This document shows, piece by piece, positions 1 through 64,000 of a stretch of 64,000 bases of DNA. Each line of letters starts with the position of its first letter. Position 1 is the first letter of the stretch. Source of the stretch: Kaiparowitsia implicata GSE-PSE-MK54-09C. Its GTDB lineage: Bacteria > Cyanobacteriota > Cyanobacteriia > Elainellales > Elainellaceae. The notes beneath the pieces are model-generated. The model was not told the origin of the DNA, did no database searches, and was given only the letters and a program-made list of their open reading frames with translations. The position numbers and the translations under genes are program-made. The stretch is taken from the NCBI GenBank assembly GCA_019359435.1, contig JAHHHI010000061.1, forward strand, positions 62,001 to 126,000. Reading direction: 5' to 3'.

Positions 1-93
1 CACGCCCTCGCCATCGGTGACGACCTCAATGTCGAAGTCGATGTCATGGCCAAATATGTGGAGCGCCTATGTCTGCCCTATCTCAAGCCCTGA
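1..93 (+). CDS. ribE: Riboflavin synthase alpha chain, C-terminal end (partial)
   Basis: The window opens inside a reading frame ending at the TGA at 91-93. The last residues include NVEVDVMAKYVERL, the characteristic C-terminal helix of riboflavin synthase alpha chains (lumazine to riboflavin, last step of the pathway). The frame overlaps the start of the next gene by 25 bases, which implies translational coupling in a rib operon. Only about 30 codons are visible, so the call rests on this tail and on the ribBA-ribH genes that follow. Confidence 0.75.
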   Translation, partial: HALAIGDDLNVEVDVMAKYVERLCLPYLKP

Positions 94-1286
94 CCCAACT
101 CCGCAATGGCGGCATGGTGGTTCTCGTCGATGACGAGGATCGCGAAAATGAAGGCGACCTCGTGCTGGCCGCTGAATTCGCCACGCCCGAGGCCATCAAC
201 TTCATGGCCCGCTATGGTCGCGGCCTCATCTGCCTGGCACTCACCGGCGAGCAGGTGGATCGGCTCGGCCTGCCTCCCATGGTGGCCAACAACCGGGCGC
301 GCCGCTCGACGGCGTTTACTGTTTCCATTGAAGCGCGCGAGGGCATCACCACCGGCATATCGGCGCACGACCGGGCCACGACCATCCAGATCGCGGCCAA
401 CCCGGGAGTGGCAACGGCCGATATCTGCTCGCCAGGGCATGTATTTCCGCTGCGGGCCGCCGAGGGTGGCGTGCTGGTGCGTGACGGTCATACCGAGGGC
501 GCCGTGGATCTGATGCGTCTGGCCGGTCTGGGCCCGGCCGGCGTCATCTGCGAAGTCATGCGCGAGGACGGGCAAATGGCCCGGCGTCCAGATCTCGAAA
601 CGTTCGCCAGCGAGCATGGCCTGCCGATCCTGACCATAAGGGACATTGTCGCCCATCGTGTGGCGAACGAGACGCTGGTGGACGAAGTGGCGCGATCAGA
701 GTTGCCAACCCAATACTCTCCCGTACCGCTGGAGGTTCGGGCCTTCCGGAGCCGTCTGGATGGAACAGAACATCTAGCGTTGATCCGCAGTCCGCTTACT
801 GGCACACCGCTGGTCCGTCTGCATTCAGAATGCTTAACCGGCGACGCGCTGGGATCGCTGCGTTGCGATTGCGGCCCGCAATTGCAGGAGGCGCTCCGAC
901 AAATCGCCACCGGCGATGGCGGTGCACTGATTTATCTGCGCGGCCAGGAAGGGCGGGGCATTGGTCTCGCCAATAAGATCCGCGCCTATGCCCTGCAGGA
1001 CCAGGGCCATGACACGGTGGAGGCCAATACCGCTTTGGGGTTTGCGCCGGACGCCCGCGACTATGGCATTGCCGGGCAGATCCTGCGGGCGCTGGGCATC
1101 AGCCGCCTGCGGCTCTTGTCAAACAATCCAGGCAAGGCTGAGGCCCTTGAGCACCAGGGCATTGCCGTCATCGACCGTGTGCCGCTCGAAATTCCTGCCA
1201 ATCCTCACAACTGGCGCTATCTCGCAACCAAGCGGGACAAATTCGGCCATACATTCACCCACCAGGAACTAAACCAAAATGCCTGA
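69..1286 (+). CDS. ribBA: Bifunctional 3,4-dihydroxy-2-butanone 4-phosphate synthase / GTP cyclohydrolase II-like protein
   Basis: 405 aa, normal length for fused RibBA. Residues 1 to about 200 form the DHBP synthase domain (ribulose 5-phosphate to DHBP plus formate), with the acidic DDEDRENEGD metal and substrate motif near residue 21 and the RDGHTEGAVD motif near residue 137. Residues from about 205 form the GTP cyclohydrolase II domain, with the zinc ligands of the SECLTGD...LRCDCG motif and the GQEGRGIGL loop. Both halves look catalytically complete. In many alphaproteobacteria the GCH2 half of such fusions is inactive, but here its three zinc cysteines are kept. The gene overlaps ribE upstream and ribH downstream by 8 bases, so all three are probably co-translated. 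Confidence 0.93.
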   Translation: MSALSQALTQLRNGGMVVLVDDEDRENEGDLVLAAEFATPEAINFMARYGRGLICLALTGEQVDRLGLPPMVANNRARRSTAFTVSIEAREGITTGISAHDRATTIQIAANPGVATADICSPGHVFPLRAAEGGVLVRDGHTEGAVDLMRLAGLGPAGVICEVMREDGQMARRPDLETFASEHGLPILTIRDIVAHRVANETLVDEVARSELPTQYSPVPLEVRAFRSRLDGTEHLALIRSPLTGTPLVRLHSECLTGDALGSLRCDCGPQLQEALRQIATGDGGALIYLRGQEGRGIGLANKIRAYALQDQGHDTVEANTALGFAPDARDYGIAGQILRALGISRLRLLSNNPGKAEALEHQGIAVIDRVPLEIPANPHNWRYLATKRDKFGHTFTHQELNQNA

Positions 1287-1731
1287 AACCCCGCCCCGCC
1301 TAGCCATCGTCGTCAGCCAGTTCAACCCGGATGTTACCCATGGCCTGCGCGACGGTGCCTTGGCCTATCTCGCCGAAAATGGCGTGATGCTTTCCTCTCG
1401 TGATGTCTTCTCCGCTCCCGGCGCATTCGAAACGCCCCTCATCGCCAAGCGCTTGGCCGAAAGCGGCTATGAAGGCGTGATCTGCCTGGGCTGTGTCATC
1501 AAGGGCGATACGGCCCACTTCGAGTATATCAGTGAGGCGACGGCGCATGGGCTGATGCAGGTCGGGCTCGAGACCGGCAAGCCGGTGACCTTCGGCATCC
1601 TCACCGTCTATACGGATGGGCAAGCCGTCGCCCGAAGCCGAAACGATGAGCACAACAAAGGCCGCGAAGCGGCCGCCGCGTGCCTAGAGGCGCTAAAGAC
1701 ACTTGCAAACTGCGTGCAAGAGCTGCGCTGA
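1279..1731 (+). CDS. ribH: 6,7-dimethyl-8-ribityllumazine synthase
   Basis: 150 aa, the usual length of lumazine synthase. It condenses DHBP with the ribitylamino-pyrimidine made by the GCH2 branch. Visible motifs are VVSQFN near the N-terminus (pyrimidine site), SAPGAFETP (phosphate-binding loop) and GDTAHFEY with the catalytic histidine. The start overlaps the ribBA stop by 8 bases. nusB, which often follows ribH in alphaproteobacteria, is absent; a PilZ gene follows instead. Confidence 0.93.
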   Translation: MPETPPRLAIVVSQFNPDVTHGLRDGALAYLAENGVMLSSRDVFSAPGAFETPLIAKRLAESGYEGVICLGCVIKGDTAHFEYISEATAHGLMQVGLETGKPVTFGILTVYTDGQAVARSRNDEHNKGREAAAACLEALKTLANCVQELR

Positions 1732-1797
1732 CCTTCCGAGCACGGCGGGGAACAACAATTCGCGGTAAAATGTACGCAACTCGAAGAGAATATCACC

Positions 1798-2070
1798 TTG
1801 TCAGAAAAAAACGATAGACGACGTGAGGCAAGGTATCGGCAGCGGCTGCCTGGTATAATCGTCCTTCAAGATGACATCACGCGATTTCCCGTTGTTCTTG
1901 TGAACAGATCGGGGTCCGGATTGACAATTCAATTGTCCGAATATGTCGACCTGCCGGTATCCTTTAGAATTCTGTTTGATCGGACCATCGAGCCCTGCAC
2001 GCTCGTTTGGCAGAAAGGCCGGTTGGCGGGCGTGCAACTACTCGCTCGCGAGGAGGGGTCTTGTCCATGA
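1798..2070 (+). CDS. Small PilZ-domain protein (putative c-di-GMP receptor)
   Basis: 90 aa, essentially one PilZ domain. The two c-di-GMP-binding signatures are present: an RxxxR-type arginine cluster at residues 7-12 (RRREAR) and an NxSxxG motif (NRSGSG) about 30 residues later. It is read from a TTG start at 1798 preceded by a purine-rich stretch (GAAGAGAA); no better ATG exists in frame. It lies 66 bp after ribH and could be read through from the rib operon. A GGDEF/EAL protein near 60 kb is the only other c-di-GMP gene in the window. The target of this PilZ protein is unknown. Confidence 0.75.
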   Translation: MSEKNDRRREARYRQRLPGIIVLQDDITRFPVVLVNRSGSGLTIQLSEYVDLPVSFRILFDRTIEPCTLVWQKGRLAGVQLLAREEGSCP

Positions 2071-2273
2071 AAGCCACAGAAGGGGCCTTCGTTTGACGCG
2101 TGTAATCTCGGATAGTGGGTGGTGGTTCGGAAGCGGCTAGGTGCGCCCGATTGCGATTGCCCAGCACCGTTAAGGATCAGGAGCAAAGTCCTCGGCTCCT
2201 ATGTGAGAAGTCAGACAAAGGTCTATCGAAGTTCGGCTTGGCCCGCACCGCCAGACTCAGCTACCCTGGTCAA

Positions 2274-2468
2274 ATGACCTTGGAAGAACTCACCCCTGAA
2301 GCGCTTACCCTACTTAAAAGCCTTATAAACCGTCCACACCCCATAGCAGATAGCCCTCTGCTCCAATTGCTCTTGGCTGACCGCCTGGTGATGGGTGAGC
2401 CAACTAAGATACATCTGACGGGCCAGGCGAAACGGCTGCTGGCGATTCACGCCGCGGCTGAGGAATAG
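2274..2468 (+). CDS. Hypothetical protein, 64 aa, winged-helix-like
   Basis: The frame is open from 2115, but only the part from the ATG at 2274 looks protein-like: a leucine-rich helix pair, then a LADRLVMGEPTKIHLT segment that resembles the recognition helix and wing of small alphaproteobacterial winged-helix proteins. There is no convincing Shine-Dalgarno sequence, so the start is uncertain. No neighbour suggests a function. Confidence 0.45.
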   Translation: MTLEELTPEALTLLKSLINRPHPIADSPLLQLLLADRLVMGEPTKIHLTGQAKRLLAIHAAAEE

Positions 2469-2635
2469 CAACCCCGCAATTTTTTGCCACAGTTTTGGGA
2501 GATTTGCCGCAGATTTCCCACAGCCCGCTTTTGCCTGAGCGATGAACGAATGTGATCGGGCCAATTCCTGCTGTCCCAGATTGGGCCACGCTCAACTTTT
2601 CATTTGCGCACCCGCTGCGCATCGAAGGGGCCACG

Positions 2636-3133
2636 ATGGACATGCAGCTTCCCACCGGAAGGGACGCGGAGCGTTTTCGACAAGCAGTAGGGGTTGTGGG
2701 TCTTGAGCGAATTTACATCCGCTTGACTGATGCACCCGAGGCCACGAACGCTTTGGCCTTTGTGCGCAGCAACATCGAAAGCGGCAACCCACAATGCATT
2801 GCCGATCATGATGGGGAAATTGTCGGCTGGTGCGACATCGTTCGGCAGGACTGAAGCCGTGCGACACAGCGGAACGTTAGGCATGGCGTCATACCGGGAT
2901 GGCGGGACGCGGGTATTGGCCACCGGCTTATCGAGGCTACGTTGATCGCCGCCGATGCAACAGGATTCTCAAGGGTTGAGTTGACGGTAAACGCCAACAA
3001 CGATCGGGCAATTCGATTGTACGAGAGTGTTGGCTGTGTGGAAGAAGGTCGGATGCGTAGCGCGAGACTGCTCGAAGGGGAATTCCGCGACGTATTGGTC
3101 ATGGCGCGTCTTTTGGTACCCTTGTCTGGATAG
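2636..3133 (+). pseudogene. GNAT acetyltransferase, disrupted
   Basis: The ATG at 2636 has a good ribosome site (AAGGGG). The first part reads MDMQLPTG..ERIYIRLTDAPEA to GEIVGWCDIVRQ and then meets a TGA at 2852. The next section (EAVRHSGTLGM) lies in the next frame, and VIPGWRDAGIGHRLIEATL to NNDRAIRLYESVGCVEEG returns to the original frame. Joined, these give a classical GNAT fold with the acetyl-CoA loop RDAGIG and the C-terminal YESVGCVEEGR motif. Two compensating indels between about 2850 and 2900 are needed, so no normal product can be made. Sequencing error is possible, but neighbouring genes show the same kind of damage. Confidence 0.75.
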
Positions 3134-3292
3134 AGCTAGAACACGGAGTCTCAGATCGTTCAATGCCGACAGATGTCAGCTTGGAACCCTTTCGGGTAGG
3201 CTTAGACGACCGAAAAATGGGGTCGGTTCCTGGCCGGCAACTGAAGGGGGTAGGGCAGCCGCCACGACATTCGACGGGCCCGCGCCCGCGAA

Positions 3293-3979
3293 TTAAACGT
3301 GCACTTCGTCAATGCCACGGTCCTTTCCGCGCAACCCGGCGACCCCAAGCGCGGTGTAGAAGATAATGACTGCCGCGGATACAACCCACCCTGACAAGGA
3401 GCCTAAGGACGCGTGGTCGATCATAGTTTCGATGGATCGTGTTGGGTCAAGCGGGACGCCTGCCTGGAGATCCGGAGAGCCGATCTTGACCAGCCAGGCG
3501 AGCAGCAGGATCAAAAACATCCAGACATAGTTGCGTCGAAGGCGGCGCCGCAGTGCGAGAGCTAGGGTGATGCGGAACTTTGGATGCCGCAAGTCCTGCG
3601 CCAGCATCCCCAGCCAAGGTTCAGGGCCGCCTTGAGGATCAGCTTGGAAAAACTGCCCGAAGTAGTGGCGCTCGAACTGCCTTATGCGCATGCGATACAC
3701 ATCGTAGAAGCGATAACGACGCGCTTCGACGTAAAGCATCAGTAAGATGATCAGCATAGCAAATAGGATCAGTCCGTGGTGAGCACTGGGATTAGATAGT
3801 GACACGGACAATAGCCCCGCTACGACCGTAATGGCCCAGTTGCTCGTAAGATCAAGTCGCGCCCGCCACGCGTTCATGCGGGTCATCTCAGCCCGATAAT
3901 AGTGTATCATCAGGTTCGTGGCTTCGACCGAGTTCGTTGGCAGCGTCGGTGTCACAACCGAAGGCGACGGTTCGCTCAT
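3293..3979 (-). CDS. DUF2270 family integral membrane protein
   Basis: 228 aa. The segment HYYRAEMTRMNAWRARLD followed by TSNWAIT is the hallmark of DUF2270. Hydrophobic stretches at roughly residues 48-60, 67-85, 150-165 and 195-215 predict about four membrane helices, with a basic cytoplasmic loop (EARRYRFYDVYRMRIRQFERHYF) in the middle. Family members are widespread in Hyphomicrobiales and no biochemical role is known. The gene is monocistronic and intact, in contrast to the damaged genes around it. Confidence 0.85.
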   Translation of the reverse strand: MSEPSPSVVTPTLPTNSVEATNLMIHYYRAEMTRMNAWRARLDLTSNWAITVVAGLLSVSLSNPSAHHGLILFAMLIILLMLYVEARRYRFYDVYRMRIRQFERHYFGQFFQADPQGGPEPWLGMLAQDLRHPKFRITLALALRRRLRRNYVWMFLILLLAWLVKIGSPDLQAGVPLDPTRSIETMIDHASLGSLSGWVVSAAVIIFYTALGVAGLRGKDRGIDEVHV

Positions 3980-4353
3980 CTATCTCCACTCATTGTCAGT
4001 CTAAGTCATGAACCAAGCGGGCCGAAGCTGGGGCCTCATTGGTGCACGTAGCTAGCCCGTGTTGCTGGACACATTGCAATGTCAACTTTGGAGAGGATGT
4101 CGTCCGAAATAGGGTCGACTGTGGCCCCGACGGCTTCCAAGCTCACCACAGCGCTCACCACCAGAACACTACTGCCGAATATCCTTCGGTCCCCTAGGAC
4201 CTACCAGTTAGGGACGTCGACAGGATCGCCTTTACAAGTTTGTCGCATCCATTATGGCATCAGTGCCGTAAAGGACTAGCGCCACCGGTCTTCTCGCCGG
4301 CCATTAAGGAACTCCTCGTAGATGTTCGGCGCAACTACATATCAGGAGGCAAG
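3980..4353. other. Intergenic stretch, no supported gene
   Basis: This is the upstream region of the DUF2270 gene and of the small gene at 4354. A short open frame from 4079 (serine/threonine-rich, no ribosome site) does not look like a protein. No repeat or RNA was recognised. Confidence 0.4.
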
Positions 4354-4554
4354 ATGTTCGCCAGATTCAGGACAAACACGGACGCCGCCGAGTTCGAGCG
4401 GATCGGTTTGGAATACGAGGTCCTGCAGACCGAAGCCACTTCACTAATTGAGAGGCGCGCACTGTCCTCACAGGATCTGGACCGGTTGCTGGCAATCACT
4501 GACGAACAGATCGAGCTGCATGAGAAGCAGATGGCCTTGCTGAAACAGGCTTAA
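4354..4554 (+). CDS. Small hypothetical protein, 66 aa, helical
   Basis: The start is chosen at the ATG at 4354 because a perfect AGGAGG lies at 4344-4349; the same frame is open further upstream but without signals. The product (MFARFRTNTDAAEFERIG to ELHEKQMALLKQA) is charged and almost entirely helical, with a heptad-like C-terminal half that could form a short coiled coil. No family is recognised. An inverted repeat lies directly after the stop codon. Confidence 0.55.
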   Translation: MFARFRTNTDAAEFERIGLEYEVLQTEATSLIERRALSSQDLDRLLAITDEQIELHEKQMALLKQA

Positions 4555-4556
4555 CT

Positions 4557-4575
4557 AGCTAAGTCTTGCTTAGCT
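4557..4575. repeat. 7-bp inverted repeat after the 4354 gene
   Basis: AGCTAAG, a 5-nt loop, then CTTAGCT, starting 3 bases after the stop codon. It would form a hairpin, but no T-run follows, so it is at best a weak terminator. Confidence 0.35.
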
Positions 4576-4900
4576 TACCCTGACCTACAGTTCCAACCCA
4601 ATCCCGACCGGGATCCCGGCTAGAGACTCGGCCGCATGCAGCACCGCGCGCCTAAAGCCCTGCATTCGGCCAGGGTCCGTTGGGCTCTCTACATCACGCC
4701 AGCCCGAACCCCCGGTTCCCCTCCCCCCGCGGCGCAGTCGCCAAACTCCCGGCGGTCGCGGACAATTGTGAGGGCCAGCGCAAGGCCAGAGTGCCAATGC
4801 ACTTTTACCCTACATCCAGGTAGCGGGCGAGAGCGGGGCTGCTCTAGGACCTTCCTCTGGCGATTCCATTCCTGAGCCTCAAGCTACACTGATGGCACTG
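4576..4900. other. Intergenic stretch, no supported gene
   Basis: This lies downstream of the small gene at 4354 and downstream of the convergent regulator gene ending at 4901. It has GC-rich sequence with only short frames lacking ribosome sites. Nothing is recognised. Confidence 0.4.
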
Positions 4901-6211
4901 TTACGCCGGCAACCGCATGCGGGCAACAAGCTCCCCAAAGCGGGTGTCGGAGCGCAGATTCTTCCAGCGGGGATCGATCTGCAGCCATACCAGCCAGTTG
5001 CACCTCTGATCGAAAGAGACAGCCAACCAATGGAAGGCAGAGGTATTATCTCCGAGGCCGGCGTGCACCAGCGCGACACTGTACGGAGCTACGAAGGTAT
5101 ACGAGGCGCGGTCCTCTAACTCTGAAAGCGCTTGCAAGGCGGCCTGTCTACGCCCTGCACTTCCAGCAGCATAGCCTCGCGCTGCAACTACCACGCACCA
5201 ATGCGGAAACCTGTCTTCCACCCACTGAAACTGTTCCAGAGCCTCGTCTAACAATCCCAGTGCTTGGTACGTCCGGCCTAGCCACAAGTATGCTGGGGCG
5301 AAATCCGGGTTCATCTCCAAAGTTACCAAAAAGTGCTTTGCGGCATCTTGGTGCTCGCCTGCATGGTAGTGGTGGAAGGCGAAGGTGGAATTGATCGCGA
5401 CGGACAGCGGATCGAGACGGTGAGCGAGTTGTATCTCACGCATTGCCTCTGCCCTTCGGCCGGTTATTAGAAGGAAGACGCTGTACCATTCATGGCTAAC
5501 TGGGTAATGCGGATCGACAGCAACCGCCTGCTGGAATTCAGTTTCAGCCCCGGCCCAATCCCAATCGTAGTAGAGCTTGACGAAGGCCAAAGACGCGTGC
5601 GGCTCGGCGATGTTTGAATCAAGCTCGATGGCCTTGATTGCATGCCTCCTGGCTGCAGGGAAAGCCTCCGCCGGAGGCATCTGGCTAGCCTTGCCTAGGG
5701 ACACATAACAGTCCGCCAGGCCAGAATGAGCAGCTGCCAGGCCCGGATCGAGCGATAGCGCTTCTTGGAAGTGCTCAATAGCCCGACGCATCCCCGACCC
5801 GGATCTTTGGGCCCACCCGTGGCGCCCGCGTAGGTAGGCATGTAGGGCATCAGAGCGCGTGGTCATCGGCCTTGCCAACCGGGCCTCTTCCTGTTGCTCC
5901 CGCACTGTGGGATGCACGAACATGTAGCCCCTGCGTAACACCGTACGGATGTAGCGCTGGTCCGTGTCCTTTAAAGCATGGCGGACATCCCGCACACATT
6001 GAGCCAATGCATCGTCATTCACGATCACATTCGACCAAACCTCGGCGACTAGCTCATCCTTGGTGAGCAATCGCCCCGCGTGGCGAAGCAGGATGAGGAG
6101 CGTCTCGAATGCCTTCGGCCTCAGCTCGATCTGCTGATCCCCGCGCATCAACACCATTTTGCCGGTATCGAGCTCGAATGGCCCAAACCGATATCGCTCG
6201 ATAGGCTGCAT
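4901..6211 (-). CDS. CadC/OmpR-type winged-helix transcriptional regulator with TPR repeats
   Basis: About 436 aa from the ATG at 6211, chosen because GGAGG lies 8 bases upstream; the frame extends to 6274. Residues 1-90 are a trans_reg_C winged helix (YRFGPFELDT, LRPKAFETLLILL, LLTKDELVAEVW, YIRTVLRRGYMF), the DNA-binding module of OmpR and CadC. The rest is a row of TPR units (for example AIEHFQEALSLDPGLAAAHSGLADCY and the DPHYPVSHEWYSVFLLITGR repeat), a layout seen in soluble CadC-like regulators. No transmembrane segment is present, so it probably senses a cytosolic partner through the TPRs. It diverges from the small secreted-protein gene at 6347. Confidence 0.8.
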   Translation of the reverse strand: MQPIERYRFGPFELDTGKMVLMRGDQQIELRPKAFETLLILLRHAGRLLTKDELVAEVWSNVIVNDDALAQCVRDVRHALKDTDQRYIRTVLRRGYMFVHPTVREQQEEARLARPMTTRSDALHAYLRGRHGWAQRSGSGMRRAIEHFQEALSLDPGLAAAHSGLADCYVSLGKASQMPPAEAFPAARRHAIKAIELDSNIAEPHASLAFVKLYYDWDWAGAETEFQQAVAVDPHYPVSHEWYSVFLLITGRRAEAMREIQLAHRLDPLSVAINSTFAFHHYHAGEHQDAAKHFLVTLEMNPDFAPAYLWLGRTYQALGLLDEALEQFQWVEDRFPHWCVVVAARGYAAGSAGRRQAALQALSELEDRASYTFVAPYSVALVHAGLGDNTSAFHWLAVSFDQRCNWLVWLQIDPRWKNLRSDTRFGELVARMRLPA

Positions 6212-6346
6212 CTCGTCAGCCTCCATCTGGAGGAGCCGTAATTGTAGCGCCGTTCTAGCCAAAATGCAGCGCAATTACAGGCAATCGATTTGAACGAAGT
6301 TCAAGCTCTCCGCACGGCGACGCCTGCCGCCTCGGAGGAACCCTTT

Positions 6347-6673
6347 ATGATTGTGCTCGGAACAAACGCCCTGCGGCTTGCAGTGCTTCTTCTCGCCTTT
6401 GAGGGCGCGGCAGCACTTCCGGTCCTGGCCGACAATGTTGCCAGTTCTACTGATCGCGACGTCAACGCGGCCCTGGCGGGCCACATAGCCGAAGTTGTTC
6501 AAACGGACCGCTATTCCACGTGTTTGGTCGGGCTGTCGGATACCACCGGCGCTATAGACTGTGAGGTGAACACCGAATTGAGCCGTGCGCGCCGCCGGGG
6601 AGGCGATTGTGCTTTCGGTCGTGAGCCGCAGATACCCTGTTGCAACGGGGGTCTCGGGGTGGTCTCCCCCTGA
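6347..6673 (+). CDS. Hypothetical secreted protein, 108 aa
   Basis: The ATG at 6347 has a strong Shine-Dalgarno sequence (GGAGGAA at 6334-6340). Residues 1-28 form a signal peptide: a short N-region, the hydrophobic core LRLAVLLLAFEGAAALPV, and an LA-D cleavage site. The mature part has four cysteines and no known family, and its last 30 residues (arginine and glycine rich) look atypical, so a frameshift near the 3' end is possible. It is divergent from the CadC-like regulator, 135 bp start to start, and so is a plausible regulatory target. Confidence 0.5.
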   Translation: MIVLGTNALRLAVLLLAFEGAAALPVLADNVASSTDRDVNAALAGHIAEVVQTDRYSTCLVGLSDTTGAIDCEVNTELSRARRRGGDCAFGREPQIPCCNGGLGVVSP

Positions 6674-6971
6674 TAGCAGCATAGGAGTGGGCCGCGGACA
6701 GCGCGCAATGTGCCACCAATGAAGTCGTGCTGAATGAAGTGATCCGCGGTAGGGCCGGCGCAGCAACCCTGATCATCGGAATCGCTACTCCGGAAGGGGC
6801 GCGGAAAAAGCCAGTGACAGATTTGGCGTCAAGCGACCAACCGCCCCGCCGTTGCGGCTCCCCAAAAACTGGCCATCCGCTGGGTGTTCAACCGCGACAC
6901 GACGGCGCCGTCGAGTTGGTGCCGGTTGTGGTGAGCTGCGTCTCCCCCGAGATTGATGCGACAGACCGTCA

Positions 6972-7948
6972 TTACAGCCAACCCTTTCGCTTGAAATACA
7001 GGAAGGGCAAGAAAGCCGAGAGCACCATAACACCAAGCGCCCATGGGTAGCCCCCAAGAACCAGCTGAGCTCCGGCATGAAGTCGAAATTCATTCCATAA
7101 ATCGAAGCGACCAACGTTGGCGGCAGAAAGACCACCGCGGCAACGGAGAAGATCTTGATGATTTGGTTCTGTTCCAGATTGATCAGGCCGAGAGTTGCGT
7201 TCAGCAGGAAATCCAGACGCCCCGACAGCGCCCTGGCATGATCCCCCAGTGAAGTGGCGTCCCGCTGGATGATGCGCACGAGTTGCTTTGTGGTTCGGTC
7301 GCCGTCGCCCGAGTCCTGGCTGGCCGAATAATAGGCGACGAGGCGGGACGTGCTAACAAGGCTCTCCTGAACCATCGTGAGCATCTCACCTTTATGCCCG
7401 ACCTGGGCAATCAGGGCCTCGAGGTTGCGCGTTTTCTTGTCTGCCTTCTCACGCCCCTTCTTGAACACCTCCCGCGACATCAGGTCCATATCGTTGCCTA
7501 TCCGCTCTAGAGCATCCGCAGTGCGGTCGATCATGGCCTCAATCAGTCCCAGCATGACTTGCTCGCCGTTCTGGTGCGGCAAACCACCAGGACGCTGGGC
7601 TCGAGATAGATAAGCGAGAAAGGGTTTGGGTTCGACGTATCGGACCGTCACCAAGGACCTCCCCTTCAAGATGAAGGTCACAGGCGTCTTGATGGGGCTG
7701 TCGGTGTCCAAATGGGCCAGTGCCGTCAAGGTCATGAAGACGGCATCCTCCTCAGCATAGAGGCGGGCAGACAACTCGATTTCCTCCATCTCTGCCTTGG
7801 TCGGCAGCGTGACGGAAACACCCTGTTCGACCTCGCGCACCTCGGCGTCGGATGGTGCAATCAGGTCAAGCCAGATTGGTGGGTCGGCAGGTAGGTATGT
7901 GTTTACGGGCACGAGTTTGTTGCCGTTACGCGAATACATGCGCAGCAT
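6972..7948 (-). pseudogene. corA: CorA-type magnesium/cobalt transporter, frameshifted near the 3' end
   Basis: The reading frame from 7948 carries a normal CorA cytoplasmic domain and the first pore helix with the signature YGMNF followed by PELSW. At the G-run at 7037-7041 the frame changes. The family's second helix (YPWALGVMVLSAFLPFLYFKRKGWL, here paraphrased from two segments) continues in another frame and stops at the native TAA at 6972-6974. Without the shift the protein would be about 325 aa, the family's usual size. As written, translation runs on to 6785 and replaces the second membrane helix with arginine-rich sequence, so channel function should be lost. It is either a true mutation in a homopolymer or a sequencing error. 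Confidence 0.8.
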
Positions 7949-8261
7949 CTTCTGGCTCCTGGCGATGGACCGATGACACGCCAGTGCTGATGCATGATCA
8001 GACCGACGTCACCGGGTCGGACGACTTCGAGAGTCGGGACTCATGGGCGGTAGCATCCAGTGTGCTGCTCAAAAATCACGTCCGAGATGCCTCTGGTCGG
8101 TGATGCTGTCAAGGATGAAGTGCCCAACATCGCAGCTGCCGTGAACCTTGCCTGCGCCGGAACGCCCTACCTTGGCCGCCGACGAGCTCTTAGCCCTTTT
8201 CGCTCCCGAACTCGCCCAGGTGGCGGCATGAACTGAACCCAAGGAGGGGGAAAACGCTGTG

Positions 8262-8403
8262 ATGCCGATGACCCCGGTGGAAACGGATTGGAAACCTGGC
8301 CACCCGATCGTGTGCTCGGGCGAGTGGGAAGGAGAGCTTTGAGTATCATGGCCAGATCGTCTCCGTGTCGGAGCGCCGTCCCTGAACTTCACCCACTGGA
8401 GAA
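8262..8403 (+). pseudogene. AHSA1/SRPBCC-domain gene fragment
   Basis: Translation gives VETDWKPGHPIVCSGEWEGE, then (after a stop and frame changes) YHGQIVSVSERRP and LNFTHW. These match in order the central strands of AHSA1-like SRPBCC proteins (VETDW..G.P..W.GEWEG..., then ..L.YTHW). Neither the start nor the end of the gene is left. It is one of two fragments in an otherwise gene-free 1.1-kb stretch between corA and ligD. Confidence 0.5.
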
Positions 8404-8863
8404 GGGTGAAAGGCCGAGAACTATCATCTGATGACCTACAGTCAGTCACCGACAGGCGCTGACACGAAGATCTCGCTGGCCCAATCGAATATCGAACCGT
8501 AGCCCGAGTTAAGCGACAACACGAAAGCAAAGTCCGCCAGGACTTTCCAGATGATGCTGGATGCCCGAAGCAGGTTTCCGAGAAGCCTTGGCCACAAAGG
8601 GAAAGCCGCCTGCGGTGGGGGGCGCACCGTCTGCGGCTTTCGAGACCAGCGTCTTGGGGCGCTGCTTACCCGGGATAATACATTAGGACCGTATTGGTTC
8701 CGATCGCAGAAGCTGACGGGGCCTCCTCCCAAACGCCCCGCCAGCCGGCGATGGCCTATCCTTGGCGCGGGTCGAACCGCGGTCCAAATCGCATTCCGGG
8801 GCGGGAAGGATCGTTTCCCGTAATCCGACATTGCCTTTCCCCTGCCGAGTGTATGCTCCGCGT

Positions 8864-8979
8864 GTGAGCACCAATGCGGCGTTGGCTTACTGCTCGAAGA
8901 CGAGCCCCTGATTTTGATGGAACTTGAGCAAACGCTCCAAGGTGCAGGATTTGACGTGAATGCGGTCACATCCTCCTAG
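8864..8979 (+). pseudogene. Response-regulator receiver domain, N-terminal fragment
   Basis: Codons from 8878 read GVGLLLEDEPLILMELEQ and then TLQGAGFDVNAVTSS before a stop at 8977. This is the first strand, acidic pair and helix 1 of a receiver domain (typically VLLVEDEPLI..DLE..L...GF.V). The phospho-acceptor aspartate region is missing. A GTG at 8864 in another frame may be the old start. This is a remnant, not a functional gene. Confidence 0.55.
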
Positions 8980-9096
8980 GATTACAGTGGCTTATCCAAC
9001 GTCCCCCTCGGCGTTTGGCTTCATCAATCCTTGTCGATGACTCGCAACCGATTCAAAAGCCGCGCATTCTCGACTCCCGATGTACCCGAGTGAGAC

Positions 9097-11024
9097 ATGG
9101 AGGCCGTAGAGGCCCCACCCCGCAAGAAGCGGTCACCCCGCAGGGACTCGGAATCTACCCCTAGCTATCCCCTCCCATCCTTCCGCCCATTCCAGCTCTG
9201 CTCGCTCACGGACACGATCCCCAAGGGCGGGAGGTGGCTGTTCGAGATGAAGTTCGACGGTTATCGGGCTGAGATCGCGATCTCAGGCTCCGAGGTCGTC
9301 GTCTACACCCGCAACGGCCACGACTGGACGCAACAGTTCAAAGTGATCGTTCCGGATCTGAAGACGCTGACGAAAGGCTCGGTCCTGCTGGACGGCGAGA
9401 TCGTCGCCATCGACAAGGCGGGCCGTACGAATTTTTCCATGCTGAAGACCGGTATCGGCGCCGGCATCCCGCTTAAGTTCTACGCCTTCGACATCTTCGA
9501 GCGCGATGGCCAGGACCTGACGGGCCTGCCGCTGCTCGAACGCAAGGCCATTCTCGAGGAGCTGATTGGAGCGCGCGATCCGGGCGACAGCCTGCAGTAC
9601 AGCCAACACGTCGCAGACAACGGCAAGCAGGTGTTCGATGCCATGTGTGCCGGCGGCCATGAGGGCGTCATCGCCAAGCGTGCGGACAGGCCCTACATCG
9701 GCGAGCGGACCACGACCTGGCTGAAGATAAAGTGCACCAAGCGTCAGGAGTTCGTCATTGGCGGCTGGCGCCCGAGCGACAACGGACGCGGAATGGCCAG
9801 CCTAATCCTCGGGACCTACGAAGGCGGTAAGTTCATCTACCGCGGTCGCGTTGGCACCGGCTTCAGCGATGCCATGCGCGACAAGATACTTAAGCAGATG
9901 AGTCGCGCCGCATTGAGAAGTCGGCCTTTATCTCAGTGCCGAAGGATATCGCCCCCAAGGCGATGTGGGTCCGACCCGAACTGGTGGCAGAAGTGGCCTA
10001 TGCCGAGATCACCCCTGATGGCAGCGTCCGCCACGCCAGCTTCCAAGGAATGCGCGCGGACAAGAAGGCGTCCCAGGTCGTGCTCGAGACGCTGGTGGAT
10101 GTCGGCAGCGCACTAGACCCGGCCACGGGGAACGAGATCGCAGGGGCGGTTGGTGTGAAGCTCTCGCACCCGGACAAGACCATGTATCCAAACACGCCGA
10201 TAACCAAGGCGCACCTGGCTGCCTACTACGCTGCCGTCGCCAACCGGATGCTGCCGCACATCAAGGATCGGCCGCTCTCGTTGGTCCGGGACACCGACAA
10301 CGACCTGCAGAAGACTTTCTTCCAGAAGCACGCGTTGCCGGGCATGCCGAGGACCCTAAAATCCGGTCAGCTCACCAAGATCAAGGGCACCGAGAGCCGC
10401 ATCCTCTGGATCGAAGACCTGGCCGGCTTGATCGGCGGCGTGCAGATGAACACGCTGGAATTCCACGTCTGGGGATCCGATCGACACACGCCCGATCTAC
10501 CGGAGCGGCTGGTGTTCGATATCGATCCGGACGAAGGCCTGGACTTCGAACACGTCAAGCAGGCTGCCGTCGACATCAGGGACATCCTCGGGGCTATCGG
10601 CCTGCAGTCGTGGCCGCTCGTCTCGGGTGGCAAGGGAGTCCACGTGGTCGTGCCGCTTTTGCCGGAGGCTGATTGGATCGCCGTGAAGGACTTTTGCCGG
10701 GACTTCGCCGAACTGCTGGCGAAGACGGAGCCGCAACGCTTCATAGCCAACATGAGCAAGGCGAGGCGCAAGGGCCGGATTTTCCTCGACTACCTGCGCA
10801 ACGGCCAGGGCTCGACGGCCATCTGTCCATGGTCGACCCGGGCCCGAGCGGGCGGCACCGTGGCCGTACCTGTAACTTGGGAGGAGCTGGACGGCATGGA
10901 TCGCGCCAACTGCTTCGACATATTCGCTGCTGCCGCAAAGGCGCAGGGGCCGGACGCCTGGGAGGGATACTTCCAGGCGCAGCAGACGTTGACAGACCAG
11001 ATGCAAGCGGTCGTGAAGCGTTGA
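9097..11024 (+). pseudogene. ligD: LigD: ATP-dependent DNA ligase / polymerase-primase, frameshifted
   Basis: From the ATG at 9097 the first 270 codons encode an ATP-dependent ligase adenylation domain (nucleophile Lys in EMKFDGYRAE, residue 52; DGEIVAID; EGVIAKR; WLKIKC) and the start of its OB fold. Near 9905-9925 the frame shifts. The remainder reads on in the other frame as the OB-fold end (RPELVAEVAYAEITPDG) and a complete LigD primase-polymerase domain (RLVFDIDPDEGLDF with the metal aspartates, SGGKGVHVV, GRIFLDYLRN). The 3'-phosphoesterase domain is absent, which is normal for some LigD proteins. These enzymes act with Ku in non-homologous end joining; no ku gene is seen here. One indel separates the two activities, so they could at most be made as separate polypeptides. 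Confidence 0.85.
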
Positions 11025-11039
11025 CGGCTGGAGAAAGAG

Positions 11040-11249
11040 ATGACGATCCCGAGCATGCCCACTGCGGCCGATCTTGTCGAGGAAACCGTCAGGATCTTGC
11101 AACGGGGTCTGCCCGGCGGCGACCTGGACGACCGCAGAGTGGTAACGGAACTGTGGGGATTGCTCGATACGACCCATGCCCGAAGCATCTACCGGCCCGA
11201 CTTACCCGAGCCCGACATCGTTGAAGCCGCGAACGACGACGAGGCCTAA
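11040..11249 (+). CDS. Small hypothetical protein, 69 aa, downstream of ligD
   Basis: It starts 15 bp after the ligD stop with a purine-rich ribosome site (GGAGAAAGAG). The product is acidic (MTIPSMPTAADLVEETVRIL to DIVEAANDDEA) with one predicted helix pair and no recognised family. Position and spacing suggest co-transcription with ligD. Confidence 0.5.
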   Translation: MTIPSMPTAADLVEETVRILQRGLPGGDLDDRRVVTELWGLLDTTHARSIYRPDLPEPDIVEAANDDEA

Positions 11250-11447
11250 GCTCCTAGACGTCCGCTTCATCGGGTCGCGATGGCAAGAATGGTCCGAATG
11301 GGGGGTGGTATTCGGACCGTAGGCTTTCGGGACCAAGTAGCTGTTTGCTGCCTTTCGCCGATGACAAAAGACAAAGTTGACGAAGCGCAGGTTCGGACCT
11401 AATACTTGTCGCATGATTATTGACCTCGGGTTCTTCGTAGTATGTGG

Positions 11448-11529
11448 GCGCATGGGCAAGGCAGCGTAGCTGTCAGCGAAAGCACCCAACCCATGCGCTG
11501 TAATTTCAGCCCCCAAGCGGGGCTTTTTT
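11448..11529 (+). ncRNA. Candidate small RNA ending in a Rho-independent terminator
   Basis: Perfect 9-bp arms GCGCATGGG (11448-11456) and CCCATGCGC (11490-11498) enclose a short inner hairpin (CAGC-GTA-GCTG at 11462-11472). A terminator hairpin with a T-run follows nine bases after the right arm. No open frame fits between, and the 317-bp gap (11250-11566) has no gene. The 5' end is not defined; no clear promoter with standard spacing was found. Alternatively it is only the terminator region of the ligD transcript. Confidence 0.4.
11508..11529 (+). terminator. Rho-independent terminator
   Basis: Stem AGCCCC / GGGGCT with a 5-nt loop, running into TTTTTT at 11524-11529. It would end rightward transcription from ligD and the 11040 gene or from the candidate RNA. 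Confidence 0.75.
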
Positions 11530-11566
11530 ATTGCCCGTCCACTCTGCAAGCTTAACGGTCATTATC

Positions 11567-12758
11567 GTGCGAACTGCATCATCCAAACCTCGTCTTTGGA
11601 CGCTGATCCTGTTGTTAGCGCTCGCCATTCCCGATCAGCTTCTTTCTGCCATCGCTGCCAGGGATGGCCGCCGAGTTCGGTGTTACCTATGGGGTCATGG
11701 GTCTTTCCTTAGTGGTCTACGCTGGAGTGTCAGCCTGCCTTCAACTGGTTCTTGGTCCCCTTTCTGACCGGTTCGGGCGCCGGCCGGTGATCCTTTGGGC
11801 GCTGACGATCTGCATCGTGGCGACGATCGGCTGCGCCATGGCGCCCGATGCGGGGACCTTCCTCGCCTGCCGAATGGTCCAGGCTATAATCGCCCCAACA
11901 TATGCGGTGTCGCTTGCCGTGATCCGCGATACCACCAGCAGGGAGCAGGCAGCAGGTCAGTTCAGCTATTTGGCCATGGCGTGGGCCATAGCGCCTATGC
12001 TCGGGCCAACATTTGGCGGACTACTCGATCAGGTACTCGGTTGGAGAGCCAGCTTCTACGTCCTGGCATTCTTCGGGGCTGCGGTTCTGGTCTTGTGCTG
12101 GACCGATCTGAACGAAACCAACCGCACGCCATCAAGCACGATAGCCGAACAGTATCGGGCCTATCCTGAACTCCTAGGCTCGAAGCGCTTCTGGGCATAC
12201 TGCGTCTGCATGGCCTTCTCGGTTGGTACCTTTTACGCATTTCTAGCCGGTGCCCCGCTCGCTGCCTCGGGCTTGAATCTATCACCAGCAATCCTCGGTC
12301 TGTATATGGGTTCAATCACAGGCGGCTTCATGGCTGGCAGCTTTCTAGCCGGGCGGCTTGCCGGCAGGTTGCCGGTGACCACAATGTTGGTTGTTGGACG
12401 GCTTGTGGCCTGCGGCGGGCTTTTGTTCGGCCTCGTCCTATACGCTGTCAGCATCGATCATGTGCTGGCATTGTTCGGCCCCTGCCTGTTCGTTGGCGTG
12501 TCGAACGGCCTAACGCAGCCGAGCGCCAACGCTGGAGCGATTTCAGTTCGCGCAACCCACACGGGAAGTGCCGCCGGTCTGGACGGTGCGATTACGGTCG
12601 CAGGGGCCTCCCTCATGGCAGCAGTCACGGGTGCCGTTTTAACGGTCGAGAATGCCCGGTCTGGCCTATTGTTCGTCATGCTGGTTTCTGCCGTTGTCGC
12701 CCTGGGCGCGGCCCTGATCGCCCGTCATCTCGAAAGCACTGCGCCCAGAACAACATAA
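11567..12758 (+). pseudogene. Bcr/CflA-type MFS drug exporter, frameshifted at the N-terminus
   Basis: The GTG at 11567 opens a frame reading MRTASSKPRLWTLILLLAL, the usual Bcr-like first helix. The continuation (FLPSLPGMAAEFGVTYGVMG onward) lies in another frame, so an indel sits at about 11630-11645. From 11664 the frame is clean for 364 codons, with the DHA1 motif A loop PLSDRFGRRPVI and about eleven further helices. Translation could restart at the ATG at 11664 but would lack helix 1. A Nudix gene follows 16 bp later. Confidence 0.75.
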
Positions 12759-12774
12759 TCGGGGGAGTGCGCCC

Positions 12775-13012
12775 ATGTGCGTCCAGTCCTCTGCCCATCC
12801 TGTCGCATCGGTGCTTGGCGTAGTTGTTCATGACAACCACGTGCTTCTTGTTCGGCGGATCAATCCCCCTGATGCTGGAAAATGGGGCTATCCGGGCGGG
12901 TGGATTGATCCAGGCGAGACCATGGCGCATGCGGATGTGAAGCTTTTCGAGGAAACAGCAGTGCGGATAGAAGCTCGATCTGTGTTCAATGCGCTGGAGG
13001 CATCGGTCCACA
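12775..13012 (+). pseudogene. Nudix hydrolase, 3'-truncated by IS remnants
   Basis: The ATG at 12775 has GGGGGAG upstream. The product begins with a normal Nudix fold (VASVLGVVVHDNHVLLVRRI, GKWGYPGGWIDPGETM). The Nudix box continues as ADVKLFEETAV, one residue short of the consensus and lacking the first glutamate of RE-x-x-EE, so metal binding is probably compromised. At about 13005-13012 it runs into IS110-derived sequence on the opposite strand and loses the rest of the domain. Confidence 0.65.
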
Positions 13013-13364
13013 TGGCATGGAGCACAACGGCAAGTTTACGGGCTACGGCGACCAGCGCGCGTTTGCGGCCCTTCCTGCGGGCCAGCCGGGCGCCAAAGCT
13101 GCGCAGAGACGAAGGTTGACCTCGGCCGTTCATGATGGTGTTGGCCGCCATGAACAACGCCGATCGGACATCGCCGGCCTTGGATATGTGGCCCGGATTG
13201 TCCTTTTCGCCAGACTGGTAGCGCTTGGGGGTGAGACCAAAATGGGCAGCTACTGTCTTCGAGCGGCGGAAGCGCTTGGGGTCATCCACTGCGGCCTTGA
13301 AGGTCAGTACGGCGATAAAACCAATCCCTGGCCCGGACATGAGCAACTGACAAATCGGAGCCCG
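13005..13364 (-). mobile_element. IS110-family transposase, C-terminal remnant
   Basis: The minus strand from about 13360 reads ICQLLMSGPGIGFIAVLTF, KAAVDDPKRFRRSKTVAAHFG, LTPKRYQSGEKDNPGHISK and finally ARKLAVVLHAMWTD. This is the Transposase_20 (IS116/IS110/IS902) domain up to the usual C-terminal tail. The N-terminal DEDD catalytic half is missing, and no terminal repeats are evident. It interrupts both the Nudix gene and an IS3-family orfA. Confidence 0.8.
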
Positions 13365-13366
13365 AG

Positions 13367-13633
13367 CTAGCGGCCTCCATGGTCTTCTTGCCGAGCATGC
13401 GCTCGAGATCGCACGCGCTTCTCCAGCTCGCGAACCTGGGAGGCGCCAACAACATCTTCATCAGCCTGAACGGCCGCGTGGCCCCCTTCGAGCATGCGGC
13501 GCTTCCAGGCAAAGAGTTGGGAGGGGGAAATGCCGGCGCGGCGTGCCACGTAGGAAACGCTCATGCCCGGCTGCATGGCTTCCTCCACCAATCGAACCTT
13601 CTCGGCCACTGACCAGCGCCGGCGGCCCTGCAC
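13367..13633 (-). mobile_element. IS3-family OrfA remnant
   Basis: From the ATG at 13633: RRRWSVAEKVRLVEEAMQPG, MSVSYVARRAGISPSQLFAW, KRRMLEGG. This is the HTH of IS3-group OrfA proteins. Near 13415 the frame changes, and ERMLGKKTMEA, the leucine-zipper tail of OrfA, continues in another frame to about 13375, where IS110 sequence begins. OrfB is absent. This is a dead, nested insertion. Confidence 0.75.
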
Positions 13634-13693
13634 GGAGGTGATGACTTAGACCCGTCGGAACGGCTCCTCGGGACTCTTGGACATAGTCGTACT

Positions 13694-13711
13694 CATAGGC
13701 GCATGCCTATG
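13694..13711. repeat. 7-bp inverted repeat CATAGGC-GCAT-GCCTATG
   Basis: It sits between the IS3 remnant and the SDR gene's 3' end. No T-run is attached, and its role is unclear. Confidence 0.3.
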
Positions 13712-13791
13712 CCTTATCGTCTCTGCCGCCTGTCCGGTCAAAACGGGGTGCGGTCCACATCCCGCCAACACCGCGATTGGCGACTTTGGGA

Positions 13792-14829
13792 CTAGACGAT
13801 GCGCTGCTCCAACAATGATCGCGCCGTCGCGGCAATCGCCTGTTCAGCGGCAATCAACGGGCGACCGAGCAGTGCAACGCTGGCCGAGGAATCCAGCTGC
13901 TTAAGTACCCCGAGTTCATTAAGAACCCCGCGGACGTCCGGGTCGAAGAGGCTGTAAGCGCGCACCGCCCAATCGGGCATTACTCGGCGCGGCACCCTGG
14001 CGGCCTGCGCAGGTGGCAAGGCCGCGCGGGCTTCGCCGGCAACCTCGGGCATAAACATCGCGCGTTCGCCCATCGGGAAACGCCGGCCGGCCGCCTGTGG
14101 ATCGGTCATGGCCCGGACATGACCCGCCGCCACGTCCTGCACGTCAACGATGACGAATGGTATGCGTGGAATTGCCGGTACGCTGCCATTCAGCAGGCGG
14201 ACCAGCATGCCGGCCGAAGTGCCTGGGTCGTCATCGAGCAACGGCCCAAGGATGGCGCTGGGATTGATGGTTGAGAGGCGTTTCTCCTGGCCGGCGGCGC
14301 GCATGATATCCCAGGCGCGGCGCTCGGCTCGGGTCTTGGATTCGATATAGGCGTTGATGTCTCGTCCATTGAGGTCCGTCCAGTCATCGGCGGTGAACGG
14401 CGTAGTGCGGGTCTTGTCGTGGCCGTAGGCGAGGGCGGCCATCGAGGAGGTCAGCACGATATGCTCGACGTCTGTGGCCAGCGCCGCGTTGAGCGCACGT
14501 TCCGTGCCCTCGACGGCGGGGCGGATCAACTCCATCTTGTCGGCCGGCATGGTGATCACGAAGGGTGAGGCCGTGTGCTGCAAATAGCGGCAACCATCCA
14601 TGGCCTCTCGCCAGCCCGCGTCAGCGAGCAGATCCAGCGCAACGAACTCGAGTCGCGAGACATCGGCGCCGTGGCGGATGAGGGTAGCGCGCACCTTGTC
14701 GGCCTTTGCCAGATTGCGCACACTGCCCCGGACGGTGTAGCCAGCCTCAAGCAATTGCAGGGCGATGTGGCCGCCCAGAAAGCCGGAGATGCCGGTGAGC
14801 AGGACGCGGTCAGAAGTCGCATAGGACAT
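13792..14829 (-). CDS. NAD(P)-dependent extended SDR reductase (dihydroflavonol-4-reductase-like)
   Basis: 345 aa from the ATG at 14829, chosen over the upstream in-frame ATG at 14868 because a GGGAG ribosome site precedes it and the earlier start would lie in the operator. The N-terminal Rossmann motif is TGISGFLGGHIALQL. The NADP-type segment VRGSVRNLAKADK follows. The catalytic region has TSSMAALAYG and a YIESK motif (Tyr and Lys of the SDR site). It resembles bacterial aldehyde or ketone reductases of the DFR-like group. It is divergent from a TetR gene with a palindromic operator between them, so its expression is probably induced by a ligand of that repressor. Confidence 0.85.
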   Translation of the reverse strand: MSYATSDRVLLTGISGFLGGHIALQLLEAGYTVRGSVRNLAKADKVRATLIRHGADVSRLEFVALDLLADAGWREAMDGCRYLQHTASPFVITMPADKMELIRPAVEGTERALNAALATDVEHIVLTSSMAALAYGHDKTRTTPFTADDWTDLNGRDINAYIESKTRAERRAWDIMRAAGQEKRLSTINPSAILGPLLDDDPGTSAGMLVRLLNGSVPAIPRIPFVIVDVQDVAAGHVRAMTDPQAAGRRFPMGERAMFMPEVAGEARAALPPAQAARVPRRVMPDWAVRAYSLFDPDVRGVLNELGVLKQLDSSASVALLGRPLIAAEQAIAATARSLLEQRIV

Positions 14830-14848
14830 AAGTGGTCTCCCGTTAGAA

Positions 14849-14874
14849 TGAACGATATATACGAACATCGTTCA
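14849..14874. promoter_or_regulatory. TetR-type operator in the divergent SDR/tetR region
   Basis: TGAACGAT (14849-14856), a 10-base spacer, then ATCGTTCA (14867-14874): a perfect inverted repeat of 8-bp arms in the 71-bp gap between the two start codons. Its place suits repression of both genes by the adjacent TetR protein. Confidence 0.7.
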
Positions 14875-14900
14875 ATTAGTTCAACCAATTGGAGTGAGAT

Positions 14901-15464
14901 TTGTCGGGAACAGCGAATAAGTCCGCGGCTAGACGCACACAAATTCTGGACGCGGCGCAAAACCTATTCCTGCGCAATGGCTTGCGCGGAACCACCATGG
15001 AGGCGATTGCGCGGGACGCGCGCATCGCCAAGCCGACGCTTTATGCGCATTTTCCTGACAAGGACGCCGTGTTCCTGGCTATTTTGGAGCAATTGCTGGC
15101 CGCCAAGATCGCGGCCTTCGATGCCGGTCTTAATAGTGACGGCCCGGTTGAGGCCCGTATCGGCGCGGCGCTGGCAGCCGAGTTCGCCGTTATTGCCGCA
15201 GCTCTTGCTGGCTCGCCCCATGCCAACGAGTTGTTTGCTGCACATCGGCAGGGCGCCGAGCTGTTTCGGCTGTCCGACGAGCGCGTGGCGAAGCGGTTGC
15301 AGGCGGAACTGGCCGGTGCAGGCGTTGCCGAAGCCGAGGCGCTGGCGCGGCTGCTGCTCGATGCCGCGTTCGGACTGGCGCAGAAGGCCATCGCTCGCGC
15401 CGATCTGGGCGCCGATATCCGCCTGCTGGCGACGCGGCTTATCGGCCCGGCTTTGCCGCGGTGA
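14901..15464 (+). CDS. TetR/AcrR family transcriptional regulator
   Basis: 187 aa. The TTG start at 14901 is preceded by GGAGTGAG. Residues 10-55 form the TetR HTH (RRTQILDAAQNLFLRNG, TTMEAIARDARIAKPTLYAHF). The C-terminal domain is alanine-rich and all helical and carries the ligand pocket. It is intact and of normal length. It most likely represses itself and the divergent SDR gene through the operator at 14849-14874. Confidence 0.88.
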   Translation: MSGTANKSAARRTQILDAAQNLFLRNGLRGTTMEAIARDARIAKPTLYAHFPDKDAVFLAILEQLLAAKIAAFDAGLNSDGPVEARIGAALAAEFAVIAAALAGSPHANELFAAHRQGAELFRLSDERVAKRLQAELAGAGVAEAEALARLLLDAAFGLAQKAIARADLGADIRLLATRLIGPALPR

Positions 15465-15654
15465 GTGGTCATACCATCGCCGAGGCTCCGGCTTTCTTGC
15501 TCTCAACACCGCGTCGATCAATTTCATGCAAGCAAATGCATCCCCGATGCCCCCAGGGCAGGGATGTGTGCCAAGCACGACAAGCGCGAAGGCTTCGGCC
15601 CGTTCGGCATACTGATCGACGGCTGGCAGGACTTCGCGGCGGGTCAGCGAGCCG

Positions 15655-15872
15655 TTCAAGGCGCGCTGGTGTCGATGGTGGTGGTGATGTCGACGCTAAA
15701 GCGGGCCTTCTTGTGGTGATGTCGGACCGCCTGGACGCCCGGCGCTGTTGCAACATGGGTTTGCCGGTGCCAGGACCACCGATCAGCACCACGCTGTCAG
15801 CGCCTTCGACGTACGTGCTGCGATGGAGTTGCTGGACTGAGGCCTCATTGATCTTGTTGGACCCCCCTTGGG
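15655..15872 (-). mobile_element. IS21-family IstB ATPase remnant
   Basis: Minus-strand translation gives PQGGSNKINEASVQQLHRS, then YVEGADSVVLIGGPGTGK with an intact Walker A, then (after a frame change) VQAVRHHHKKARFSVDITT. These are consecutive parts of IstB, the helper ATPase of IS21 elements. The downstream two thirds and IstA are absent. The sequence between this and the tetR stop (15465-15655) is not recognised. Confidence 0.7.
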
Positions 15873-16222
15873 GGTCGGTAGTAGCCCTCCATACCGCATA
15901 TTATGCGAACTGGACTGGTGTCCCAAATTTGCCGGTCGTGAGTGCTGCCCTCGTGGGCAGCGGTCAAGTCTCCGGAATTTCTATAAGGCCCACTTTGGCA
16001 CCAAGTCTGGCGCAACGGGTTGCATTTTGGACCGAAGATGCGCGGCCGAAATACCCCCCAACGGAGCTCTGACGCCTACGCACAGCTTGCGTCTCATATG
16101 ACAGAATGATCAAGGTTGAGATCTAAGCCGTTACAATAGCTGCGGAATTTGGCGCGCCGGTCAGGATAGAACTGCGAACACCTACTCTATTGAAATCAAA
16201 AGGTAAATTCACTTCCCCGCTT
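15873..16222. other. Intergenic stretch, no supported gene
   Basis: Lower-GC, anonymous sequence between the IstB remnant and the hexanucleotide repeat. No frame with a ribosome site or a family motif was seen. Confidence 0.4.
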
Positions 16223-16272
16223 CGCAACCGCAACCGCAACCGCAACCGCAACCGCAACCGCAACCGCAACCG
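16223..16272. repeat. Hexanucleotide tandem repeat (CGCAAC), 8.3 copies
   Basis: Eight exact head-to-tail CGCAAC units plus a partial unit. The minus strand would encode (Leu-Arg) repeats, but no gene context supports translation. Being a multiple of three, length changes would not alter frame; slippage variation between strains is likely. Confidence 0.9.
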
Positions 16273-16413
16273 ACCCGGCTCTCGTCGTTTGTCGGCCACG
16301 ATATGAGGACGAATGGGACTGACGCCGTCTCTCACCCGATGCTCTCGTAGCGACCAATACGCCTCACTAAGGCGCCGCCCCTTATAATCCGGCAGTCAGC
16401 GCCAGTGTGCGCT

Positions 16414-16437
16414 TGGAGCCGGTAGCGGGAATCGAAA
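16414..16437 (-). other. tRNA 3'-end fragment, probable attachment-site scar
   Basis: The minus strand reads TTTCGATTCCCGC followed by TACCGGC, T and CCA: T-loop, 3' T-stem arm, 3' acceptor arm, discriminator and CCA end of a tRNA (acceptor GCCGGTA, tRNA-Thr-like). The sequence on the 5' side does not pair to complete the T-arm, so no full tRNA exists here. Such 3' ends are left by tRNA-targeted integrative elements. A 7-bp inverted repeat (AATAAGT / ACTTATT) lies directly beside it at 16444-16472. No integrase gene is nearby. Confidence 0.5.
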
Positions 16438-16848
16438 CGGGGCAATAAGTGCAATCGATTCAGAGACTTATTCTGCCCCTTAATTCCCTGTGTAACACAC
16501 AATGAAGCCCATTTTGTAGCACATATGGTCTGCCCAACTTTCGGGATTAGGCTTGCTCGGTCGCTAGGGCGCCCACGGTCGGTTGCCAAAAACGTTGCCG
16601 CTCGGGCTGAGTATGTGACTTGCTTCCCGACTTAATGGCAACTGCTGAGATGGCAAGGCTATTCGCTCCATCCAAGAACAGAACTGCACGATACGATTGC
16701 ATGGAAACACAGGCGGCGTCGGTGTTCGAGCGCTAGCATGGTGACGCTTCTCTTTTGACTAACCGAAATCAGTGTGCCCCTGTCAAATGGCGCGAAAAAC
16801 GCACCCACATTAGATGGGATCCTAGGTCAGCAATAATCGTCGTAAAAC
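16438..16848. other. Intergenic stretch at the edge of the catabolic cluster
   Basis: 411 bp between the tRNA-like scar and the end of the dehydrogenase gene. No protein or RNA gene is recognised. The segment around 16490-16530 contains short near-repeats (TGTAACACACA, TTTGTAGCACA) that could be integrase arm sites; this is an inference only. Confidence 0.3.
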
Positions 16849-17802
16849 TCAGTAGCCCAACTCCTTGTTCACCTCGCCTTGGAGTTTCGCTCCGTTGCGA
16901 TATCTGTCCAAGTTGTCCCACAAAAAGGCATTGGCTCGATTACGGGTCTGCTGCGAGCTGCCCGAGATATGAGGGGATACGCGAACCTTGGGGTGGGTAA
17001 AGAGCCAGTGTCCATCCGGCAAGGGTTCGGGGTCGGTGACGTCAAGGGTTACGCCGCCGAGATGGCTGTCCAGAGCGGCTCTCAGGGCCTCTGTATCTAT
17101 CAGCGCGCCACGGCCAACATTGATGAGGTGGGCGCCCGACTTCATCAAGTTCAGCGCCGCCGCGTCGATCATACCACGCGTTTCCGCGGTTAGCGGCGCG
17201 CTGAGCACCACTTGATCGGCAGTCTGCAACAGAGCCTCCAGCGGCATTGCGGTGACACCATCAAAGCCCAGCGGTCCGGGCGAGCGACGAGTCCCGACGA
17301 CAGTCATGTCGAAGGCCAGCGCACGCTGGGCGATAGCCTTCCCTATCTCACCAAATCCAACAATGCCCAGGGTCTGGCCGGACAAGTCCGCGAGTTGGTG
17401 GTTGCGCCAGCCTCGGCCATCGACGGCCCAAATGGCGGGCATGCGTTTGACAAAGCTCAGCATGGCAGCCAGTGCGTATTCGCTGATCGGCACAGCATAG
17501 CCGCCCCGGTTTACAGTGACCCTTGGAACCTCGAAAATCCAGATGGGATACTTGTCGATACCGGTCGAGCGGAGATGGACCCATTTAAGGTTGAACGGCC
17601 ACCCCGGTGGCGCCGGCATTGCCTGGTGCAGGCCAATCGACGCACTGTTTTGATTGATCAGGAGCACTTCGGCATCGCGGGGGACCGCCCAGGCAGTCTC
17701 TGGCGTCGTGCCCAGTGCCACTAAGATTACGTCGTCAGGGAGCCCGTCGGCTAGAGAGCTGGCCAGCTTGTCATCGTATTGATGACAGACGACAAGACTC
17801 AT
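16849..17802 (-). CDS. D-2-hydroxyacid dehydrogenase family protein
   Basis: 317 aa, typical length. The NAD-binding motif GIVGFGEIG is at residues 146-154. The catalytic triad of the family is complete: Arg231 (INVGRGALID), Glu259 (TDPEPLP) and His278 (SPHISGS). It would reduce a 2-oxo acid or oxidise a D-2-hydroxy acid in the cytoplasm. It is last in the LacI-associated cluster, and its start overlaps the stop of the AcuI-like gene by 4 bases (ATGA), so the two are translationally coupled. The substrate is unknown; glyoxylate/hydroxypyruvate-type members look similar. Confidence 0.85.
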   Translation of the reverse strand: MSLVVCHQYDDKLASSLADGLPDDVILVALGTTPETAWAVPRDAEVLLINQNSASIGLHQAMPAPPGWPFNLKWVHLRSTGIDKYPIWIFEVPRVTVNRGGYAVPISEYALAAMLSFVKRMPAIWAVDGRGWRNHQLADLSGQTLGIVGFGEIGKAIAQRALAFDMTVVGTRRSPGPLGFDGVTAMPLEALLQTADQVVLSAPLTAETRGMIDAAALNLMKSGAHLINVGRGALIDTEALRAALDSHLGGVTLDVTDPEPLPDGHWLFTHPKVRVSPHISGSSQQTRNRANAFLWDNLDRYRNGAKLQGEVNKELGY

Positions 17803-18797
17803 GCTGCGCTCCGCGGATTGACCAGGATTCGGCCTTTTACCTGCCCTGCTAGGATCTGCTCGGCCGCTGCCGGGAGTCGGTCAAGGTCCACCTCTGTCAG
17901 CATGTCCGAATAGGCCGCGCGGTCGAATTCTCCGACAATACGCGACCACGCGGAGACGCGCTGGGCATAGGGCTGCATCACGCTGTCCACGCCCAGTAAC
18001 GAGACGCCACGCAGGATGAAGGGCAGAACATTGGTATCGAGCCCGATTCCGCTGGCGTTGCCGACGGCAGCAACTGCGCCGCCATACTTGATCTGCTTGA
18101 GCAGTTTGCCCAGGATTTTGCCGCCGACGCTATCCACAGCCCCGGCCCACTGCGCCGTTTCAAGCACCTTGTCTGGCTCTGCAAGAAAGGCATCGCGCTC
18201 GATAATTCTGCGTGCGCCTAGTCCCTTGAGCGCATCCGCATGCTCGGGCCGGCCGGACAGAGCCACCACTTCAAATCCCGAGCGAGCCAGCAGCGAGACA
18301 GCGATCGAACCAACTCCGCCGGCTGCTCCGGTCACCAGAACTTCGCCGCTAGCCGGCGTCACGCCCGCAGCTTCGAGTCGGATGACGCACAGCATGGCGG
18401 TGATCCCTGCCGTACCCACGATCATGGCATCACGGGTTGATAGCCCCTCGGGCAGCGGCACCAGCCAGTCGGCCTTAACGCGCGCGCTTTCCGCATATCC
18501 GCCCCAGTGCACTTCGCCCACGCGCCAGCCAGTCAGAACCACCTGGTCGCCGGGGCGGTAGCGCGCATCGGCGCTATCCCTCACCGTGCCGGCGAAATCG
18601 ACGCCCGCCACGTGTGGGTAATTGCGTACGAGACCGCCCGCGCCAGTGAGGCAGAGGCCGTCCTTGTAATTGAGCCCAGCCCAATCCACATCGACCGTCA
18701 CGTCGCCGTCGGGCATGCGGTCGTCCTCAAGCAGGTGCACCGCGGAGTAAACTTTCCCCGATGCATCCTTGTCAGTCACCAGCGCACGAAAACTCAT
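17799..18797 (-). CDS. MDR-family oxidoreductase, acrylyl-CoA reductase (AcuI/YhdH)-like
   Basis: 332 aa. Family landmarks are LNYKDGLCLTG near residue 42, the GVDFAGTV segment, the WGGYAESARV loop and the NADPH motif VTGAAGGVGSIAV. There are no zinc ligands, as expected for the quinone-oxidoreductase branch of medium-chain dehydrogenases. Known AcuI enzymes reduce acryloyl-CoA to propionyl-CoA, which would fit a pathway containing CoA-transferase, hydratases and a thioesterase upstream. The exact enoyl-CoA substrate here is inferred, not shown. It begins 47 bp after the ABC ATPase gene. Confidence 0.82.
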   Translation of the reverse strand: MSFRALVTDKDASGKVYSAVHLLEDDRMPDGDVTVDVDWAGLNYKDGLCLTGAGGLVRNYPHVAGVDFAGTVRDSADARYRPGDQVVLTGWRVGEVHWGGYAESARVKADWLVPLPEGLSTRDAMIVGTAGITAMLCVIRLEAAGVTPASGEVLVTGAAGGVGSIAVSLLARSGFEVVALSGRPEHADALKGLGARRIIERDAFLAEPDKVLETAQWAGAVDSVGGKILGKLLKQIKYGGAVAAVGNASGIGLDTNVLPFILRGVSLLGVDSVMQPYAQRVSAWSRIVGEFDRAAYSDMLTEVDLDRLPAAAEQILAGQVKGRILVNPRSAA

Positions 18798-18843
18798 CTG
18801 TTCTGCCTCTTGTCATTCCGGCGGCACGATGTGGACGTCTGGT

Positions 18844-20718
18844 CTAGACCGTCCAGTCGCTACCCCAGACTTGCACCACATGCCCCTCGGACACGGTGCG
18901 ATATTCGCGTTTGGGCTGCTCGTAATCGGCAGCGCGGATCGGGCTACGGATTTCGTCATTGCTGATGGGGCGCACCTCCAGCCGACGCGCCGGATCGGGA
19001 ATGGGAACGGCCGCCATCAGTCGCTTGGTGTAGGGGTGCTGGGGATCTCCGAACACTGCCTTGACCGGTCCGATTTCGACGATTTCGCCAAGATACATCA
19101 CCGCGACCTGGTGGCTGATGCGCTCGACCACGGCCATATCATGGGAGATGAAGAGATAGGCGAGGCCAAACTTTTCCTGCAGGTCGAGCATCAGGTTTAC
19201 CACCTGCGCCTTGATCGATACGTCAAGCGCTGAAACCGACTCGTCGGCAACGATGATCTTGGGCTCAAGCGAAAGCGCGCGGGCAATGCAGATACGCTGA
19301 CGCTGCCCGCCGGAAAACTGCTGCGGGTAACGGTTGGCCATTTCAGGCGACAGACCCACCTGCCCCAGCAAATCCATTGCCTTTTGCCTTGCTTGTGCCC
19401 TGGTCCCCAACTTGTGCGTCAGATAGGGCTCGGCGATGGCTTCTCCCACGGTGATGCGGGGGTTGAGGCTGGCATAGGGATCCTGAAAGATCATCTGGAT
19501 ATGCCGGCGCATGTCGCGCATGCGCTCCTTATCCAGTGCAAGGATGTCTGTGCCGTCGATGGCGATTTCTCCGCTCTGCGGCTCGACGAGGCGCATGAGG
19601 GTCCGGCCCGTCGTGGATTTGCCGCAGCCGGATTCCCCAACCAGCGAGAGGGTCTCGCCCGGGCGCAACTCAAAGCTCACATTCTCCACGGCATGTACCC
19701 GGCCGCGCGGACCAGAAAAGAAGCCGCCAGGCAGATCAAAGCGCTTGACCAGGTTTTTCACGCGGAGCACGGGCTCGGCCGCGTGCCGGATCGTGTCGGG
19801 GCGTAGTTTGCCCGAGATGATCTGGCCGCTTTCGCGGTCGAGCGTTGGAAAATGCTGAGGCTGACCATTGCCGCTGGCTGTCCCCAGCCGCGGCACAGCC
19901 GCAATCAATGCCTTGGTATAAGGATGGCGCGCCCGCGCGAAGATGGCGTCCGTGCTGTCGGCCTCGACAGCCTCACCTTGCAACATCACCACGGTGCGGT
20001 CGGCGATTTCGGCCACCACGCCCATGTCATGGGTGATGAACAGCACGCCCATCCCCTCTTCCTGCTGCAGTTGCTTGATCAATTGCAGGATCTGGGCCTG
20101 GATGGTCACGTCGAGCGCCGTTGTCGGCTCGTCGGCGATCAGCAGCTTCGGTTTGCAGGCCAAGGCCATTGCGATCATCACGCGCTGTCGCATGCCCCCC
20201 GAAAGCGAATGTGGAAAGTCGTTGAGCCGAGACTTGGCAGCGGGCATCCGCACGCGGTCAAGCAAGCGCTCGGCCTCCTTCATCGCCTCGTTGTTGCTCA
20301 TCAGGCCATGGATGGTCAGCACTTCGGCGATCTGCGCGCCAATCGTGGCAAGCGGATTAAGGCTAGTCATCGCCTCCTGGAAGATCATGCCCATTTGCCG
20401 GCCGCGCACGTCGCGCATCTCGGCCCTGTTGAGCTTCAGCAGCTCGCGCCCGCTTAGCTTCACGGAGCCTTCGACCCGGCTCATTTCCGGATCGAGCAGA
20501 CGCATGATCGACAAGGCCGTCACCGACTTGCCGGAGCCCGATTCCCCGACCACGGCCAGGGTTTCCTGCGCGGCGATGTCGAAACTGATGCCCTTGACGA
20601 TTTCCACCCAGCCATTGGGTGTACGGAAGGCGGTCTTGAGGTTGCGGACGGCGAGGACGTTCTCGCCGCCTTCATTGGGAACGATACGTTCCGCAGTTGC
20701 GATGCCCATGGCGGTCAT
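18844..20718 (-). CDS. Peptide/nickel-type ABC transporter, fused double ATPase
   Basis: 624 aa with two complete nucleotide-binding domains, equivalent to DppD and DppF joined. NBD1 has Walker A GESGSGKS, signature LSGGMRQR and Walker B LLIADEPTTALD. NBD2 has GESGCGKS, FSGGQRQR and IIVADESVSALD (Ser in place of the usual Pro-Thr pair, common in this family). Each is followed by the oligopeptide-transporter C-terminal segment (HPYTKAL and HPYTKRL). It starts behind AGGAG and lies 9 bp after the permease gene. It powers the importer encoded upstream. Confidence 0.92.
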   Translation of the reverse strand: MTAMGIATAERIVPNEGGENVLAVRNLKTAFRTPNGWVEIVKGISFDIAAQETLAVVGESGSGKSVTALSIMRLLDPEMSRVEGSVKLSGRELLKLNRAEMRDVRGRQMGMIFQEAMTSLNPLATIGAQIAEVLTIHGLMSNNEAMKEAERLLDRVRMPAAKSRLNDFPHSLSGGMRQRVMIAMALACKPKLLIADEPTTALDVTIQAQILQLIKQLQQEEGMGVLFITHDMGVVAEIADRTVVMLQGEAVEADSTDAIFARARHPYTKALIAAVPRLGTASGNGQPQHFPTLDRESGQIISGKLRPDTIRHAAEPVLRVKNLVKRFDLPGGFFSGPRGRVHAVENVSFELRPGETLSLVGESGCGKSTTGRTLMRLVEPQSGEIAIDGTDILALDKERMRDMRRHIQMIFQDPYASLNPRITVGEAIAEPYLTHKLGTRAQARQKAMDLLGQVGLSPEMANRYPQQFSGGQRQRICIARALSLEPKIIVADESVSALDVSIKAQVVNLMLDLQEKFGLAYLFISHDMAVVERISHQVAVMYLGEIVEIGPVKAVFGDPQHPYTKRLMAAVPIPDPARRLEVRPISNDEIRSPIRAADYEQPKREYRTVSEGHVVQVWGSDWTV

Positions 20719-20727
20719 ATCGATCTC

Positions 20728-21609
20728 CTAGCGGGCAGTGGACGGGTCGAGCGCATCGCGCACAGCATCACCGACGAGGTTGAAGGCCAGCACCACAATG
20801 GTGATGGCAGCGCCCGCCCCGATGATCGGCCAAGGCGACCCGAAGAGGCTGTTGAGCCCGTCACGAATGATATTGCCCCAGCTCGGATTGGGCGCTTGGG
20901 TTCCAATGCCAAGGAAGCTGAGGGAGGCTTCGAGGCGGATGGCCGAGGCAACCCACAACGTCATCAGCGCCACGATTGGCGCCATGATATTGGGAACGAT
21001 GTGACGCAGGATGATGATCGGCGTGCGCACCCCCACCGCGATCGCCGCCTCCACATAGGGCTCCTGCTTCACCGACAGGGTCTGGGCCCGGGCGACGCGG
21101 GCAAAGCCGGGTATGAACGCAACGGTGATGACGGCGATGATGTTCCAGAAGCCGCCGCCCAGAACCGCGGCGATCAGGATGGCCAGCAGCAGTTCGGGGA
21201 AGGCGAGCAGTAGGTCCACCACCCGCGAGATGATGCGGTCGGTGTAACCGCCGAAATAGCCGGCGACCACGCCCAGCAGCGTTCCAAAGATGGCAGCGAG
21301 CACCGGCGAAATAAAGCCGAACAGCAATGAGTTGCGCGCCCCGTAAATCATGCGGCTTAACACGTCGCGGCCGAACTGGTCGGTGCCCAGCCAGTTTTCC
21401 CAGCTTGGCAGCTTATTGATCTTGAGCATGGATTGGGCCAACGGATCGTAGGGCGCCAGCCATGGCGCCAGCGCGGCGACAACAACGAAGATGGCGATCA
21501 TCACCGTTGCCGCAATAACGGTCGGGCTACGGAAGAGTATCCTGCGAACGGTGTCGAAAGGACCGGGCGCGGGCGGAAGGGCGGAGATGCCTTCTGAGAT
21601 CGTGGTCAT
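20728..21609 (-). CDS. ABC transporter permease, DppC type
   Basis: 293 aa. The N-terminal OppC_N region with one helix (SPTVIAATVMIAIFVVVAAL) is followed by WLGTDQFGRDVLSRMIYGAR, the standard DppC motif, and the BPD_transp_1 domain with the EAA loop (EAAIAVGVRTPIIILRHIVPN). Six membrane helices are expected. Its ATG abuts the stop of the DppB-type gene directly, so translation is coupled. Confidence 0.92.
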   Translation of the reverse strand: MTTISEGISALPPAPGPFDTVRRILFRSPTVIAATVMIAIFVVVAALAPWLAPYDPLAQSMLKINKLPSWENWLGTDQFGRDVLSRMIYGARNSLLFGFISPVLAAIFGTLLGVVAGYFGGYTDRIISRVVDLLLAFPELLLAILIAAVLGGGFWNIIAVITVAFIPGFARVARAQTLSVKQEPYVEAAIAVGVRTPIIILRHIVPNIMAPIVALMTLWVASAIRLEASLSFLGIGTQAPNPSWGNIIRDGLNSLFGSPWPIIGAGAAITIVVLAFNLVGDAVRDALDPSTAR

Positions 21610-22545
21610 TTACTGCACCTTCACGCGAGGATCGACGACGACATAGACCAAGTCCATCAGCAGGTTTATCAGCACCACGAACATGGCGAAGACCAGCACC
21701 CCACCCTGGATGACGGCATAGTCGCGCTCGGCGATGGCGCTGATCAGCAGACGCCCAATGCCGGGCCGGTTGAACACCAACTCGATCGCAACCGAGCCGG
21801 AAAGCGTCGACAGCAGGCTGAGCCCCAAGCCAGTGGTGATCGGCAGCAGCGCATTGCGCAGGCCGTGCCGGTAGATCACCCTGTTTTCCCTGGCGCCTTT
21901 GGCGCGGGCGGTGCGGATATAGTCCTTGCCGAACACCTCAAGTAGGCTGGTCCGTGTCAGCCGCCCGAGGAAGGCCGCCTTGACGAAGGCCAGCGTCAGC
22001 GCCGGAAGGAACACATGGTAGAGCCGGTCAACGAACCCCTCGCCGGCGCCGTTGATGGGGAACCAACCCAGGTTCAGCGAGAAGGTGATCAGTAGCAGCG
22101 CGCCAAGGTAGAAATCGGGTATGGCATAGCCGATCAGAGAGAACACGCGCACGCCGTTATCGGGCAGCTTGTTGCGGTTGGTCGCGGCGATAACTCCCAG
22201 CGGAATGCCGGCGACGATGCCCATCGCCATCGCGACGAGTGTCAGCTCGATCGTGTAAGGCAGGTTCTGCGCGATCAGGGTGATGACCGGCGTGTTCTTG
22301 AGCAGCGAACTGCCCAAGTCGAGCGTGAACACTCCGCCCATGAAATTGAGGTACTGCTGCCAGAGCGGGACGTTGAGGCCCATCCTCTCACGGAACTCGG
22401 CGATCTGCTCGGGCAGCGCATTGTCACCCAAGGCCGCCAGAGCCGGATCGCCAGGCAGAATGCGCATGGCGATGAAAACCAGTGTCAGCACGAGCAGGAT
22501 GGTCGGGATGGCATCGGCCAGCCGCAAGAGAAGATATCGGGCCAT
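21610..22545 (-). CDS. ABC transporter permease, DppB type
   Basis: 311 aa. MARYLLLRLADAIPTILLV is the usual DppB first helix. RILPGDPALAALG and the periplasmic loop are followed by the EAA-type loop (DYIRTARAKGARENRVIYRHG) and ELVFNRPGIGRLL. It forms the heteromeric channel with the DppC-type partner. It is separated from the binding-protein gene by 54 bp containing a stable stem-loop. Confidence 0.92.
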   Translation of the reverse strand: MARYLLLRLADAIPTILLVLTLVFIAMRILPGDPALAALGDNALPEQIAEFRERMGLNVPLWQQYLNFMGGVFTLDLGSSLLKNTPVITLIAQNLPYTIELTLVAMAMGIVAGIPLGVIAATNRNKLPDNGVRVFSLIGYAIPDFYLGALLLITFSLNLGWFPINGAGEGFVDRLYHVFLPALTLAFVKAAFLGRLTRTSLLEVFGKDYIRTARAKGARENRVIYRHGLRNALLPITTGLGLSLLSTLSGSVAIELVFNRPGIGRLLISAIAERDYAVIQGGVLVFAMFVVLINLLMDLVYVVVDPRVKVQ

Positions 22546-22566
22546 TGCTGCACCGCCTTGTGGTTG

Positions 22567-22592
22567 CGGGCCCCCGCCGAAGCGGGAGCCCG
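22567..22592 (-). other. Intercistronic stem-loop after the solute-binding-protein gene
   Basis: Arms CGGGC-CCCGC and GCGGG-GCCCG with one mismatch and a CGAA loop. It sits between the binding-protein stop and the first permease. No T-run follows, so it probably protects the upstream mRNA 3' end and keeps binding-protein expression above permease expression, as known for other importers. Confidence 0.55.
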
Positions 22593-22599
22593 ATACAAA

Positions 22600-24195
22600 T
22601 CAGACCGTCTTGGTAGCGCGGTGGAAACGCCAACGGGCGTAGCCGCTCTCGACCGGGAAGCCCAGATCGATGCGCGCATTGCGCACCGCGGTAAAGCCCA
22701 GCGTGGAAAGGCCGATCAGCGGCAAGTCGGTGAGGACTTTGAGCTCGATCTGCTTGCAGATCTCGACATACTTTTCGTAGTCGGTCGAGGACAGCGCCTC
22801 GGCCAGCAGGTCATCGATGCCGGGCATGGCGACGCCATAGTGGCTGTAATTGCCACCCCCCGAACCGTCGGCCTTCACTTCTGACTTGGACGACAGTTGC
22901 TGGAAATACAGCTGGGTCGGGATCGGCGGATAGCTCGATGAATGCATGGCGAGCGTATTTTTGTCCGAGCGATTGTCGGCATGGTAGGCCGTGTGGTCGC
23001 CGATGATCAGGTTCATATTGAACCCGCCCAGTCGCAGCTGCTCCTGGACGATCAGCATGGTCGAGGAATAATCTTCACGCTGCGAACAATTGCTGTCGAA
23101 GCTGATGCCGTCCGGGAAACCAGCTTCGGCCAGCAGCGCCTTGGACTTCTCTGGATCGTACGGATACTGCAGCTCGGGGGGCAGATCTTCGATTGCGAAA
23201 CCCGCCGGGAAGAACGATGGCTGGAGGCCCGCCATCGTGCCACCCATCGGAGCCAGCGCGCCGGCGACTGCCGGGCGGTCGATAGCATGCATGAGCGCCT
23301 GACGGACTAAAAGATTGTCGAATGGCGCGCGTGTCAGGTTGATGTGCAGGGTGTTGAACGAGCCCGGCGTCGTCATGTCGATCTGCAGGGTCGGATCGCG
23401 CTGCAGTATCGAGTCGATCCAGCCCGGCGCACGAACGGCTTCGATGATGTCGACGTCGCCGGACAGCAGCGCCAGTGTGCGGGCAGTGGTGTCCGCGATA
23501 TAGACGCACTCGACATTGGCGATCTTGGCCTTCTCGCCCCAATAGCCTTCGTGGCGCTTGAGCGTGGTGCCCTTTTCGGCATCGAACGTAACCAGTTCAT
23601 ACGGGCCAGTGCCGACTGCGTCGGTGATGAAGGCCTCGGCGCCGATTTCCTCGACGGCCTTCTTGGACACGATCGAGCTGTTGTTGGAGAAGATCGTCGT
23701 GCCGAGCAGGTTCACGTCCGGGGACTTGAGGGTGATCACCACCTCGTAGGGGCCGGTGGCGACGACGCTGGCAATGTTGGAGAAAATGGTCTTGTTGGTG
23801 CCGTCGTTGATGGCGCGCTCATAGGAGAACACCACGTCTTCCGACGTCATTTCGCCGTAGCCCTTATGGAACTGTACACCTTCGCGCAGCTTGAAGGTCC
23901 AGGTAAGCGCGTCTTCCGATGTGCTCCATTCGGTGGCAAGCGTGGGCAGGTATTCCGCCGGCGCCAGTGCGAAGCGGCCATCATCGGGACGTACGAGCTG
24001 CTCGTACATCTGCTCTGTCGCCCAGTTGTCCGAGCCCTGGGTGGTCTGGTTCGGATCGGAGTGCCGCGGTCCGTTGGCGGCGATGCCCATGCGGATGGTG
24101 TCTGCGTCCTGCGCATGGACGGAGCTGACGCCAACGGCGGTCAACGCCGTGGTCGCGGCAGCGAGTTCCAGGAAGTTACGTCTGTTCAGTGCCAT
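22600..24195 (-). CDS. ABC transporter substrate-binding protein, family 5 (peptide type), Tat-exported
   Basis: 531 aa from the ATG at 24195, preceded by GGAGAGG; the frame extends six codons further upstream. The signal sequence NRRNFLELAAATTALTAVGV carries a twin-arginine motif and ends near VHAQ. The mature protein is an SBP_bac_5 domain (WTFKLREGVQFHKG, VGTGPYELVTF, LVRQALMHAIDRPAV). Family 5 proteins bind peptides but also opines, oligosaccharides and other organic compounds, so the ligand is best guessed from the catabolic genes alongside. It is the first transporter gene, 49 bp after the enolase-superfamily gene. Confidence 0.9.
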   Translation of the reverse strand: MALNRRNFLELAAATTALTAVGVSSVHAQDADTIRMGIAANGPRHSDPNQTTQGSDNWATEQMYEQLVRPDDGRFALAPAEYLPTLATEWSTSEDALTWTFKLREGVQFHKGYGEMTSEDVVFSYERAINDGTNKTIFSNIASVVATGPYEVVITLKSPDVNLLGTTIFSNNSSIVSKKAVEEIGAEAFITDAVGTGPYELVTFDAEKGTTLKRHEGYWGEKAKIANVECVYIADTTARTLALLSGDVDIIEAVRAPGWIDSILQRDPTLQIDMTTPGSFNTLHINLTRAPFDNLLVRQALMHAIDRPAVAGALAPMGGTMAGLQPSFFPAGFAIEDLPPELQYPYDPEKSKALLAEAGFPDGISFDSNCSQREDYSSTMLIVQEQLRLGGFNMNLIIGDHTAYHADNRSDKNTLAMHSSSYPPIPTQLYFQQLSSKSEVKADGSGGGNYSHYGVAMPGIDDLLAEALSSTDYEKYVEICKQIELKVLTDLPLIGLSTLGFTAVRNARIDLGFPVESGYARWRFHRATKTV

Positions 24196-24244
24196 ATTAG
24201 GGTCCTCTCCCAAAGTTGACTTGTTCTTGTTCGACTGGCCTGGC

Positions 24245-25357
24245 CTAGCGGCGCCGCTTGTCGAGTTCGGCGTCGATCAGCTCGAGCCCCAGACCGGGAC
24301 CCGAGGGAATCTGGAATTTGCCATCCACCGGCAGCGGCGGATTGACGAAGGCGGGGTGCATGCGCGTGTCCGGGTCGGCGAATTCGGCCGGCTTGGTCAG
24401 GTGCATGATGGTGGCAAGTACATGCAGGTTCGCCATATGCCCGATGGTCGGCTGGGTCTGGTGCGGCACCAGTTCCACGCCGTGCGCGTAGCAGATCGCG
24501 GCGCACTGCATAAGGCCGGTAATGCCGCCCATTTTAACGATATCAGGCTGCACCATGCGCACGCCGGCTTCGATGATGTCGACCAAAGCCTGGGTGGTGT
24601 AGGTCTGCTCAGCCGCCGAGACCGTGATGTCGAGACGCTGGGCCACTTCGCCCATGGCGCGCACGTCATAATGCTGCACGGGTTCCTCAAACCACATGAA
24701 GCCCAGTTCTTCGAGCGCCCGGCCGACCCGGATAGCGCCGCCGACCGAATATTGATTGTTGGCGTCGAAGGCGAGTGGGAAATCGTCACCAACCAGCTTG
24801 CGAACGGCCTTGGCCTTGGCGATATCGCCGGGAATGTCAAAGTCCTGGCGGGTGCGATCGCCGTCCCAGCGGATCTTGATGGCGGCGGGCTTCTCGCTCT
24901 TCCAGCGGGCCTCCACTGCCCGAACCGTCTCGTCTACCGTACGGCCGGCATTGCCCCCGATCGAGGCGTAAAAGGGCACCTCGGTGCGCCAGGCGCCGCC
25001 CAACAATTTGTAGATGGGCAGGTTGAACAGTTTGCCCTTGATATCCCAAAGAGCGACGTCGAGCGCGGCCAGCGCACCGGTCACCGCACCCTCCGGTCCC
25101 AGCTTCACATAACGATGCAGCAGCCGGTCATAAATCACCGAATGATCAAGCACATCTGCTCCGACCAGAGAGGCCGCAGCATCCCGCAGCACCCAAAGAG
25201 AGTGCTCCCCACCGTGCATGGGCGAAGCCTCGCCATAGCCAACCAGCCCCTCCTCGGTCGTCACCTTGACCAGCGCGCTGCGCCGACCCGGCGGATCGCC
25301 CGGATTCCATTCCACCTGGAAGGCATCGATGGCCTTAATTACTGACGCACGGCTCAC
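24245..25357 (-). CDS. Mandelate racemase / muconate-lactonizing enzyme family protein
   Basis: 370 aa, full-length enolase-superfamily enzyme. Metal ligands are Asp198 (AFDANNQY), Glu224 (WFEEP) and Glu250 (SAAEQTYT). The first acid/base motif is Lys161-Ile-Arg163 (KxR rather than the KxK of mandelate racemase). The second half-site includes Asp272 (VQPDIVK), Lys275 and His299 (VPHQTQP). It abstracts a proton alpha to a carboxylate to racemise, dehydrate or cycloisomerise an acid; sugar-acid dehydratase or racemase activity is most likely. Its start overlaps the thioesterase stop by 4 bases. The substrate should match the ligand of the importer encoded next to it. Confidence 0.85.
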   Translation of the reverse strand: MSRASVIKAIDAFQVEWNPGDPPGRRSALVKVTTEEGLVGYGEASPMHGGEHSLWVLRDAAASLVGADVLDHSVIYDRLLHRYVKLGPEGAVTGALAALDVALWDIKGKLFNLPIYKLLGGAWRTEVPFYASIGGNAGRTVDETVRAVEARWKSEKPAAIKIRWDGDRTRQDFDIPGDIAKAKAVRKLVGDDFPLAFDANNQYSVGGAIRVGRALEELGFMWFEEPVQHYDVRAMGEVAQRLDITVSAAEQTYTTQALVDIIEAGVRMVQPDIVKMGGITGLMQCAAICYAHGVELVPHQTQPTIGHMANLHVLATIMHLTKPAEFADPDTRMHPAFVNPPLPVDGKFQIPSGPGLGLELIDAELDKRRR

Positions 25358-25806
25358 GCGGATACCTCCTGGGCAAGGGTGATGGTTTGCAGGTGCTGGC
25401 GCATGCGCGGATCAAGCGCCGCCGGCCGTTTGGTGGCAGGGTCGAGAAAGACATGCACGAAGTGACCGTCGGCCACCGCCTCGGCCTCGCCATTCACAAA
25501 GGCGGCCAGGCCGTAGCGAACCGAGGATGTCCCCATCCGTTCGACCCTCACGCCCATTTCAAGCCGGTCTGAAAATTGCATTTCCCGCAGGAAGCGACAG
25601 CCACTCTCGGCCACTACCATCGATATCCCGCCTGCCGCGATGCCGACATCTTCAAGGGTCTTCAGGAAGCGCACGACGGCAGTATCGAAGAACGCGTAAT
25701 ACTGCGCGTTGTTGACGTGACCGAACACATCAATATCGTTCCAGCGCAACGTGATCTCGTGGAACCAGCAATAGTCCTGCCGGCGACCTGCTGGCGACCT
25801 TTCCAT
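25354..25806 (-). CDS. Acyl-CoA thioesterase, 4HBT hotdog family
   Basis: About 150 aa from the ATG at 25806; the frame reaches 25875 but the additional residues are not family-like. The active-site signature LRWNDIDVFGHVNNAQYY contains the conserved Asp and the HVNN segment of YbgC/4HBT thioesterases, and the C-terminal part has the EAEAVADGHFVHVFLD strand pair. It would release CoA from an intermediate made by the CoA-transferase and hydratases upstream. It is the first gene of the second transcription block of the cluster, with a LacI operator copy ahead of it. Confidence 0.85.
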   Translation of the reverse strand: MERSPAGRRQDYCWFHEITLRWNDIDVFGHVNNAQYYAFFDTAVVRFLKTLEDVGIAAGGISMVVAESGCRFLREMQFSDRLEMGVRVERMGTSSVRYGLAAFVNGEAEAVADGHFVHVFLDPATKRPAALDPRMRQHLQTITLAQEVSA

Positions 25807-25932
25807 CACGCACCATGACCGGCGCGCGCTAGCCGCGACTGCTGGAGAGTCGACATCATGTCCTCCTCTGCACATGCCGGTCTGACGCCGACTTTTTCGT
25901 GCTTCTGTTCCTTGAGCTTACTCGGATTGAAA

Positions 25933-25976
25933 CCGTATGCAAGGGCTAAACAGTAACATCTGCATCCGTATGCAAC
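25933..25976. promoter_or_regulatory. LacI-type operator copy plus half-site before the thioesterase block
   Basis: The minus strand at 25976-25959 reads GTTGCATACGGATGCAGA. Its first 16 bases are identical, spacer included, to the palindrome in the LacI/CoA-transferase divergent region. A second partial copy (CCGTATGCAA, 25933-25942) lies 17 bp away. The full copy overlaps the last codons of the MaoC gene, 153 bp upstream of the thioesterase start, so the block from thioesterase to 2-hydroxyacid dehydrogenase is probably under the same repressor. Confidence 0.65.
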
Positions 25977-26404
25977 CATTTCATCAGGTGCTCGGCGACT
26001 GCAACTGTCACCCCGTTTTGATTTACAACAACGACATCGGCGAGTGACCTTCGCTTTGCCTTGTCCACGCTCTTGACGCTGTACGTGGCCGTCACGATGT
26101 CGCCGAAGAAAACCGGGGCGGTAAACCGCATCCGGTCGTAGCCGAGCGAAACCGGGATATCTATGTTGCCACGGGCTTGCGCACCCCGGATAGCCATCGT
26201 CCCCACGGCTGACATGTAGCCGACCAGCAAGGCACCGTGGGCGATAAGTCGGCCAAAGCTCGACCTCGCCATGAAGTCGGGATCGGTATGAGCCTCGTAG
26301 TCATCGCCACTGATGCGGACGAAGTCCCCCACGTCGTCACTCGAGACAGTGAAGGCACGACTAGCGCTCAGCCCCGTCAGTGCCGCGTCTAGTGGATCAA
26401 CCAT
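25946..26404 (-). CDS. MaoC-like hydratase, single hotdog domain
   Basis: 152 aa. The hydratase-2 motif is present as SGDDYEAHTDPDFMARS followed by GRLIAHGALL, with the Asp/His pair that adds or removes water across a 2-enoyl-CoA double bond. It overlaps the preceding gene by 8 bases. It probably works on the CoA thioester formed by the large CoA-transferase, perhaps with the 271-aa hotdog protein as a partner. Confidence 0.85.
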   Translation of the reverse strand: MVDPLDAALTGLSASRAFTVSSDDVGDFVRISGDDYEAHTDPDFMARSSFGRLIAHGALLVGYMSAVGTMAIRGAQARGNIDIPVSLGYDRMRFTAPVFFGDIVTATYSVKSVDKAKRRSLADVVVVNQNGVTVAVAEHLMKWLHTDADVTV

Positions 26405-27212
26405 AAATCTGCGTCCTTAAAAAACGAGCTGCGACAGTGCTTTCGGCAAACAGGAGTTCCTCGGTCACCAGATAGTGGCGACCTTTGCGCTCGAATGTCT
26501 GGATTACATGCCCACCGAACCTTATCTGCTGGCCGGCTCTGACCATGCCGAAATGCTGCGTTTCCGTTGAGACCAGCACGAAGGGTCCAGGCAGTTTCCA
26601 AGTGGAATTGGTGTCGCCCATGGCAAGCCGCATCAGCATGCCTGAATGAACGAAGTCTCGATCACGATAAATGGCATGGGTCTCGTCGAAGTCGGCCAGC
26701 GAGGACTCGAACATCTCCCGCGTCAGCACTCGCTTGCGACTCCGCAGAGGCAGTCCTGCCTGCAGACCTCCGGCCGCGACTACCACGGGATTATCGAGTG
26801 TCGGCAGCAACGGCGCTGCGCTTGCGACAGGCGGTTCCGGATGCCGGTGTGGCATGGCGATCCAACCTTCAGCAACCGTCTCACCTTCCTCGTTCCGTAC
26901 CACCACCAAGGCCTTGCTCCCATTGCCCTCGTCGAGCAATGGACCTGCCCTGACTGTGATATCCTCGTGATTGTAGACGGGCCGGCGGAAGCGAGCCGAC
27001 ATAGCGCCGTGCGCGGCCCAGTCCTGCCCCCAGGCGTTGATGGCCAGCCGGCTTATATGACCATATATGAAGGCACCCGGCACCAGAGCGGCCTTGTAGC
27101 CACGCTCGCGGGCCACGTCGTCGTCGTGGATGGAACCCCGATAATGAGGGGCATGGCCGAGCAGAACATGAACCTTCAACTCAAGCGGGAATGACGTGGA
27201 CGGGACGCTCAT
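26397..27212 (-). CDS. MaoC/FAS1-dehydratase-like hotdog protein, 271 aa
   Basis: The N-terminal half (residues about 20-125) is hotdog-like: DDVARERGYKAALVPGAFIY, then SARFRRPVYNHEDITVRAG, as in mesaconyl-CoA hydratase and FAS1-type dehydratase-related proteins. The C-terminal half (from about 150) is a second, more divergent hotdog with TETQHFGMVRAGQQIRFGG. The consensus D-x-x-x-H hydratase motif is not obvious in the N-half, so it may be a structural or substrate-binding partner of the MaoC protein. Its ATG lies one base from the CoA-transferase stop, giving a tight operon. Confidence 0.7.
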   Translation of the reverse strand: MSVPSTSFPLELKVHVLLGHAPHYRGSIHDDDVARERGYKAALVPGAFIYGHISRLAINAWGQDWAAHGAMSARFRRPVYNHEDITVRAGPLLDEGNGSKALVVVRNEEGETVAEGWIAMPHRHPEPPVASAAPLLPTLDNPVVVAAGGLQAGLPLRSRKRVLTREMFESSLADFDETHAIYRDRDFVHSGMLMRLAMGDTNSTWKLPGPFVLVSTETQHFGMVRAGQQIRFGGHVIQTFERKGRHYLVTEELLFAESTVAARFLRTQIYG

Positions 27213-29573
27213 CTACGCCCCCGCCAAGGGGACGGTTCCCATGGCATCGCTTGCCTCTATCGTCGCTATCTCTTGCGGTGTCAGCCCGAGAATAGTTTCC
27301 AGCACATGACGGTTGTGACCACCGAACTGGGGCGCCGACCGAACCTGACCGCCGGGCGTTTCGCTGAGATGGATTGGCAGACCGGGATGGCGGTGCCGGC
27401 CGGCGTCGGGATGGTCGAGCTCAGTGAAGAAGCCGCGATATTCCAGGTACGGGTCTGTTGCCAAATCCTTTGGTGTCTGCACCGGGGCCGCAGCCACGCC
27501 ACGCGCCTGGAGCATCTCGGCGACGACATGCTTGTCGCGTGTTCTGGTCCAAGCGGAAATGACTTCGCCGAGGGCCGTCTGGTGTTCGAGCCGTTGTTGC
27601 AAAGTCGAAAAACGCGGGTCATCAGCCAATTGCGGCTGCTCCATGATGATGCACAGCTCTTTCCATTGCCCTTCGTCCAGGGCGGCAATCGCGACCCATT
27701 GGTCGGTGCCGGCAGCCGGGAAAGCGTCATGGGGAGCCGCGTAAGTAACCCGGTTTCCGTTGGGCAAGGGATCGATACCGGTCTCGGCTGCTGCCAGGAT
27801 TTCGGCACCAATGAACTGCATCGCGGCTTCGACCTGGGGCACTTCCACATATTGGCCCCTGCCCGTCTGTTGCCGGTAAATCAGCGCGGTCAGGATGGCG
27901 GCAGCGGCGTTGAACCCCCCGATGGGGTCGAGATACGACGGGCCGGTGACCTCCGGCTGACCATCGGGATAGCCAATAATGGCCGACATGCCTGCCGCCA
28001 TTTCCATTGTGGGTCCCAGCGCGGCATAACTTGCCATCGGCCCGGTGACACCGAACGCCGGCAGTTCAGCCACAATAATGTCAGGCTTGATGGCGGTGAG
28101 CGTCTCGTAGTCCAGACCGAGCTTTTTCAGCGTCCCCGGCCGAAAATTGCAGATGAGCACGTCAGCTATCCCGACGAGCTGACGCAGCGTCGCCCGCCCC
28201 CGCTCGGTCTTGAGATTGAGGATGCAGCTCAGCTTGTTGACGTTCTGGGAATTGAACAGAAATGAGCGGTCATACCAACGTTCACCAGGCTCACCGTCAG
28301 GGAAGTTCACGGGATTGGGTTTATCCTTGTTGAGCCGCCAGGAATTGACGCGGTTGGGCGCCTCGACATGGATGCTCTCAGCGCCGAAATAGGCCAAGAC
28401 ACGGCCCGACATCGGCCCGGCCCAAGCGGTCGTCAACTCGATGATACGCACGTCGCCCAATGGCTGCCTGGCATGAGCCGCGCCGCTATTGTGCGTTCGG
28501 GTGCGGCGAGGGCCGACGAGGTGACCGCCGGTGCCGAGCGTAGGTGCCGAGCCCTGGATCTGGCGGGGGGTTTCCGTCATTCGGAAAGGCGGGCCGAGCA
28601 CTGTCCTGCCATCCACTTCTTCCCAGTAGTTGCGGGCTTCAAGATGCCGGCTGCGGATGAGTTCGGATGGACGATATGCTTTGGCAGCAATCACCTGAGC
28701 CGTCTGTAGGATCTCGACAAGATCTTCCGCCGCCATATCGGCGACCTTTTCCTGGATGATGGCGAAGAGTTCGTCCCAATGCGCACGGCGCTCGCTCGGA
28801 TCGGCAAATCGCGGATCGAATTCATGGTCCACGAGTTGCAGCGCCTCAAGCAGCGCATGCCAGCGGAAATTGTAGATCCAGATGCAAACCCAGCCATCGC
28901 GGCACAGCACTTGTCCGGCCTGCACGGCCTGATCGGTTCGCAGGCGATCGGTCCCGTTATAGATATGCTGCATCACGTAGGGGAAACACATAGCCGCGGC
29001 AGTCTCGGCCGCGTCGATCCGAACAACCTGTCCCCTTCCCGTGCTTTCGCGCGCATAGAGTGCCGTCAATGCGCCAATGTAGGCACCGACGCCGGCGGCC
29101 AGCTCCGCACGGTTCCCCGTACCGAAAAGCGGCTCACGGCCCGCTGCGCCATTGTTGTGCATCATGCCCGAAAGCGCCTGCAGCACGATTTCAGGGCCCT
29201 GCCAGTCGGCCCGGGGGCCATCGTTGCCAAAGCTTGAAGGCACAACGACAACTGCTGTGGGATACTTTTGAGACAGCGCCTCTCCATCCCCATTTCCAGG
29301 CAGTACCACCACATCCGCAGCCGAGAGCAGTCCAGCCAGCAGCGGATCGTCCATGTCCAATGTCACATAGGATTGCTTGCCCATATTGAGATGGACGAAC
29401 TGTAGCGACTCCCCATCGTTGGCGAAGGGCGGCATCTGCCGGATGGGAGAGCCTTCGGGCGGCTCGACCAGCGCGACCCAAGCCCCGAAATCAGCGAACA
29501 GCCGAGCGCAGTATTGCCCGGCAAGGCTATTGGAGAGATCAACCACATTCAGGTGACCCAGGGCGCCTGTCAT
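27213..29573 (-). CDS. Family III CoA-transferase with two fused CaiB/BaiF domains
   Basis: 786 aa from the ATG at 29573, chosen because GAGGAG lies just upstream; an earlier in-frame ATG at 29603 lacks a ribosome site. Domain 1 (about 1-360) and domain 2 (about 375-780) are each a CaiB/BaiF fold, equal to a dimer in one chain. Domain 2 keeps the catalytic aspartate (SYLDPIGGFN, then TGRGQYVEV). In domain 1 the aligned position, 22 residues before TGRGQ, is glutamate (NRAELAAGVG). It moves CoA between carboxylic acids, activating the imported substrate. It leads an operon with the two hotdog proteins and is divergent from the LacI gene. Confidence 0.87.
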   Translation of the reverse strand: MTGALGHLNVVDLSNSLAGQYCARLFADFGAWVALVEPPEGSPIRQMPPFANDGESLQFVHLNMGKQSYVTLDMDDPLLAGLLSAADVVVLPGNGDGEALSQKYPTAVVVVPSSFGNDGPRADWQGPEIVLQALSGMMHNNGAAGREPLFGTGNRAELAAGVGAYIGALTALYARESTGRGQVVRIDAAETAAAMCFPYVMQHIYNGTDRLRTDQAVQAGQVLCRDGWVCIWIYNFRWHALLEALQLVDHEFDPRFADPSERRAHWDELFAIIQEKVADMAAEDLVEILQTAQVIAAKAYRPSELIRSRHLEARNYWEEVDGRTVLGPPFRMTETPRQIQGSAPTLGTGGHLVGPRRTRTHNSGAAHARQPLGDVRIIELTTAWAGPMSGRVLAYFGAESIHVEAPNRVNSWRLNKDKPNPVNFPDGEPGERWYDRSFLFNSQNVNKLSCILNLKTERGRATLRQLVGIADVLICNFRPGTLKKLGLDYETLTAIKPDIIVAELPAFGVTGPMASYAALGPTMEMAAGMSAIIGYPDGQPEVTGPSYLDPIGGFNAAAAILTALIYRQQTGRGQYVEVPQVEAAMQFIGAEILAAAETGIDPLPNGNRVTYAAPHDAFPAAGTDQWVAIAALDEGQWKELCIIMEQPQLADDPRFSTLQQRLEHQTALGEVISAWTRTRDKHVVAEMLQARGVAAAPVQTPKDLATDPYLEYRGFFTELDHPDAGRHRHPGLPIHLSETPGGQVRSAPQFGGHNRHVLETILGLTPQEIATIEASDAMGTVPLAGA

Positions 29574-29703
29574 GGCTACTCCTCGACTTGCAACAACTGT
29601 CATAAAGCTGCTTCACGAGTCCAAAGACCCGCGCCCGCCATGTCCGTCCGCCCTCGTTGTATGGGGTCAGATCCGATAGCCTACGAGAAGAACTCTAGTC
29701 ATC

Positions 29704-29737
29704 GTTGCATCCGTATGCAACGGTCAATTTGCATCCG
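29704..29737. promoter_or_regulatory. LacI-type operator between CoA-transferase and lacI-family genes
   Basis: GTTGCAT-CCGT-ATGCAAC (29704-29721) is a perfect 7-bp inverted repeat in the divergent promoter region, followed by a half-site TTGCATCCG (29729-29737). Operators with a short symmetric core are typical for LacI-family repressors, and a near-identical copy precedes the thioesterase block. Confidence 0.72.
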
Positions 29738-29785
29738 CTTGTCACTTCGTGCGATAGATCGCCCGCGAATTTGTTGGGAGGGCGC

Positions 29786-30871
29786 ATGAGCGGGGCTGAA
29801 ACTGCCGGTACCAAGCGTACCAAGCCGATCACCGCACGCGACCTGGCCCGCCTCATGGGCGTCAGTCAGTCCGCGGTTTCGCGCGCCTTCACCCCCGGCA
29901 GCTCCATTTCCCCAGAGTTGCGACAACGCATCCTGCGCGCGTCGCAAGAACTGGACTATCAACCCAACGCCATCGCTTCGATGCTCTCGACCCGCCGCAG
30001 CAATATTGCCGGCATCGTGGTGTCAGAACTGCACAACCCATTCTACCCGACGCTGATTGAGAAACTGTCGCGCAGCTTGCAGCAGGCCGGGCTGCAGAGC
30101 CTGATGTTCAACATCACGCGCGGCTCCAATGTCGAAGAGCAGTTGGTCGCGCTGCGCAAATACAATGTTGATGCGGTTGTGGTCATCTCGGCTACGGTCG
30201 TGTCCGGACCCTCGCTGCGCTGGGCCACCGAGGGCCGAGCGGCGGTGCTGGTCAATCGCGCGATCCCGGAAGGCGGCATCACGACGGTCACCTGCAACAA
30301 TGTCGAAGGCGCCCGGACGATCGCCAACCACTTCCACGAGATCGGCCGGCACAGAGTGGCTTATATTGGCGGCCTGCCGCACACTTCGACCAACACGGAA
30401 CGCCAGGGCGCCTTTATCCAGCGCATCGCCGAACTCGGTATGGTGCTCACCCACAGCATGTCCGCCGGGGAATACAGCTTCGAGGCTGGCTACCATGGGG
30501 CGCTCGAGCTGATCGCCAAAAACCGGCCCGATGCAATCTTCTTTGCTAATGACATTCTTGCTATGGGCGGCATGGAGGCGTTGCGCGAAGTTGCGGGCCT
30601 ACGCATCCCGGAGGACATTGCCGTTGCCGGCTTCGACGATATCTCGATGGGTCACTGGCCGCGCTTTTCGCTGACCACCTACAGCCAGCCCGTCGACCAG
30701 CTGGTCGCCACCACTGTCGATCAAATCACAAGGCAACTGGCCAATCCCGATCATCCCGTCACCACTACTCAACTAAGTGGCGAACTGTTCGTTCGTCACT
30801 CAACCGTGGCCGAAACGCCGCCGGAAAAGGTTCCCCGCACACATCCGCAGGCGACCAAAACAGTGAGCTGA
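29786..30871 (+). CDS. LacI-family transcriptional regulator
   Basis: 361 aa from the ATG at 29786 with GGGAGGG upstream; the frame opens earlier but would cover the operator. The HTH is ITARDLARLMGVSQSAVSRAF, with the hinge LDYQPNAIASML, then a periplasmic-binding-protein-like domain (SNIAGIVVSELHNPFYP, VAGFDDISMGHWPRFSLTT). It most likely represses the CoA-transferase operon and, through the copy at 25959-25976, the thioesterase-transporter-dehydrogenase block, with release by a pathway compound. The C-terminal tail overlaps nothing functional; an IclR remnant follows on the other strand. Confidence 0.9.
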   Translation: MSGAETAGTKRTKPITARDLARLMGVSQSAVSRAFTPGSSISPELRQRILRASQELDYQPNAIASMLSTRRSNIAGIVVSELHNPFYPTLIEKLSRSLQQAGLQSLMFNITRGSNVEEQLVALRKYNVDAVVVISATVVSGPSLRWATEGRAAVLVNRAIPEGGITTVTCNNVEGARTIANHFHEIGRHRVAYIGGLPHTSTNTERQGAFIQRIAELGMVLTHSMSAGEYSFEAGYHGALELIAKNRPDAIFFANDILAMGGMEALREVAGLRIPEDIAVAGFDDISMGHWPRFSLTTYSQPVDQLVATTVDQITRQLANPDHPVTTTQLSGELFVRHSTVAETPPEKVPRTHPQATKTVS

Positions 30872-30876
30872 ACCGC

Positions 30877-31110
30877 TTGCCAGCGCGGGAGGTCAGGGCT
30901 CCGATCGTGGCAATTCGGGCAGGCGTTAGGCGGATCGCGAGGCCCGACACTGAAATTGCTCCAAGGACATCGCCCAGATGCTTGAACACCGGGCTCGCCA
31001 CGCAGCGCAGGCCGGGATGGTGTTCCTCGTCGTCCACGGCAAAGCCGTCTGCCCGCACTGAGGCCAGGCTGCGGCCCTTGCCCCAGCTTCGATGAAGCTG
31101 GGCGCTCATT
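30877..31110 (-). pseudogene. IclR-family regulator, C-terminal remnant
   Basis: The minus strand reads SVRADGFAVDDEEHHPGLRC, VASPVFKHLGDVLGAISVSG, LAIRLTPARIATIGALTSR. This is the last third of the IclR effector domain, which normally ends a 250-aa protein. The HTH and the front of the effector domain are missing; sequence further upstream on that strand (to 31193) is not IclR-like. It is the only broken gene found inside the catabolic core. Confidence 0.7.
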
Positions 31111-32089
31111 TGCCCGAAGAAGTCTTTCGTTATTGCGACTAAGGACCGATTGAGATGGAGGAAGACGCGTTTCACGGAGGTCAGCCGCCTCAAGGGTACT
31201 CGCGGATCATCAGGTCACAGGAGGTGCCAAGCGACTAACAGTGGCCCCTATCGATGTATCGATGATGGCTGGCACGCCTGAGCGTCTCAGCGCCCTGATC
31301 CGCTAAGCTGGGCCGGTTGATACGGTATCAGCGTGACCTATCAAGAACGGTTACTGGTCAAAATTGCTAAGTATCGAGTCTTTTCAGATCAGCACTTTGG
31401 CCCATTGAAACCCCCGGGCCGATGCTGGTGATCTCAAGGGCGTGGTGGCGGTTGGCGTGACGAGTAGTGGAGGCTATTCAGTCAGGTCAGCCATGGCAGC
31501 AATGTTTCCGAGAGGCGAAATCCCAGTGTCCGTTCTTCGAGCAGCCGGCTCGGCCGCCGTCCTGTTCACGGCCTTAAAGGTGCATGACACCCAGGCATTG
31601 AAGCTGTCACTTGACTAGCATACCGATTGGGTGGAACTTCCACACTGACGCCCCTCAACCTTCCACACACGCGTTATAGAGACCGAATTTTCTCTGCATT
31701 TTCAGCCACTTACTGAGAAAACTCTTCTCAGATGGAATCCAGGTCTCCCTAGTATTGGCATGGACCTTTTGTCGTCATTTGCAACACGTTGGTCGGGCTT
31801 GAGTGCCCTCGGGGCAGCTTCCAGCATTGATCGCCGAGCTAGCGAGCCCAGTCGAAGCCACTACAAAGAGTTCCGCTTTTGGGGCCTAGTAAAGCGCTTC
31901 GACCCCATCGAATAGGCCTTAGTCCCCGCTTGATGGCAATGAAGCGGTCAACGGTGCCAGCCCCGACCCTTATCTCGAACTAATCGGACGCCACCGCTTC
32001 AATTGATGATCTCTGGGTCGTTGGTCTCTTTGTCCTCTCCGGCGAAAGCCCAGGGGTCCGTATCTCCTCCTGGGCGCCAAACCATCGAA
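31111..32089. other. About 1-kb stretch with no recognised gene
   Basis: It lies between the IclR remnant and the hexapeptide protein. Short frames only, none with a ribosome site and family motif. A 7-bp inverted repeat (CTGAGAA-AACTC-TTCTCAG, 31713-31731) is the only structure seen. Composition is slightly less GC-rich than the flanking genes, which suggests eroded DNA. Confidence 0.4.
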
Positions 32090-32641
32090 CTAAGCGGGAT
32101 CGAAATTACCAGGAACTGACACGGGGGCTAAGCTCGCCGCGAAACGCAGGGCGTTGCGGATATAGCCATCAGCCGATCGCTGAAGGCCGGCGATTTCGGC
32201 TTCATCAAGCATTCGGACTATCTTACCAGGGGCGCCGACGACCAAAGAGCCATCTGGTATGTCTTTGCCCTCTGTAATCAGCGTACCGGCTCCAATCAGG
32301 CAGTTGTTGCCGATTCGCGAGCCATTCAGCAGAATAGCACCCATGCCGATTAGGGTATTGTTGCCGATAGTACAGCCATGCAGTACGGCTTTATGTCCAA
32401 TGGTGCAACACTGTCCGATGGTCAACGGAAAGCCCATATCAGTATGCAAAATGGCGTTCTCCTGGACGTTGCTACCCTGACCTATTGTGATCGCTTCGTT
32501 GTCACCTCGGGCAACCACGCCAAACCAAATTCCGACGTCTGCATGGACAATAACCTTGCCAACCAGAGTCGCATTCGAGGCAATCCAAGCGGTTCGCGGA
32601 TCTATTTGCGGGGCGATGCCGTCGAGAGCGTAAATAGGCAT
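32090..32641 (-). CDS. Gamma-carbonic-anhydrase-like hexapeptide-repeat protein
   Basis: 183 aa left-handed beta-helix protein of the YrdA/PaaY/CaiE group. Isoleucine-rich hexapeptide turns run from about residue 25 to 130. The metal-site histidines are present (NAILHTD, then CTIGHKAVLHGC). It ends with the usual C-terminal helix. Homologues act as carbonic anhydrases or as thioesterase-like helpers in CoA pathways (PaaY). It is separated by 82 bp from the D-lactate dehydrogenase gene on the same strand and may be co-transcribed. Confidence 0.85.
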   Translation of the reverse strand: MPIYALDGIAPQIDPRTAWIASNATLVGKVIVHADVGIWFGVVARGDNEAITIGQGSNVQENAILHTDMGFPLTIGQCCTIGHKAVLHGCTIGNNTLIGMGAILLNGSRIGNNCLIGAGTLITEGKDIPDGSLVVGAPGKIVRMLDEAEIAGLQRSADGYIRNALRFAASLAPVSVPGNFDPA

Positions 32642-32723
32642 TTATTAGTCCTCTATTGGCCTGACGAGTTGCAAACAAATCGAATGCAGGTGCGAGCGCT
32701 ATATCCAGCCTTGCTGGTCCAAA

Positions 32724-34430
32724 CTAGTCGTGCTCAGGAGGAGGCTGGTTCTTCCAATGTTTGAGCTTCGAAGTCTGTCCTATGCCGGGATTGAACGAAT
32801 TGGTGGGGTCTAGCGTGCGATAGAATTCGTGTAAGGCGGCTTTCGCCTTGTACAGGTGCCCCACATTATGCTCGGCGGGGTATTCGGCGCCGCGGCGATC
32901 AAGCAAAGCCAGCATGGCGTGCTCGATGGCCGCCAAATCGCCACCGCGCCGGACTAGGTATTCCTGGTGCATAACGTGGCAGAAGAAGTGCCCGCAATAC
33001 ATCTTGCGCACGAACTGTGCTTCGAGTTCGGGGGGCAGCGTTTCGAACCAGTCGGTGGCGTTGCGCGGCAGGGCAATGTCGAGAGCAACGATGTCCTCCA
33101 CCGCGTCGGGATGAACGTCGCGATAGCGGACCACCGAACCGCCCACGGCGAAACGGTTGAGATAGGCACTCTTGCCCTCGTCCTCCGTGCATTCAATAAA
33201 TGCGCCTGCGGCACTTGGAAAAATCCGCCGCAAGTAGTCCCGCGCCTCGTCGACGCCCGCACCGCCCATCTTAAGCATGAGATGATGCTCGTATCGGTCA
33301 CGATAGTCGTTGAGGCGACTGGGAAGATGTTCGGGCAGCAGGCCGACCAACCATTGTAGCAGCCGGTCCGTCACATGGTTGCCCAAGCCAATAGCTTCGG
33401 ACACGCCATCCAACCAGCTCTTTGCAGCATAGGCGGCCGGTACGTGGTCGGTGCCCAAATGCTTGACCAGGAGAAACAGGTCCTTGCCGTAGAGCTGCGA
33501 TAGCTCGTAGGCACCCCGATGCATGTATTCGCCGGCAATCGGCATATTGGTAAAGCCCGAAAGGATTTCGCGCCGCACCTTCGCCAGATCGTCCGGATCG
33601 TTGGTGGCGATATAGAACACCGTGACATTGTCATCGGCGGTGAACGTGTCGAGCCGTACCGCAAAGACGGCGACCTTGCCGGCGGATCCGGAAGCCTCGT
33701 AATGCCGGCGCGGATCCGCATTGAAGCGGGCCGGAGTGGGTGCGTCCACGTCGCGCACATGCTCGTGATAGCCCCGGTCCGATGCCCATTCATTGCGCGA
33801 CTGGTGCACGTCGCCAGGCGCGTATTGACGCCCGTCCAACCGGGCCAGTACGACTTCCGGCTCGGCGCCGAGCTCGATGCCCAGATGATTGACCAGCTGC
33901 AGCCGCCCGGCCGCATCCACCTGCGCAAATAGAGCCAGCTGCGTATAGGCCGGACCGCGCCGGATCAGCGAGCCGCCCGAATTGTTGCAGATCCCGCCGG
34001 TGACCGAGGCGCCGATACAGGATGAGCCGATCACCGAATGCGGCTCACGCCCGATCTGGCGCAGACGCTTTTCAAGCTTGTCGAGCGTAGCGCCGGGCAG
34101 GCACAGTACCTGCCGGCCATCGTCCAGTAGGTCGATCCGGCCGATGCGCATGGTGTTGATTATCACGACGGGACGGTCATAGCCCTCGCCGGACGGTGTC
34201 GAGCCGCCCGTGAGGCCAGTATTGGCGGCCTGGCAGATGATCGCCAGGTCGGCGTTAACGCAGGCCTGCAGCACGCGCCACTGCTCGAGCAGCGTGCGGG
34301 GACGGACAACCGCCAGCACCTTGCCCCCGCCGAAGCGATAACCCTTGCGGAAACGGCGTGTTTGCCGGTCTCCCACCATGACATGGCGGGAGCCGACAAT
34401 CTCGCGGAACTGGTTCAGCACGGGCTGCAT
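32724..34430 (-). CDS. dld: Quinone-dependent D-lactate dehydrogenase
   Basis: 568 aa, the length of E. coli-type Dld. The FAD-binding PCMH domain has ICQAANTGLTGGSTPSGEGY and SSCIGASVTGGICNNSGGSL. The membrane-associated and substrate parts include VFYIATNDPDDL, VFAVRLDTF and the C-terminal AEHNVGHLYKAKAAL, then LDPTNSFNPGIGQTS. This peripheral membrane flavoenzyme oxidises D-lactate to pyruvate and passes electrons to quinone. It lies 45 bp after an RraA-like gene on the same strand, so pyruvate- or lactate-forming steps may be linked. Confidence 0.9.
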   Translation of the reverse strand: MQPVLNQFREIVGSRHVMVGDRQTRRFRKGYRFGGGKVLAVVRPRTLLEQWRVLQACVNADLAIICQAANTGLTGGSTPSGEGYDRPVVIINTMRIGRIDLLDDGRQVLCLPGATLDKLEKRLRQIGREPHSVIGSSCIGASVTGGICNNSGGSLIRRGPAYTQLALFAQVDAAGRLQLVNHLGIELGAEPEVVLARLDGRQYAPGDVHQSRNEWASDRGYHEHVRDVDAPTPARFNADPRRHYEASGSAGKVAVFAVRLDTFTADDNVTVFYIATNDPDDLAKVRREILSGFTNMPIAGEYMHRGAYELSQLYGKDLFLLVKHLGTDHVPAAYAAKSWLDGVSEAIGLGNHVTDRLLQWLVGLLPEHLPSRLNDYRDRYEHHLMLKMGGAGVDEARDYLRRIFPSAAGAFIECTEDEGKSAYLNRFAVGGSVVRYRDVHPDAVEDIVALDIALPRNATDWFETLPPELEAQFVRKMYCGHFFCHVMHQEYLVRRGGDLAAIEHAMLALLDRRGAEYPAEHNVGHLYKAKAALHEFYRTLDPTNSFNPGIGQTSKLKHWKNQPPPEHD

Positions 34431-34475
34431 GGTCGCGATTGGTGAGGCAGGCGGCGTGGATGCCTGCAGTTAAGT

Positions 34476-35201
34476 CTACCAGGGGCGCTCTTCCAGCTCG
34501 ACCGTCTTGTCCATCGGCATGCCCAGCTTTTCGTAGAAGGCACGACGCATGCGACGGTCCTTGTCCTGAACGCGCCAAGCCCGCTTGGCGACTTCTTCAC
34601 CGTCTTCCTGAGGAATGACAACGATGCCGTCGTCGTCGGCAATTACGCCGTCGCCGGGACGGACGTAAACGCCGCCGCAGGTGATCGGCTTGCCCATGGA
34701 GGACAGTTCGAGCCGGCCTGCCATGTGTCGCATCGAGCGCACTGAGCAGAACACCGGATCCTTCTGCATGATGCACTCGCCCGAGTCACGGCAGGCGCCA
34801 TCGATTACGAAGCCCACCGAACCCTTGACGCGGGCATCGAGCAGGTTGTTGGAGCCGAGCAGGCCGCAACGGGACTGTTTGGTGTCGATCACATGCACCT
34901 CGTCGGGGGCACCGAAGCTGTGGCCAGCGGGCCAGAGCGCGTCCGGGTGGCTGGAGCGGTCGGGATTGCGCTTGTATTGGCGATCGTCGAACTCCTCATA
35001 GCTCATTGCCGGGATGGTGCGGTTGATGATGTTGAACTCGGCGGTGGTGGCGATGCCGGCAAAGAAGATGCCAGGGAACATCGGGCGCAGCCGGGGGTCC
35101 ATCTCATAAGTGTTCATATAGCCCATGGAGTCGAGGGCGTCGGTGACATCTGAGGTACGTACCTTGCGAAGGATCTCGAGGGTACTGGAGCTGATGGCCA
35201 T
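34476..35201 (-). CDS. RraA-like protein, putative HMG/CHA-type aldolase or decarboxylase (copy 1)
   Basis: 241 aa, slightly longer than classical RraA (about 160-230). The signature GSNNLLDARVKGSVGFVIDG runs into ACRDSGEC, with the Arg-Asp pair that binds pyruvate and Mg2+ in 4-hydroxy-4-methyl-2-oxoglutarate aldolases; RPGDGVIADDDGIVVIP is the second conserved block. True RraA (RNase E inhibitor) lacks enzyme activity; retention of Arg-Asp favours a lyase. It sits 57 bp after the sugar ABC ATPase gene and ahead of dld, so it is likely part of the same transcript. One of three paralogues in this window. Confidence 0.8.
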   Translation of the reverse strand: MAISSSTLEILRKVRTSDVTDALDSMGYMNTYEMDPRLRPMFPGIFFAGIATTAEFNIINRTIPAMSYEEFDDRQYKRNPDRSSHPDALWPAGHSFGAPDEVHVIDTKQSRCGLLGSNNLLDARVKGSVGFVIDGACRDSGECIMQKDPVFCSVRSMRHMAGRLELSSMGKPITCGGVYVRPGDGVIADDDGIVVIPQEDGEEVAKRAWRVQDKDRRMRRAFYEKLGMPMDKTVELEERPW

Positions 35202-35258
35202 GGTCGTTTCCTTTGGTGGTAAAGAGGTGCGGGCGGCGGCGCGGAGGCCGAGCCGAAT

Positions 35259-36437
35259 TCAAAGCAGGATCGACAGGCCGGTCTCGCCGTCGAAGAAGTG
35301 CATGCGTCCGGTATCGAGACGCACTGTCACGGTCTGCCCGAGTCGTACGTCGCTTTTGGCCGTGAAGCGGGCGACGCATCGCGACTTTCCCGCTTCCGCC
35401 TTGATCTCGTCGAGGCTGTCGGAGCTGCGGATTTCGGCCGCCTGGGCGTCGATCCCCAGATGCACGATGACGTCGGAGCCGAGCGCCTCCACGAGGCTGA
35501 CCTGAGCGGTGATGCAATCGTCGGGATCGGCCTGCTGCACGGTGGAGGCCTCGACGATATCCTCGGGGCGGATGCCGACGATGATGCGCTTACCGGCGTA
35601 GCGGCTGAGGCCGGCATGCTCGGCGCGGCTCTGCGCCGGCATCTTGAGGAGGTGGCTGCCGAGCCGAACCGCCAGCGTATCCCCCTGCCCTTCCAGCTCC
35701 GCCCAGTAGAGGTTCATGGTCGGCGAGCCGATGAAGGCGGCCACGAAAGTGTTGCGCGGCTTGTTGTAAATGTTGGACGGCGTATCCACCTGCTGCAGCA
35801 CGCCGTCCTTGAGCAGTGCGACGCGGTGGCCCATTGTCAGCGCCTCGACCTGGTCATGGGTGACATAGATGGTGGTCACCCCCAACCGGTGCTGCAGCGA
35901 GGCGATCTCGGCGCGCATCTGCACACGCAGCTTGGCGTCGAGGTTGGACAGCGGCTCGTCCATGAGGAATACGGCCGGCTGGCGCACTATGGCGCGCCCC
36001 ATAGCGACGCGCTGGCGTTGCCCGCCCGACAGCTGTCCAGGGCGGCGCTTGAGGTAGGCGTCCAGTTCGAGGATGCGGGCTGCCTCCTGCACGCGCTTGT
36101 CAATCTCAGCCTTGGGCAGCTTAGCGATCTGCAGCGGGAAGGCGATGTTGTCGTAGACGGTCATGTGCGGATAGAGCGCATAGGACTGGAACACCATGGC
36201 GATGTCGCGGTCCTTGGGATGGGTATCGTTGACGAAATCGTCGCCGATCCACACCGCGCCATCGGATATTTCTTCGAGCCCGGCGATCATGCGCAGCGCG
36301 GTGGACTTGCCGCAGCCCGAGGGTCCGACCAGCACGAGGAATTCACCGTCCTCGACATCGAGGGAGACCCCGTTGACCGCGCGGAGCGATCCTCCGGCAT
36401 AGGTCTTGGTCAGATTCTGAAGAGTTACGCTGGCCAT
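35259..36437 (-). CDS. ABC transporter ATP-binding protein, CUT1 (UgpC/MalK) family
   Basis: 392 aa. Walker A GPSGCGKS, Q-loop VFQSYALYPHMTV, signature LSGGQRQRVAMGRA, Walker B and D-loop FLMDEPLSNLD, H-loop YVTHDQVEA. The C-terminal 150 residues form the MalK-type TOBE/OB regulatory domain (IVGIRPEDI, VHLGIDAQ, FTAKSDVRLGQTVTVRLD). It energises the importer formed by the two permeases and the binding protein encoded upstream. CUT1 systems import oligosaccharides, glycosides or polyols. Confidence 0.92.
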   Translation of the reverse strand: MASVTLQNLTKTYAGGSLRAVNGVSLDVEDGEFLVLVGPSGCGKSTALRMIAGLEEISDGAVWIGDDFVNDTHPKDRDIAMVFQSYALYPHMTVYDNIAFPLQIAKLPKAEIDKRVQEAARILELDAYLKRRPGQLSGGQRQRVAMGRAIVRQPAVFLMDEPLSNLDAKLRVQMRAEIASLQHRLGVTTIYVTHDQVEALTMGHRVALLKDGVLQQVDTPSNIYNKPRNTFVAAFIGSPTMNLYWAELEGQGDTLAVRLGSHLLKMPAQSRAEHAGLSRYAGKRIIVGIRPEDIVEASTVQQADPDDCITAQVSLVEALGSDVIVHLGIDAQAAEIRSSDSLDEIKAEAGKSRCVARFTAKSDVRLGQTVTVRLDTGRMHFFDGETGLSILL

Positions 36438-36453
36438 GGTTTACTCCGACCGA

Positions 36454-37350
36454 TCACTTGAAGCCTTGGGTAGCGATGCCCTTGGTGAGCAGTCGCTGGG
36501 ACGCCAGAAAGAAGCCGAGCACCGGCCCAATGGACACCAGCACCATTGCGAAAAGACCACCGAAGGAAGAGGCGCCGCCGCTGGGGTCCAGGAACAGCCG
36601 CAGGGCGACCGGTACGGTCATGCGGTCGGTATCGGTCAGGTAAATGAGCTGGCTGAAGAAGTCGTTGTAGGTGTTGATAAAGGTAAAGACCGCGGTGGTG
36701 GCCAGTGCCGGCATAGATAGCGGCAGGATGATGCGCCAGTACCGCTGCCAGTAAGACGCGCCGTCGACGACCGCCGCTTGTTCCAGTTCGCTGGGCAGCG
36801 AGCGCATGAACTGCACCATCAGGAAGATGAAGAAGGCATCATGCGCCAGGAATTTGGGCACGATCAGCGGCAGGATGGTGTTCACCCAGCCGATGTTGAG
36901 AAAGAAAATGTATTGTGGGATGAGCTGCACGTGGATCGGCAGCATCATGGTGCCGAGCATGATGGCGAACAGGAACCATTTGCCGCGGAATTCAAGCCGC
37001 GCGAAGGCGTAGGCTGCCATCGAGCAGGCGATCAGGTTGCCCACGATGGCCAGCGCACACAGCACGAACGAGTTGATGTAGAACTGCGTGAAGGTCAGGT
37101 TGCCGTAGAGCTGCCAGCCGCGGATGAAGTTATCCAGCGTCCAGGTAGTGGGTATGAAGCCCATGTCGCCGAAGATTTCGGCTTCCGGCCGGAAGGCGCT
37201 GAACACCATCCAGATCACCGGGTAGAGCATCACACCGAGGATGGCGATGAGCAGCAGGTGCAGGCCGACCCCCCTGAGCAGGCGCCGCGTTTCGCGCCGG
37301 CGGCGCTGCGCTTGCAGCAGCTCCGGATCGTAGGTCTTAGCGGTCGCCAT
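36454..37350 (-). CDS. CUT1 sugar ABC transporter permease, MalG type
   Basis: 298 aa, six predicted helices. The front has the typical MalG loop (YPVIWMVFSAFRPEAEIFG). The EAA loop is LPSELEQAAVVDGASYWQRY, contacting the ATPase. The start overlaps the partner permease's end by 14 bases, so the two are translationally coupled. Confidence 0.92.
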   Translation of the reverse strand: MATAKTYDPELLQAQRRRRETRRLLRGVGLHLLLIAILGVMLYPVIWMVFSAFRPEAEIFGDMGFIPTTWTLDNFIRGWQLYGNLTFTQFYINSFVLCALAIVGNLIACSMAAYAFARLEFRGKWFLFAIMLGTMMLPIHVQLIPQYIFFLNIGWVNTILPLIVPKFLAHDAFFIFLMVQFMRSLPSELEQAAVVDGASYWQRYWRIILPLSMPALATTAVFTFINTYNDFFSQLIYLTDTDRMTVPVALRLFLDPSGGASSFGGLFAMVLVSIGPVLGFFLASQRLLTKGIATQGFK

Positions 37351-38314
37351 AGAACACCCAATAGCGCGAGGACCAGAACATCAGCGCCGTTGCCAGCCCG
37401 ATGGCGATCAGCAGGATCCAGGCCATAGCCGAGGCGTAGCCCATCTGCAGTTGCTGGAAGGCCTGCTGATAGAGATAGAGGGAATAGAGCAGCGTGGCGT
37501 CGACCGGCCCGCCGCGGCCGTTGGAGACCACGAAGGCCTGCGTGAACGACTGGAACGAGTTGATTAGCAGCAGCACGGTATTGAAGAAGATCACCGGGGT
37601 GATCAGCGGCAGGGTAATGCGGCGGAAACGCTGCCAGGCATTGGCGCCGTCGATGGAGGCGGCCTCGTAGTAGGATTCCGGAATCTGGCGCAGCGCGGCG
37701 AGGAAGATCACCATGGAGGCCCCGAAGGTCCACACATTGAGGGTGATCACCGATGGCAGCGCAAAGGTGGGGTTGTTGATCCAGCCGCGCCCGGCAATGC
37801 CGAACCAGCCCAGTATGTCATTGACCACGCCGCGCTCGCCAAACACTTCCTTCCACAAGAGGCCGATGCCGACGCTGGCCCCGATCAGGGACGGGACGTA
37901 AAAGAGCGAGCGGTAGATGGCGAGGCCGCGCAGGCCGCGATTGAGCACGGCAGCGATGGTCAACGAAAACAGCAGCACCAGCGGGACCGAGAAACCGACA
38001 TACTTCAACGTCACCCAGATTGAGGTGATGAAACGCCGGTCGGAGGTGAACAGGCGGACATAGTTGTCGAGACCGATCCAGGTGGGAAAGCCGATGACCG
38101 CGTAGTTGGTGAAGCTGAGATAGAGCGATGCCAGCATCGGCAGTGCGGTTATCAGCACGATACCGGCAAGCCAGGGCAGCAGGAACAGATAGGCCGCGCG
38201 GTTCTCGGCTTTCTTGAAGGCCGATCCGGTCCTGTTGGTCGGAATGACCCGCACCGGCCGGCCCGCCTCGGCCGCCGTCAGCACCGTGTTGTTTGAGGCA
38301 TCGACTGTGCTCAT
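37337..38314 (-). CDS. CUT1 sugar ABC transporter permease, MalF type
   Basis: About 325 aa from the ATG at 38314, favoured because GAGGTG is placed at normal distance; a GTG four codons upstream (38326) is also possible. Helix-rich with YLFLLPWLAGIVLITALPML, and the EAA loop IPESYYEAASIDGANAWQRF. It forms the heterodimeric pore with the MalG-type partner. Confidence 0.92.
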   Translation of the reverse strand: MSTVDASNNTVLTAAEAGRPVRVIPTNRTGSAFKKAENRAAYLFLLPWLAGIVLITALPMLASLYLSFTNYAVIGFPTWIGLDNYVRLFTSDRRFITSIWVTLKYVGFSVPLVLLFSLTIAAVLNRGLRGLAIYRSLFYVPSLIGASVGIGLLWKEVFGERGVVNDILGWFGIAGRGWINNPTFALPSVITLNVWTFGASMVIFLAALRQIPESYYEAASIDGANAWQRFRRITLPLITPVIFFNTVLLLINSFQSFTQAFVVSNGRGGPVDATLLYSLYLYQQAFQQLQMGYASAMAWILLIAIGLATALMFWSSRYWVFYGDR

Positions 38315-38387
38315 TTGAACGCCCACCTCGCGCCATACGAATGTCGACGAGCGGCCACTCTCAGGGAGCTCATCAAGTAGTTGGGGG

Positions 38388-38412
38388 GTGCGGGCCGATC
38401 ATCGGCCCGCAC
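38388..38412 (-). other. Perfect 12-bp palindrome between binding-protein and permease genes
   Basis: GTGCGGGCCGAT, one central base, then ATCGGCCCGCAC, ten bases after the binding-protein stop codon. No T-run follows in the direction of transcription. It most likely acts as an mRNA-stabilising stem-loop that raises binding-protein expression over the permeases; partial termination is the alternative. Confidence 0.65.
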
Positions 38413-38421
38413 GGGGGGTGT

Positions 38422-39771
38422 TTAGCGCGGTGCAGCCTGATCAAGCTGCTGCTGCAGCTCGGAGATCAGCATGTCGGCACCTTCTTCGACGCTCAGCTGG
38501 CCGAAGGCCACCGCATCGTAGGAGCGGTTGAGCACGTCGGTCATCGCCTGGTAGCCACCGGCCGGCCACAGCACAGGCTTGGCAGTCTCGACGACCTCGT
38601 TGTAGAGCTCGATCAGCCGGACCTGGGTGGGCTGGGTGTCTGGGCTTTCGGCCTGCGCAATGGCTAGTTCGGGAATGGCCACGACGCCATTGTCGGACTG
38701 GTAGATGCCGGCGGCCTCGGGGTCCTGGGTCCAGTAATTGATCCATGCGGCGGTAGCCGGGAGCTGCTCGGCGGTGCAATTGGCGCCGATGGCGATGCCG
38801 TTGGAGCCCAGGTCCATGCCCACCGTGCCGTCTTCACCCACCGGATAGGGGCGGGTGTTGATGGTGGCACCGGGATTGACCGTGTCGGTCACGGTCTGCA
38901 CCGAGCCGAGCTGGTTCGGCGGCCGGTTGGTGGTGTATCCGCGACCATTGGCGAGGTTGGATTCCTCGACCAGCGCACTGTTCTCGCTGATCATGCCTTC
39001 GGGCGACTCGGTGACGCCCTCGTTGCGCAGGGCTTCCCAGTAGTTGAACCACTTGATGGCCACATCGCGGGAGAAGGCAACCTTGGAGCCGTCGAAAACC
39101 TTCTCACCATGCGACTGCACCCATGGCACGAAGGCATCCGGCTCACGGCCCATATTGTGGGTCGCGACGGCGCCTTCCGGCAGCGTGGGCTGGATGGCCC
39201 GCAGGTGGTCGGCATATTCGGTCCAAGTGTAGGGCCATTCGATCGGCTCGACCCCGGCGGCAACGGCGTTTTCGAGCATCTGCTCGTTATACATCAGCGC
39301 GAAATAGAAAACGCCATGCGGGATCATGTAGAGATTGCCGTCGGCACCGCGGGCCGCGTTCATCACCGATTCCGGAATGCCGGTGATATCCAGCGTTCCA
39401 TTGGCCACCAGATCATCGAGCGGCATCAGGATGTCCGGACGGGCATAGGTGGCCATCCAGCGCGACTGCATAGTGATGGCACAGGGCTGGTTGTTGCCGG
39501 TGGACTGGATCGTCAGGCGTTCCCAGTAGGGCGCGAAGTCGGCGTTTTCTCGCACGACCGAAACACCCGGGTTCTTCTCCTCGAACAGCTGGATGATCTT
39601 ATCGGTCTTTTCATTGCGGACTTGGCCGCCCCACCAGCTGAAGCGAATTTCGCCCTGAAGGCCTTCGCTCTGCGCATTCACCCCAACCGGTACCGCCGCC
39701 AGCGTCAGCGCCAGGATCGACGCGGCCAGTAGCGGACGCACACCTCTTTTCAGAACTCTCGTGCTTTGCAT
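38422..39771 (-). CDS. CUT1 sugar ABC transporter substrate-binding protein
   Basis: 449 aa from the ATG at 39771, preceded by GGGAGGAAACC. Residues 1-34 are a Sec signal peptide (LKRGVRPLLAASILALTLAA, cleavage after VNAQ). The mature protein is SBP_bac_1-like (GEIRFSWWGGQVRNEKTDKI, PDILMPLDDLVANG, YMIPHGVFYFALMYNEQM). It is the first gene of the importer operon. The upstream region contains two TTGTATGCAA operator copies. Confidence 0.9.
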   Translation of the reverse strand: MQSTRVLKRGVRPLLAASILALTLAAVPVGVNAQSEGLQGEIRFSWWGGQVRNEKTDKIIQLFEEKNPGVSVVRENADFAPYWERLTIQSTGNNQPCAITMQSRWMATYARPDILMPLDDLVANGTLDITGIPESVMNAARGADGNLYMIPHGVFYFALMYNEQMLENAVAAGVEPIEWPYTWTEYADHLRAIQPTLPEGAVATHNMGREPDAFVPWVQSHGEKVFDGSKVAFSRDVAIKWFNYWEALRNEGVTESPEGMISENSALVEESNLANGRGYTTNRPPNQLGSVQTVTDTVNPGATINTRPYPVGEDGTVGMDLGSNGIAIGANCTAEQLPATAAWINYWTQDPEAAGIYQSDNGVVAIPELAIAQAESPDTQPTQVRLIELYNEVVETAKPVLWPAGGYQAMTDVLNRSYDAVAFGQLSVEEGADMLISELQQQLDQAAPR

Positions 39772-39902
39772 GGTTTCCTCCCGTTGCAATCTCTGCCGCC
39801 CGATGCACCAGCTTTTGGCCAGTGATTTCGGACTTGATGCGGATCAGTACGCCGACCGTTCCCCTCCCGGGACCAGCCTCCCTCGCCTGCTTCACAGTTT
39901 CA

Positions 39903-39917
39903 TTCTTGTATGCAAGA
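39903..39917. promoter_or_regulatory. GntR operator upstream of the sugar importer operon
   Basis: TTCTTGTATGCAAGA, the same core as the perfect palindrome at 43135-43150, lies 132 bp upstream of the binding-protein start codon. Confidence 0.65.
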
Positions 39918-40090
39918 CCGCTTATGTCAACGGTCATCTCTTGTTAATTTTCACACCTGACGACAGAAAAAGCCCACTGTAAAATCTCAACAAATGACAA
40001 AAAATGTCAGCATTTTACCCGCCAGACCCGCGGCATTGGACAGATCTCTGCTTCGCTCAAGCCGTCAAATCCAAAGTCGCCTCGCGCAGC

Positions 40091-40104
40091 GCTTGTATGC
40101 AACT
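40091..40104. promoter_or_regulatory. Second, weaker GntR operator copy
   Basis: GCTTGTATGCAACT retains the TTGTATGCAA core but has lost outer symmetry. It sits just after the YciI-like gene and 320 bp upstream of the binding-protein gene; it may help looping with the stronger site at 39903. Confidence 0.4.
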
Positions 40105-40110
40105 ACTTGG

Positions 40111-40407
40111 TCAGCTGACGAGGTCGTCCGGCCGTTTCATGAACCAGTCCCATCGCGATACCTCCAGCGTTTCAAACACCCCTTCGACCCAGTACGGATC
40201 GGCGCGAGCAAAATCCTCGGCGGCCTGCAGGCTGGCTGCCCGCATGACAATCATGCTGCCAATGGGCTCGCCTGCCGCATCGAGATAGGGGCCGGCGAGC
40301 ACCAGGTCGTCCTCCAGAGCCGCATAATAGGCGCGATGCTGTGGACGGAACTGCAGGCGCAGGCCGATCCCGTCCGTCTTGTCGCGACCGCTGACGATGA
40401 ACAGCAT
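40111..40407 (-). CDS. YciI family protein
   Basis: 98 aa, normal for the family. The dimeric alpha/beta-barrel fold has a putative active His (RPQHRAYYAAL) and Asp (ARADPYWVEGVFE). YciI-like proteins appear beside dehydrogenases and lactonases and some have dehydrochlorinase or muconolactone-isomerase-like folds, but the reaction is unknown. It ends an operon behind the HIBADH-like gene (15 bp). Confidence 0.82.
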   Translation of the reverse strand: MLFIVSGRDKTDGIGLRLQFRPQHRAYYAALEDDLVLAGPYLDAAGEPIGSMIVMRAASLQAAEDFARADPYWVEGVFETLEVSRWDWFMKRPDDLVS

Positions 40408-40422
40408 GTACTCCTCCGCTTT

Positions 40423-41319
40423 CTAGGGCATCTGATAGAGGCGGGAGACCGAAGCCCCGTCCTCCATCTCGTTACCCGCCTCGGCGTAACGGTGATACTG
40501 GCGGATGGCGACATCGAGCAGGGGCAGGTCCAGCCCCAGGTCTTCGACGAAATGGGCGACCGACTTGAGATCCTTGTCCACCTGCCGCACATAGCTGCGC
40601 GGCGGATCGAAATCCTCGGCGCTCATCTGGGTATAGATGCGCTGCAGGATGGCGCTGTCGGCCAGGCCACCCTTGAGACAGACTGGCAGGAGGTCGGGAT
40701 CGATGCCCGCGGCCTTGCACGTGGCCAGCAGTTCGGCCATCAGGATATAGTTGGCGCCGACGATGGCCTGGTTGAGGATCTTGGTCTTTTGCCCGGTGCC
40801 CAGTTCACCCATACGGGTGACGTTCTGGCCGATTTCGCGCAGGATCGGCTCGACGGCCGAATAGATATCAGTCTCGCCGCCAGCCATAACGGTGAGCTGG
40901 CCCTGCCGCGCCGGCTGCGGACCGCCTGACATCGGTGCGTCGATCCAGTCGGCGCTAAGCTCGTCCTTGAGGCGCTCGGCAAGCTTCAGTGTGGCCTCGG
41001 GCGAGGTCGTCGACAGGTCGATCAGCACCTTGGCGCCCCTTCCGGCCTTGACGAAACCGGCGTCGCCGAAGCAGACGCTTTCGATCGCCGCATCGCCAAG
41101 GACGCAGACCAGCACGACCTCCGCGGACTTCCAGACATCGGTAGGCGAATCTGCCCAGGCAGCGCCGCTGTGCTTGACCTTGTCGAAGCGTTCGGGCTCG
41201 AGGTTCCACACCACGAGTTCGTAGCCCTGCTCTCGCAGGCGTTCGGCAATGGGGGCGCCCATGATGCCGAGCCCGACCATACCGAGGCGGGTGTCTTTAC
41301 CGAACGTGCCGTTTGCCAT
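40423..41319 (-). CDS. NAD(P)-dependent beta-hydroxyacid dehydrogenase (3-hydroxyisobutyrate dehydrogenase-like)
   Basis: 298 aa. The cofactor motif is GMVGLGIMGAPIA, the substrate motif DAPMSGGPQPAR, and the catalytic lysine lies in GTGQKTKILNQAI. The family oxidises 3-hydroxy acids such as 3-hydroxyisobutyrate, tartronate semialdehyde or sugar acids. Placed after a lactonase-like hydrolase and an RraA-like gene, it may oxidise an aldonic or branched acid. It lies 3 bp after the hydrolase stop. Confidence 0.87.
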   Translation of the reverse strand: MANGTFGKDTRLGMVGLGIMGAPIAERLREQGYELVVWNLEPERFDKVKHSGAAWADSPTDVWKSAEVVLVCVLGDAAIESVCFGDAGFVKAGRGAKVLIDLSTTSPEATLKLAERLKDELSADWIDAPMSGGPQPARQGQLTVMAGGETDIYSAVEPILREIGQNVTRMGELGTGQKTKILNQAIVGANYILMAELLATCKAAGIDPDLLPVCLKGGLADSAILQRIYTQMSAEDFDPPRSYVRQVDKDLKSVAHFVEDLGLDLPLLDVAIRQYHRYAEAGNEMEDGASVSRLYQMP

Positions 41320-41322
41320 GCT

Positions 41323-42228
41323 TTAGGCCTTTCCAGTCAGATCGATGCGATAAAGGCGAGCCGCATTGGCCCAGAACAGCGCATCCCTATCGGCGTCGGG
41401 GAAGTCCGCCACGATCGCCGCGAAGCCCGCAAAGATCGTCGAGAAACTGGCGACCAGACTGTCCACGGGGAAGTTGGAGGCGAACATGCAGCGGTCCACC
41501 CTGAAGATGTCGATGGTGTCGGTGACGATGGGGCCGTTCGCCGCCACGGTCCAGGGCTCCCCCTTCTGGCCCAGGCCGGAAATCTTGACGGCCACATTGG
41601 GGCATTCGGCAACCCGGCGCATGGCGTTGCGCCATCCGGCCAGACCTTCGGCGCTGCGATCGGACGGCAGGCCGGTATGATTGATGATGATCTGCGTGTC
41701 GGGGAATGCGGCGGCGAGGTCGGCGGCTTCCGGCAGGTGCCACCATGGCGTCTGCAGGTCGAAACTCAATCCGTTTGGCGCCAGCATAGCAAAGCCCCGG
41801 CGGAAGGCGGCATCACCCATGGAGCCAGGCGCCCCGAGGGTGACGTCTTCCGGACGGGCAACGGCCTTGGGCTTGTGACGTATGCCGCGCACGAACGGCG
41901 TCTGGCGATGGGCTTCCAGCACAGATGCAGCGTCATCGCGATCGAGCCAGGCCTGGGCCACCATGACGCTGGGCAAACCGGCCTGGCGACGCACCTTCTC
42001 CACCCAGGCCACTTCACCCAGCGGGTCTGCCGGGTTCCATTCGGTCTCGATGAAGACGCTGCCTATGATCTCGAAATCGCCAGCGTCCGCACGATAGTCG
42101 GCCGGCAGGTAGTTCTTCTTGATGGCGCTGTAGTCGCCATAGCGAAAAGCCACTGGCCGGTCCGCAAGCCAGGGCAGGTAGTTGGCCTCGATGTCCCAGA
42201 AATGATGATGGGCGTCGATGATCCGCAC
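41323..42228 (-). CDS. Amidohydrolase-2 family protein, lactonase-like
   Basis: 301 aa TIM-barrel metal-dependent hydrolase read from GTG at 42228 behind GGGGAG. The first-strand metal motif is IIDAHHHFWD; other conserved points are VFIETEW, IIINHTGLP and the C-terminal FASNFPVD. It resembles COG3618 members such as L-fuconolactonase and rhamnonolactonase, which open 1,4-lactones produced by sugar dehydrogenases. This supports a sugar-acid route in the operon 43059 to 40111. Confidence 0.82.
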   Translation of the reverse strand: MRIIDAHHHFWDIEANYLPWLADRPVAFRYGDYSAIKKNYLPADYRADAGDFEIIGSVFIETEWNPADPLGEVAWVEKVRRQAGLPSVMVAQAWLDRDDAASVLEAHRQTPFVRGIRHKPKAVARPEDVTLGAPGSMGDAAFRRGFAMLAPNGLSFDLQTPWWHLPEAADLAAAFPDTQIIINHTGLPSDRSAEGLAGWRNAMRRVAECPNVAVKISGLGQKGEPWTVAANGPIVTDTIDIFRVDRCMFASNFPVDSLVASFSTIFAGFAAIVADFPDADRDALFWANAARLYRIDLTGKA

Positions 42229-42282
42229 GTCTGTCTCCCCGCGTGTGGGGAGGCCGATGGTCCGGCCTCCCGTGGACTTGGC

Positions 42283-43059
42283 CTAGCCTTCGAGGCCGGC
42301 GTAGTAGCGGTCGATGGCGTCGGTATCGACGGATTCGTCATGCGGCCGGTTGAGAGCATCATAGCGGCCGCGGCGGGCGCGCATGTCGGCGATGAGCACC
42401 GCCTTAGCGTGCAACGCGGCCTTCTTGGCCACCTCGATCGGCACCACGATGACGCCGTCGTCGTCACAGCCGACGATGTCGCCCGGACGTACTTGGGCGC
42501 CGCCGATGCCGATAATGGTGTTAAGTTCGACCACTTCGATACGACCCGGGATAATGGTGCGGCCGCGCTCGCGGCACACCATCGGGGTCTTCTGCATGGT
42601 CACTTCGCCGGTGTCGCGGCAATGGCCGTTGGTGACGATACCGACCGCGCCGCTCGCCTGCAGGCCCAGCACGTTTTCCGACCCGAAGAAGCCGACCTCG
42701 CCGGTGCTGCCGACATCGGTCACCACCACGCTTCCGGGCTTGACCAGATCATTGAGCCCGCGGCCGTTGTGGCCATAGCGATTGAACCAGATACCGTGGG
42801 CGCCCACGATCTCCTCGGTGGTCTCGAGCGGCCACATCGGCTTATTGGCCGGGACGCAGCGCTGAGTCACCGCTGGCCCCCAGAACTTCATGCCGAGCCA
42901 CAAGGGCCGAATTTCCTGGGAGACCAGGCCAATGTTGAAATACCCCAAGCCATCGAGCGCGTCGGCGACGTCAACGACCCGCAGCGGCTCGAAATACTTG
43001 CGGATATGATACGGATCCACTGCGTTCCCGTCAGCATCCTTCGGTTCGTAGCTCGGCAT
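42283..43059 (-). CDS. RraA-like protein, putative aldolase or decarboxylase (copy 2)
   Basis: 258 aa. The block VGFFGSENVLGLQASGAVGI, then VTNGHCRDTGEVTM, keeps the Arg-Asp pair of HMG/CHA aldolases, and RPGDIVGCDDDGVIVVPIEV is the second motif. The tryptophan-containing loop around residue 90 (VGAHGIWFNRYGHNGRGL) differs from copy 1. It leads the operon with lactonase-, dehydrogenase- and YciI-like genes. The product of cleavage would be pyruvate or oxaloacetate if it acts as an aldolase. Confidence 0.8.
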   Translation of the reverse strand: MPSYEPKDADGNAVDPYHIRKYFEPLRVVDVADALDGLGYFNIGLVSQEIRPLWLGMKFWGPAVTQRCVPANKPMWPLETTEEIVGAHGIWFNRYGHNGRGLNDLVKPGSVVVTDVGSTGEVGFFGSENVLGLQASGAVGIVTNGHCRDTGEVTMQKTPMVCRERGRTIIPGRIEVVELNTIIGIGGAQVRPGDIVGCDDDGVIVVPIEVAKKAALHAKAVLIADMRARRGRYDALNRPHDESVDTDAIDRYYAGLEG

Positions 43060-43134
43060 GACAAAATCCCTTGCTGTCGCGTTTTCGCGACCATTTGAAC
43101 GATTTGCGGATGGGCTCCTCCCGTCCAGGTGCTA

Positions 43135-43150
43135 TTCTTGTATGCAAGAA
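43135..43150. promoter_or_regulatory. GntR operator, perfect palindrome
   Basis: TTCTTG-TATG-CAAGAA, 76 bp upstream of the RraA-like copy 2 start codon and 68 bp after the gntR stop. This is the best copy of a motif found at five places between 39.9 and 44.0 kb. Confidence 0.75.
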
Positions 43151-43217
43151 AATCGCATGTCAACGGCTGGCTGGGTAATAATTTCGATCGCCAGCATGCT
43201 CGAAGGACGCGCTCGCG

Positions 43218-43922
43218 TCAGCCCTTGCGGTCTGCCCGCGCCTGCAGGAATGGCAGGCTGTTGAGGAAATGTTGCCGCGTAAGCTGAGCCAGCAACGCGC
43301 CATCCCGAGAGGCGAGAGCTGTGAACATTTTGGTGTGTTCGATCAGGGCCCCTGTCCAGCGCCCGGTGTCCAAGTTGGCCAGAGCGCGGGCGCGTTCGAC
43401 ACGGGGGATCAGCGATTGCCACACCGAAAGCAGAACGGGATTGGCGGCGATCTCTACAGTTCGGCGATGGATCTGCTGATTGATCCGCATATAGGGCGCC
43501 CGCTCTTGGCGACCGTGAAAGTCGATCATCTCGGCGAGAAGCCGTCCGATTTCGCCTACTTCGGCCTCGGTAATACGCTGGCAAGCCAGCTCTGCTGCCA
43601 GTCCCTCGATCGAGCCGAAGACCAAGAACAGATCCTCGAGATCGGGCGCATGAAGCTCGGAAACCACCACACTGCGGTTGGGCAACAGGTCTACAAGGCG
43701 TTCTGCAGCAAGCGTGCGGAAGGCTTCACGTACCGGCGTACGCGATACGCCTAGCTGGTCGCACAGTTGCACTTCGCGCAAACGAGCGCCGGGTGGGAGC
43801 TCCCCCGACAGGATCATGCTTCTCAGCCGGCTCGCGGCCTCTGTATGCAATTGGCCCTTCTTACGGCTGGCAAGAGCCCCCGCTTCCTTAGTCAAATCCT
43901 CAAATTCCGGACCATCTTCCAT
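43218..43922 (-). CDS. GntR-family regulator with FCD effector domain
   Basis: 234 aa from the ATG at 43922; the open frame extends to 44069 but those codons overlap the operators. The N-terminal HTH is TEAASRLRSMILSGELPPGA, then DQLGVSRTPVREAFRTLAAE. The helical FCD domain follows, with its metal-site type residues (DLEDLFLVFGSIEGLAAELA, MRINQQIHRRTVEIAANP). It probably binds the TTGTATGCAA sites flanking its own gene and upstream of the two minus-strand operons and the plus-strand CoA-transferase operon. Confidence 0.88.
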   Translation of the reverse strand: MEDGPEFEDLTKEAGALASRKKGQLHTEAASRLRSMILSGELPPGARLREVQLCDQLGVSRTPVREAFRTLAAERLVDLLPNRSVVVSELHAPDLEDLFLVFGSIEGLAAELACQRITEAEVGEIGRLLAEMIDFHGRQERAPYMRINQQIHRRTVEIAANPVLLSVWQSLIPRVERARALANLDTGRWTGALIEHTKMFTALASRDGALLAQLTRQHFLNSLPFLQARADRKG

Positions 43923-43926
43923 GCTT

Positions 43927-43940
43927 GCTCGTATGCAGGA
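43927..43940. promoter_or_regulatory. Degenerate GntR operator directly before gntR
   Basis: GCTCGTATGCAGGA keeps GTATGCA of the motif and starts 4 bases ahead of the gntR start codon; suggests autoregulation. Confidence 0.4.
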
Positions 43941-43995
43941 ATAACAAAAAAAGCAAGACCGAGCATTTACGCCCTTGATTTTGAGGTAATGCCAG

Positions 43996-44009
43996 TCTTG
44001 TATGCAAGA
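43996..44009. promoter_or_regulatory. GntR operator in the gntR / CoA-transferase divergent region
   Basis: TCTTG-TATG-CAAGA, a perfect 5-bp-arm palindrome 59 bp upstream of the CoA-transferase ATG and 73 bp from the gntR start. Confidence 0.7.
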
Positions 44010-44068
44010 ATAGCAAGCTAGGCGAGGTGGCAGGTGTCCCACCCAACTTCGCGGCCAGAGGAGGAACA

Positions 44069-45292
44069 ATGTCCACAGATCAAACAGCCTCGAGTGGCAG
44101 CACTATTGCAGGATCGCCCCCGCTTGCCGGACTGCGGGTCCTGGACCTTAGCCAGGTGATGGCCGGCCCGTTCTGCTGTATGTTGCTCGGGGACATGGGC
44201 GCCGATGTCATCAAGGTCGAGCCACCTGGCGTGGGCGATCAGACCCGCAAGTCGATGGGCTTCCGGATGAAGGGGGAAGATAGTCCGGGCTTCCTCGCGC
44301 TCAACCGCAACAAACGCAGCATCGTGCTCGATCTTAAAAGTCCGCAGGGCCGGCAGACGCTGCACCAGCTTGTCAAGACAGCCGACATCCTGGTCGAAAA
44401 CAGCCGTCCGGGCGTGACCAAACGGCTCGGCTCGGACTATGAGACCCTGTCGCGCATCAACCCCCGGCTCATCTATGCCAGTATCTCAGGCTTCGGGCAG
44501 ACGGGACCCTGGTCGCAGCGCCCCGGTTTCGACCTCATCGCCCAGGCGATGGGCGGGATCATCAGCGCTACCGGCATTCCGGGTGCCGAGCCGGTCAAGT
44601 CGGGCATTCCTGTCGGTGACCTTGGCGCCGGCATGTTCGCCTGCTACGGCATCCTGTCCGCCGTGATCGGCCGGCAGACCACCGGTCGTGGACAATATAT
44701 CGACACGTCCCTTCTCGATGCTGCCTTGGCGCTCTCGGTCTGGGAAAGCACCGAATACTGGGCCACGGGCAAATCACCGGGTCCGCTGGGCACCGCCAAC
44801 CGGATGAGTGCCCCCTATCAGGCCTTTGCCGGCTCCACCGGCATGTTCGTGGTCGGCGCCGCCAACCAGAAGCTCTGGCTGATCTTCTGTGACACCATCG
44901 GACGGCCAGAACTCAAGGACGACCCGCGCTACGCCAACAATATCGACCGTGTGCAGCGCCGCGGCGAGCTTGCGGCCGAACTGCAGCCCACCTTTCATAG
45001 CCGCCCGGCCGAGGAGTGGGTCGAGTTGTTCCTGGCAGCCGGCGTCCCGGCCGGTCCGATCAACGATTATAGTGTCGCCCTCGACAACGAGCATGTGCGT
45101 CACCGCAAGGCTGTGATCGACATCGACCACCCGGTCGAAGGCAGCTTCAAGGCGCTCGGCTTTCCCGCCAAGCTGTCGAGCACTCCGGCCAGCGTGCGGC
45201 GGCACCCGCCTCTGCTGGGCGAGCATACCGGTGAGATCATGGCCGAACTCGCGTTGCTCGACGGATCGAACACGGGCACCGTCCCCGCATGA
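44069..45292 (+). CDS. Family III CoA-transferase (CaiB/BaiF), single domain
   Basis: 407 aa from the ATG at 44069 behind GAGGAGGAACA; earlier in-frame codons overlap the operator region. Conserved parts are LRVLDLSQVMAGPFC, GADVIKVEPPG, the region with the catalytic aspartate (GIPVGDLGAGMFACYG) and TTGRGQYIDTSLLD. It forms the CoA thioester of a carboxylic acid by exchange with another acyl-CoA. It overlaps the enoyl-CoA hydratase gene by 4 bases, so the two act in sequence. Not closely similar to the two-domain enzyme at 27-29 kb. Confidence 0.9.
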   Translation: MSTDQTASSGSTIAGSPPLAGLRVLDLSQVMAGPFCCMLLGDMGADVIKVEPPGVGDQTRKSMGFRMKGEDSPGFLALNRNKRSIVLDLKSPQGRQTLHQLVKTADILVENSRPGVTKRLGSDYETLSRINPRLIYASISGFGQTGPWSQRPGFDLIAQAMGGIISATGIPGAEPVKSGIPVGDLGAGMFACYGILSAVIGRQTTGRGQYIDTSLLDAALALSVWESTEYWATGKSPGPLGTANRMSAPYQAFAGSTGMFVVGAANQKLWLIFCDTIGRPELKDDPRYANNIDRVQRRGELAAELQPTFHSRPAEEWVELFLAAGVPAGPINDYSVALDNEHVRHRKAVIDIDHPVEGSFKALGFPAKLSSTPASVRRHPPLLGEHTGEIMAELALLDGSNTGTVPA

Positions 45293-46077
45293 CGACGCCA
45301 ACCAGTGACGGGCAAGTCCAGCTGGAACGTGATGGCGCGGTGGCGCACATCACCTTCGACCGGCCGTCGGCCCACAATGCCTTCACGTGGACCATGTATG
45401 AGCAGCTCGATGCCATCCTTGCCCAGCTCAGTTCGGACCCGTCGCTGCGGGCCGTGACGCTGCGCGGCGCGGGCGGCAAGGCCTTCGTCGCCGGCTCCGA
45501 CATATCCCAGTTCAAGACCTTTCAGGGCGGCGCGGACGGCATTTCCTACGAAGCGAAGATGAACCGTTACTTCGAGCGGCTGCTGGCCGTGCCGGTGCCG
45601 ACGGTCGCCATCATTGACGGCTGGGCCGTGGGCGGCGGCCTCAACATCGCCGCCTGCTGCGATATTCGCATCGCCAGCCGCCGCGCCAAGTTCGGCAGCC
45701 CTATCGCGCGCACCATCGGCAACTGCGTTTCGATGCAGACCTATGCCCGCGTGCTGGGCGGATTCGGAGAGGCGCGGACTAAACGCATGCTGCTGCTGGC
45801 CGAGTTCATCGAGGCCGAGGAAGCCATGACGGCCGGATTTCTGGCGCGCCTGGCCGAACCCGAGACGATCGATCAGGTGGCGGACGAGGTGGTCGCGCGT
45901 CTGCTCGAAAACGCCCCGATTACGCTGCGGGTCAGCAAGGCAGCACTCGGCCGCATCATGGCGCGCGATCTCGATCCGGCCGACGATCTCATCGGCCTGA
46001 CCTATGGCAGCGAGGATTTCCGCCGCGGGGTCGACGCCTTCGTCAACAAGACCAAGCCGGAATGGCTGGGCCGCTGA
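45289..46077 (+). CDS. Enoyl-CoA hydratase/isomerase family protein
   Basis: 262 aa crotonase fold. The first oxyanion-hole segment is KAFVAGSDISQFKTF; the second is GWAVGGGLNIAACCDIRIAS. The usual catalytic glutamate positions read RTIGNCVSMQTY, where Glu is not obvious, so the reaction may be isomerisation, hydrolysis or cleavage rather than hydration. Translationally coupled to the CoA-transferase (ATGA overlap) and 19 bp ahead of the glycosidase gene. Confidence 0.85.
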   Translation: MTTPTSDGQVQLERDGAVAHITFDRPSAHNAFTWTMYEQLDAILAQLSSDPSLRAVTLRGAGGKAFVAGSDISQFKTFQGGADGISYEAKMNRYFERLLAVPVPTVAIIDGWAVGGGLNIAACCDIRIASRRAKFGSPIARTIGNCVSMQTYARVLGGFGEARTKRMLLLAEFIEAEEAMTAGFLARLAEPETIDQVADEVVARLLENAPITLRVSKAALGRIMARDLDPADDLIGLTYGSEDFRRGVDAFVNKTKPEWLGR

Positions 46078-46096
46078 GCCCAATGGGAGGACCATC

Positions 46097-47854
46097 GTGA
46101 CCAATTCGCAAGGCTCTGTGCGCGTCTGGAGCAAGCTCGACCTCACCTTCACCGCAGCGGCTAGTTTCGACAATGCCTATGCCGACGCGCTGGTCTGGGT
46201 CGATCTGGAAGGTCCAGGCTTTTCCCGACGCGTCTACGGATTCTGGAACGGTGACAGTGAATTCGTGGTGCGGATACTGGCGACGGCGCCCGGCGAGTGG
46301 CGCTGGACCAGCGGCAGCACGCCCGAGGATACCGGCCTGTCAGGCCGGTCCGGTCGCTTCATGGCAGAGGCCTGGAGCGCCGCCGAACTCGGGGCCAATC
46401 CTAACCGCCGTGGCATGATTGGTGCAACGCCGGATGGTCGTGGCTTACAATATGCCGATGGCAGGCCCTATTTCCTTCTGGGTGACACCTGGTGGTCCCT
46501 GCCCAGCTTCCGCTTTCCGCTCGGCGACGGCCCGGGGTCGACCGGGCCGCTCGGACCGGATGCCACGCTCAACGACTATGTCGCGGTGCGAAAGAGCCAG
46601 GGCTATAACTGCGTCGGCCTCATCGCGGCACAGCCGGCCTGGGCTAATGACGGGCATCCCAACAGCCTGCAGATGCCGGACGGTACCTGGGTGCGGGCAG
46701 CCTGGAAGCAGCCCGGCACCGACTCAGGCAAGGATATGCACAATGAAGGGGGGCGCCCGTTTCAATTCCCGGGCAAAGTGCCTGGATTTGAAGACGTCTT
46801 CCCCGATATGGACCGTATCAACCCTGACTACTTCAAGGTGCTCGATCGCAAGATCGACTATCTCAACGAGCAGGGCATCGTGCCCTTTATCGAGATTTCG
46901 CGGCGCGATGCGGGCCAGTGCTGGCAGAGATATCATGACTGGCCGGAATCTTATGCGCGCTATATGCAGTATATGGTGGCCCGCTATGGCGCCAACATCA
47001 CCCTGCTCAGCCCCATCCACTACGACTATTTCGAGCAGACCATTCCAGCTGAGGATTACAACGTCCCGATCAACCTGGCCATCGAGCGGTATGGCAAGCC
47101 GCCTTTCGGCACCATGCTCACCGCCAATCCCAACCCGTCGACGCTGGTCAATTTCGGCCCGAACAGCTGGGTCGACCTGCACCAGTCCGGCAATGTGCGC
47201 GAGCATTATACCTACTGGTACCTGACGGAAATTTTCCACGCCGAGCGCAAGCCCGCCATCAATGGCGAACCCTATTATGCCGGATTGCATCAGCTCGGAA
47301 CGCCCTATCCGCTGCGGGTCCCACCGGACAGCGAGGATGACCAGATTTATGTCCGCTCCGGGCTCTACGGCAGCTTCCTGTCAGGAGGCCTGGCCGGGTT
47401 CATCTACGGTGCCGAGGGCATCTGGCAGGCCGATGTGGAGCCGGAATCACTCCATAAGATGTGGGACAGTTTTGGCTGGGATTCGGGCAGGCAGGTCCAG
47501 CATGTGAAGACCTTTGCCACGGTGCTGGGCCAGCGCTACCTCGAGCTGGTGCCCGATGCCGAGCTCGTGGTGCCCAACAAGACCGGGCCGGGCTTTTCCT
47601 ACAAGGGCTGGAGCTATTGCGCCCGCACCGAGGACCGTTCCTGGTTCATGCTGTATTTCGAAGCCGACGCGCCGCTCGAAGCCAGCCTGCGCGGCGTGGC
47701 GGCCGGTGCCCGCTACCGCCCGCGCTACTTTGATCCCCGCATGGGCGTCTGGGGCGAGCCAGGCGAGATCGTGACCGTGGCGCGCAGCTCGGTGCTGCGC
47801 CTGCCGCCCCGACCCGATAGCCAGGATTGGGGCATGATGCTCGAGCGCGTCTGA
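46097..47854 (+). CDS. DUF5060/DUF4038 glycoside hydrolase-like protein, cytoplasmic
   Basis: 585 aa from the GTG at 46097 behind GGGAGG; upstream in-frame codons lie within the hydratase gene. Residues about 5-85 are a DUF5060 beta domain (VWVDLEGPGFSRRVYGFWNG, APGEWRWTSGS). Residues about 110-450 are a DUF4038 TIM barrel (YFLLGDTWWSLPS, YLNEQGIVPFIEIS), related to GH140 apiosidases. Glu391 in INGEPYY is the likely catalytic acid; the usual W-x-L-G-N/G-E segment is replaced by LLSPIHYDYFEQ, with an Asp as candidate partner. A C-terminal beta domain ends at 585. No signal peptide, so it must act on an imported glycoside, probably brought in by the CUT1 transporter under the same GntR motif. 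Confidence 0.8.
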   Translation: MTNSQGSVRVWSKLDLTFTAAASFDNAYADALVWVDLEGPGFSRRVYGFWNGDSEFVVRILATAPGEWRWTSGSTPEDTGLSGRSGRFMAEAWSAAELGANPNRRGMIGATPDGRGLQYADGRPYFLLGDTWWSLPSFRFPLGDGPGSTGPLGPDATLNDYVAVRKSQGYNCVGLIAAQPAWANDGHPNSLQMPDGTWVRAAWKQPGTDSGKDMHNEGGRPFQFPGKVPGFEDVFPDMDRINPDYFKVLDRKIDYLNEQGIVPFIEISRRDAGQCWQRYHDWPESYARYMQYMVARYGANITLLSPIHYDYFEQTIPAEDYNVPINLAIERYGKPPFGTMLTANPNPSTLVNFGPNSWVDLHQSGNVREHYTYWYLTEIFHAERKPAINGEPYYAGLHQLGTPYPLRVPPDSEDDQIYVRSGLYGSFLSGGLAGFIYGAEGIWQADVEPESLHKMWDSFGWDSGRQVQHVKTFATVLGQRYLELVPDAELVVPNKTGPGFSYKGWSYCARTEDRSWFMLYFEADAPLEASLRGVAAGARYRPRYFDPRMGVWGEPGEIVTVARSSVLRLPPRPDSQDWGMMLERV

Positions 47855-47926
47855 CCGCTACCCGTTTCCTCCCAGGGAAGGGCGTCGAACCTTCGTGTTC
47901 GGCGCCCATTTATTGAGGCACGGCAG

Positions 47927-47952
47927 AAAAAAGAGGCGCCCGGAGGCGCCTC
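47927..47952 (-). terminator. Rho-independent terminator of the RraA/RpiB operon
   Basis: Perfect 8-bp stem GAGGCGCC / GGCGCCTC with a 4-nt loop, followed on the minus strand by six T residues. It lies 22 bp after the RraA-like copy 3 stop; the hairpin may also slow rightward transcription from the glycosidase operon. Confidence 0.85.
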
Positions 47953-47974
47953 ATGAGTGTTCGGCGTTGGGAGC

Positions 47975-48751
47975 CTACTTCTTGCCGAGACGCTTCATGA
48001 AGTCGTCCCGATTCTTCTTGTAAGGATGCGGCGGCATGTCGGGGAACATCGACTGCGTCGACTCGTCGGGCGCGATGCCGAGCGCTTCGAACAGCATGCT
48101 GCGGTCGTAGCGGTCGTTCTCGGCTTCCTGCTTGGCGTAGTGGAGCACGTCGTCGATCACATCCTGCGGCACGACGATCGCGCCGTCGCCATCGGCCACC
48201 ACCAGGTCGCCCGGACGCGCCGTTGCGCCGCCGATTTCAACGATGGAGTTGGGCTCGCCGAACTCGACGCGGCCCTGATACATCGGCTGGACCACCCAGC
48301 GGTGCCAGCATGGCATGGCCTTCTGGTAAAGCTGCTCGTCGGTGTCGCGGGCCCCGCCATTGGTCAGCACGCCCTTGACGCCCCGCGCCGCCCAGACCAT
48401 CGAATCCATCGAGCCGATGGCCGGGGTCTTCTGCCCCATCGTGTCGATGACGAGGAAGTCGCCCTCCCCGACCTGCTCGCGGAAATCACCCATGTCCCAG
48501 AGCTGGCGGTACCAGTATTCATAGGCCCACTTGGTGTAGTCCTCGGGCGACAGCTCGGGCACACGCGTCTGCGTGGGGATATGGCGGTAGGTCTGGGCAA
48601 AGCCGGCCGCCTTGGTGCGATAGAGCGGGCGGATCTCCGGATCGACTGTGCCGACATAATGCAGCCCCACCCAGTCCATGCCATCGCGGATATCGGTCAC
48701 CCTGAGCTTGGCCACCGTCTCGAGTATCTGCTTGCGTTTGTTCGTGTCCAT
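47975..48751 (-). CDS. RraA-like protein, putative aldolase or decarboxylase (copy 3)
   Basis: 258 aa with a strong ribosome site (GGGAGG). The core motif region is GSMDSMVWAARGVKGVLTNG then GARDTDEQ, again keeping Arg-Asp; the second motif is RPGDLVVADGDGAIVVPQ. It carries a distinctive tyrosine/tryptophan-rich insert near residue 75 (KWAYEYWYRQLWDMGDF) and a longer C-terminal tail. Paired with the RpiB-like gene 18 bp upstream and ended by a strong terminator. Divergence from copies 1 and 2 suggests a different substrate rather than recent duplication. Confidence 0.8.
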   Translation of the reverse strand: MDTNKRKQILETVAKLRVTDIRDGMDWVGLHYVGTVDPEIRPLYRTKAAGFAQTYRHIPTQTRVPELSPEDYTKWAYEYWYRQLWDMGDFREQVGEGDFLVIDTMGQKTPAIGSMDSMVWAARGVKGVLTNGGARDTDEQLYQKAMPCWHRWVVQPMYQGRVEFGEPNSIVEIGGATARPGDLVVADGDGAIVVPQDVIDDVLHYAKQEAENDRYDRSMLFEALGIAPDESTQSMFPDMPPHPYKKNRDDFMKRLGKK

Positions 48752-48769
48752 GCGGGACCTCCCTCTTTG

Positions 48770-49276
48770 TTAGCTGTTCTGAGATGTGCGCGCGCGATCC
48801 ATTTCCGCCAGCTTTTCGACGCGCCGGCGGAACTGTGGTTCGGTGCTGAACTGGGCGGCCAGGAAGGCGCGCGTGACGTCCGCCGCGATCTGGGGGCCGA
48901 CGATCCAGGCGCCGATGCACAGCACGTTGACATCGTCATGCTCGACGCATTGGCGGGCCACATAGGTATCGTGGGCCACGGCGGCGCGAATGCCGGCAAT
49001 CTTGTTGGCGGCAATGCAGGCCCCTGCCCCGGTGCCGCACACCAGCACCACCCGCTCGACCTTCCCGGTCAGGATCAGGTCGATCGCCGCCCGGGTTACG
49101 TCGGGAAAATCCACCGGCTCCTCTGAGGTGGCGCCCAGGGCGATGACCTCGTCGCAATGCTGGGCCAGCAGGTCCCGGACAAATCCCTTCATGGGAAAGC
49201 CGGCATGGTCGCTGGCAAGGCCGATGGCCTTGCGGCGCGGAATCTCGAGCCCTTTTGCGGCAAGCGTTTCGGCCAT
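48770..49276 (-). CDS. RpiB/LacA/LacB family sugar-phosphate isomerase
   Basis: 168 aa, normal length. Conserved parts are IGLASDHAGFPMKGFVRDLL, VDFPDVTRAAIDLI, the catalytic-cysteine motif VCGTGAGACIAANKIAGIRA and HDDVNVLCIGAWIV. Members isomerise ribose 5-phosphate, allose 6-phosphate, galactose 6-phosphate or, in other operons, tetrose phosphates such as erythrulose 4-phosphate. CGTGAG replaces the common CGTGIG. Start follows GGAGG. Divergent from a FadR-type GntR gene with a palindrome between. Confidence 0.87.
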   Translation of the reverse strand: MAETLAAKGLEIPRRKAIGLASDHAGFPMKGFVRDLLAQHCDEVIALGATSEEPVDFPDVTRAAIDLILTGKVERVVLVCGTGAGACIAANKIAGIRAAVAHDTYVARQCVEHDDVNVLCIGAWIVGPQIAADVTRAFLAAQFSTEPQFRRRVEKLAEMDRARTSQNS

Positions 49277-49308
49277 GGTATCCTCCTGTTTGCCGTTGAG
49301 TTCTTACC

Positions 49309-49321
49309 GTGGTAATACCAC
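49309..49321. promoter_or_regulatory. FadR-type GntR operator in the rpiB-like / gntR divergent region
   Basis: GTGGTA-A-TACCAC, a perfect palindrome containing the TGGTnnnACCA pattern typical of FadR-subfamily regulators, 33 bp upstream of the RpiB-like start. Confidence 0.7.
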
Positions 49322-49413
49322 TTTGACAAGAGCGTCTCGGCGTCTTCGTGATCGCCGCCTTGACAGCGTCGCGGCAGGCGGGCCACTTCGAGGGGCGTAT
49401 TTGTGAGGCAGAC

Positions 49414-50166
49414 ATGGATTCAGGGCTGACACGCGACGGCGATCCCGAGGCGAAAGGCTATGACAAGGTCTTCGCCTTCGTGCGCGAGCAGCTGCTCGCC
49501 GGCCAGATAAAGGCGGGCGACCGGCTGCTGCCGGAGCGGGAACTGGCCACCCGGCTCGGGGTCAGCCGCCCAGTTATTCGCGAAGTCCTGCGGGCGCTGG
49601 CCGCCATCGGCGTCATCGAGATCCGCCACGGCTATGGCAGCGTGGTCCGCCGGCCCGACTTTGCCCAGCTGGGCGACCTTTTCACCATGATGTTCGCCCA
49701 GCAGGCCGAAGTGGTCGAGGATGTCATGGAGGCGCGCATCGCCATCGAGCGGCAGGCCATTCGCCTCGCCTGCTCGCGGGCGACCTCGGGTGATCTGGCG
49801 ACCTTGCAGCAGGCGCTGCACCGCGTCGAGGAAACCGTCGACGATCCCCTGGCCGGCGGCGAGGCGGACTTCGCCTTCCACGCCGCCCTGATCGCAACGG
49901 CGCATTCACCCACGCTGGCCAGCCTGCATGCCGCCATCGCGGTGCTGCTCAAGCGCTCGCATTTCGAGCGGCGGGAGCGGATAACCAGCCTGCCAGGCAT
50001 CGAAACCTATCTGGTCGAACACCACCGCGACCTCCTGGCCGCAGTGGTGGCGCGCGATGCCGATGCGGCAGACCGGCTGCTGGTGCAGCATTTCCAGATC
50101 GGCTCGGAATATCAGCGGCGCGCCGCGGCAGAGGGCCAGCGCCCCCCGCAGACGCCTACCAGCTGA
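49414..50166 (+). CDS. GntR-family regulator, FadR type with FCD domain
   Basis: 250 aa from the ATG at 49414 (GTGAGG upstream); the frame is open from 49348. HTH: VFAFVREQLLAGQIKAGDRL, LPERELATRLGVSRPVIREVL. Arg-rich wing IEIRHGYGSVV, then FCD helices (EDVMEARIAIERQAIRLACS, EADFAFHAALIATAHSPTL, VEHHRDLLAAVVARD with metal-type histidines). Most likely regulates the divergent RpiB-like/RraA-like operon through the 49309-49321 site. Its 3' end overlaps the convergent aldehyde dehydrogenase gene by 11 bases. Confidence 0.88.
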   Translation: MDSGLTRDGDPEAKGYDKVFAFVREQLLAGQIKAGDRLLPERELATRLGVSRPVIREVLRALAAIGVIEIRHGYGSVVRRPDFAQLGDLFTMMFAQQAEVVEDVMEARIAIERQAIRLACSRATSGDLATLQQALHRVEETVDDPLAGGEADFAFHAALIATAHSPTLASLHAAIAVLLKRSHFERRERITSLPGIETYLVEHHRDLLAAVVARDADAADRLLVQHFQIGSEYQRRAAAEGQRPPQTPTS

Positions 50167-51634
50167 CCGCGATATATTTGGTCTCGCAGAATTCGAGGAT
50201 CCCGTGATGGGCCCCTTCGCGGCCCAGGCCGCTCTGCTTGGTCCCGCCGAATGGCGCCGCCGGATCCGACGCCAGGCCGCGATTGAGGCCCACCATGCCG
50301 CATTCGAGCTTTTCCGAAACCCGCAGCCCGCGGGCCAAGTCGCCGGTGAACACATAGGCGATCAGGCCATATTCGGTGTCGTTGCCCAGGCGGATCGCTT
50401 CTTCCTCGGTCTTGAAGGTGGCAATCGGCGCGACCGGTCCGAAAATCTCGTCCCGCACCAATCTGGCGTCGCTCGACACGCCGGTCAGCACGGTGGGCGG
50501 CAGGTAGTAGCCCTCCCCCGTGCCCGGCTTGCCACCGGTCAGCACCGTGGCGCCACCGGCCACGGCCTCGTCGATCCACGCGGCGATGCGGGTCACCGCA
50601 TCAGCATTGATCAATGGTCCGCATTGAGTGGCGGCGTCATAGCCCGGCCCGACCTTGAGCGCCTGCATGCGATCGGCCAAACTCTTGGCAAAGGCCTCGG
50701 CAATGCCCTCCTGCACATAGAAGCGGTTGGCCGCAGTGCAAGCCTCGCCGCCATTACGCATCTTGGCCAGCATGGCGCCATCGAGCGCGGTATCGAGGTC
50801 GGCATCGTCAAAGACGATGACGGGCGCATTGCCGCCCAGTTCCATCGAGCAGGAGATCACCGTATCGGAGGCCTCGCGCAACAGCCGGCGTCCCACCTCG
50901 GTCGAGCCGGTGAAGGACAGCTTGCGCACGCGCGGATCGTGCAGCATGGCGCTCACCGTCGCGCCGGCCTTAGCAGTGGTGATGACGTTGACCACCCCAT
51001 CGGGCACCCCGGCCTCCTGGTAGATCTGGGCCAGCGCAAAGGCGGTCAGCGGCGTCTCGGTGGCGGGCTTGAGCACGCAGGTGCAGCCGGCCGCCAGGGC
51101 CGGCGCGATCTTGCGCGTCGCCATCGCCGCGGGGAAATTCCACGGCGTGACCAGCACGGCAACCCCGATGGGCTGATGCTGCACCAAAATGCGATTGGCG
51201 CCGCTCGGGGCGATGGACAGATCGCCGTTGAGGCGAACCGCTTCCTCCGAGAACCAGCGGAAAAACTCGGCCGCATAGGCGACCTCACCCTGCGCGTCGC
51301 TCAGGGCCTTGCCGTTTTCCAGCGAGATCAGTTCGGCCAGCATCTGCTTGCGCTCGATCATCAATTCGAAACACCGGCGCAGTATTTCGCTGCGGCGGCG
51401 TGGCGCGGTGGCGGCCCATGCGGGCAAGGCGTCATAGGCCGCGCCGACTGCCACAAGGGCGTCCTCGACGCTGGCATTGGCGACCTGCGCGATCTGGCGT
51501 CCCGTTGAAGGATCGACCACGCCGATGCGGTCGCCGCCATCGCCAGCCTGCCATTGTCCAGCGATGAACAGGTTGGTCGGGATCTGCGCCGGATCGAAGC
51601 TGAGCTGGGCGGGGAATTTTGCCTGGAAGGTCAT
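50156..51634 (-). CDS. NAD(P)-dependent aldehyde dehydrogenase, succinate-semialdehyde type
   Basis: 492 aa. Conserved parts are VTPWNFPAAMATRKIAPALA, FTGSTEVGRRLL, the general base region SMELGGNAPVIVFDDADLD and the catalytic cysteine in RNGGEACTAANRF. Overall features match GabD-type enzymes (succinate semialdehyde or glutarate semialdehyde to the acid). Third gene of an operon behind an Ldh2-type dehydrogenase and an iron alcohol dehydrogenase, which could supply the aldehyde. Confidence 0.88.
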   Translation of the reverse strand: MTFQAKFPAQLSFDPAQIPTNLFIAGQWQAGDGGDRIGVVDPSTGRQIAQVANASVEDALVAVGAAYDALPAWAATAPRRRSEILRRCFELMIERKQMLAELISLENGKALSDAQGEVAYAAEFFRWFSEEAVRLNGDLSIAPSGANRILVQHQPIGVAVLVTPWNFPAAMATRKIAPALAAGCTCVLKPATETPLTAFALAQIYQEAGVPDGVVNVITTAKAGATVSAMLHDPRVRKLSFTGSTEVGRRLLREASDTVISCSMELGGNAPVIVFDDADLDTALDGAMLAKMRNGGEACTAANRFYVQEGIAEAFAKSLADRMQALKVGPGYDAATQCGPLINADAVTRIAAWIDEAVAGGATVLTGGKPGTGEGYYLPPTVLTGVSSDARLVRDEIFGPVAPIATFKTEEEAIRLGNDTEYGLIAYVFTGDLARGLRVSEKLECGMVGLNRGLASDPAAPFGGTKQSGLGREGAHHGILEFCETKYIAVSW

Positions 51635-51646
51635 CTTGGTAGGCTC

Positions 51647-52888
51647 CTAATGCGAATTGGAATGGCGCAGCATGGCGCGGTCGCCAAGGTAGGCGGCGGT
51701 CACCAGCAGTCCCATGGAGTCCCGGTCCAGGGGGCGCGGATTGTTCTTGACCAGACGCGTTGCGGCCAGCGCCTGCTCGGCGGTCCAGTCGAGCTTGTCC
51801 TCGCGCATGCCGAGCGTCTTGATGTCGGGCGGGATACCGATTTCGGCAAACAGGGCCGCCACGCCATCGATGGCGGCCGCGGCCTGTCCTTCAACTGAAC
51901 GATCGCTCACGTGCAGGCCTAGGGCGAGCGCGATCACCGCCATGTCATGCGTTGCCATCGGCAGGTTGAACTCCATCACATAGGGCATCATCGCCGCGAC
52001 GCCCAACCCGTGTGCGGTGTGGGTAAGCGCGCCGATCGGATACTGCACGGCATGGGCTGCCGCCGTGCCGGCCGTGCCGAAGGCCAAGCCGGCCAGACTG
52101 GCGCCCAGCATCATGTCGACCCGCGCCTCCCGATCGGAACCGTCATGCACCGCGCGGGCCAGGCTGCGCCCGATCAGCCGGATGGCTTCCAGCGCATAGA
52201 GGTCGCTCAGAGCATTCTTGCCCAGGAACACATGCTCGTGCACCAGTTTGCCGCCGGGCGCGCGGCGCGCCGTGGTGAAGGCCTCGATGGCATGGGTCAG
52301 CGCGTCGGCCCCCGACACCGCGGTCAGCCCCGGCGGGCAGCCATAGGTTAGTTCGGGGTCGCAGATGGCGGTGTGCGGGATCAGGTACGGGCTGGCGATC
52401 CCCACCTTGACCGCCCTGCCCTTGTCGGACACGACGGCCACCGGCGTCACTTCCGAACCGGTGCCCGCCGTGGTGGGCACGCAGATCAGCGGCAGCACCG
52501 GGCCGGGAACCTTGAACTCCCCGTAATAGTCGACGATGTCGCCGCCATGCGCGAGCAGTATGGCCATGATCTTGGCGGCGTCCATGCAGCTGCCGCCGCC
52601 GATGCCAACGATCAGGTCGGCCCCAAAGTCCCGGCCCTGGGTCACGCCATCGGCGATGCACTCGGCCGGCAGTTCGGGCAAGGTCCCGCGGAAGACCGAC
52701 ACGGCCAGGCCAGCCGCCTCGAGCTGGTCGTGCAGTTCGGCAAACACCGGCTCGCCGGCCATCCGCTCGTCGGTGACGAACAGCGCCCGCTTGCCGAGTG
52801 CCGCCGCATAGTCGGGCAGCGCCGCTCTTTGCCCGGCCCCGAACACCAGGTTGCGCGGTGCCCTGACCGCGCCGAACTCGATGGCCAT
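51647..52888 (-). CDS. Iron-containing alcohol dehydrogenase
   Basis: 413 aa from the ATG at 52888; upstream in-frame codons belong to the overlapping neighbour. NAD loop GIGGGSCMDAAKIMA, then PTTAGTGSEVTPVAVV; metal ligands in DALTHAIEAF and HTAHGLGVAAMMP, with an Asp in the ICDPELT segment. Comparable enzymes oxidise 4-hydroxybutyrate, lactaldehyde or 1,2-diols, or act as hydroxyacid-oxoacid transhydrogenase. 12 bp ahead of the aldehyde dehydrogenase gene. Confidence 0.88.
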   Translation of the reverse strand: MAIEFGAVRAPRNLVFGAGQRAALPDYAAALGKRALFVTDERMAGEPVFAELHDQLEAAGLAVSVFRGTLPELPAECIADGVTQGRDFGADLIVGIGGGSCMDAAKIMAILLAHGGDIVDYYGEFKVPGPVLPLICVPTTAGTGSEVTPVAVVSDKGRAVKVGIASPYLIPHTAICDPELTYGCPPGLTAVSGADALTHAIEAFTTARRAPGGKLVHEHVFLGKNALSDLYALEAIRLIGRSLARAVHDGSDREARVDMMLGASLAGLAFGTAGTAAAHAVQYPIGALTHTAHGLGVAAMMPYVMEFNLPMATHDMAVIALALGLHVSDRSVEGQAAAAIDGVAALFAEIGIPPDIKTLGMREDKLDWTAEQALAATRLVKNNPRPLDRDSMGLLVTAAYLGDRAMLRHSNSH

Positions 52889-52892
52889 GTCG

Positions 52893-53903
52893 TTAGTCTC
52901 CCTTGAACCCGGCCGCGCTGGCCAGCTGCTGCATGTCGGCCCAGACGGCATCGGCAAGCGGCACGCCGTCTTGTAGCCTCTTGGCCCGGCATTGCCGCCC
53001 GCGCTCGCCCGGAATCAGGACTCTGTCGAAGCCCTCTGCCGGCTGGGTCTCGCGCAACTGCACGAGATAGTCGGCCAGCATGGCATTGGGCCCGTCCATG
53101 ACGATGAAGAGGTCGCCCTTGTTGCAGATGGCGTCGGAATCCAGCGTGCCCCGCACATCCCGCCCGAGTGCGGCACCGGCGAGGCTGGATGTCAGCAGCC
53201 CGAAGGCCAGGCCCAGGGCATAACCCTTGGCCCCGCCGAAGGGCGCCAGCGCGCCCGACCGGGCAGCCTTGGCATCGGTGGTCGGCTTGCCCGCTGCGTC
53301 GAGCGCCCATCCTTCCGGCAACGGCGCGCCGCGATTGGCATGGTCATGCACCTCTCCCATGGAGACGATGCTGGTCGCCGTATCCATCACGAAGGGCTCG
53401 CCTTCGGTGGGCACGCCGATAGCGATCGGATTGGTGCCGAGCATGGCCCTGCGGCCGCCCCAGGGATGCACGAGCGCCTCGCTGGTCGACAGCACGAGCA
53501 CCGTCTGGCCCGCCCGCGCCACCCGATCGGCGTAGTAGGCCAGCATGCCCAAGTGGTTGGAATTGGCAATGGCGGCGACCGCCACGCCGGTATCGCGCGC
53601 GCGCGTCGTGATGCGGTCCAGCGCGGCATCGGCAACAACCGGACCCAGTCCCGTGAGCCCGTCGACCTCGAGAAAGGCGTCCTTGCGCCAGTGGTGCCGT
53701 CCGGTGGTCACCGGGTCGGCGACCCCGTTGGCGATACGCTCGACGATGCGCCGAAGTCGCAATAGCCCATGCGAGGGCACGCCACGCAGCTCCGCCTCGA
53801 GCAGCAGGTCCGTCTGCAATCGCGCATGCGCCTCCGGGACACCAGCATGCTCGAGGATGCGCGCGGCCATGCGGCGCAGGTCAGTGTCGGCGACAACAGG
53901 CAC
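52893..53903 (-). CDS. Ldh2 family malate/L-lactate-type dehydrogenase
   Basis: 336 aa. Start set at GTG 53903, seven bases after AGGA; a TTG two codons earlier lies too close to it. Family features are ELRGVPSHGLLRL, VAAIANSNHLGMLAYYADRV, TNPIAIGVPTEGEPFVMD and GGAKGYALGLAFGLL. These NAD(P)-dependent enzymes oxidise malate, lactate, sulfolactate, ureidoglycolate or 2,3-diketogulonate-type hydroxyacids. First gene of the operon and divergent from a GntR regulator whose predicted operator covers the ribosome site. Confidence 0.87.
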   Translation of the reverse strand: MPVVADTDLRRMAARILEHAGVPEAHARLQTDLLLEAELRGVPSHGLLRLRRIVERIANGVADPVTTGRHHWRKDAFLEVDGLTGLGPVVADAALDRITTRARDTGVAVAAIANSNHLGMLAYYADRVARAGQTVLVLSTSEALVHPWGGRRAMLGTNPIAIGVPTEGEPFVMDTATSIVSMGEVHDHANRGAPLPEGWALDAAGKPTTDAKAARSGALAPFGGAKGYALGLAFGLLTSSLAGAALGRDVRGTLDSDAICNKGDLFIVMDGPNAMLADYLVQLRETQPAEGFDRVLIPGERGRQCRAKRLQDGVPLADAVWADMQQLASAAGFKGD

Positions 53904-53909
53904 GATCAA

Positions 53910-53921
53910 ATCCTATAGGAT
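53910..53921. promoter_or_regulatory. GntR operator overlapping the ribosome site of the Ldh2 gene
   Basis: ATCCTATAGGAT, a perfect 12-bp palindrome of the type bound by FCD-family GntR regulators. It includes the AGGA ribosome site of the Ldh2-type gene and lies 69 bp before the gntR start. Confidence 0.65.
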
Positions 53922-53989
53922 ATCTGATTGTTTCGACGCCATATTGGTGCTAGGTCTTCCGCACTGTCAAGGCAAAGGCATATCGCACG

Positions 53990-54664
53990 TTGGATTCGCT
54001 GACCGGCATCAAGCGGCCCGCCTCACTGACCGAAGCGGTCTATTGGCGGCTCTACGATCAGTTGATGACCCATGGCATCGCAGCCGGTGCGCGGCTTTCG
54101 GTGGATAGCCTGGCGCGCGAACTCGATGTCTCGCAGACGCCGATCCGCGAGGCCCTGGTGCGGCTGGAAGCGCAGGCCCTGGTCGTCAAGGTCCATCTCG
54201 TGGGCTATCGGGTGGCCGAGCGCATCGCTCGGGACCGGCTCGACCAGATCTACGAAATGCGGCTGCTGACCGAGCCGCGCCTCGCCGCCTTGGCAGCCGA
54301 GCGCATGACCGACCCAGATCGGCGCGCCCTGACCGAAATGGCGGCCGAGATGGCTGCCGAGGAAGGCGCCGCGCAGGCACCCGAGGCCTATGCCCGCTTT
54401 TCGCGGCTGGACGAGGCCTTCCATCGCCTCATTGCTACGGCCAGCGGCAATCAGGTGATTGCCAACGCCTTGGCCGACCTGCACGTCCATGTCCACCTGT
54501 TCCGTCTCTCCCAGCCACCCACGGCCATTTCCGATGCCATCCTCGAGCACGACCGCCTGGTCGCGGCCATCGTTGGGGGCGATGCCGCGGCGGCCGAGGC
54601 AGCGATGCTGCAACACGTACTTCGTTCACGCCGCCGTTACGGCGAAGAAAGACTTCAAGCATGA
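53990..54664 (+). CDS. GntR-family regulator with FCD domain
   Basis: 224 aa from TTG 53990. HTH: EAVYWRLYDQLMTHGIAAGA, LARELDVSQTPIREALVRLE. The FCD domain follows (LDQIYEMRLLTEPRLAALAA, SRLDEAFHRLIATASGN, LEHDRLVAAIVGGDA) with the histidines of the metal site. It overlaps the MFS gene by 4 bases, so regulator and carrier are co-expressed. It likely controls the divergent dehydrogenase operon via the 53910-53921 palindrome. Confidence 0.87.
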   Translation: MDSLTGIKRPASLTEAVYWRLYDQLMTHGIAAGARLSVDSLARELDVSQTPIREALVRLEAQALVVKVHLVGYRVAERIARDRLDQIYEMRLLTEPRLAALAAERMTDPDRRALTEMAAEMAAEEGAAQAPEAYARFSRLDEAFHRLIATASGNQVIANALADLHVHVHLFRLSQPPTAISDAILEHDRLVAAIVGGDAAAAEAAMLQHVLRSRRRYGEERLQA

Positions 54665-55887
54665 CCAACAGGGATGAAGCGGTCGGCCCCGGCCGCGCCA
54701 ATTTTGCGCTAGCCGCCGGTGCCGGCACGCTTTTCCTTCTGGCGCTCGGTCACACCCTATCCAATCTCGTACGCACCATGCCGGCCGTCTCCACTGACGT
54801 CATTGCCGACAGCCTCTCGGTCTCGGCGGGAGACGTGGCGGCCCTTACGGGCATCTATCATCTGGCCTTTGCCGCCGGGCAGATCCCGGTCGGGGTGGCG
54901 CTTGACCGATACAGCGTGCGCACGGTGTTCCTGGTGCTGATCGCGACGATTGTCGTGGGCGCACTGGTTACCGCAGGCGCGCCGAACCCAGTGATGTTCC
55001 TCGCCGGCCAGGCCGTCCTCGGGCTGGGATGTTCCGGCTTGCTGCTCTGCCCGCTGACCTATGCGGCGCGCCATCAGAACAGCGCCAACTTTGCGCTGTG
55101 GTCGGCTTTCATCCTGGCTGTGGGCAATAGCGGCATGCTGCTTTCCGCCAGTCCGATGGCTTGGGTGATCGACACCTGGAGCTGGCGGACCGGCTTCCTG
55201 GTGCCTGCCGCCTTGGCGGTCGCGGTCGCGTCCATCGCCTGGTTCCGCCTGGGTCGGGACAGTGCCGGCACGCCGCGGCCCTCCTCCATCCGCTCGGAAT
55301 TCGCACAAGTCGTGCATATCGGTTGGTTGCCGAAGCTGCGTGGCGTCATCGCCCTTGCCTTTGTCTCCTTTGCCGTCGTCATCGGCATCCGCGGCGTATG
55401 GTCCGGACCGTGGCTGATGGATGTGCGCGGGCTTAGTCGCATCGAGGCGGGAAATGTCATGCTGGCCCTTACAATCATGCTGATCGTCGTACCGATGCTG
55501 GTGGGGTTGATCGACCGACGCACGAAACGTACCAACCTGCTGCTGGTCGGCGGCCATATTCTGGCCGGTCTGGCCCTCCTGCTTCTGCCGCTAGGCAGCG
55601 CCGCTGGGCTGCCAACACTTTACGACCTGGGTCTGTTGGTGTCGTTCGGCATTGCTATCTCTGTGCAGCCGCTGCTCTTTGCATTGGGCCGCCAGTCGGT
55701 CGACCCTGCCCACACCGGCAAGGCGCTCGCCGCCGTCAACCTGGCATTTTTTGCCGGCGCTGCCGCTATCCAGATGCTCTCGGCGCCGGTCGCTTGGCTC
55801 ACTGGAATCGGCGGCGTCGTCTCTTTTCTGGGCCTGCTCAGCATTAGCGGAGCTGTCGTTTTCGCGCTACGAAGCCGCAGCACCTAG
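54661..55887 (+). CDS. Major facilitator superfamily transporter
   Basis: 408 aa with about twelve predicted helices and no large loop. Start in an ATGA overlap with gntR. Motif-A-like segment PVGVALDRYSVRTVFLV after helix 2; mid-loop LGRDSAGTPRPSS. Resembles nitrate/sugar-acid-type MFS carriers (CynX-like or anion symporter), but the substrate cannot be read. Genomic context suggests import of the compound oxidised by the divergent dehydrogenases. Confidence 0.85.
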   Translation: MTNRDEAVGPGRANFALAAGAGTLFLLALGHTLSNLVRTMPAVSTDVIADSLSVSAGDVAALTGIYHLAFAAGQIPVGVALDRYSVRTVFLVLIATIVVGALVTAGAPNPVMFLAGQAVLGLGCSGLLLCPLTYAARHQNSANFALWSAFILAVGNSGMLLSASPMAWVIDTWSWRTGFLVPAALAVAVASIAWFRLGRDSAGTPRPSSIRSEFAQVVHIGWLPKLRGVIALAFVSFAVVIGIRGVWSGPWLMDVRGLSRIEAGNVMLALTIMLIVVPMLVGLIDRRTKRTNLLLVGGHILAGLALLLLPLGSAAGLPTLYDLGLLVSFGIAISVQPLLFALGRQSVDPAHTGKALAAVNLAFFAGAAAIQMLSAPVAWLTGIGGVVSFLGLLSISGAVVFALRSRST

Positions 55888-55958
55888 TCCACTGTTGAGC
55901 GCCTTGCACTTTAACCAAGGCTCAGATCGAAGGGTCGCATCCTCTACCCCGCTCGACG

Positions 55959-56366
55959 TCATGCTCGATGCCATGTGCAGGCTTCCTGATCTGACAGATG
56001 CTGCCTATGAGGCTTCAACGGCACGGAAGATCGTTCCGCCTCGCCGGCAGGTGAAGCAGGATAAGTCGAGCAGGACCTGACCCAACCTGCTGAACTCGGC
56101 ATCCGTGGCGCTTGACGAGATCCAGGCTGAAAACGCGTGCAGTTAGCAGCGTGAACAGAGTAGCGCTTGGTCTTGCCGTGGCGCCTCGCCCGAAGGACGC
56201 CAGCGTTCTCCAACTTTGCAAGGTGATGGGAGATGGTAGACGCCGCCTTCCTGACGGAGAGTTCTGTCGCGGTCGTCTCACCCTGGGTACGGACCTTTCG
56301 AAATATTTCGAAACGACCTTCGTCACCAAGGGCCAGAAAGATCGCCATTGCCCCATCATGGGTCAT
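55959..56366 (-). CDS. ArsR-like winged-helix protein, 3' end uncertain
   Basis: From the ATG at 56366, residues 8-75 form an ArsR HTH: AMAIFLALGDEGRFEIFRKV, ELSVRKAASTISHHLAKLEN, AGVLRARRHGKTKRYSV. The remaining 60 residues (proline/serine/arginine rich) do not look like an ArsR tail; a frameshift close to codon 80 is likely since another frame offers LFTLLTARVFSLDLVKRHG. The start codon abuts the broken end of the serine recombinase on the other strand, and no ribosome site is clear. May be non-functional. Confidence 0.5.
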   Translation of the reverse strand: MTHDGAMAIFLALGDEGRFEIFRKVRTQGETTATELSVRKAASTISHHLAKLENAGVLRARRHGKTKRYSVHAANCTRFQPGSRQAPRMPSSAGWVRSCSTYPASPAGEAERSSVPLKPHRQHLSDQEACTWHRA

Positions 56367-56377
56367 TTCGGGCGGAT

Positions 56378-57535
56378 CAAGAAAAAGCTGGATATCGATC
56401 CAGTTGAGCAGGAAACGGTCGAGCTTATCTTCAGGCTCTATCTTCGCGGCGATGGCCAGTCCGGGCCTCTCGGCACCAAGGCTTTGGTCAGTTGGCTGAA
56501 TGAGCGGGGATACCGCACCCGGCGTGGCGCACGCTTCGGCGTCGGCACGCTCCACGGTATTTTGACCAACCGCGTCTATATTGGGGAATGGATCTTTAAT
56601 CGCCGGGATTCAAAAACGCTGCGTCAAAAGCCCCAGTCCGAACAGATTACCGTGCCGGTGCCGGCAATTATTGAACGGGGCGAGTTCGAGCGGGTCCAGC
56701 AGACCCTTGCCGCGCGCAATCCGAAGACGACGGCGCCCCGGGTCGTTACCGGGCCCATTCTCTGACCGGTCTCGCCACCTGCGCAACCTGCGGCAGCGCC
56801 ATGACCTTGCGGACCGGAACCTCCAAGACCGGCCGTCTCTATCGCTACTATACCTGCTCCGGTGCCGCCCGGGTCGGCAAAACCCTCTGCAAGGGACGCT
56901 CGATCGCCATGGACACTTTAGACACCATGGTCGTCGTCGACCATCTTTCCGAACGTCTGTTCACGTCCGAGCGATTGACCGTGATTCTGGCCTCTTTGGC
57001 GCAGCGTCGCACCGAAAAAGACAGCGAGGTCAGCCGTAGGATAGCAACGCTTGAAGCCGAAGCGATTGATGCTGAAGAAAAGCTCAGGCGACTATACAGT
57101 ATGGTTGAAGAGGGTGTCGCCGAACTCGACGACATCCTGCGTAAACGCATTGCGGCGCTGCGGGCCGAGCGCGAACGGGCCAATGCCGCTCTTGAGCGCA
57201 TTCGCCCGCAGTTCGGCCCCAACACGACTGCCCCCGCTGCCTTGATACGGTTCGGCCAGGAAATGCGTGAAAAGATTTCTACCGGCGATATTGGCTTCCG
57301 CCGAACTTACCTTCGGTCTGTGATCGACCACATCGAAGTGGCTGACGACGTCGTTCGTATCGTGGAGACAAAGCAACTCTCGAACAAGCCATTGCTGGCA
57401 AGGCCGGAGTTCGCAGTTTTGCACGGAATTGGCGCACCCGGCGAGATTCGAACTCACGACCTCTGCCTTCGGAGAATGGATATTGGCTTTCGCCGAAACT
57501 ATCCGTTTTTACCCGATCGCGCGCTATGGCACTGA
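56378..57535 (+). pseudogene. Large serine recombinase, lacking its catalytic domain and frameshifted
   Basis: From about 56378 the plus strand reads KKLDIDPVEQETVELIFRLY, ALVSWLNERGYRTRRGARFG, LHGILTNRVYIGEWIFNR: the Recombinase domain. Near 56755-56765 a single-base deletion shifts the frame; TGLATCATCGSAMTLRT and a second cysteine (YYTCSGAA) make the zinc-ribbon, followed by the coiled-coil. The N-terminal resolvase domain with the catalytic serine is missing, cut at the ArsR gene. The C-terminus continues (GAPGEIRTHDLCLRR) through a tRNA-Arg 3' fragment, which is a translation artefact. Confidence 0.8.
57430..57474 (-). other. 3' fragment of tRNA-Arg(CCG): integration-site scar
   Basis: The minus strand from 57474 to 57430 gives CTCCGAA (anticodon loop with CCG), 3' anticodon arm GGCAG, variable region, T-arm GTGAG-TTCGAAT-CTCGC, acceptor CGGGTGC, G and CCA. 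The sequence 5' of the anticodon loop (ATCCATT) does not match a tRNA, so only the 3' 45 nt are present. This is the classical att core left by a tRNA-targeted tyrosine integrase; such a gene begins 180 bp away. Confidence 0.75.
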
Positions 57536-57651
57536 AATCACAAAACAAATTTGAAATCGACTGGCGCCGGCGGTACGACGGAGCGGCTCAAACCCCTCCC
57601 CCTGCTGCTTACGCATTGCTTACGCGGGGATTTTGCCAAGGATACCCCCGG

Positions 57652-58942
57652 ATGACCAAACTCACCAAACGAACCGTCGATGCCACCGATATCAGACCCT
57701 CTATGTCGTGCAGTATCGCGCTGCCGGCCGCTCGCGTCGCGCTACGATCGGCCTGCATGGCGTGTGGACTCCTGAGGAGGCCCGGCGCGAGGCCAAGGTT
57801 CTGCTCGGCCAAGTCGCCAGAGGTGGCAACCCCGCCGAGGAACGCAAGCTCGATCGCGAGGCGATCACCGTCAAGGAACTTTGGTCTTGTGCTCGGTAAG
57901 CGAGGGCGGCTGAAGAAAGCCACGACTATCTCCACCGATGTGGGACGCATCGAGCGGCACATCGTTCCGCTGCTTGGCAATCGACGGGTACGAGATTTGA
58001 GCCAAGTCCTACATTACTCAGGCCATGAAGGACATCATGGCCGGCAAGACCCGCGCGAACGTCAAGACGGACAAGCTGCGCGGGCGCGCTATCGTCCGCG
58101 GCGGAGCGGGGACAGCGGCCAGGACGGTAGGTCTCTTCGGTGGCATCCTCACCTATGCGGTCGAACTCGGCATCATCGAGCAGAACCCCGTCCACGGTGT
58201 TCGCAAGCCGAAGGACCAGGTCAACGCCCGCCGTCTCAGCGAGCAGGAGTATCGTACGCTCGGCGATATTCTGCGGAAGGCCATCAAGGATTGGCAGTAC
58301 GAAACCACCGCCGAAATCATCCGTGTGATCGCGCTGACGGGCTGCCGGCGCAGCGAGATCATTGGTTTGCAGTGTGGTGAAGTCGATACCGAAGGCAGTT
58401 GCCTTCGGCTGACCGACAGCAAGGAGGGCGCGTCGGTGCGTCCAATCGGTCTGCCTGCGCTGGAGTATCTCGAGAGCCGCCGCAACGAGGATCAAGATGC
58501 CGAGGCCTATGTCTTTCCCGGCTGGGAGGATGACACGCCTTTCGGAGCCTTCCCCAGACAGTGGACCAAGCTGTTCAAGGACACCGATCTGGCCGGCATC
58601 ACCCCGCATGTTCTGCGGCACAGCTTCGCCAGTATCGGCAACGATGACGGGTTCACCGAGGCGACAATCGCGGCCCTGGTCGGGCATTCTCGGGGCACGA
58701 TAACGAGCCGCTACATCCACACATTCGACACTGCGCTCATCATGGCGGCCGACAGTATCGCGGGCTACATCCAGGGTTTGCTAGACGGCGTCGCGTTCAC
58801 CCACACCCCCTACGCGCTAGATCGGGACTCCCGGAAGTCAGCGCTTGCTCACTTCTTGGGGAAACCGACACCGAGAGGCGGAACACCGAGCGATCAGCAG
58901 CGTAGTCGATCATCTGCTTCGCGCCCCCCTTTCAGCCGTTAG
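57652..58942 (+). pseudogene. Tyrosine recombinase (phage-type integrase), frameshifted
   Basis: Start MTKLTKRTVDAT at 57652, then a shift to the frame with VVQYRAAGRSRRATIGLHGV and EEARREAKVLLGQVARGGNP (arm-binding region), another shift near 57890 to LKKATTISTDVGRIERHIVP, and finally a long clean frame from 58025. That frame holds the catalytic domain with Arg (ALTGCRRSEIIGL), His-x-x-Arg (HVLRHSFAS), and His/Tyr (LVGHSRGTITSRYIH). At least two indels prevent a full product. It lies beside the tRNA-Arg fragment expected for its att site. Confidence 0.8.
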
Positions 58943-59355
58943 CCAGGCATTTCGATTTCCTGAAACCGGTCGGTCCGGTTAGCGTCTCGCCAACGTCGAA
59001 AACGGGGTGGGTTTCTGCCCGTCCGCTTCTGGGTGGCGGAGCTGGGAAAGCGGCCTTTCAGGTGGCCGCCCCGACTTAGTCCCGATCCTGGGCTACCTTG
59101 ACGACCTGATGATCGTTACGCTCGGCATTTTGCTGGCCCGTAATCTGATTTTGTTCGCGTTGCGTTTTTCCCGGAAAGCGAAAGGCACCGCTTACGGAAA
59201 GCTGCCGTCCCAATGCCGTGTTAACCGACGGCATTGACGTGATAGCCACATTCTGTCGCCATCAAGCCGCTGGACGACATTGCAAGCGGCGCTGCAACCC
59301 CATTGTCGCCAAAGTCGCGACTTAGGTACGAGATAGAACGTCAAGGTGTGCCAAA
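58943..59355. other. Stretch after the integrase holding only a DUF1232 fragment
   Basis: Apart from the fragment at 59074-59237 nothing is recognised. AAGGTG at 59342-59347 is the ribosome site for the next gene. Confidence 0.4.
59074..59237 (+). pseudogene. DUF1232 (YkvA-like) fragment
   Basis: Codons from about 59077 read DLVPILGYLDDLMIVTLGIL followed by LARNLILFALRFSRKAKG, the conserved core and tail of DUF1232 proteins. The front part is missing. An intact DUF1232 gene with the similar core DFVPVLGYLDDLLIVPLGII lies at 62413-62799. Confidence 0.6.
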
Positions 59356-59703
59356 ATGAATAATATCTGGACAATCCAAGCCAATGGCCGCGCCGTGATA
59401 GCTTTCTGCAATGCTCACGATCGACCTTATGAAGTGGATGAGGACATTGACGAGGCCGAAGCCTATGTCGAAGATGCGGGGCTGCAGGAGGACCTAACGG
59501 TCCTGTGCGATCTAGATGGCAAGTCGTTATGGGATGGTGAGAGTAGCCTTGCGGTGCGCCGTGCAAACGCAGAAGAGGCTTCCCGATGGAAACGGGCTTA
59601 TGATGCCGCACTAGCGAACAACCACATCGAATATGGCGATGGGTTCAGGACGTACCTTATTGCAGTCATTGATCCAACCGAAGCTGACGGTAACGAGGCA
59701 TGA
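59356..59703 (+). CDS. Hypothetical protein, 115 aa, acidic
   Basis: ATG with AAGGTG eight bases upstream. The product is acidic, with a DEDIDEAEAYVEDAG segment and a C-terminal YGDGFRTYLIAVIDPTEADG. No family is recognised, no signal peptide or membrane helix. It is the first gene of normal appearance after the integrase remnant and could be cargo of that element. Confidence 0.5.
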   Translation: MNNIWTIQANGRAVIAFCNAHDRPYEVDEDIDEAEAYVEDAGLQEDLTVLCDLDGKSLWDGESSLAVRRANAEEASRWKRAYDAALANNHIEYGDGFRTYLIAVIDPTEADGNEA

Positions 59704-59861
59704 GCGGGCGCCGGATTGAGCAGCGATCTGTGCGCGGGTGGTGGCTTAGCGCGTTCCAGGGTCTCGCCGAATCTGCCGGATGTGTCAAACCTTGTAACGC
59801 CGCTTATTTCTCCTGCGCGCCATTGTATCTTCGCCCTAACGTTTGCGATCATCCGGCGTCG

Positions 59862-61820
59862 TCAAGTCGTAGGCTCAACTATCCTTATCGCCGGCACAGC
59901 AGGCACGCGGCCTTTAGAGATGGTGGCCCGCACGGTATCGATCGGCTCCGGCCGACCGAATAGGAAGCCCTGGCCAATGTCGCAGTCCGTCCGCTCCAGC
60001 AGTTGCACCTGCTTGCAGGTTTCGATGCCCTCGACGATGACCTTGGCGCCCAGTTCCTTAGCCATGACGAGAATGGCTTCGATGATGGCCAGCCCAAGCG
60101 TATCCTCACCCAGGTTCTTCACGAAGCTGCGATCAATCTTGAGCTCGTCCCAGCGAAACGTGCTGAGATAGGACAGGGACGAAAATCCCGTGCCAAAGTC
60201 ATCGAGGGCAATGGCAATGCCCCGGGCGCGCAAGCCCTCCAGCACTTCGATGACCCGCTTGGGGTTCACCATCAGCACGGATTCGGTCACTTCAAGCTTC
60301 AATCGTTGCGCCGGCAGGCCGCTGTTACGCAGCGCATTCTCGACCGTCTCGATCACTTCGCCCTGCATGATCTGGATGACGGAGAGGTTGACCGCCACGT
60401 GGATATCGTCGGGCAGCAGCATGGCGTCGCGGCACGCCTGCTCGATCATGTAGCGCCCGATATGGGCGATCTGGCCGGAGGCCTCGGCAATGGGAATGAA
60501 CTCGGCGGGAGACACCGCGCCCAGCTCCGGATGCTGCCAGCGCGCCAGCGCTTCCACCCCGACGATGCCATTGGTGCGAAGATCAACCTGAACTTGGTAG
60601 TTGGGCACGATCTCGCCCCGCCCGATGGCGTCGCGCAATGCGTTCTCGAGCCGCAGCCGGCGTTCAACACCCTGCCGCAACGTGGCGTTATAAAGTCGAA
60701 CCGAACCCTTGCTGCTCAACTTGGCGTCGTTCTGCGCCAGATCCGCATCGGCCATCAGCGTCATTGCGTCCCATCGCTGGTCGTCGGCCAGGGCAAGGCC
60801 CGCTGTGGCACCGATAGTGATCTTGCCGCCATCGATCTCGTATGGTTGCGAAACCTCTACCAGTACGTTTTCGGCGAAGGCCTGCGCGTCCAGCAGGTTC
60901 TGCGACTGTGTCATTATGACAAATTCGTCGCCACCCAATCGGGCTACCAAGCCGCCGGGCTGGTCCCGTATTAGCGCCCGCAGCCGCTGGGCCACCTGAA
61001 CCAGCAGCTTGTCACCAAATAGGTGGCTCCAAGTATCATTGACCTGCTTGAAGCCATCCAGATCCAAGGCAACCACCGCGAGCAGATGTCCGATGGGTCG
61101 GTCGGTTTTGTTATAGGCCGTCAAAGCGTTGCGGTTAGGGAGGCCGGTCAACGGATCATGGCTCGCAACATAGGCGAAGTCATCCGCGACGCGCCGAGTG
61201 TCTGCATGCGCGCGCCATAGCGAACGGTTCTGCAGCAACAGGAGCACCAGCAGCAATAGCCCAGCCCCCAGCAGCGTGACGACCAGATAGTTCTGCACTT
61301 CCTGTCGTCCGGTTAGCGTTTCGCGGATCTCTGCGGCCTTGCTGACAGCGGACGTGGTGGCCTCGGCACCAAGCTGGTCGATCGCCGGTCCCACGGGGCG
61401 CCAGGCCTCAAGCAGGTCGGACAGCGACGCAACCTGCGACAGGTCCGAGAACTCCGTTTCGAAAGATTCGACGAGCAGCCGGAGGCGGTCGAACGTCTCC
61501 CGGTTCGCCGGAGAGGAATCGAGAAATTCCCGGTAGCCGCCGACATTCCAGGAATCGAGGCGGCCGAGCAGGATCTGGTAGTAGAGTTCGGCACTTTCGG
61601 CATCGGCCGGTAGCCGCAGCGCAGCATAGCGCGCGAGATAGACTTCGAGTTGCGCCGCCTCGATCCTGCCATGCGCTCCGATCCAGGACACGTCGAACCG
61701 CATCGACCGGTTCACCGCATCCGCAGAGTCCTGCACGACCCGTGCGTGCAGGACTGCTGAAATCCCCAGCACGGCAACGATAACGAGCACCAATTGCCGG
61801 AACCAAACGAGAGGCAACAT
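59862..61820 (-). CDS. Membrane-bound GGDEF-EAL protein (c-di-GMP turnover)
   Basis: 652 aa, with a GGGGAG ribosome site. Two membrane helices (about residues 8-26 and 176-198) frame a periplasmic helical sensor. GGDEF domain: LTGLPNRN, then the active-site motif RLGGDEFVIM (about 296-300), so cyclase activity is likely. EAL domain: EAL at 423-425 (VGVEALARW), VNLSVIQIM, LDDFGTGFSSLSYL and KIDRSFV, all consistent with phosphodiesterase function. Probably bifunctional and switched by the periplasmic domain. No neighbouring operon partner. Confidence 0.92.
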   Translation of the reverse strand: MLPLVWFRQLVLVIVAVLGISAVLHARVVQDSADAVNRSMRFDVSWIGAHGRIEAAQLEVYLARYAALRLPADAESAELYYQILLGRLDSWNVGGYREFLDSSPANRETFDRLRLLVESFETEFSDLSQVASLSDLLEAWRPVGPAIDQLGAEATTSAVSKAAEIRETLTGRQEVQNYLVVTLLGAGLLLLVLLLLQNRSLWRAHADTRRVADDFAYVASHDPLTGLPNRNALTAYNKTDRPIGHLLAVVALDLDGFKQVNDTWSHLFGDKLLVQVAQRLRALIRDQPGGLVARLGGDEFVIMTQSQNLLDAQAFAENVLVEVSQPYEIDGGKITIGATAGLALADDQRWDAMTLMADADLAQNDAKLSSKGSVRLYNATLRQGVERRLRLENALRDAIGRGEIVPNYQVQVDLRTNGIVGVEALARWQHPELGAVSPAEFIPIAEASGQIAHIGRYMIEQACRDAMLLPDDIHVAVNLSVIQIMQGEVIETVENALRNSGLPAQRLKLEVTESVLMVNPKRVIEVLEGLRARGIAIALDDFGTGFSSLSYLSTFRWDELKIDRSFVKNLGEDTLGLAIIEAILVMAKELGAKVIVEGIETCKQVQLLERTDCDIGQGFLFGRPEPIDTVRATISKGRVPAVPAIRIVEPTT

Positions 61821-62412
61821 AGACGGTCAACTCCCCAGGGGATGGCAATGATCAGGCCTGCCACGTCCAGCGGCAGTCAAAGTCGTTGGCTGTCGTGAAA
61901 CGGCCGCCACTTGCGCGACAATGCGCATTCTGGTGAATCGCTAGGGGCGCATGGAAAGTTCCCTATCTCGATCCCATAGGGACAGGATATGTGCGTCACC
62001 CTCAAGGGTTGCTTACCGATTTTGCAATAATCCTCAAAGATCGAGGATACTTCGTGGTGCGGCTTCCGGCTTTGGCGACGAGCTACAGCGATCAACGACT
62101 AGTCATTCCCGCAACGTCCTGGAGGACAAGGGCATCAACCTGCCCACCAAAAATCTACTCCAAAAAAGAGAGAGGGGAAGCTGGACTTCTAGCTCAGGCG
62201 CACTGATCGACATGCGATGGACGCGGCAGGGCAACCTTGGTCGGGGCAGGACCTTGATCCAACAATTCAGGTGCGACTAACTTTGTCCCGAAATCTGCCA
62301 CCCGCGGCTAATCTCCAATCAACGGCGGTTGGGGTGGAATGCAGTCAGTCTGATGTTAGTGCTCGATTAATCGAAAGCGGACGTTCAAGCGGTCACCGTC
62401 AAAACGGCACAA
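61821..62412. other. Intergenic stretch, no supported gene
   Basis: Between the GGDEF-EAL gene start and the convergent DUF1232 gene end. A frame at 61951-62280 exists but has no ribosome site and no family features. Nothing else is recognised. Confidence 0.45.
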
Positions 62413-62799
62413 CTATCTGATGGCCTTCGCTAGCCACCAGATCGCCAGCGCCGCTGCAGCGACCCAGAGGCTTACAATTACGGCCAGACCGGCGCGACTG
62501 ATCGGACGGCCCTCTCTTATGCTGGCCTTGGCCCGAAACTCAGCCATCAGAACGGGAGGTACCAGGCGCACCGCCCAGATGATGCCGAGCGGAACAATCA
62601 GCAGGTCATCGAGATATCCCAGTACAGGGACAAAGTCGGGAATGAGATCCACCGGCGACAAGGCATAAGCCGCAACAGCGGCCGCGACTAACCTTGCTGC
62701 CATTGGTGTGCGGGGATCACGGGCGGCAATCCAGAGTGCCACAACATCGCGCATGATGTTGCGTGCCCAATTTTTGGCCCGATCAATCCAAGTGCTCAT
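62413..62799 (-). CDS. YkvA-like DUF1232 membrane protein
   Basis: 128 aa. The DUF1232 core is AAYALSPVDLIPDFVPVLGY followed by LDDLLIVPLGIIWAVRLVPP. Two further hydrophobic segments (within DUF1232 and at the C-terminus, VIVSLWVAAAALAIWWLAK) predict membrane association. Family function is unknown. A partial second copy of the core lies at 59074-59237. Confidence 0.85.
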   Translation of the reverse strand: MSTWIDRAKNWARNIMRDVVALWIAARDPRTPMAARLVAAAVAAYALSPVDLIPDFVPVLGYLDDLLIVPLGIIWAVRLVPPVLMAEFRAKASIREGRPISRAGLAVIVSLWVAAAALAIWWLAKAIR

Positions 62800-63053
62800 T
62801 TGTGCTTGCGCGTCACCCGAAGAATTACGCGACCGGTTCCATCTTCATGCGAGGTCGATCAGTTGTCCGGTTCTCGAAAATTGGGCCCGCCGCCAGCTTC
62901 GCGAAGCCGGCATCACCGCCAAAGCATGGGGCACACCGCCAGTTGCGCTCAGGCAATCGAAGTACGTTACAGGTTCGAAAGCGATCAAAGTCGTGGGTCG
63001 CAGATGGAAACCACTGAACGAAGAGGCGTTTACCTTCGCCCTGTAGTGTCGGC

Positions 63054-63278
63054 CTATCCGGGAACGAACAAGGTAATTCTCACAGGTGTATAGTCCTCGG
63101 CTAGTTTCCAAACCAGCGCTCTCAACCTAATCATGGGGCCTTGCGTTACCAGCGTTTCGCCCAACACAATCTCCGCTGCCTGTACTGGACCGCGCGCCTG
63201 CACGGGTATGCAAATCGCCTTGTCAGGTATGCCGTTGACGCCCACAGGTTGCACGGAGAAATTGTCAAGAGACTTCAT
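63054..63278 (-). CDS. Hypothetical protein, 74 aa
   Basis: An open frame with reasonable composition (MKSLDNFSVQPVG to VRITLFVPG), beginning with ATG at 63278 but without a clear ribosome site. No family is recognised. It is the best candidate in the 62800-63396 gap, where other frames are shadows or lack signals. Confidence 0.3.
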   Translation of the reverse strand: MKSLDNFSVQPVGVNGIPDKAICIPVQARGPVQAAEIVLGETLVTQGPMIRLRALVWKLAEDYTPVRITLFVPG

Positions 63279-63396
63279 TAGGATAGTGTTCGCTGGAGAC
63301 GTTAATAACCTGTTAAAGCAAACTTGGGCGGCGGTTTCAATTGGGCGATATGAGCATCGTTCCGAGTGCCGTTCTGATTAGCAATGCCAGCCATCG

Positions 63397-64000
63397 TCAG
63401 TCCAATGCAGCGAAACGCTCAACCAGTTGAGTCGCCCCGGAGACGATAAGCAGGTCGCCTGGCTGGATCAGCGTTTCCGGCCGCGCATAGGTAAAGTCGG
63501 TCTTTGGGCGCTTCACTCCGACGACCGTGACGCCATATTTGCTGCGCAGGGCTGACTCGCCGAGGGTCTTGTTAAGACTCTCCCGAGGCGCCCGGGTTTT
63601 GACAATGGCAAAACCATCGTCGAATTCGATGAAATCGATCATCTGGCCGGTAACAAGATGCGCCACCCGCTCCCCCATCGCGGCCTCGGGGTAAATGACG
63701 TGGTGGGCACCCGTTCGCTCCAGCAGGCGTCCATGTTTTTCGCTGAGCGCCTTGGCCCAAATATCTGGCACCGCGAGTTCACTGAGGGCGAGCACCGTCA
63801 GCAAGCTCGCCTCGATGTCGGTGCCAATACCGACCACCGCCTTGTCGAATTCGGCAACGCCTAAACGCTTCAGCGTGTCCGAGTTGGTTGTGTCGGCTTG
63901 AACCACATGGGTCAGACGGTTGGCCCATGACTGGACAATGCTAGCGTCTTCGTCGATAGCGAGGACTTCATGACCGAGCCTCACCAGTGAATCGGCGACA
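63397..64000 (-). CDS. Ktr/Trk potassium uptake RCK subunit (KtrA-like), N-terminus beyond the window
   Basis: 201 residues visible. The Rossmann-fold RCK-N part (VADSLVRLGHEVLAIDEDAS, THVVQADTTNSDTLKRLGV, KAVVGIGTDIEASLLTVLAL) lacks only its first strand with the glycine motif. RCK-C follows (VTVVGVKRPKTDFTYARPET, LIQPGDLLIVSG). It gates a Ktr/Trk potassium channel in response to nucleotides. The membrane subunit gene is probably beyond the right edge. Confidence 0.87.
   Translation of the reverse strand, partial: VADSLVRLGHEVLAIDEDASIVQSWANRLTHVVQADTTNSDTLKRLGVAEFDKAVVGIGTDIEASLLTVLALSELAVPDIWAKALSEKHGRLLERTGAHHVIYPEAAMGERVAHLVTGQMIDFIEFDDGFAIVKTRAPRESLNKTLGESALRSKYGVTVVGVKRPKTDFTYARPETLIQPGDLLIVSGATQLVERFAALD

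Follow-up and report, generated by a model that had tools for sequence, protein, structure and literature searches.

We propose, with a probability of about one half, that the three genes at 44069-47854 of the window (the whole stretch of 64,000 nucleotides analysed) belong to a catabolic cluster in which a glycosidase front end would feed a free-standing acid pathway, the back end. The order of the steps and every substrate in this sequence-based model are presumed. An ABC transporter would import a small glycoside or oligosaccharide, and a cytoplasmic DUF5060/Apiosidase-like enzyme would cleave it, with Glu391 as the nucleophile and with His308, probably paired with Asp310, replacing the usual carboxylic acid/base. 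The released compound (a sugar acid, lactone or hydroxy acid) may then be opened or oxidised by a lactonase-like amidohydrolase and a beta-hydroxyacid dehydrogenase, and an RraA-type enzyme may cleave or decarboxylate an intermediate. Finally, a class III CoA-transferase would load a carboxylic, possibly dicarboxylic, intermediate on CoA, and a crotonase, predicted not to be a normal hydratase, would process the CoA thioester.

Contig C63, which contains the window, comes from an assembly in which PsaA/PsaB are also present. Because its gene matches are to Devosiaceae and its tetranucleotide usage is Devosia-like, the contig is, by these sequence measures, not cyanobacterial: it is Devosiaceae DNA within a cyanobacterial assembly, either a contaminant or a co-assembled companion. 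The class III CoA-transferase, crotonase and DUF5060 + Apiosidase-like genes stand head to tail in the following setting:

34476..35201, minus strand: RraA1, RraA/aldolase-like, beside the transporter ATPase; ugpC neighbour in 8/8 close loci
35259..36437, minus strand: UgpC-type ABC ATPase
36454..37350, minus strand: PermG, sugar ABC permease
37337..38326, minus strand: PermF, sugar ABC permease
38422..39771, minus strand: secreted sugar-binding protein; nearest solved structure YesO, E 2.5e-29
40423..41319, minus strand: beta-hydroxyacid dehydrogenase (HIBADH/GarR-like), PF03446+PF14833; below NCBIfam cut-offs
41323..42228, minus strand: amidohydrolase PF04909, L-fuconolactonase-like; below the NCBIfam cut-off; nearest solved structures 6uvz/4dlf
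42283..43059, minus strand: RraA2, RraA/aldolase-like, PF03737
43218..44069, minus strand: GntR1, FCD-type GntR regulator, divergent; start taken at TTG
44069..45292, plus strand: class III CoA-transferase; nearest solved structure succinate-hydroxymethylglutarate CoA-transferase; PVGD Asp kept
45289..46077, plus strand: crotonase-fold protein (PRK06144 subfamily), without the two hydratase glutamates
46097..47854, plus strand: protein with DUF5060 and Apiosidase-like catalytic domains, 585 aa, GTG start
47018..47026, plus strand: codons of His308-Tyr309-Asp310, the putative altered acid/base site; His308 and Asp310 invariant in 13/13 rows
47267..47269, plus strand: codon of Glu391 (NGEP), nucleophile position; invariant
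47975..48751, minus strand: RraA3, RraA/aldolase-like; in 8/8 close loci
48770..49276, minus strand: RpiB/LacAB-type sugar-phosphate isomerase; in 8/8 close loci
49411..50166, plus strand: GntR2, FCD-type GntR regulator; in 7/8 close loci, the eighth being cut by a contig end

The CoA-transferase and crotonase genes overlap by ATGA (45289-45292). The glycosidase most likely starts at the GTG at 46097 rather than at the mechanical ATG at 46004; this GTG lies 19 nt past the crotonase stop and is preceded by GGGAGG, and seven relatives compared start at the equivalent place, behind a GGAGG-type sequence. Co-translation of the trio, which the sequence-only reading had asserted, is suggested by this overlap and spacing and is kept here as a prediction. 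The true start of GntR1 is probably downstream of the TTG, as its alignment begins at residue 11-21 in seven of the eight close relatives and at residue 5 in one.

Both domains of the glycosidase score well above their cut-offs (PF16586 DUF5060, 56.1 bits against 27.2, E 4.5e-15; PF13204 Apiosidase-like, 106.6 bits against a curated cut-off of 26.5, E 2.6e-30). As had been read from the sequence, the enzyme appears to be cytoplasmic: by a crude hydropathy test its N-terminus is not hydrophobic, with a 12-residue maximum of 0.86 compared with 2.43 in the binding protein of the cluster. By the same crude measure a hydrophobic N-terminus is absent in 12/12 Devosiaceae-type rows and present in a Bacteroidales relative. 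One structure prediction run with 7 sequences had a mean pLDDT of 49.5, too low for use.

The claim that the acid/base segment is altered while the other glutamate is retained was borne out, the glycosidase having both the segment LLSPIHYDYFEQ, with His308 and Asp310, and the NGEP glutamate, Glu391. The description of W-x-L-G-E as the usual segment was imprecise, since the related rows compared show AGEW, GAEW or NEW (DUF5060 type) or GGD (GH140-like). His308 and Asp310 are invariant in 13/13 clade members and Glu391 in 13/13 clade rows and 19/19 rows of the multiple alignment; many further residues stay unchanged even at 40% identity, and in the Bacteroidales row as well. The position of His308 is held by Asp in apiosidase-like rows and by Glu in other DUF5060-type rows. 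According to an excerpt of PMC4032388, more than 99% of PF13204 members carry Asp (82%) or Glu (17.3%) at the acid/base site. Three alignments with DUF5060-type rows, including hhalign and a weak phmmer alignment (12.6 bits), set His308 opposite the acid/base Glu, whereas the default multiple alignment and hhalign against GH140-like rows set Gln314 there, opposite the catalytic Glu/Asp. The exact register is unsure, and under either one the window has no carboxylate at the position of BT_1012 Asp187. We prefer His308/Asp310 as the altered site because they are conserved in the clade, whereas Glu313 and Gln314 are not: position 313 is Glu in the window, Gly in L054 and Lys in L058, and position 314 is Gln in the window, Lys or Gly in L056-L058 and Glu in L031. 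The pair would thus act as acid/base in place of the carboxylate. Arg269-Arg270, at the end of beta-3, are also invariant in the clade, and the profile alignment places Arg269 opposite a Trp of BT_1012.

The glycosidase clade branches apart from the GH140-like sequences with 100/100 support, in a 19-row tree that has long branches and in which L010 and L031 were flagged. Placement in a clade of known, unrelated function had been named as evidence against the sequence-only reading; the tree shows the separation from the GH140-like rows, and no characterised member was found in the clade. The contig scan for relatives used exact peptide patterns, IHYDYFEQ among them, and therefore favours sequences with a segment of this type; the 13 His rows include six (L053-L058) that a whole-protein search, independent of these patterns, had retrieved. 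The glycosidase was carried by 10/136 Devosiaceae genomes, its sole match in a phylum-wide draw of 339 genomes was the probe genome itself, and a viral contig scan with A2 gave no relative.

The CoA-transferase matches PF02515 (family III; 448.3 bits, E 2.8e-134) and keeps the PVGD motif with its Asp, which we take to be the catalytic Asp of class III enzymes. It scores below the NCBIfam cut-offs for succinate-glutarate CoA-transferase (306.3 bits, cut-off 750) and succinyl-CoA:mesaconate CoA-transferase (295.6 bits, cut-off 700). The crotonase matches PF00378 (E 3.5e-41) and exceeds the cut-off of the PRK06144 subfamily (NF004796; 340.5 bits, cut-off 272). At the two positions of the hydratase catalytic glutamates, presumably rat Glu144 and Glu164, it has Asn and Ile; among the rows compared the first Glu is missing in 17/18 and the second in 18/18. 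Judged by these residues, it is not a normal hydratase. The sole NCBIfam match of the amidohydrolase is L-fuconolactonase (80.7 bits, below the cut-off of 400), and none of the 17 NCBIfam matches of the dehydrogenase reaches its cut-off.

The trio, its gene order and its setting are kept in 8/8 close relatives (74-86%), the setting comprising the sugar ABC transporter, RraA-like enzymes, lactonase-like amidohydrolase, beta-hydroxyacid dehydrogenase, RpiB and GntR. With the window included, the proposed linkage of the glycosidase to the CoA genes thus holds in 9/9 loci at identities of at least 74%. RraA1 is the best-conserved protein among those compared (92-97% in 8/8 close loci, 75-78% in 2 diverged loci). 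All three diverged copies (53-56%) keep transporter, GntR and glycosidase together without the crotonase; two have an amidohydrolase, along with RraA1 and a dehydrogenase. Loss of linkage in relatives, which had been named as evidence against the pairing, gave a split result: the window-type CoA-transferase and crotonase are not adjacent in 3/3 diverged copies, but a different CoA-transferase and a CitE-type lyase occur within about 10 kb of 2/3. The third, L058, has what seems to be a broken binding-protein gene, and the surrounding 32 kb that were read contain no match to the CoA genes of the window. OtnK/OtnC lie beside one diverged copy.

The back-end set of CoA-transferase, crotonase, amidohydrolase and dehydrogenase also occurs on plasmids in Roseinatronobacter and Microvirga, and in each case the glycosidase is absent from the 17 kb read. 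In Roseinatronobacter a TRAP transporter lies beside it (CoA-transferase 71%, crotonase 51%, amidohydrolase 62%, dehydrogenase 50%, GntR1 61%, RpiB 58% identity), and in Microvirga ossetica another sugar ABC transporter (63, 53, 58 and 56% for the same four enzymes; RraA2 67%). A Comamonadaceae plasmid has the CoA-transferase/crotonase pair, again without the glycosidase, beside a TctC-type binding protein. A back end that stands free elsewhere fits a glycosidase that releases the substrate of this back end.

The sequence-only reading was narrower, in that the aglycone acid of an imported glycoside would pass from the glycosidase to the CoA-transferase and then the crotonase, and the sugar to central metabolism. 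The linkage on which it drew stands, but the aglycone is not separable from a released sugar that is oxidised and then CoA-activated; an acid formed by oxidation of the glycone is as good a candidate, because the lactonase-like amidohydrolase and the dehydrogenase travel with the glycosidase and the CoA genes. The TRAP and TctC-type neighbours of the glycosidase-free pair are of organic-acid type, so the pair may act on a free acid that is imported as such, which favours an aglycone. However, the amidohydrolase and dehydrogenase accompany the CoA genes even without the glycosidase, which fits a sugar-acid route too, and both RpiB and the OtnK/OtnC genes point to sugar acids or sugar phosphates. 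We regard this narrower form as possible but rather unlikely. It is also improbable that the glycosidase and CoA genes are chance neighbours, belonging to separate pathways in an operon shared by descent in one family. The linked set was seen in Devosiaceae only, and since a minority of this family carries the glycosidase, part of the linkage may be due to shared ancestry and not to repeated selection; the crotonase missing beside every diverged copy agrees with this. The gene order kept in all eight close loci and the other CoA-transferase and lyase near two diverged copies argue against chance neighbours.

Other alternatives concern the chemistry of the enzyme. As a glycoside phosphorylase, it would let phosphate attack the glycosyl-enzyme to give a cytoplasmic sugar 1-phosphate, and His308 would avoid a charge clash between carboxylate and phosphate. 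This is unlikely, although the cytoplasmic site suggested by crude hydropathy, the His at the acid/base site, the invariant Arg269-Arg270 and the RpiB within the cluster are consistent with it, as is a GH3 precedent: Macdonald et al. 2015, by its title, is said to present GH3 enzymes as phosphorylases, explaining their His. The Bacteroidales relative, which shares the His, appears to be secreted; this speaks against a phosphorylase and also means that membership of the clade does not imply a cytoplasmic CoA pathway. Moreover, the GH3 phosphorylase claim is disputed in an excerpt of PMC6572805, and according to an excerpt of PMC11574756 an ordinary hydrolase, GH117, also uses a His/Asp dyad, and one has been proposed in GH156. 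Very unlikely, in our view, is a protein that is no longer a glycosidase and, its acid/base carboxylate gone, binds a ligand or performs other chemistry. The near-universal Asp/Glu of PF13204 has indeed been lost, but Glu391 and a large number of other residues are invariant as far as the Bacteroidales row, as are His308 and Asp310 themselves in the clade, and decay would not give that.

Returning to the glycosidase-fed acid pathway, several substrates were considered. An apiose route, suggested by the domain name, was provisionally rejected: no apionate model is among the NCBIfam matches of the dehydrogenase (17) or the amidohydrolase (1), and the kinase beside one diverged copy is by score a 3-oxo-tetronate kinase (apionate-route OiaK, 148 of 700 bits). 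A Rhizobium etli amidohydrolase (45%) adjoins transketolase-like genes, which raises apiose again; none of the solved structures matched the adjacent binding protein at E 1e-40. A muramic-acid or lactyl-ether substrate, suggested by an adjacent D-lactate dehydrogenase (32724-34430), was set aside as this gene is not consistently linked: it was unmatched in one of five close genomes searched, lay on a different contig from the glycosidase in two (one a fragmented MAG), and is not the gene after RraA1 in 5/6 further loci (L079-L083), the contig of the sixth, L084, ending after 379 bases. Aceric acid and other branched sugars are unsupported speculation. Quite unlikely, too, is a more far-reaching version of the model, in which a cytoplasmic His-Asp phosphorylase or dyad hydrolase of the DUF5060/apiosidase kind would pass a rare and perhaps branched sugar acid into a so far undescribed route of lactonase, RraA-type lyase and CoA thioester.

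If the proposed pathway is correct, the DUF5060/DUF4038 glycosidases gain a branch with a histidine-based acid/base, and one conserved cluster links glycoside uptake to CoA-thioester breakdown. It would also give a function to PRK06144 crotonases without the glutamates, RraA-like proteins of 240-260 aa and fuconolactonase-like amidohydrolases. Because the back end stands alone in unrelated genera, the pathway can be tested there by itself. A literature search, with most subscription journals outside its reach, found two articles that name DUF5060 or DUF4038 and no article joining Devosia, CoA transferase, glycoside hydrolase and enoyl-CoA hydratase.

Among known systems, the GH140 apiosidases and their relatives (BT_1012: 3kzs, 5msy; 8t9w, named Apiosidase; 4qfu) share the PF13204 catalytic domain with the glycosidase, as well as the Glu at the NGEP/DGEP site (BT_1012 Glu284-equivalent) and one Trp and one Tyr of the pocket (GDTxW, EPxY). 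In contrast to them, the glycosidase has a DUF5060 domain in front and no predicted signal peptide, His308/Asp310 where BT_1012 has Asp187, and Arg269 aligned with one pocket Trp; its identity to the four GH140-like rows L012-L015 is 22-24%. In 4n0r and the cyanobacterial rows L019, L020 and L022 (of DUF5060 type by alignment alone; the three rows 24-26% identical), both domains align in the same order, but the acid/base Glu (AGEW, GAEW, NEW) is retained. A relative from Streptomyces sp. NBC_01450 (L010; 28% identity) likewise has no hydrophobic N-terminus and has ABC transporter genes nearby, but it has an Asp near the acid/base site; its neighbours, named from reading translations, resemble GH43, GH42, GH3 and GH78, and the 17 kb read held no match to the CoA genes of the window. 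The SUGCT/mesaconate/formyl-CoA group shares PF02515 and the PVGD Asp with the CoA-transferase, whose best matches are dicarboxylate transferases, although it is not a member of the succinate-glutarate equivalog (306 of 750 bits). PRK06144 (NF004796) is named enoyl-CoA hydratase, whereas our crotonase and 16/17 aligned relatives are without both catalytic glutamates. Lastly, in GH117, GH3 NagZ and GH156, which are other families with a different fold, an Asp-supported His replaces the carboxylic acid, as the sequence suggests for the putative dyad of the glycosidase.

Comparison of sequences gives good support to a conserved gene set around a glycosidase with an apparently altered catalytic site. 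The features of the window on which this reading depends are as follows.

44069-45292, class III CoA-transferase, the first of three head-to-tail genes
45289-46077, crotonase, in ATGA overlap with the CoA-transferase gene
46097 (GTG start), DUF5060 and Apiosidase-like (PF13204) protein, the glycosidase, 19 nt past the crotonase stop, with GGGAGG ahead of the GTG
50156-53909, block of ALDH, iron ADH and Ldh2 genes

The three genes named by the sequence-only reading were confirmed, and they lie head to tail, the first two with an ATGA overlap. An ATG at 46004 can be taken mechanically as the start of the glycosidase; the GTG at 46097 with its GGGAGG was preferred. This start position and a GGAGG-type site are common to all seven relatives printed, of eight close ones. 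In agreement with the proposed absence of a signal peptide, no hydrophobic N-terminus was detected by crude hydropathy in 12 Devosiaceae-type glycosidases; the binding protein of the cluster has one.

The window lies on a contig (C63) that is not cyanobacterial, but a Devosiaceae contig within a cyanobacterial assembly. The assembly itself is cyanobacterial because PsaA and PsaB are present (located on contig C84), as they are in all nine genomes searched, namely this one and eight relatives. The best relatives of C63 were Devosia and Pelagibacterium, with protein identities of 61-94% over the block and the gene order of the window kept, and its tetranucleotide usage matches Devosia. Among nine stretches of the assembly sampled, two from C63 and one from C62 correlated with the window in tetranucleotide usage at 0.90-0.94, compared with 0.50-0.60 for the other six. 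Contig C62 is thus Devosiaceae-like by composition, and C63 by both composition and gene matches.

The glycosidase was found in 10 of the 136 genomes of the family of Devosia marina, at 11 places. An order-level sample yielded it in 5 of 397 genomes at 1e-20, all five already among the family-search matches, and in a phylum-level sample of 339 genomes with the stricter limit of 1e-60 the probe genome alone has it. One Bacteroidales MAG carries a relative with 38% identity; a search of 246 further genomes of that order gave none at 1e-60. Eight of the places show 74-86% identity to the window, and in all eight the CoA-transferase and crotonase precede the glycosidase. The same order is also kept there for the permeases, binding protein, beta-hydroxyacid dehydrogenase, amidohydrolase, RraA2, the regulator GntR1, RraA3 and the isomerase RpiB, and RraA1 (92-97% identity) stands after the transporter ATPase. 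A second regulator, GntR2, follows in seven loci, the eighth ending at a contig edge. The ALDH-iron ADH-Ldh2 block is complete in three of the eight (L026, L028, L054), which places it outside the cluster core; fragments occur in L029, none was seen past GntR2 in L027, L053 and L055, and L030 is uninformative for the block since its contig ends.

Adjoining RraA1, a quinone-type D-lactate dehydrogenase is encoded at 32724-34430 (899 bits against a cut-off of 391). It was matched in four of six genomes searched, in two of these off the contig of the glycosidase, and was without a match in one close relative; the copy in genome G635 has a TAG within the matched stretch. By reading of translations, a fused double CoA-transferase III protein of 796 aa (26397-29603) adjoins a MaoC-like gene, with a mandelate-racemase-like gene and a dipeptide-type ABC transporter beyond, and these names would suit a second CoA-based catabolic set, for which two Devosia genomes (L049, L050) gave no match in the ~13-16 kb past the cluster. 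Reading also revealed overlapping DNA-ligase-like frames (9097-10116 and 9936-11024) in two frames, a pattern as would be left by a frameshift, and pieces that resemble a recombinase, spread over several frames and with an integrase-like gene after them (55959-58942), possibly the edge of a mobile island adjoining the catabolic region.

Three diverged copies of the glycosidase (53-56% identity), one in G742 and two in G647, limit the proposed linkage with the CoA genes: it is maintained in the eight close loci, but no crotonase match was found at any of the three, within the DNA read around them. At all three, the glycosidase still stands with the transporter and a GntR gene (38-39%), and two retain the amidohydrolase (45-49%), the G647 one being split in two pieces. 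Two copies are flanked by RraA1 (75-78%), a dehydrogenase (42-43%) and an ALDH, and also by a CitE-type lyase and a CoA-transferase (34-37%) other than that of the window. The lyase is adjoined by a LysR gene (identified by family scan in G742 and from reading alone in G647). The glycosidase of G742 is followed by a 3-oxo-tetronate kinase and a decarboxylase, both above NCBIfam cut-offs. Close to the third copy lies a GH4 gene; its binding-protein gene is in pieces, and the CoA genes of the window were unmatched within the 32 kb read. In G647 (L057, L058, L061) the matches to the amidohydrolase, binding-protein, permease and ALDH genes are broken into two or three pieces, which may reflect either decay or sequencing errors.

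With the crotonase as query, tblastn on 72,556 plasmids returned seven records at 1e-60. Roseinatronobacter sp. S2 carries together a dehydrogenase, amidohydrolase, GntR, CoA-transferase and crotonase (50, 62, 61, 71 and 51% identity, respectively), a TRAP transporter, GntR and RpiB (58%), and Microvirga ossetica a dehydrogenase, amidohydrolase, RraA2, another sugar ABC transporter, CoA-transferase and crotonase. Matches to the amidohydrolase, CoA-transferase and crotonase lie on one strand within ~8 kb in Microvirga lotononidis, where the record is unannotated. The CoA-transferase/crotonase pair has different neighbours in Sphingobium and on a Comamonadaceae plasmid, and in two Caballeronia records the crotonase stands beside a tartrate dehydrogenase, without an adjacent CoA-transferase. 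The glycosidase was unmatched in the five of these seven loci compared with the window genes (L085-L089); against all plasmids it gave two partial matches (31.5 and 24.2%), in other records. The CoA part can therefore stand alone, and the transporter and glycosidase are best read as a front end that would have been added to it. Amidohydrolase relatives occur in 31 Rhizobium plasmid records; in the one whose neighbourhood was read (L097, Rhizobium etli), a 45% relative stands beside a transketolase pair with TRAP and ABC transporters, a lead that may point toward a sugar-lactone substrate.

The closest solved structure to the CoA-transferase is succinate-hydroxymethylglutarate CoA-transferase (E 5.5e-87), and its closest NCBIfam model, succinate-glutarate, scored far below cut-off. 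The crotonase exceeds the PRK06144 cut-off (340.5 bits vs 272) and has Asn and Ile at the positions of Glu in the hydratase 5z7r. In an alignment of 18 rows, 17 lack the first Glu and every one lacks the second. The one row with the first Glu, L092, represents another crotonase, encoded next to a related CoA-transferase. Because both hydratase Glu are absent, plain hydration is unlikely, and isomerase, hydrolase, decarboxylase or retro-Claisen chemistry are all candidates. Among solved structures the binding protein is nearest to YesO, which is reportedly placed in plant-cell-wall pectin use, a likeness that faintly hints at an acidic oligosaccharide as ligand. Most economically, the substrate would be imported and cleaved in the cytoplasm, and the released piece, glycone or aglycone, would enter a lactonase/dehydrogenase/RraA/CoA sequence.

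In PF13204 members, the position of BT_1012 Asp187 is reported as Asp in 82%, Glu in 17.3% and Asn in 0.7%, with Glu284 as the second catalytic-site residue of BT_1012 (PMC4032388). The corresponding Glu391, the NGEP glutamate noted in the sequence-only reading, is kept throughout the window clade. Phmmer sets IHYDY opposite NEWDY of 4n0r, at 12.6 bits only, and both MAFFT L-INS-i and hhalign against DUF5060-type rows set HYD opposite EWD/EWN; since the three agree, His308 is assigned to the acid/base position. The contrary register was given by default MAFFT and by hhalign against GH140-like rows, which gap the stretch and put Gln314 opposite. Whichever register is taken, the window protein has no carboxylate opposite the acid/base position, and the claimed alteration of this segment is upheld. 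All 13 rows of the His clade, the most distant at 40% identity, have His308 and Asp310, but Glu313 and Gln314 vary among them. Arg269-Arg270 are likewise invariant in this clade; in the profile alignment Arg269 faces a Trp of 3kzs (Trp149 by count), a residue named among those of the pocket (PMC4032388).

In a 19-row tree, the His rows form one clade (100/100), with long-branch warnings. One study of GH3 enzymes with a histidine reportedly read them as phosphorylases. This reading has been disputed (PMC6572805). As for the known systems with a His/Asp dyad, it was found by simulation in GH117 and has been proposed for GH3 NagZ and GH156 (PMC11574756).
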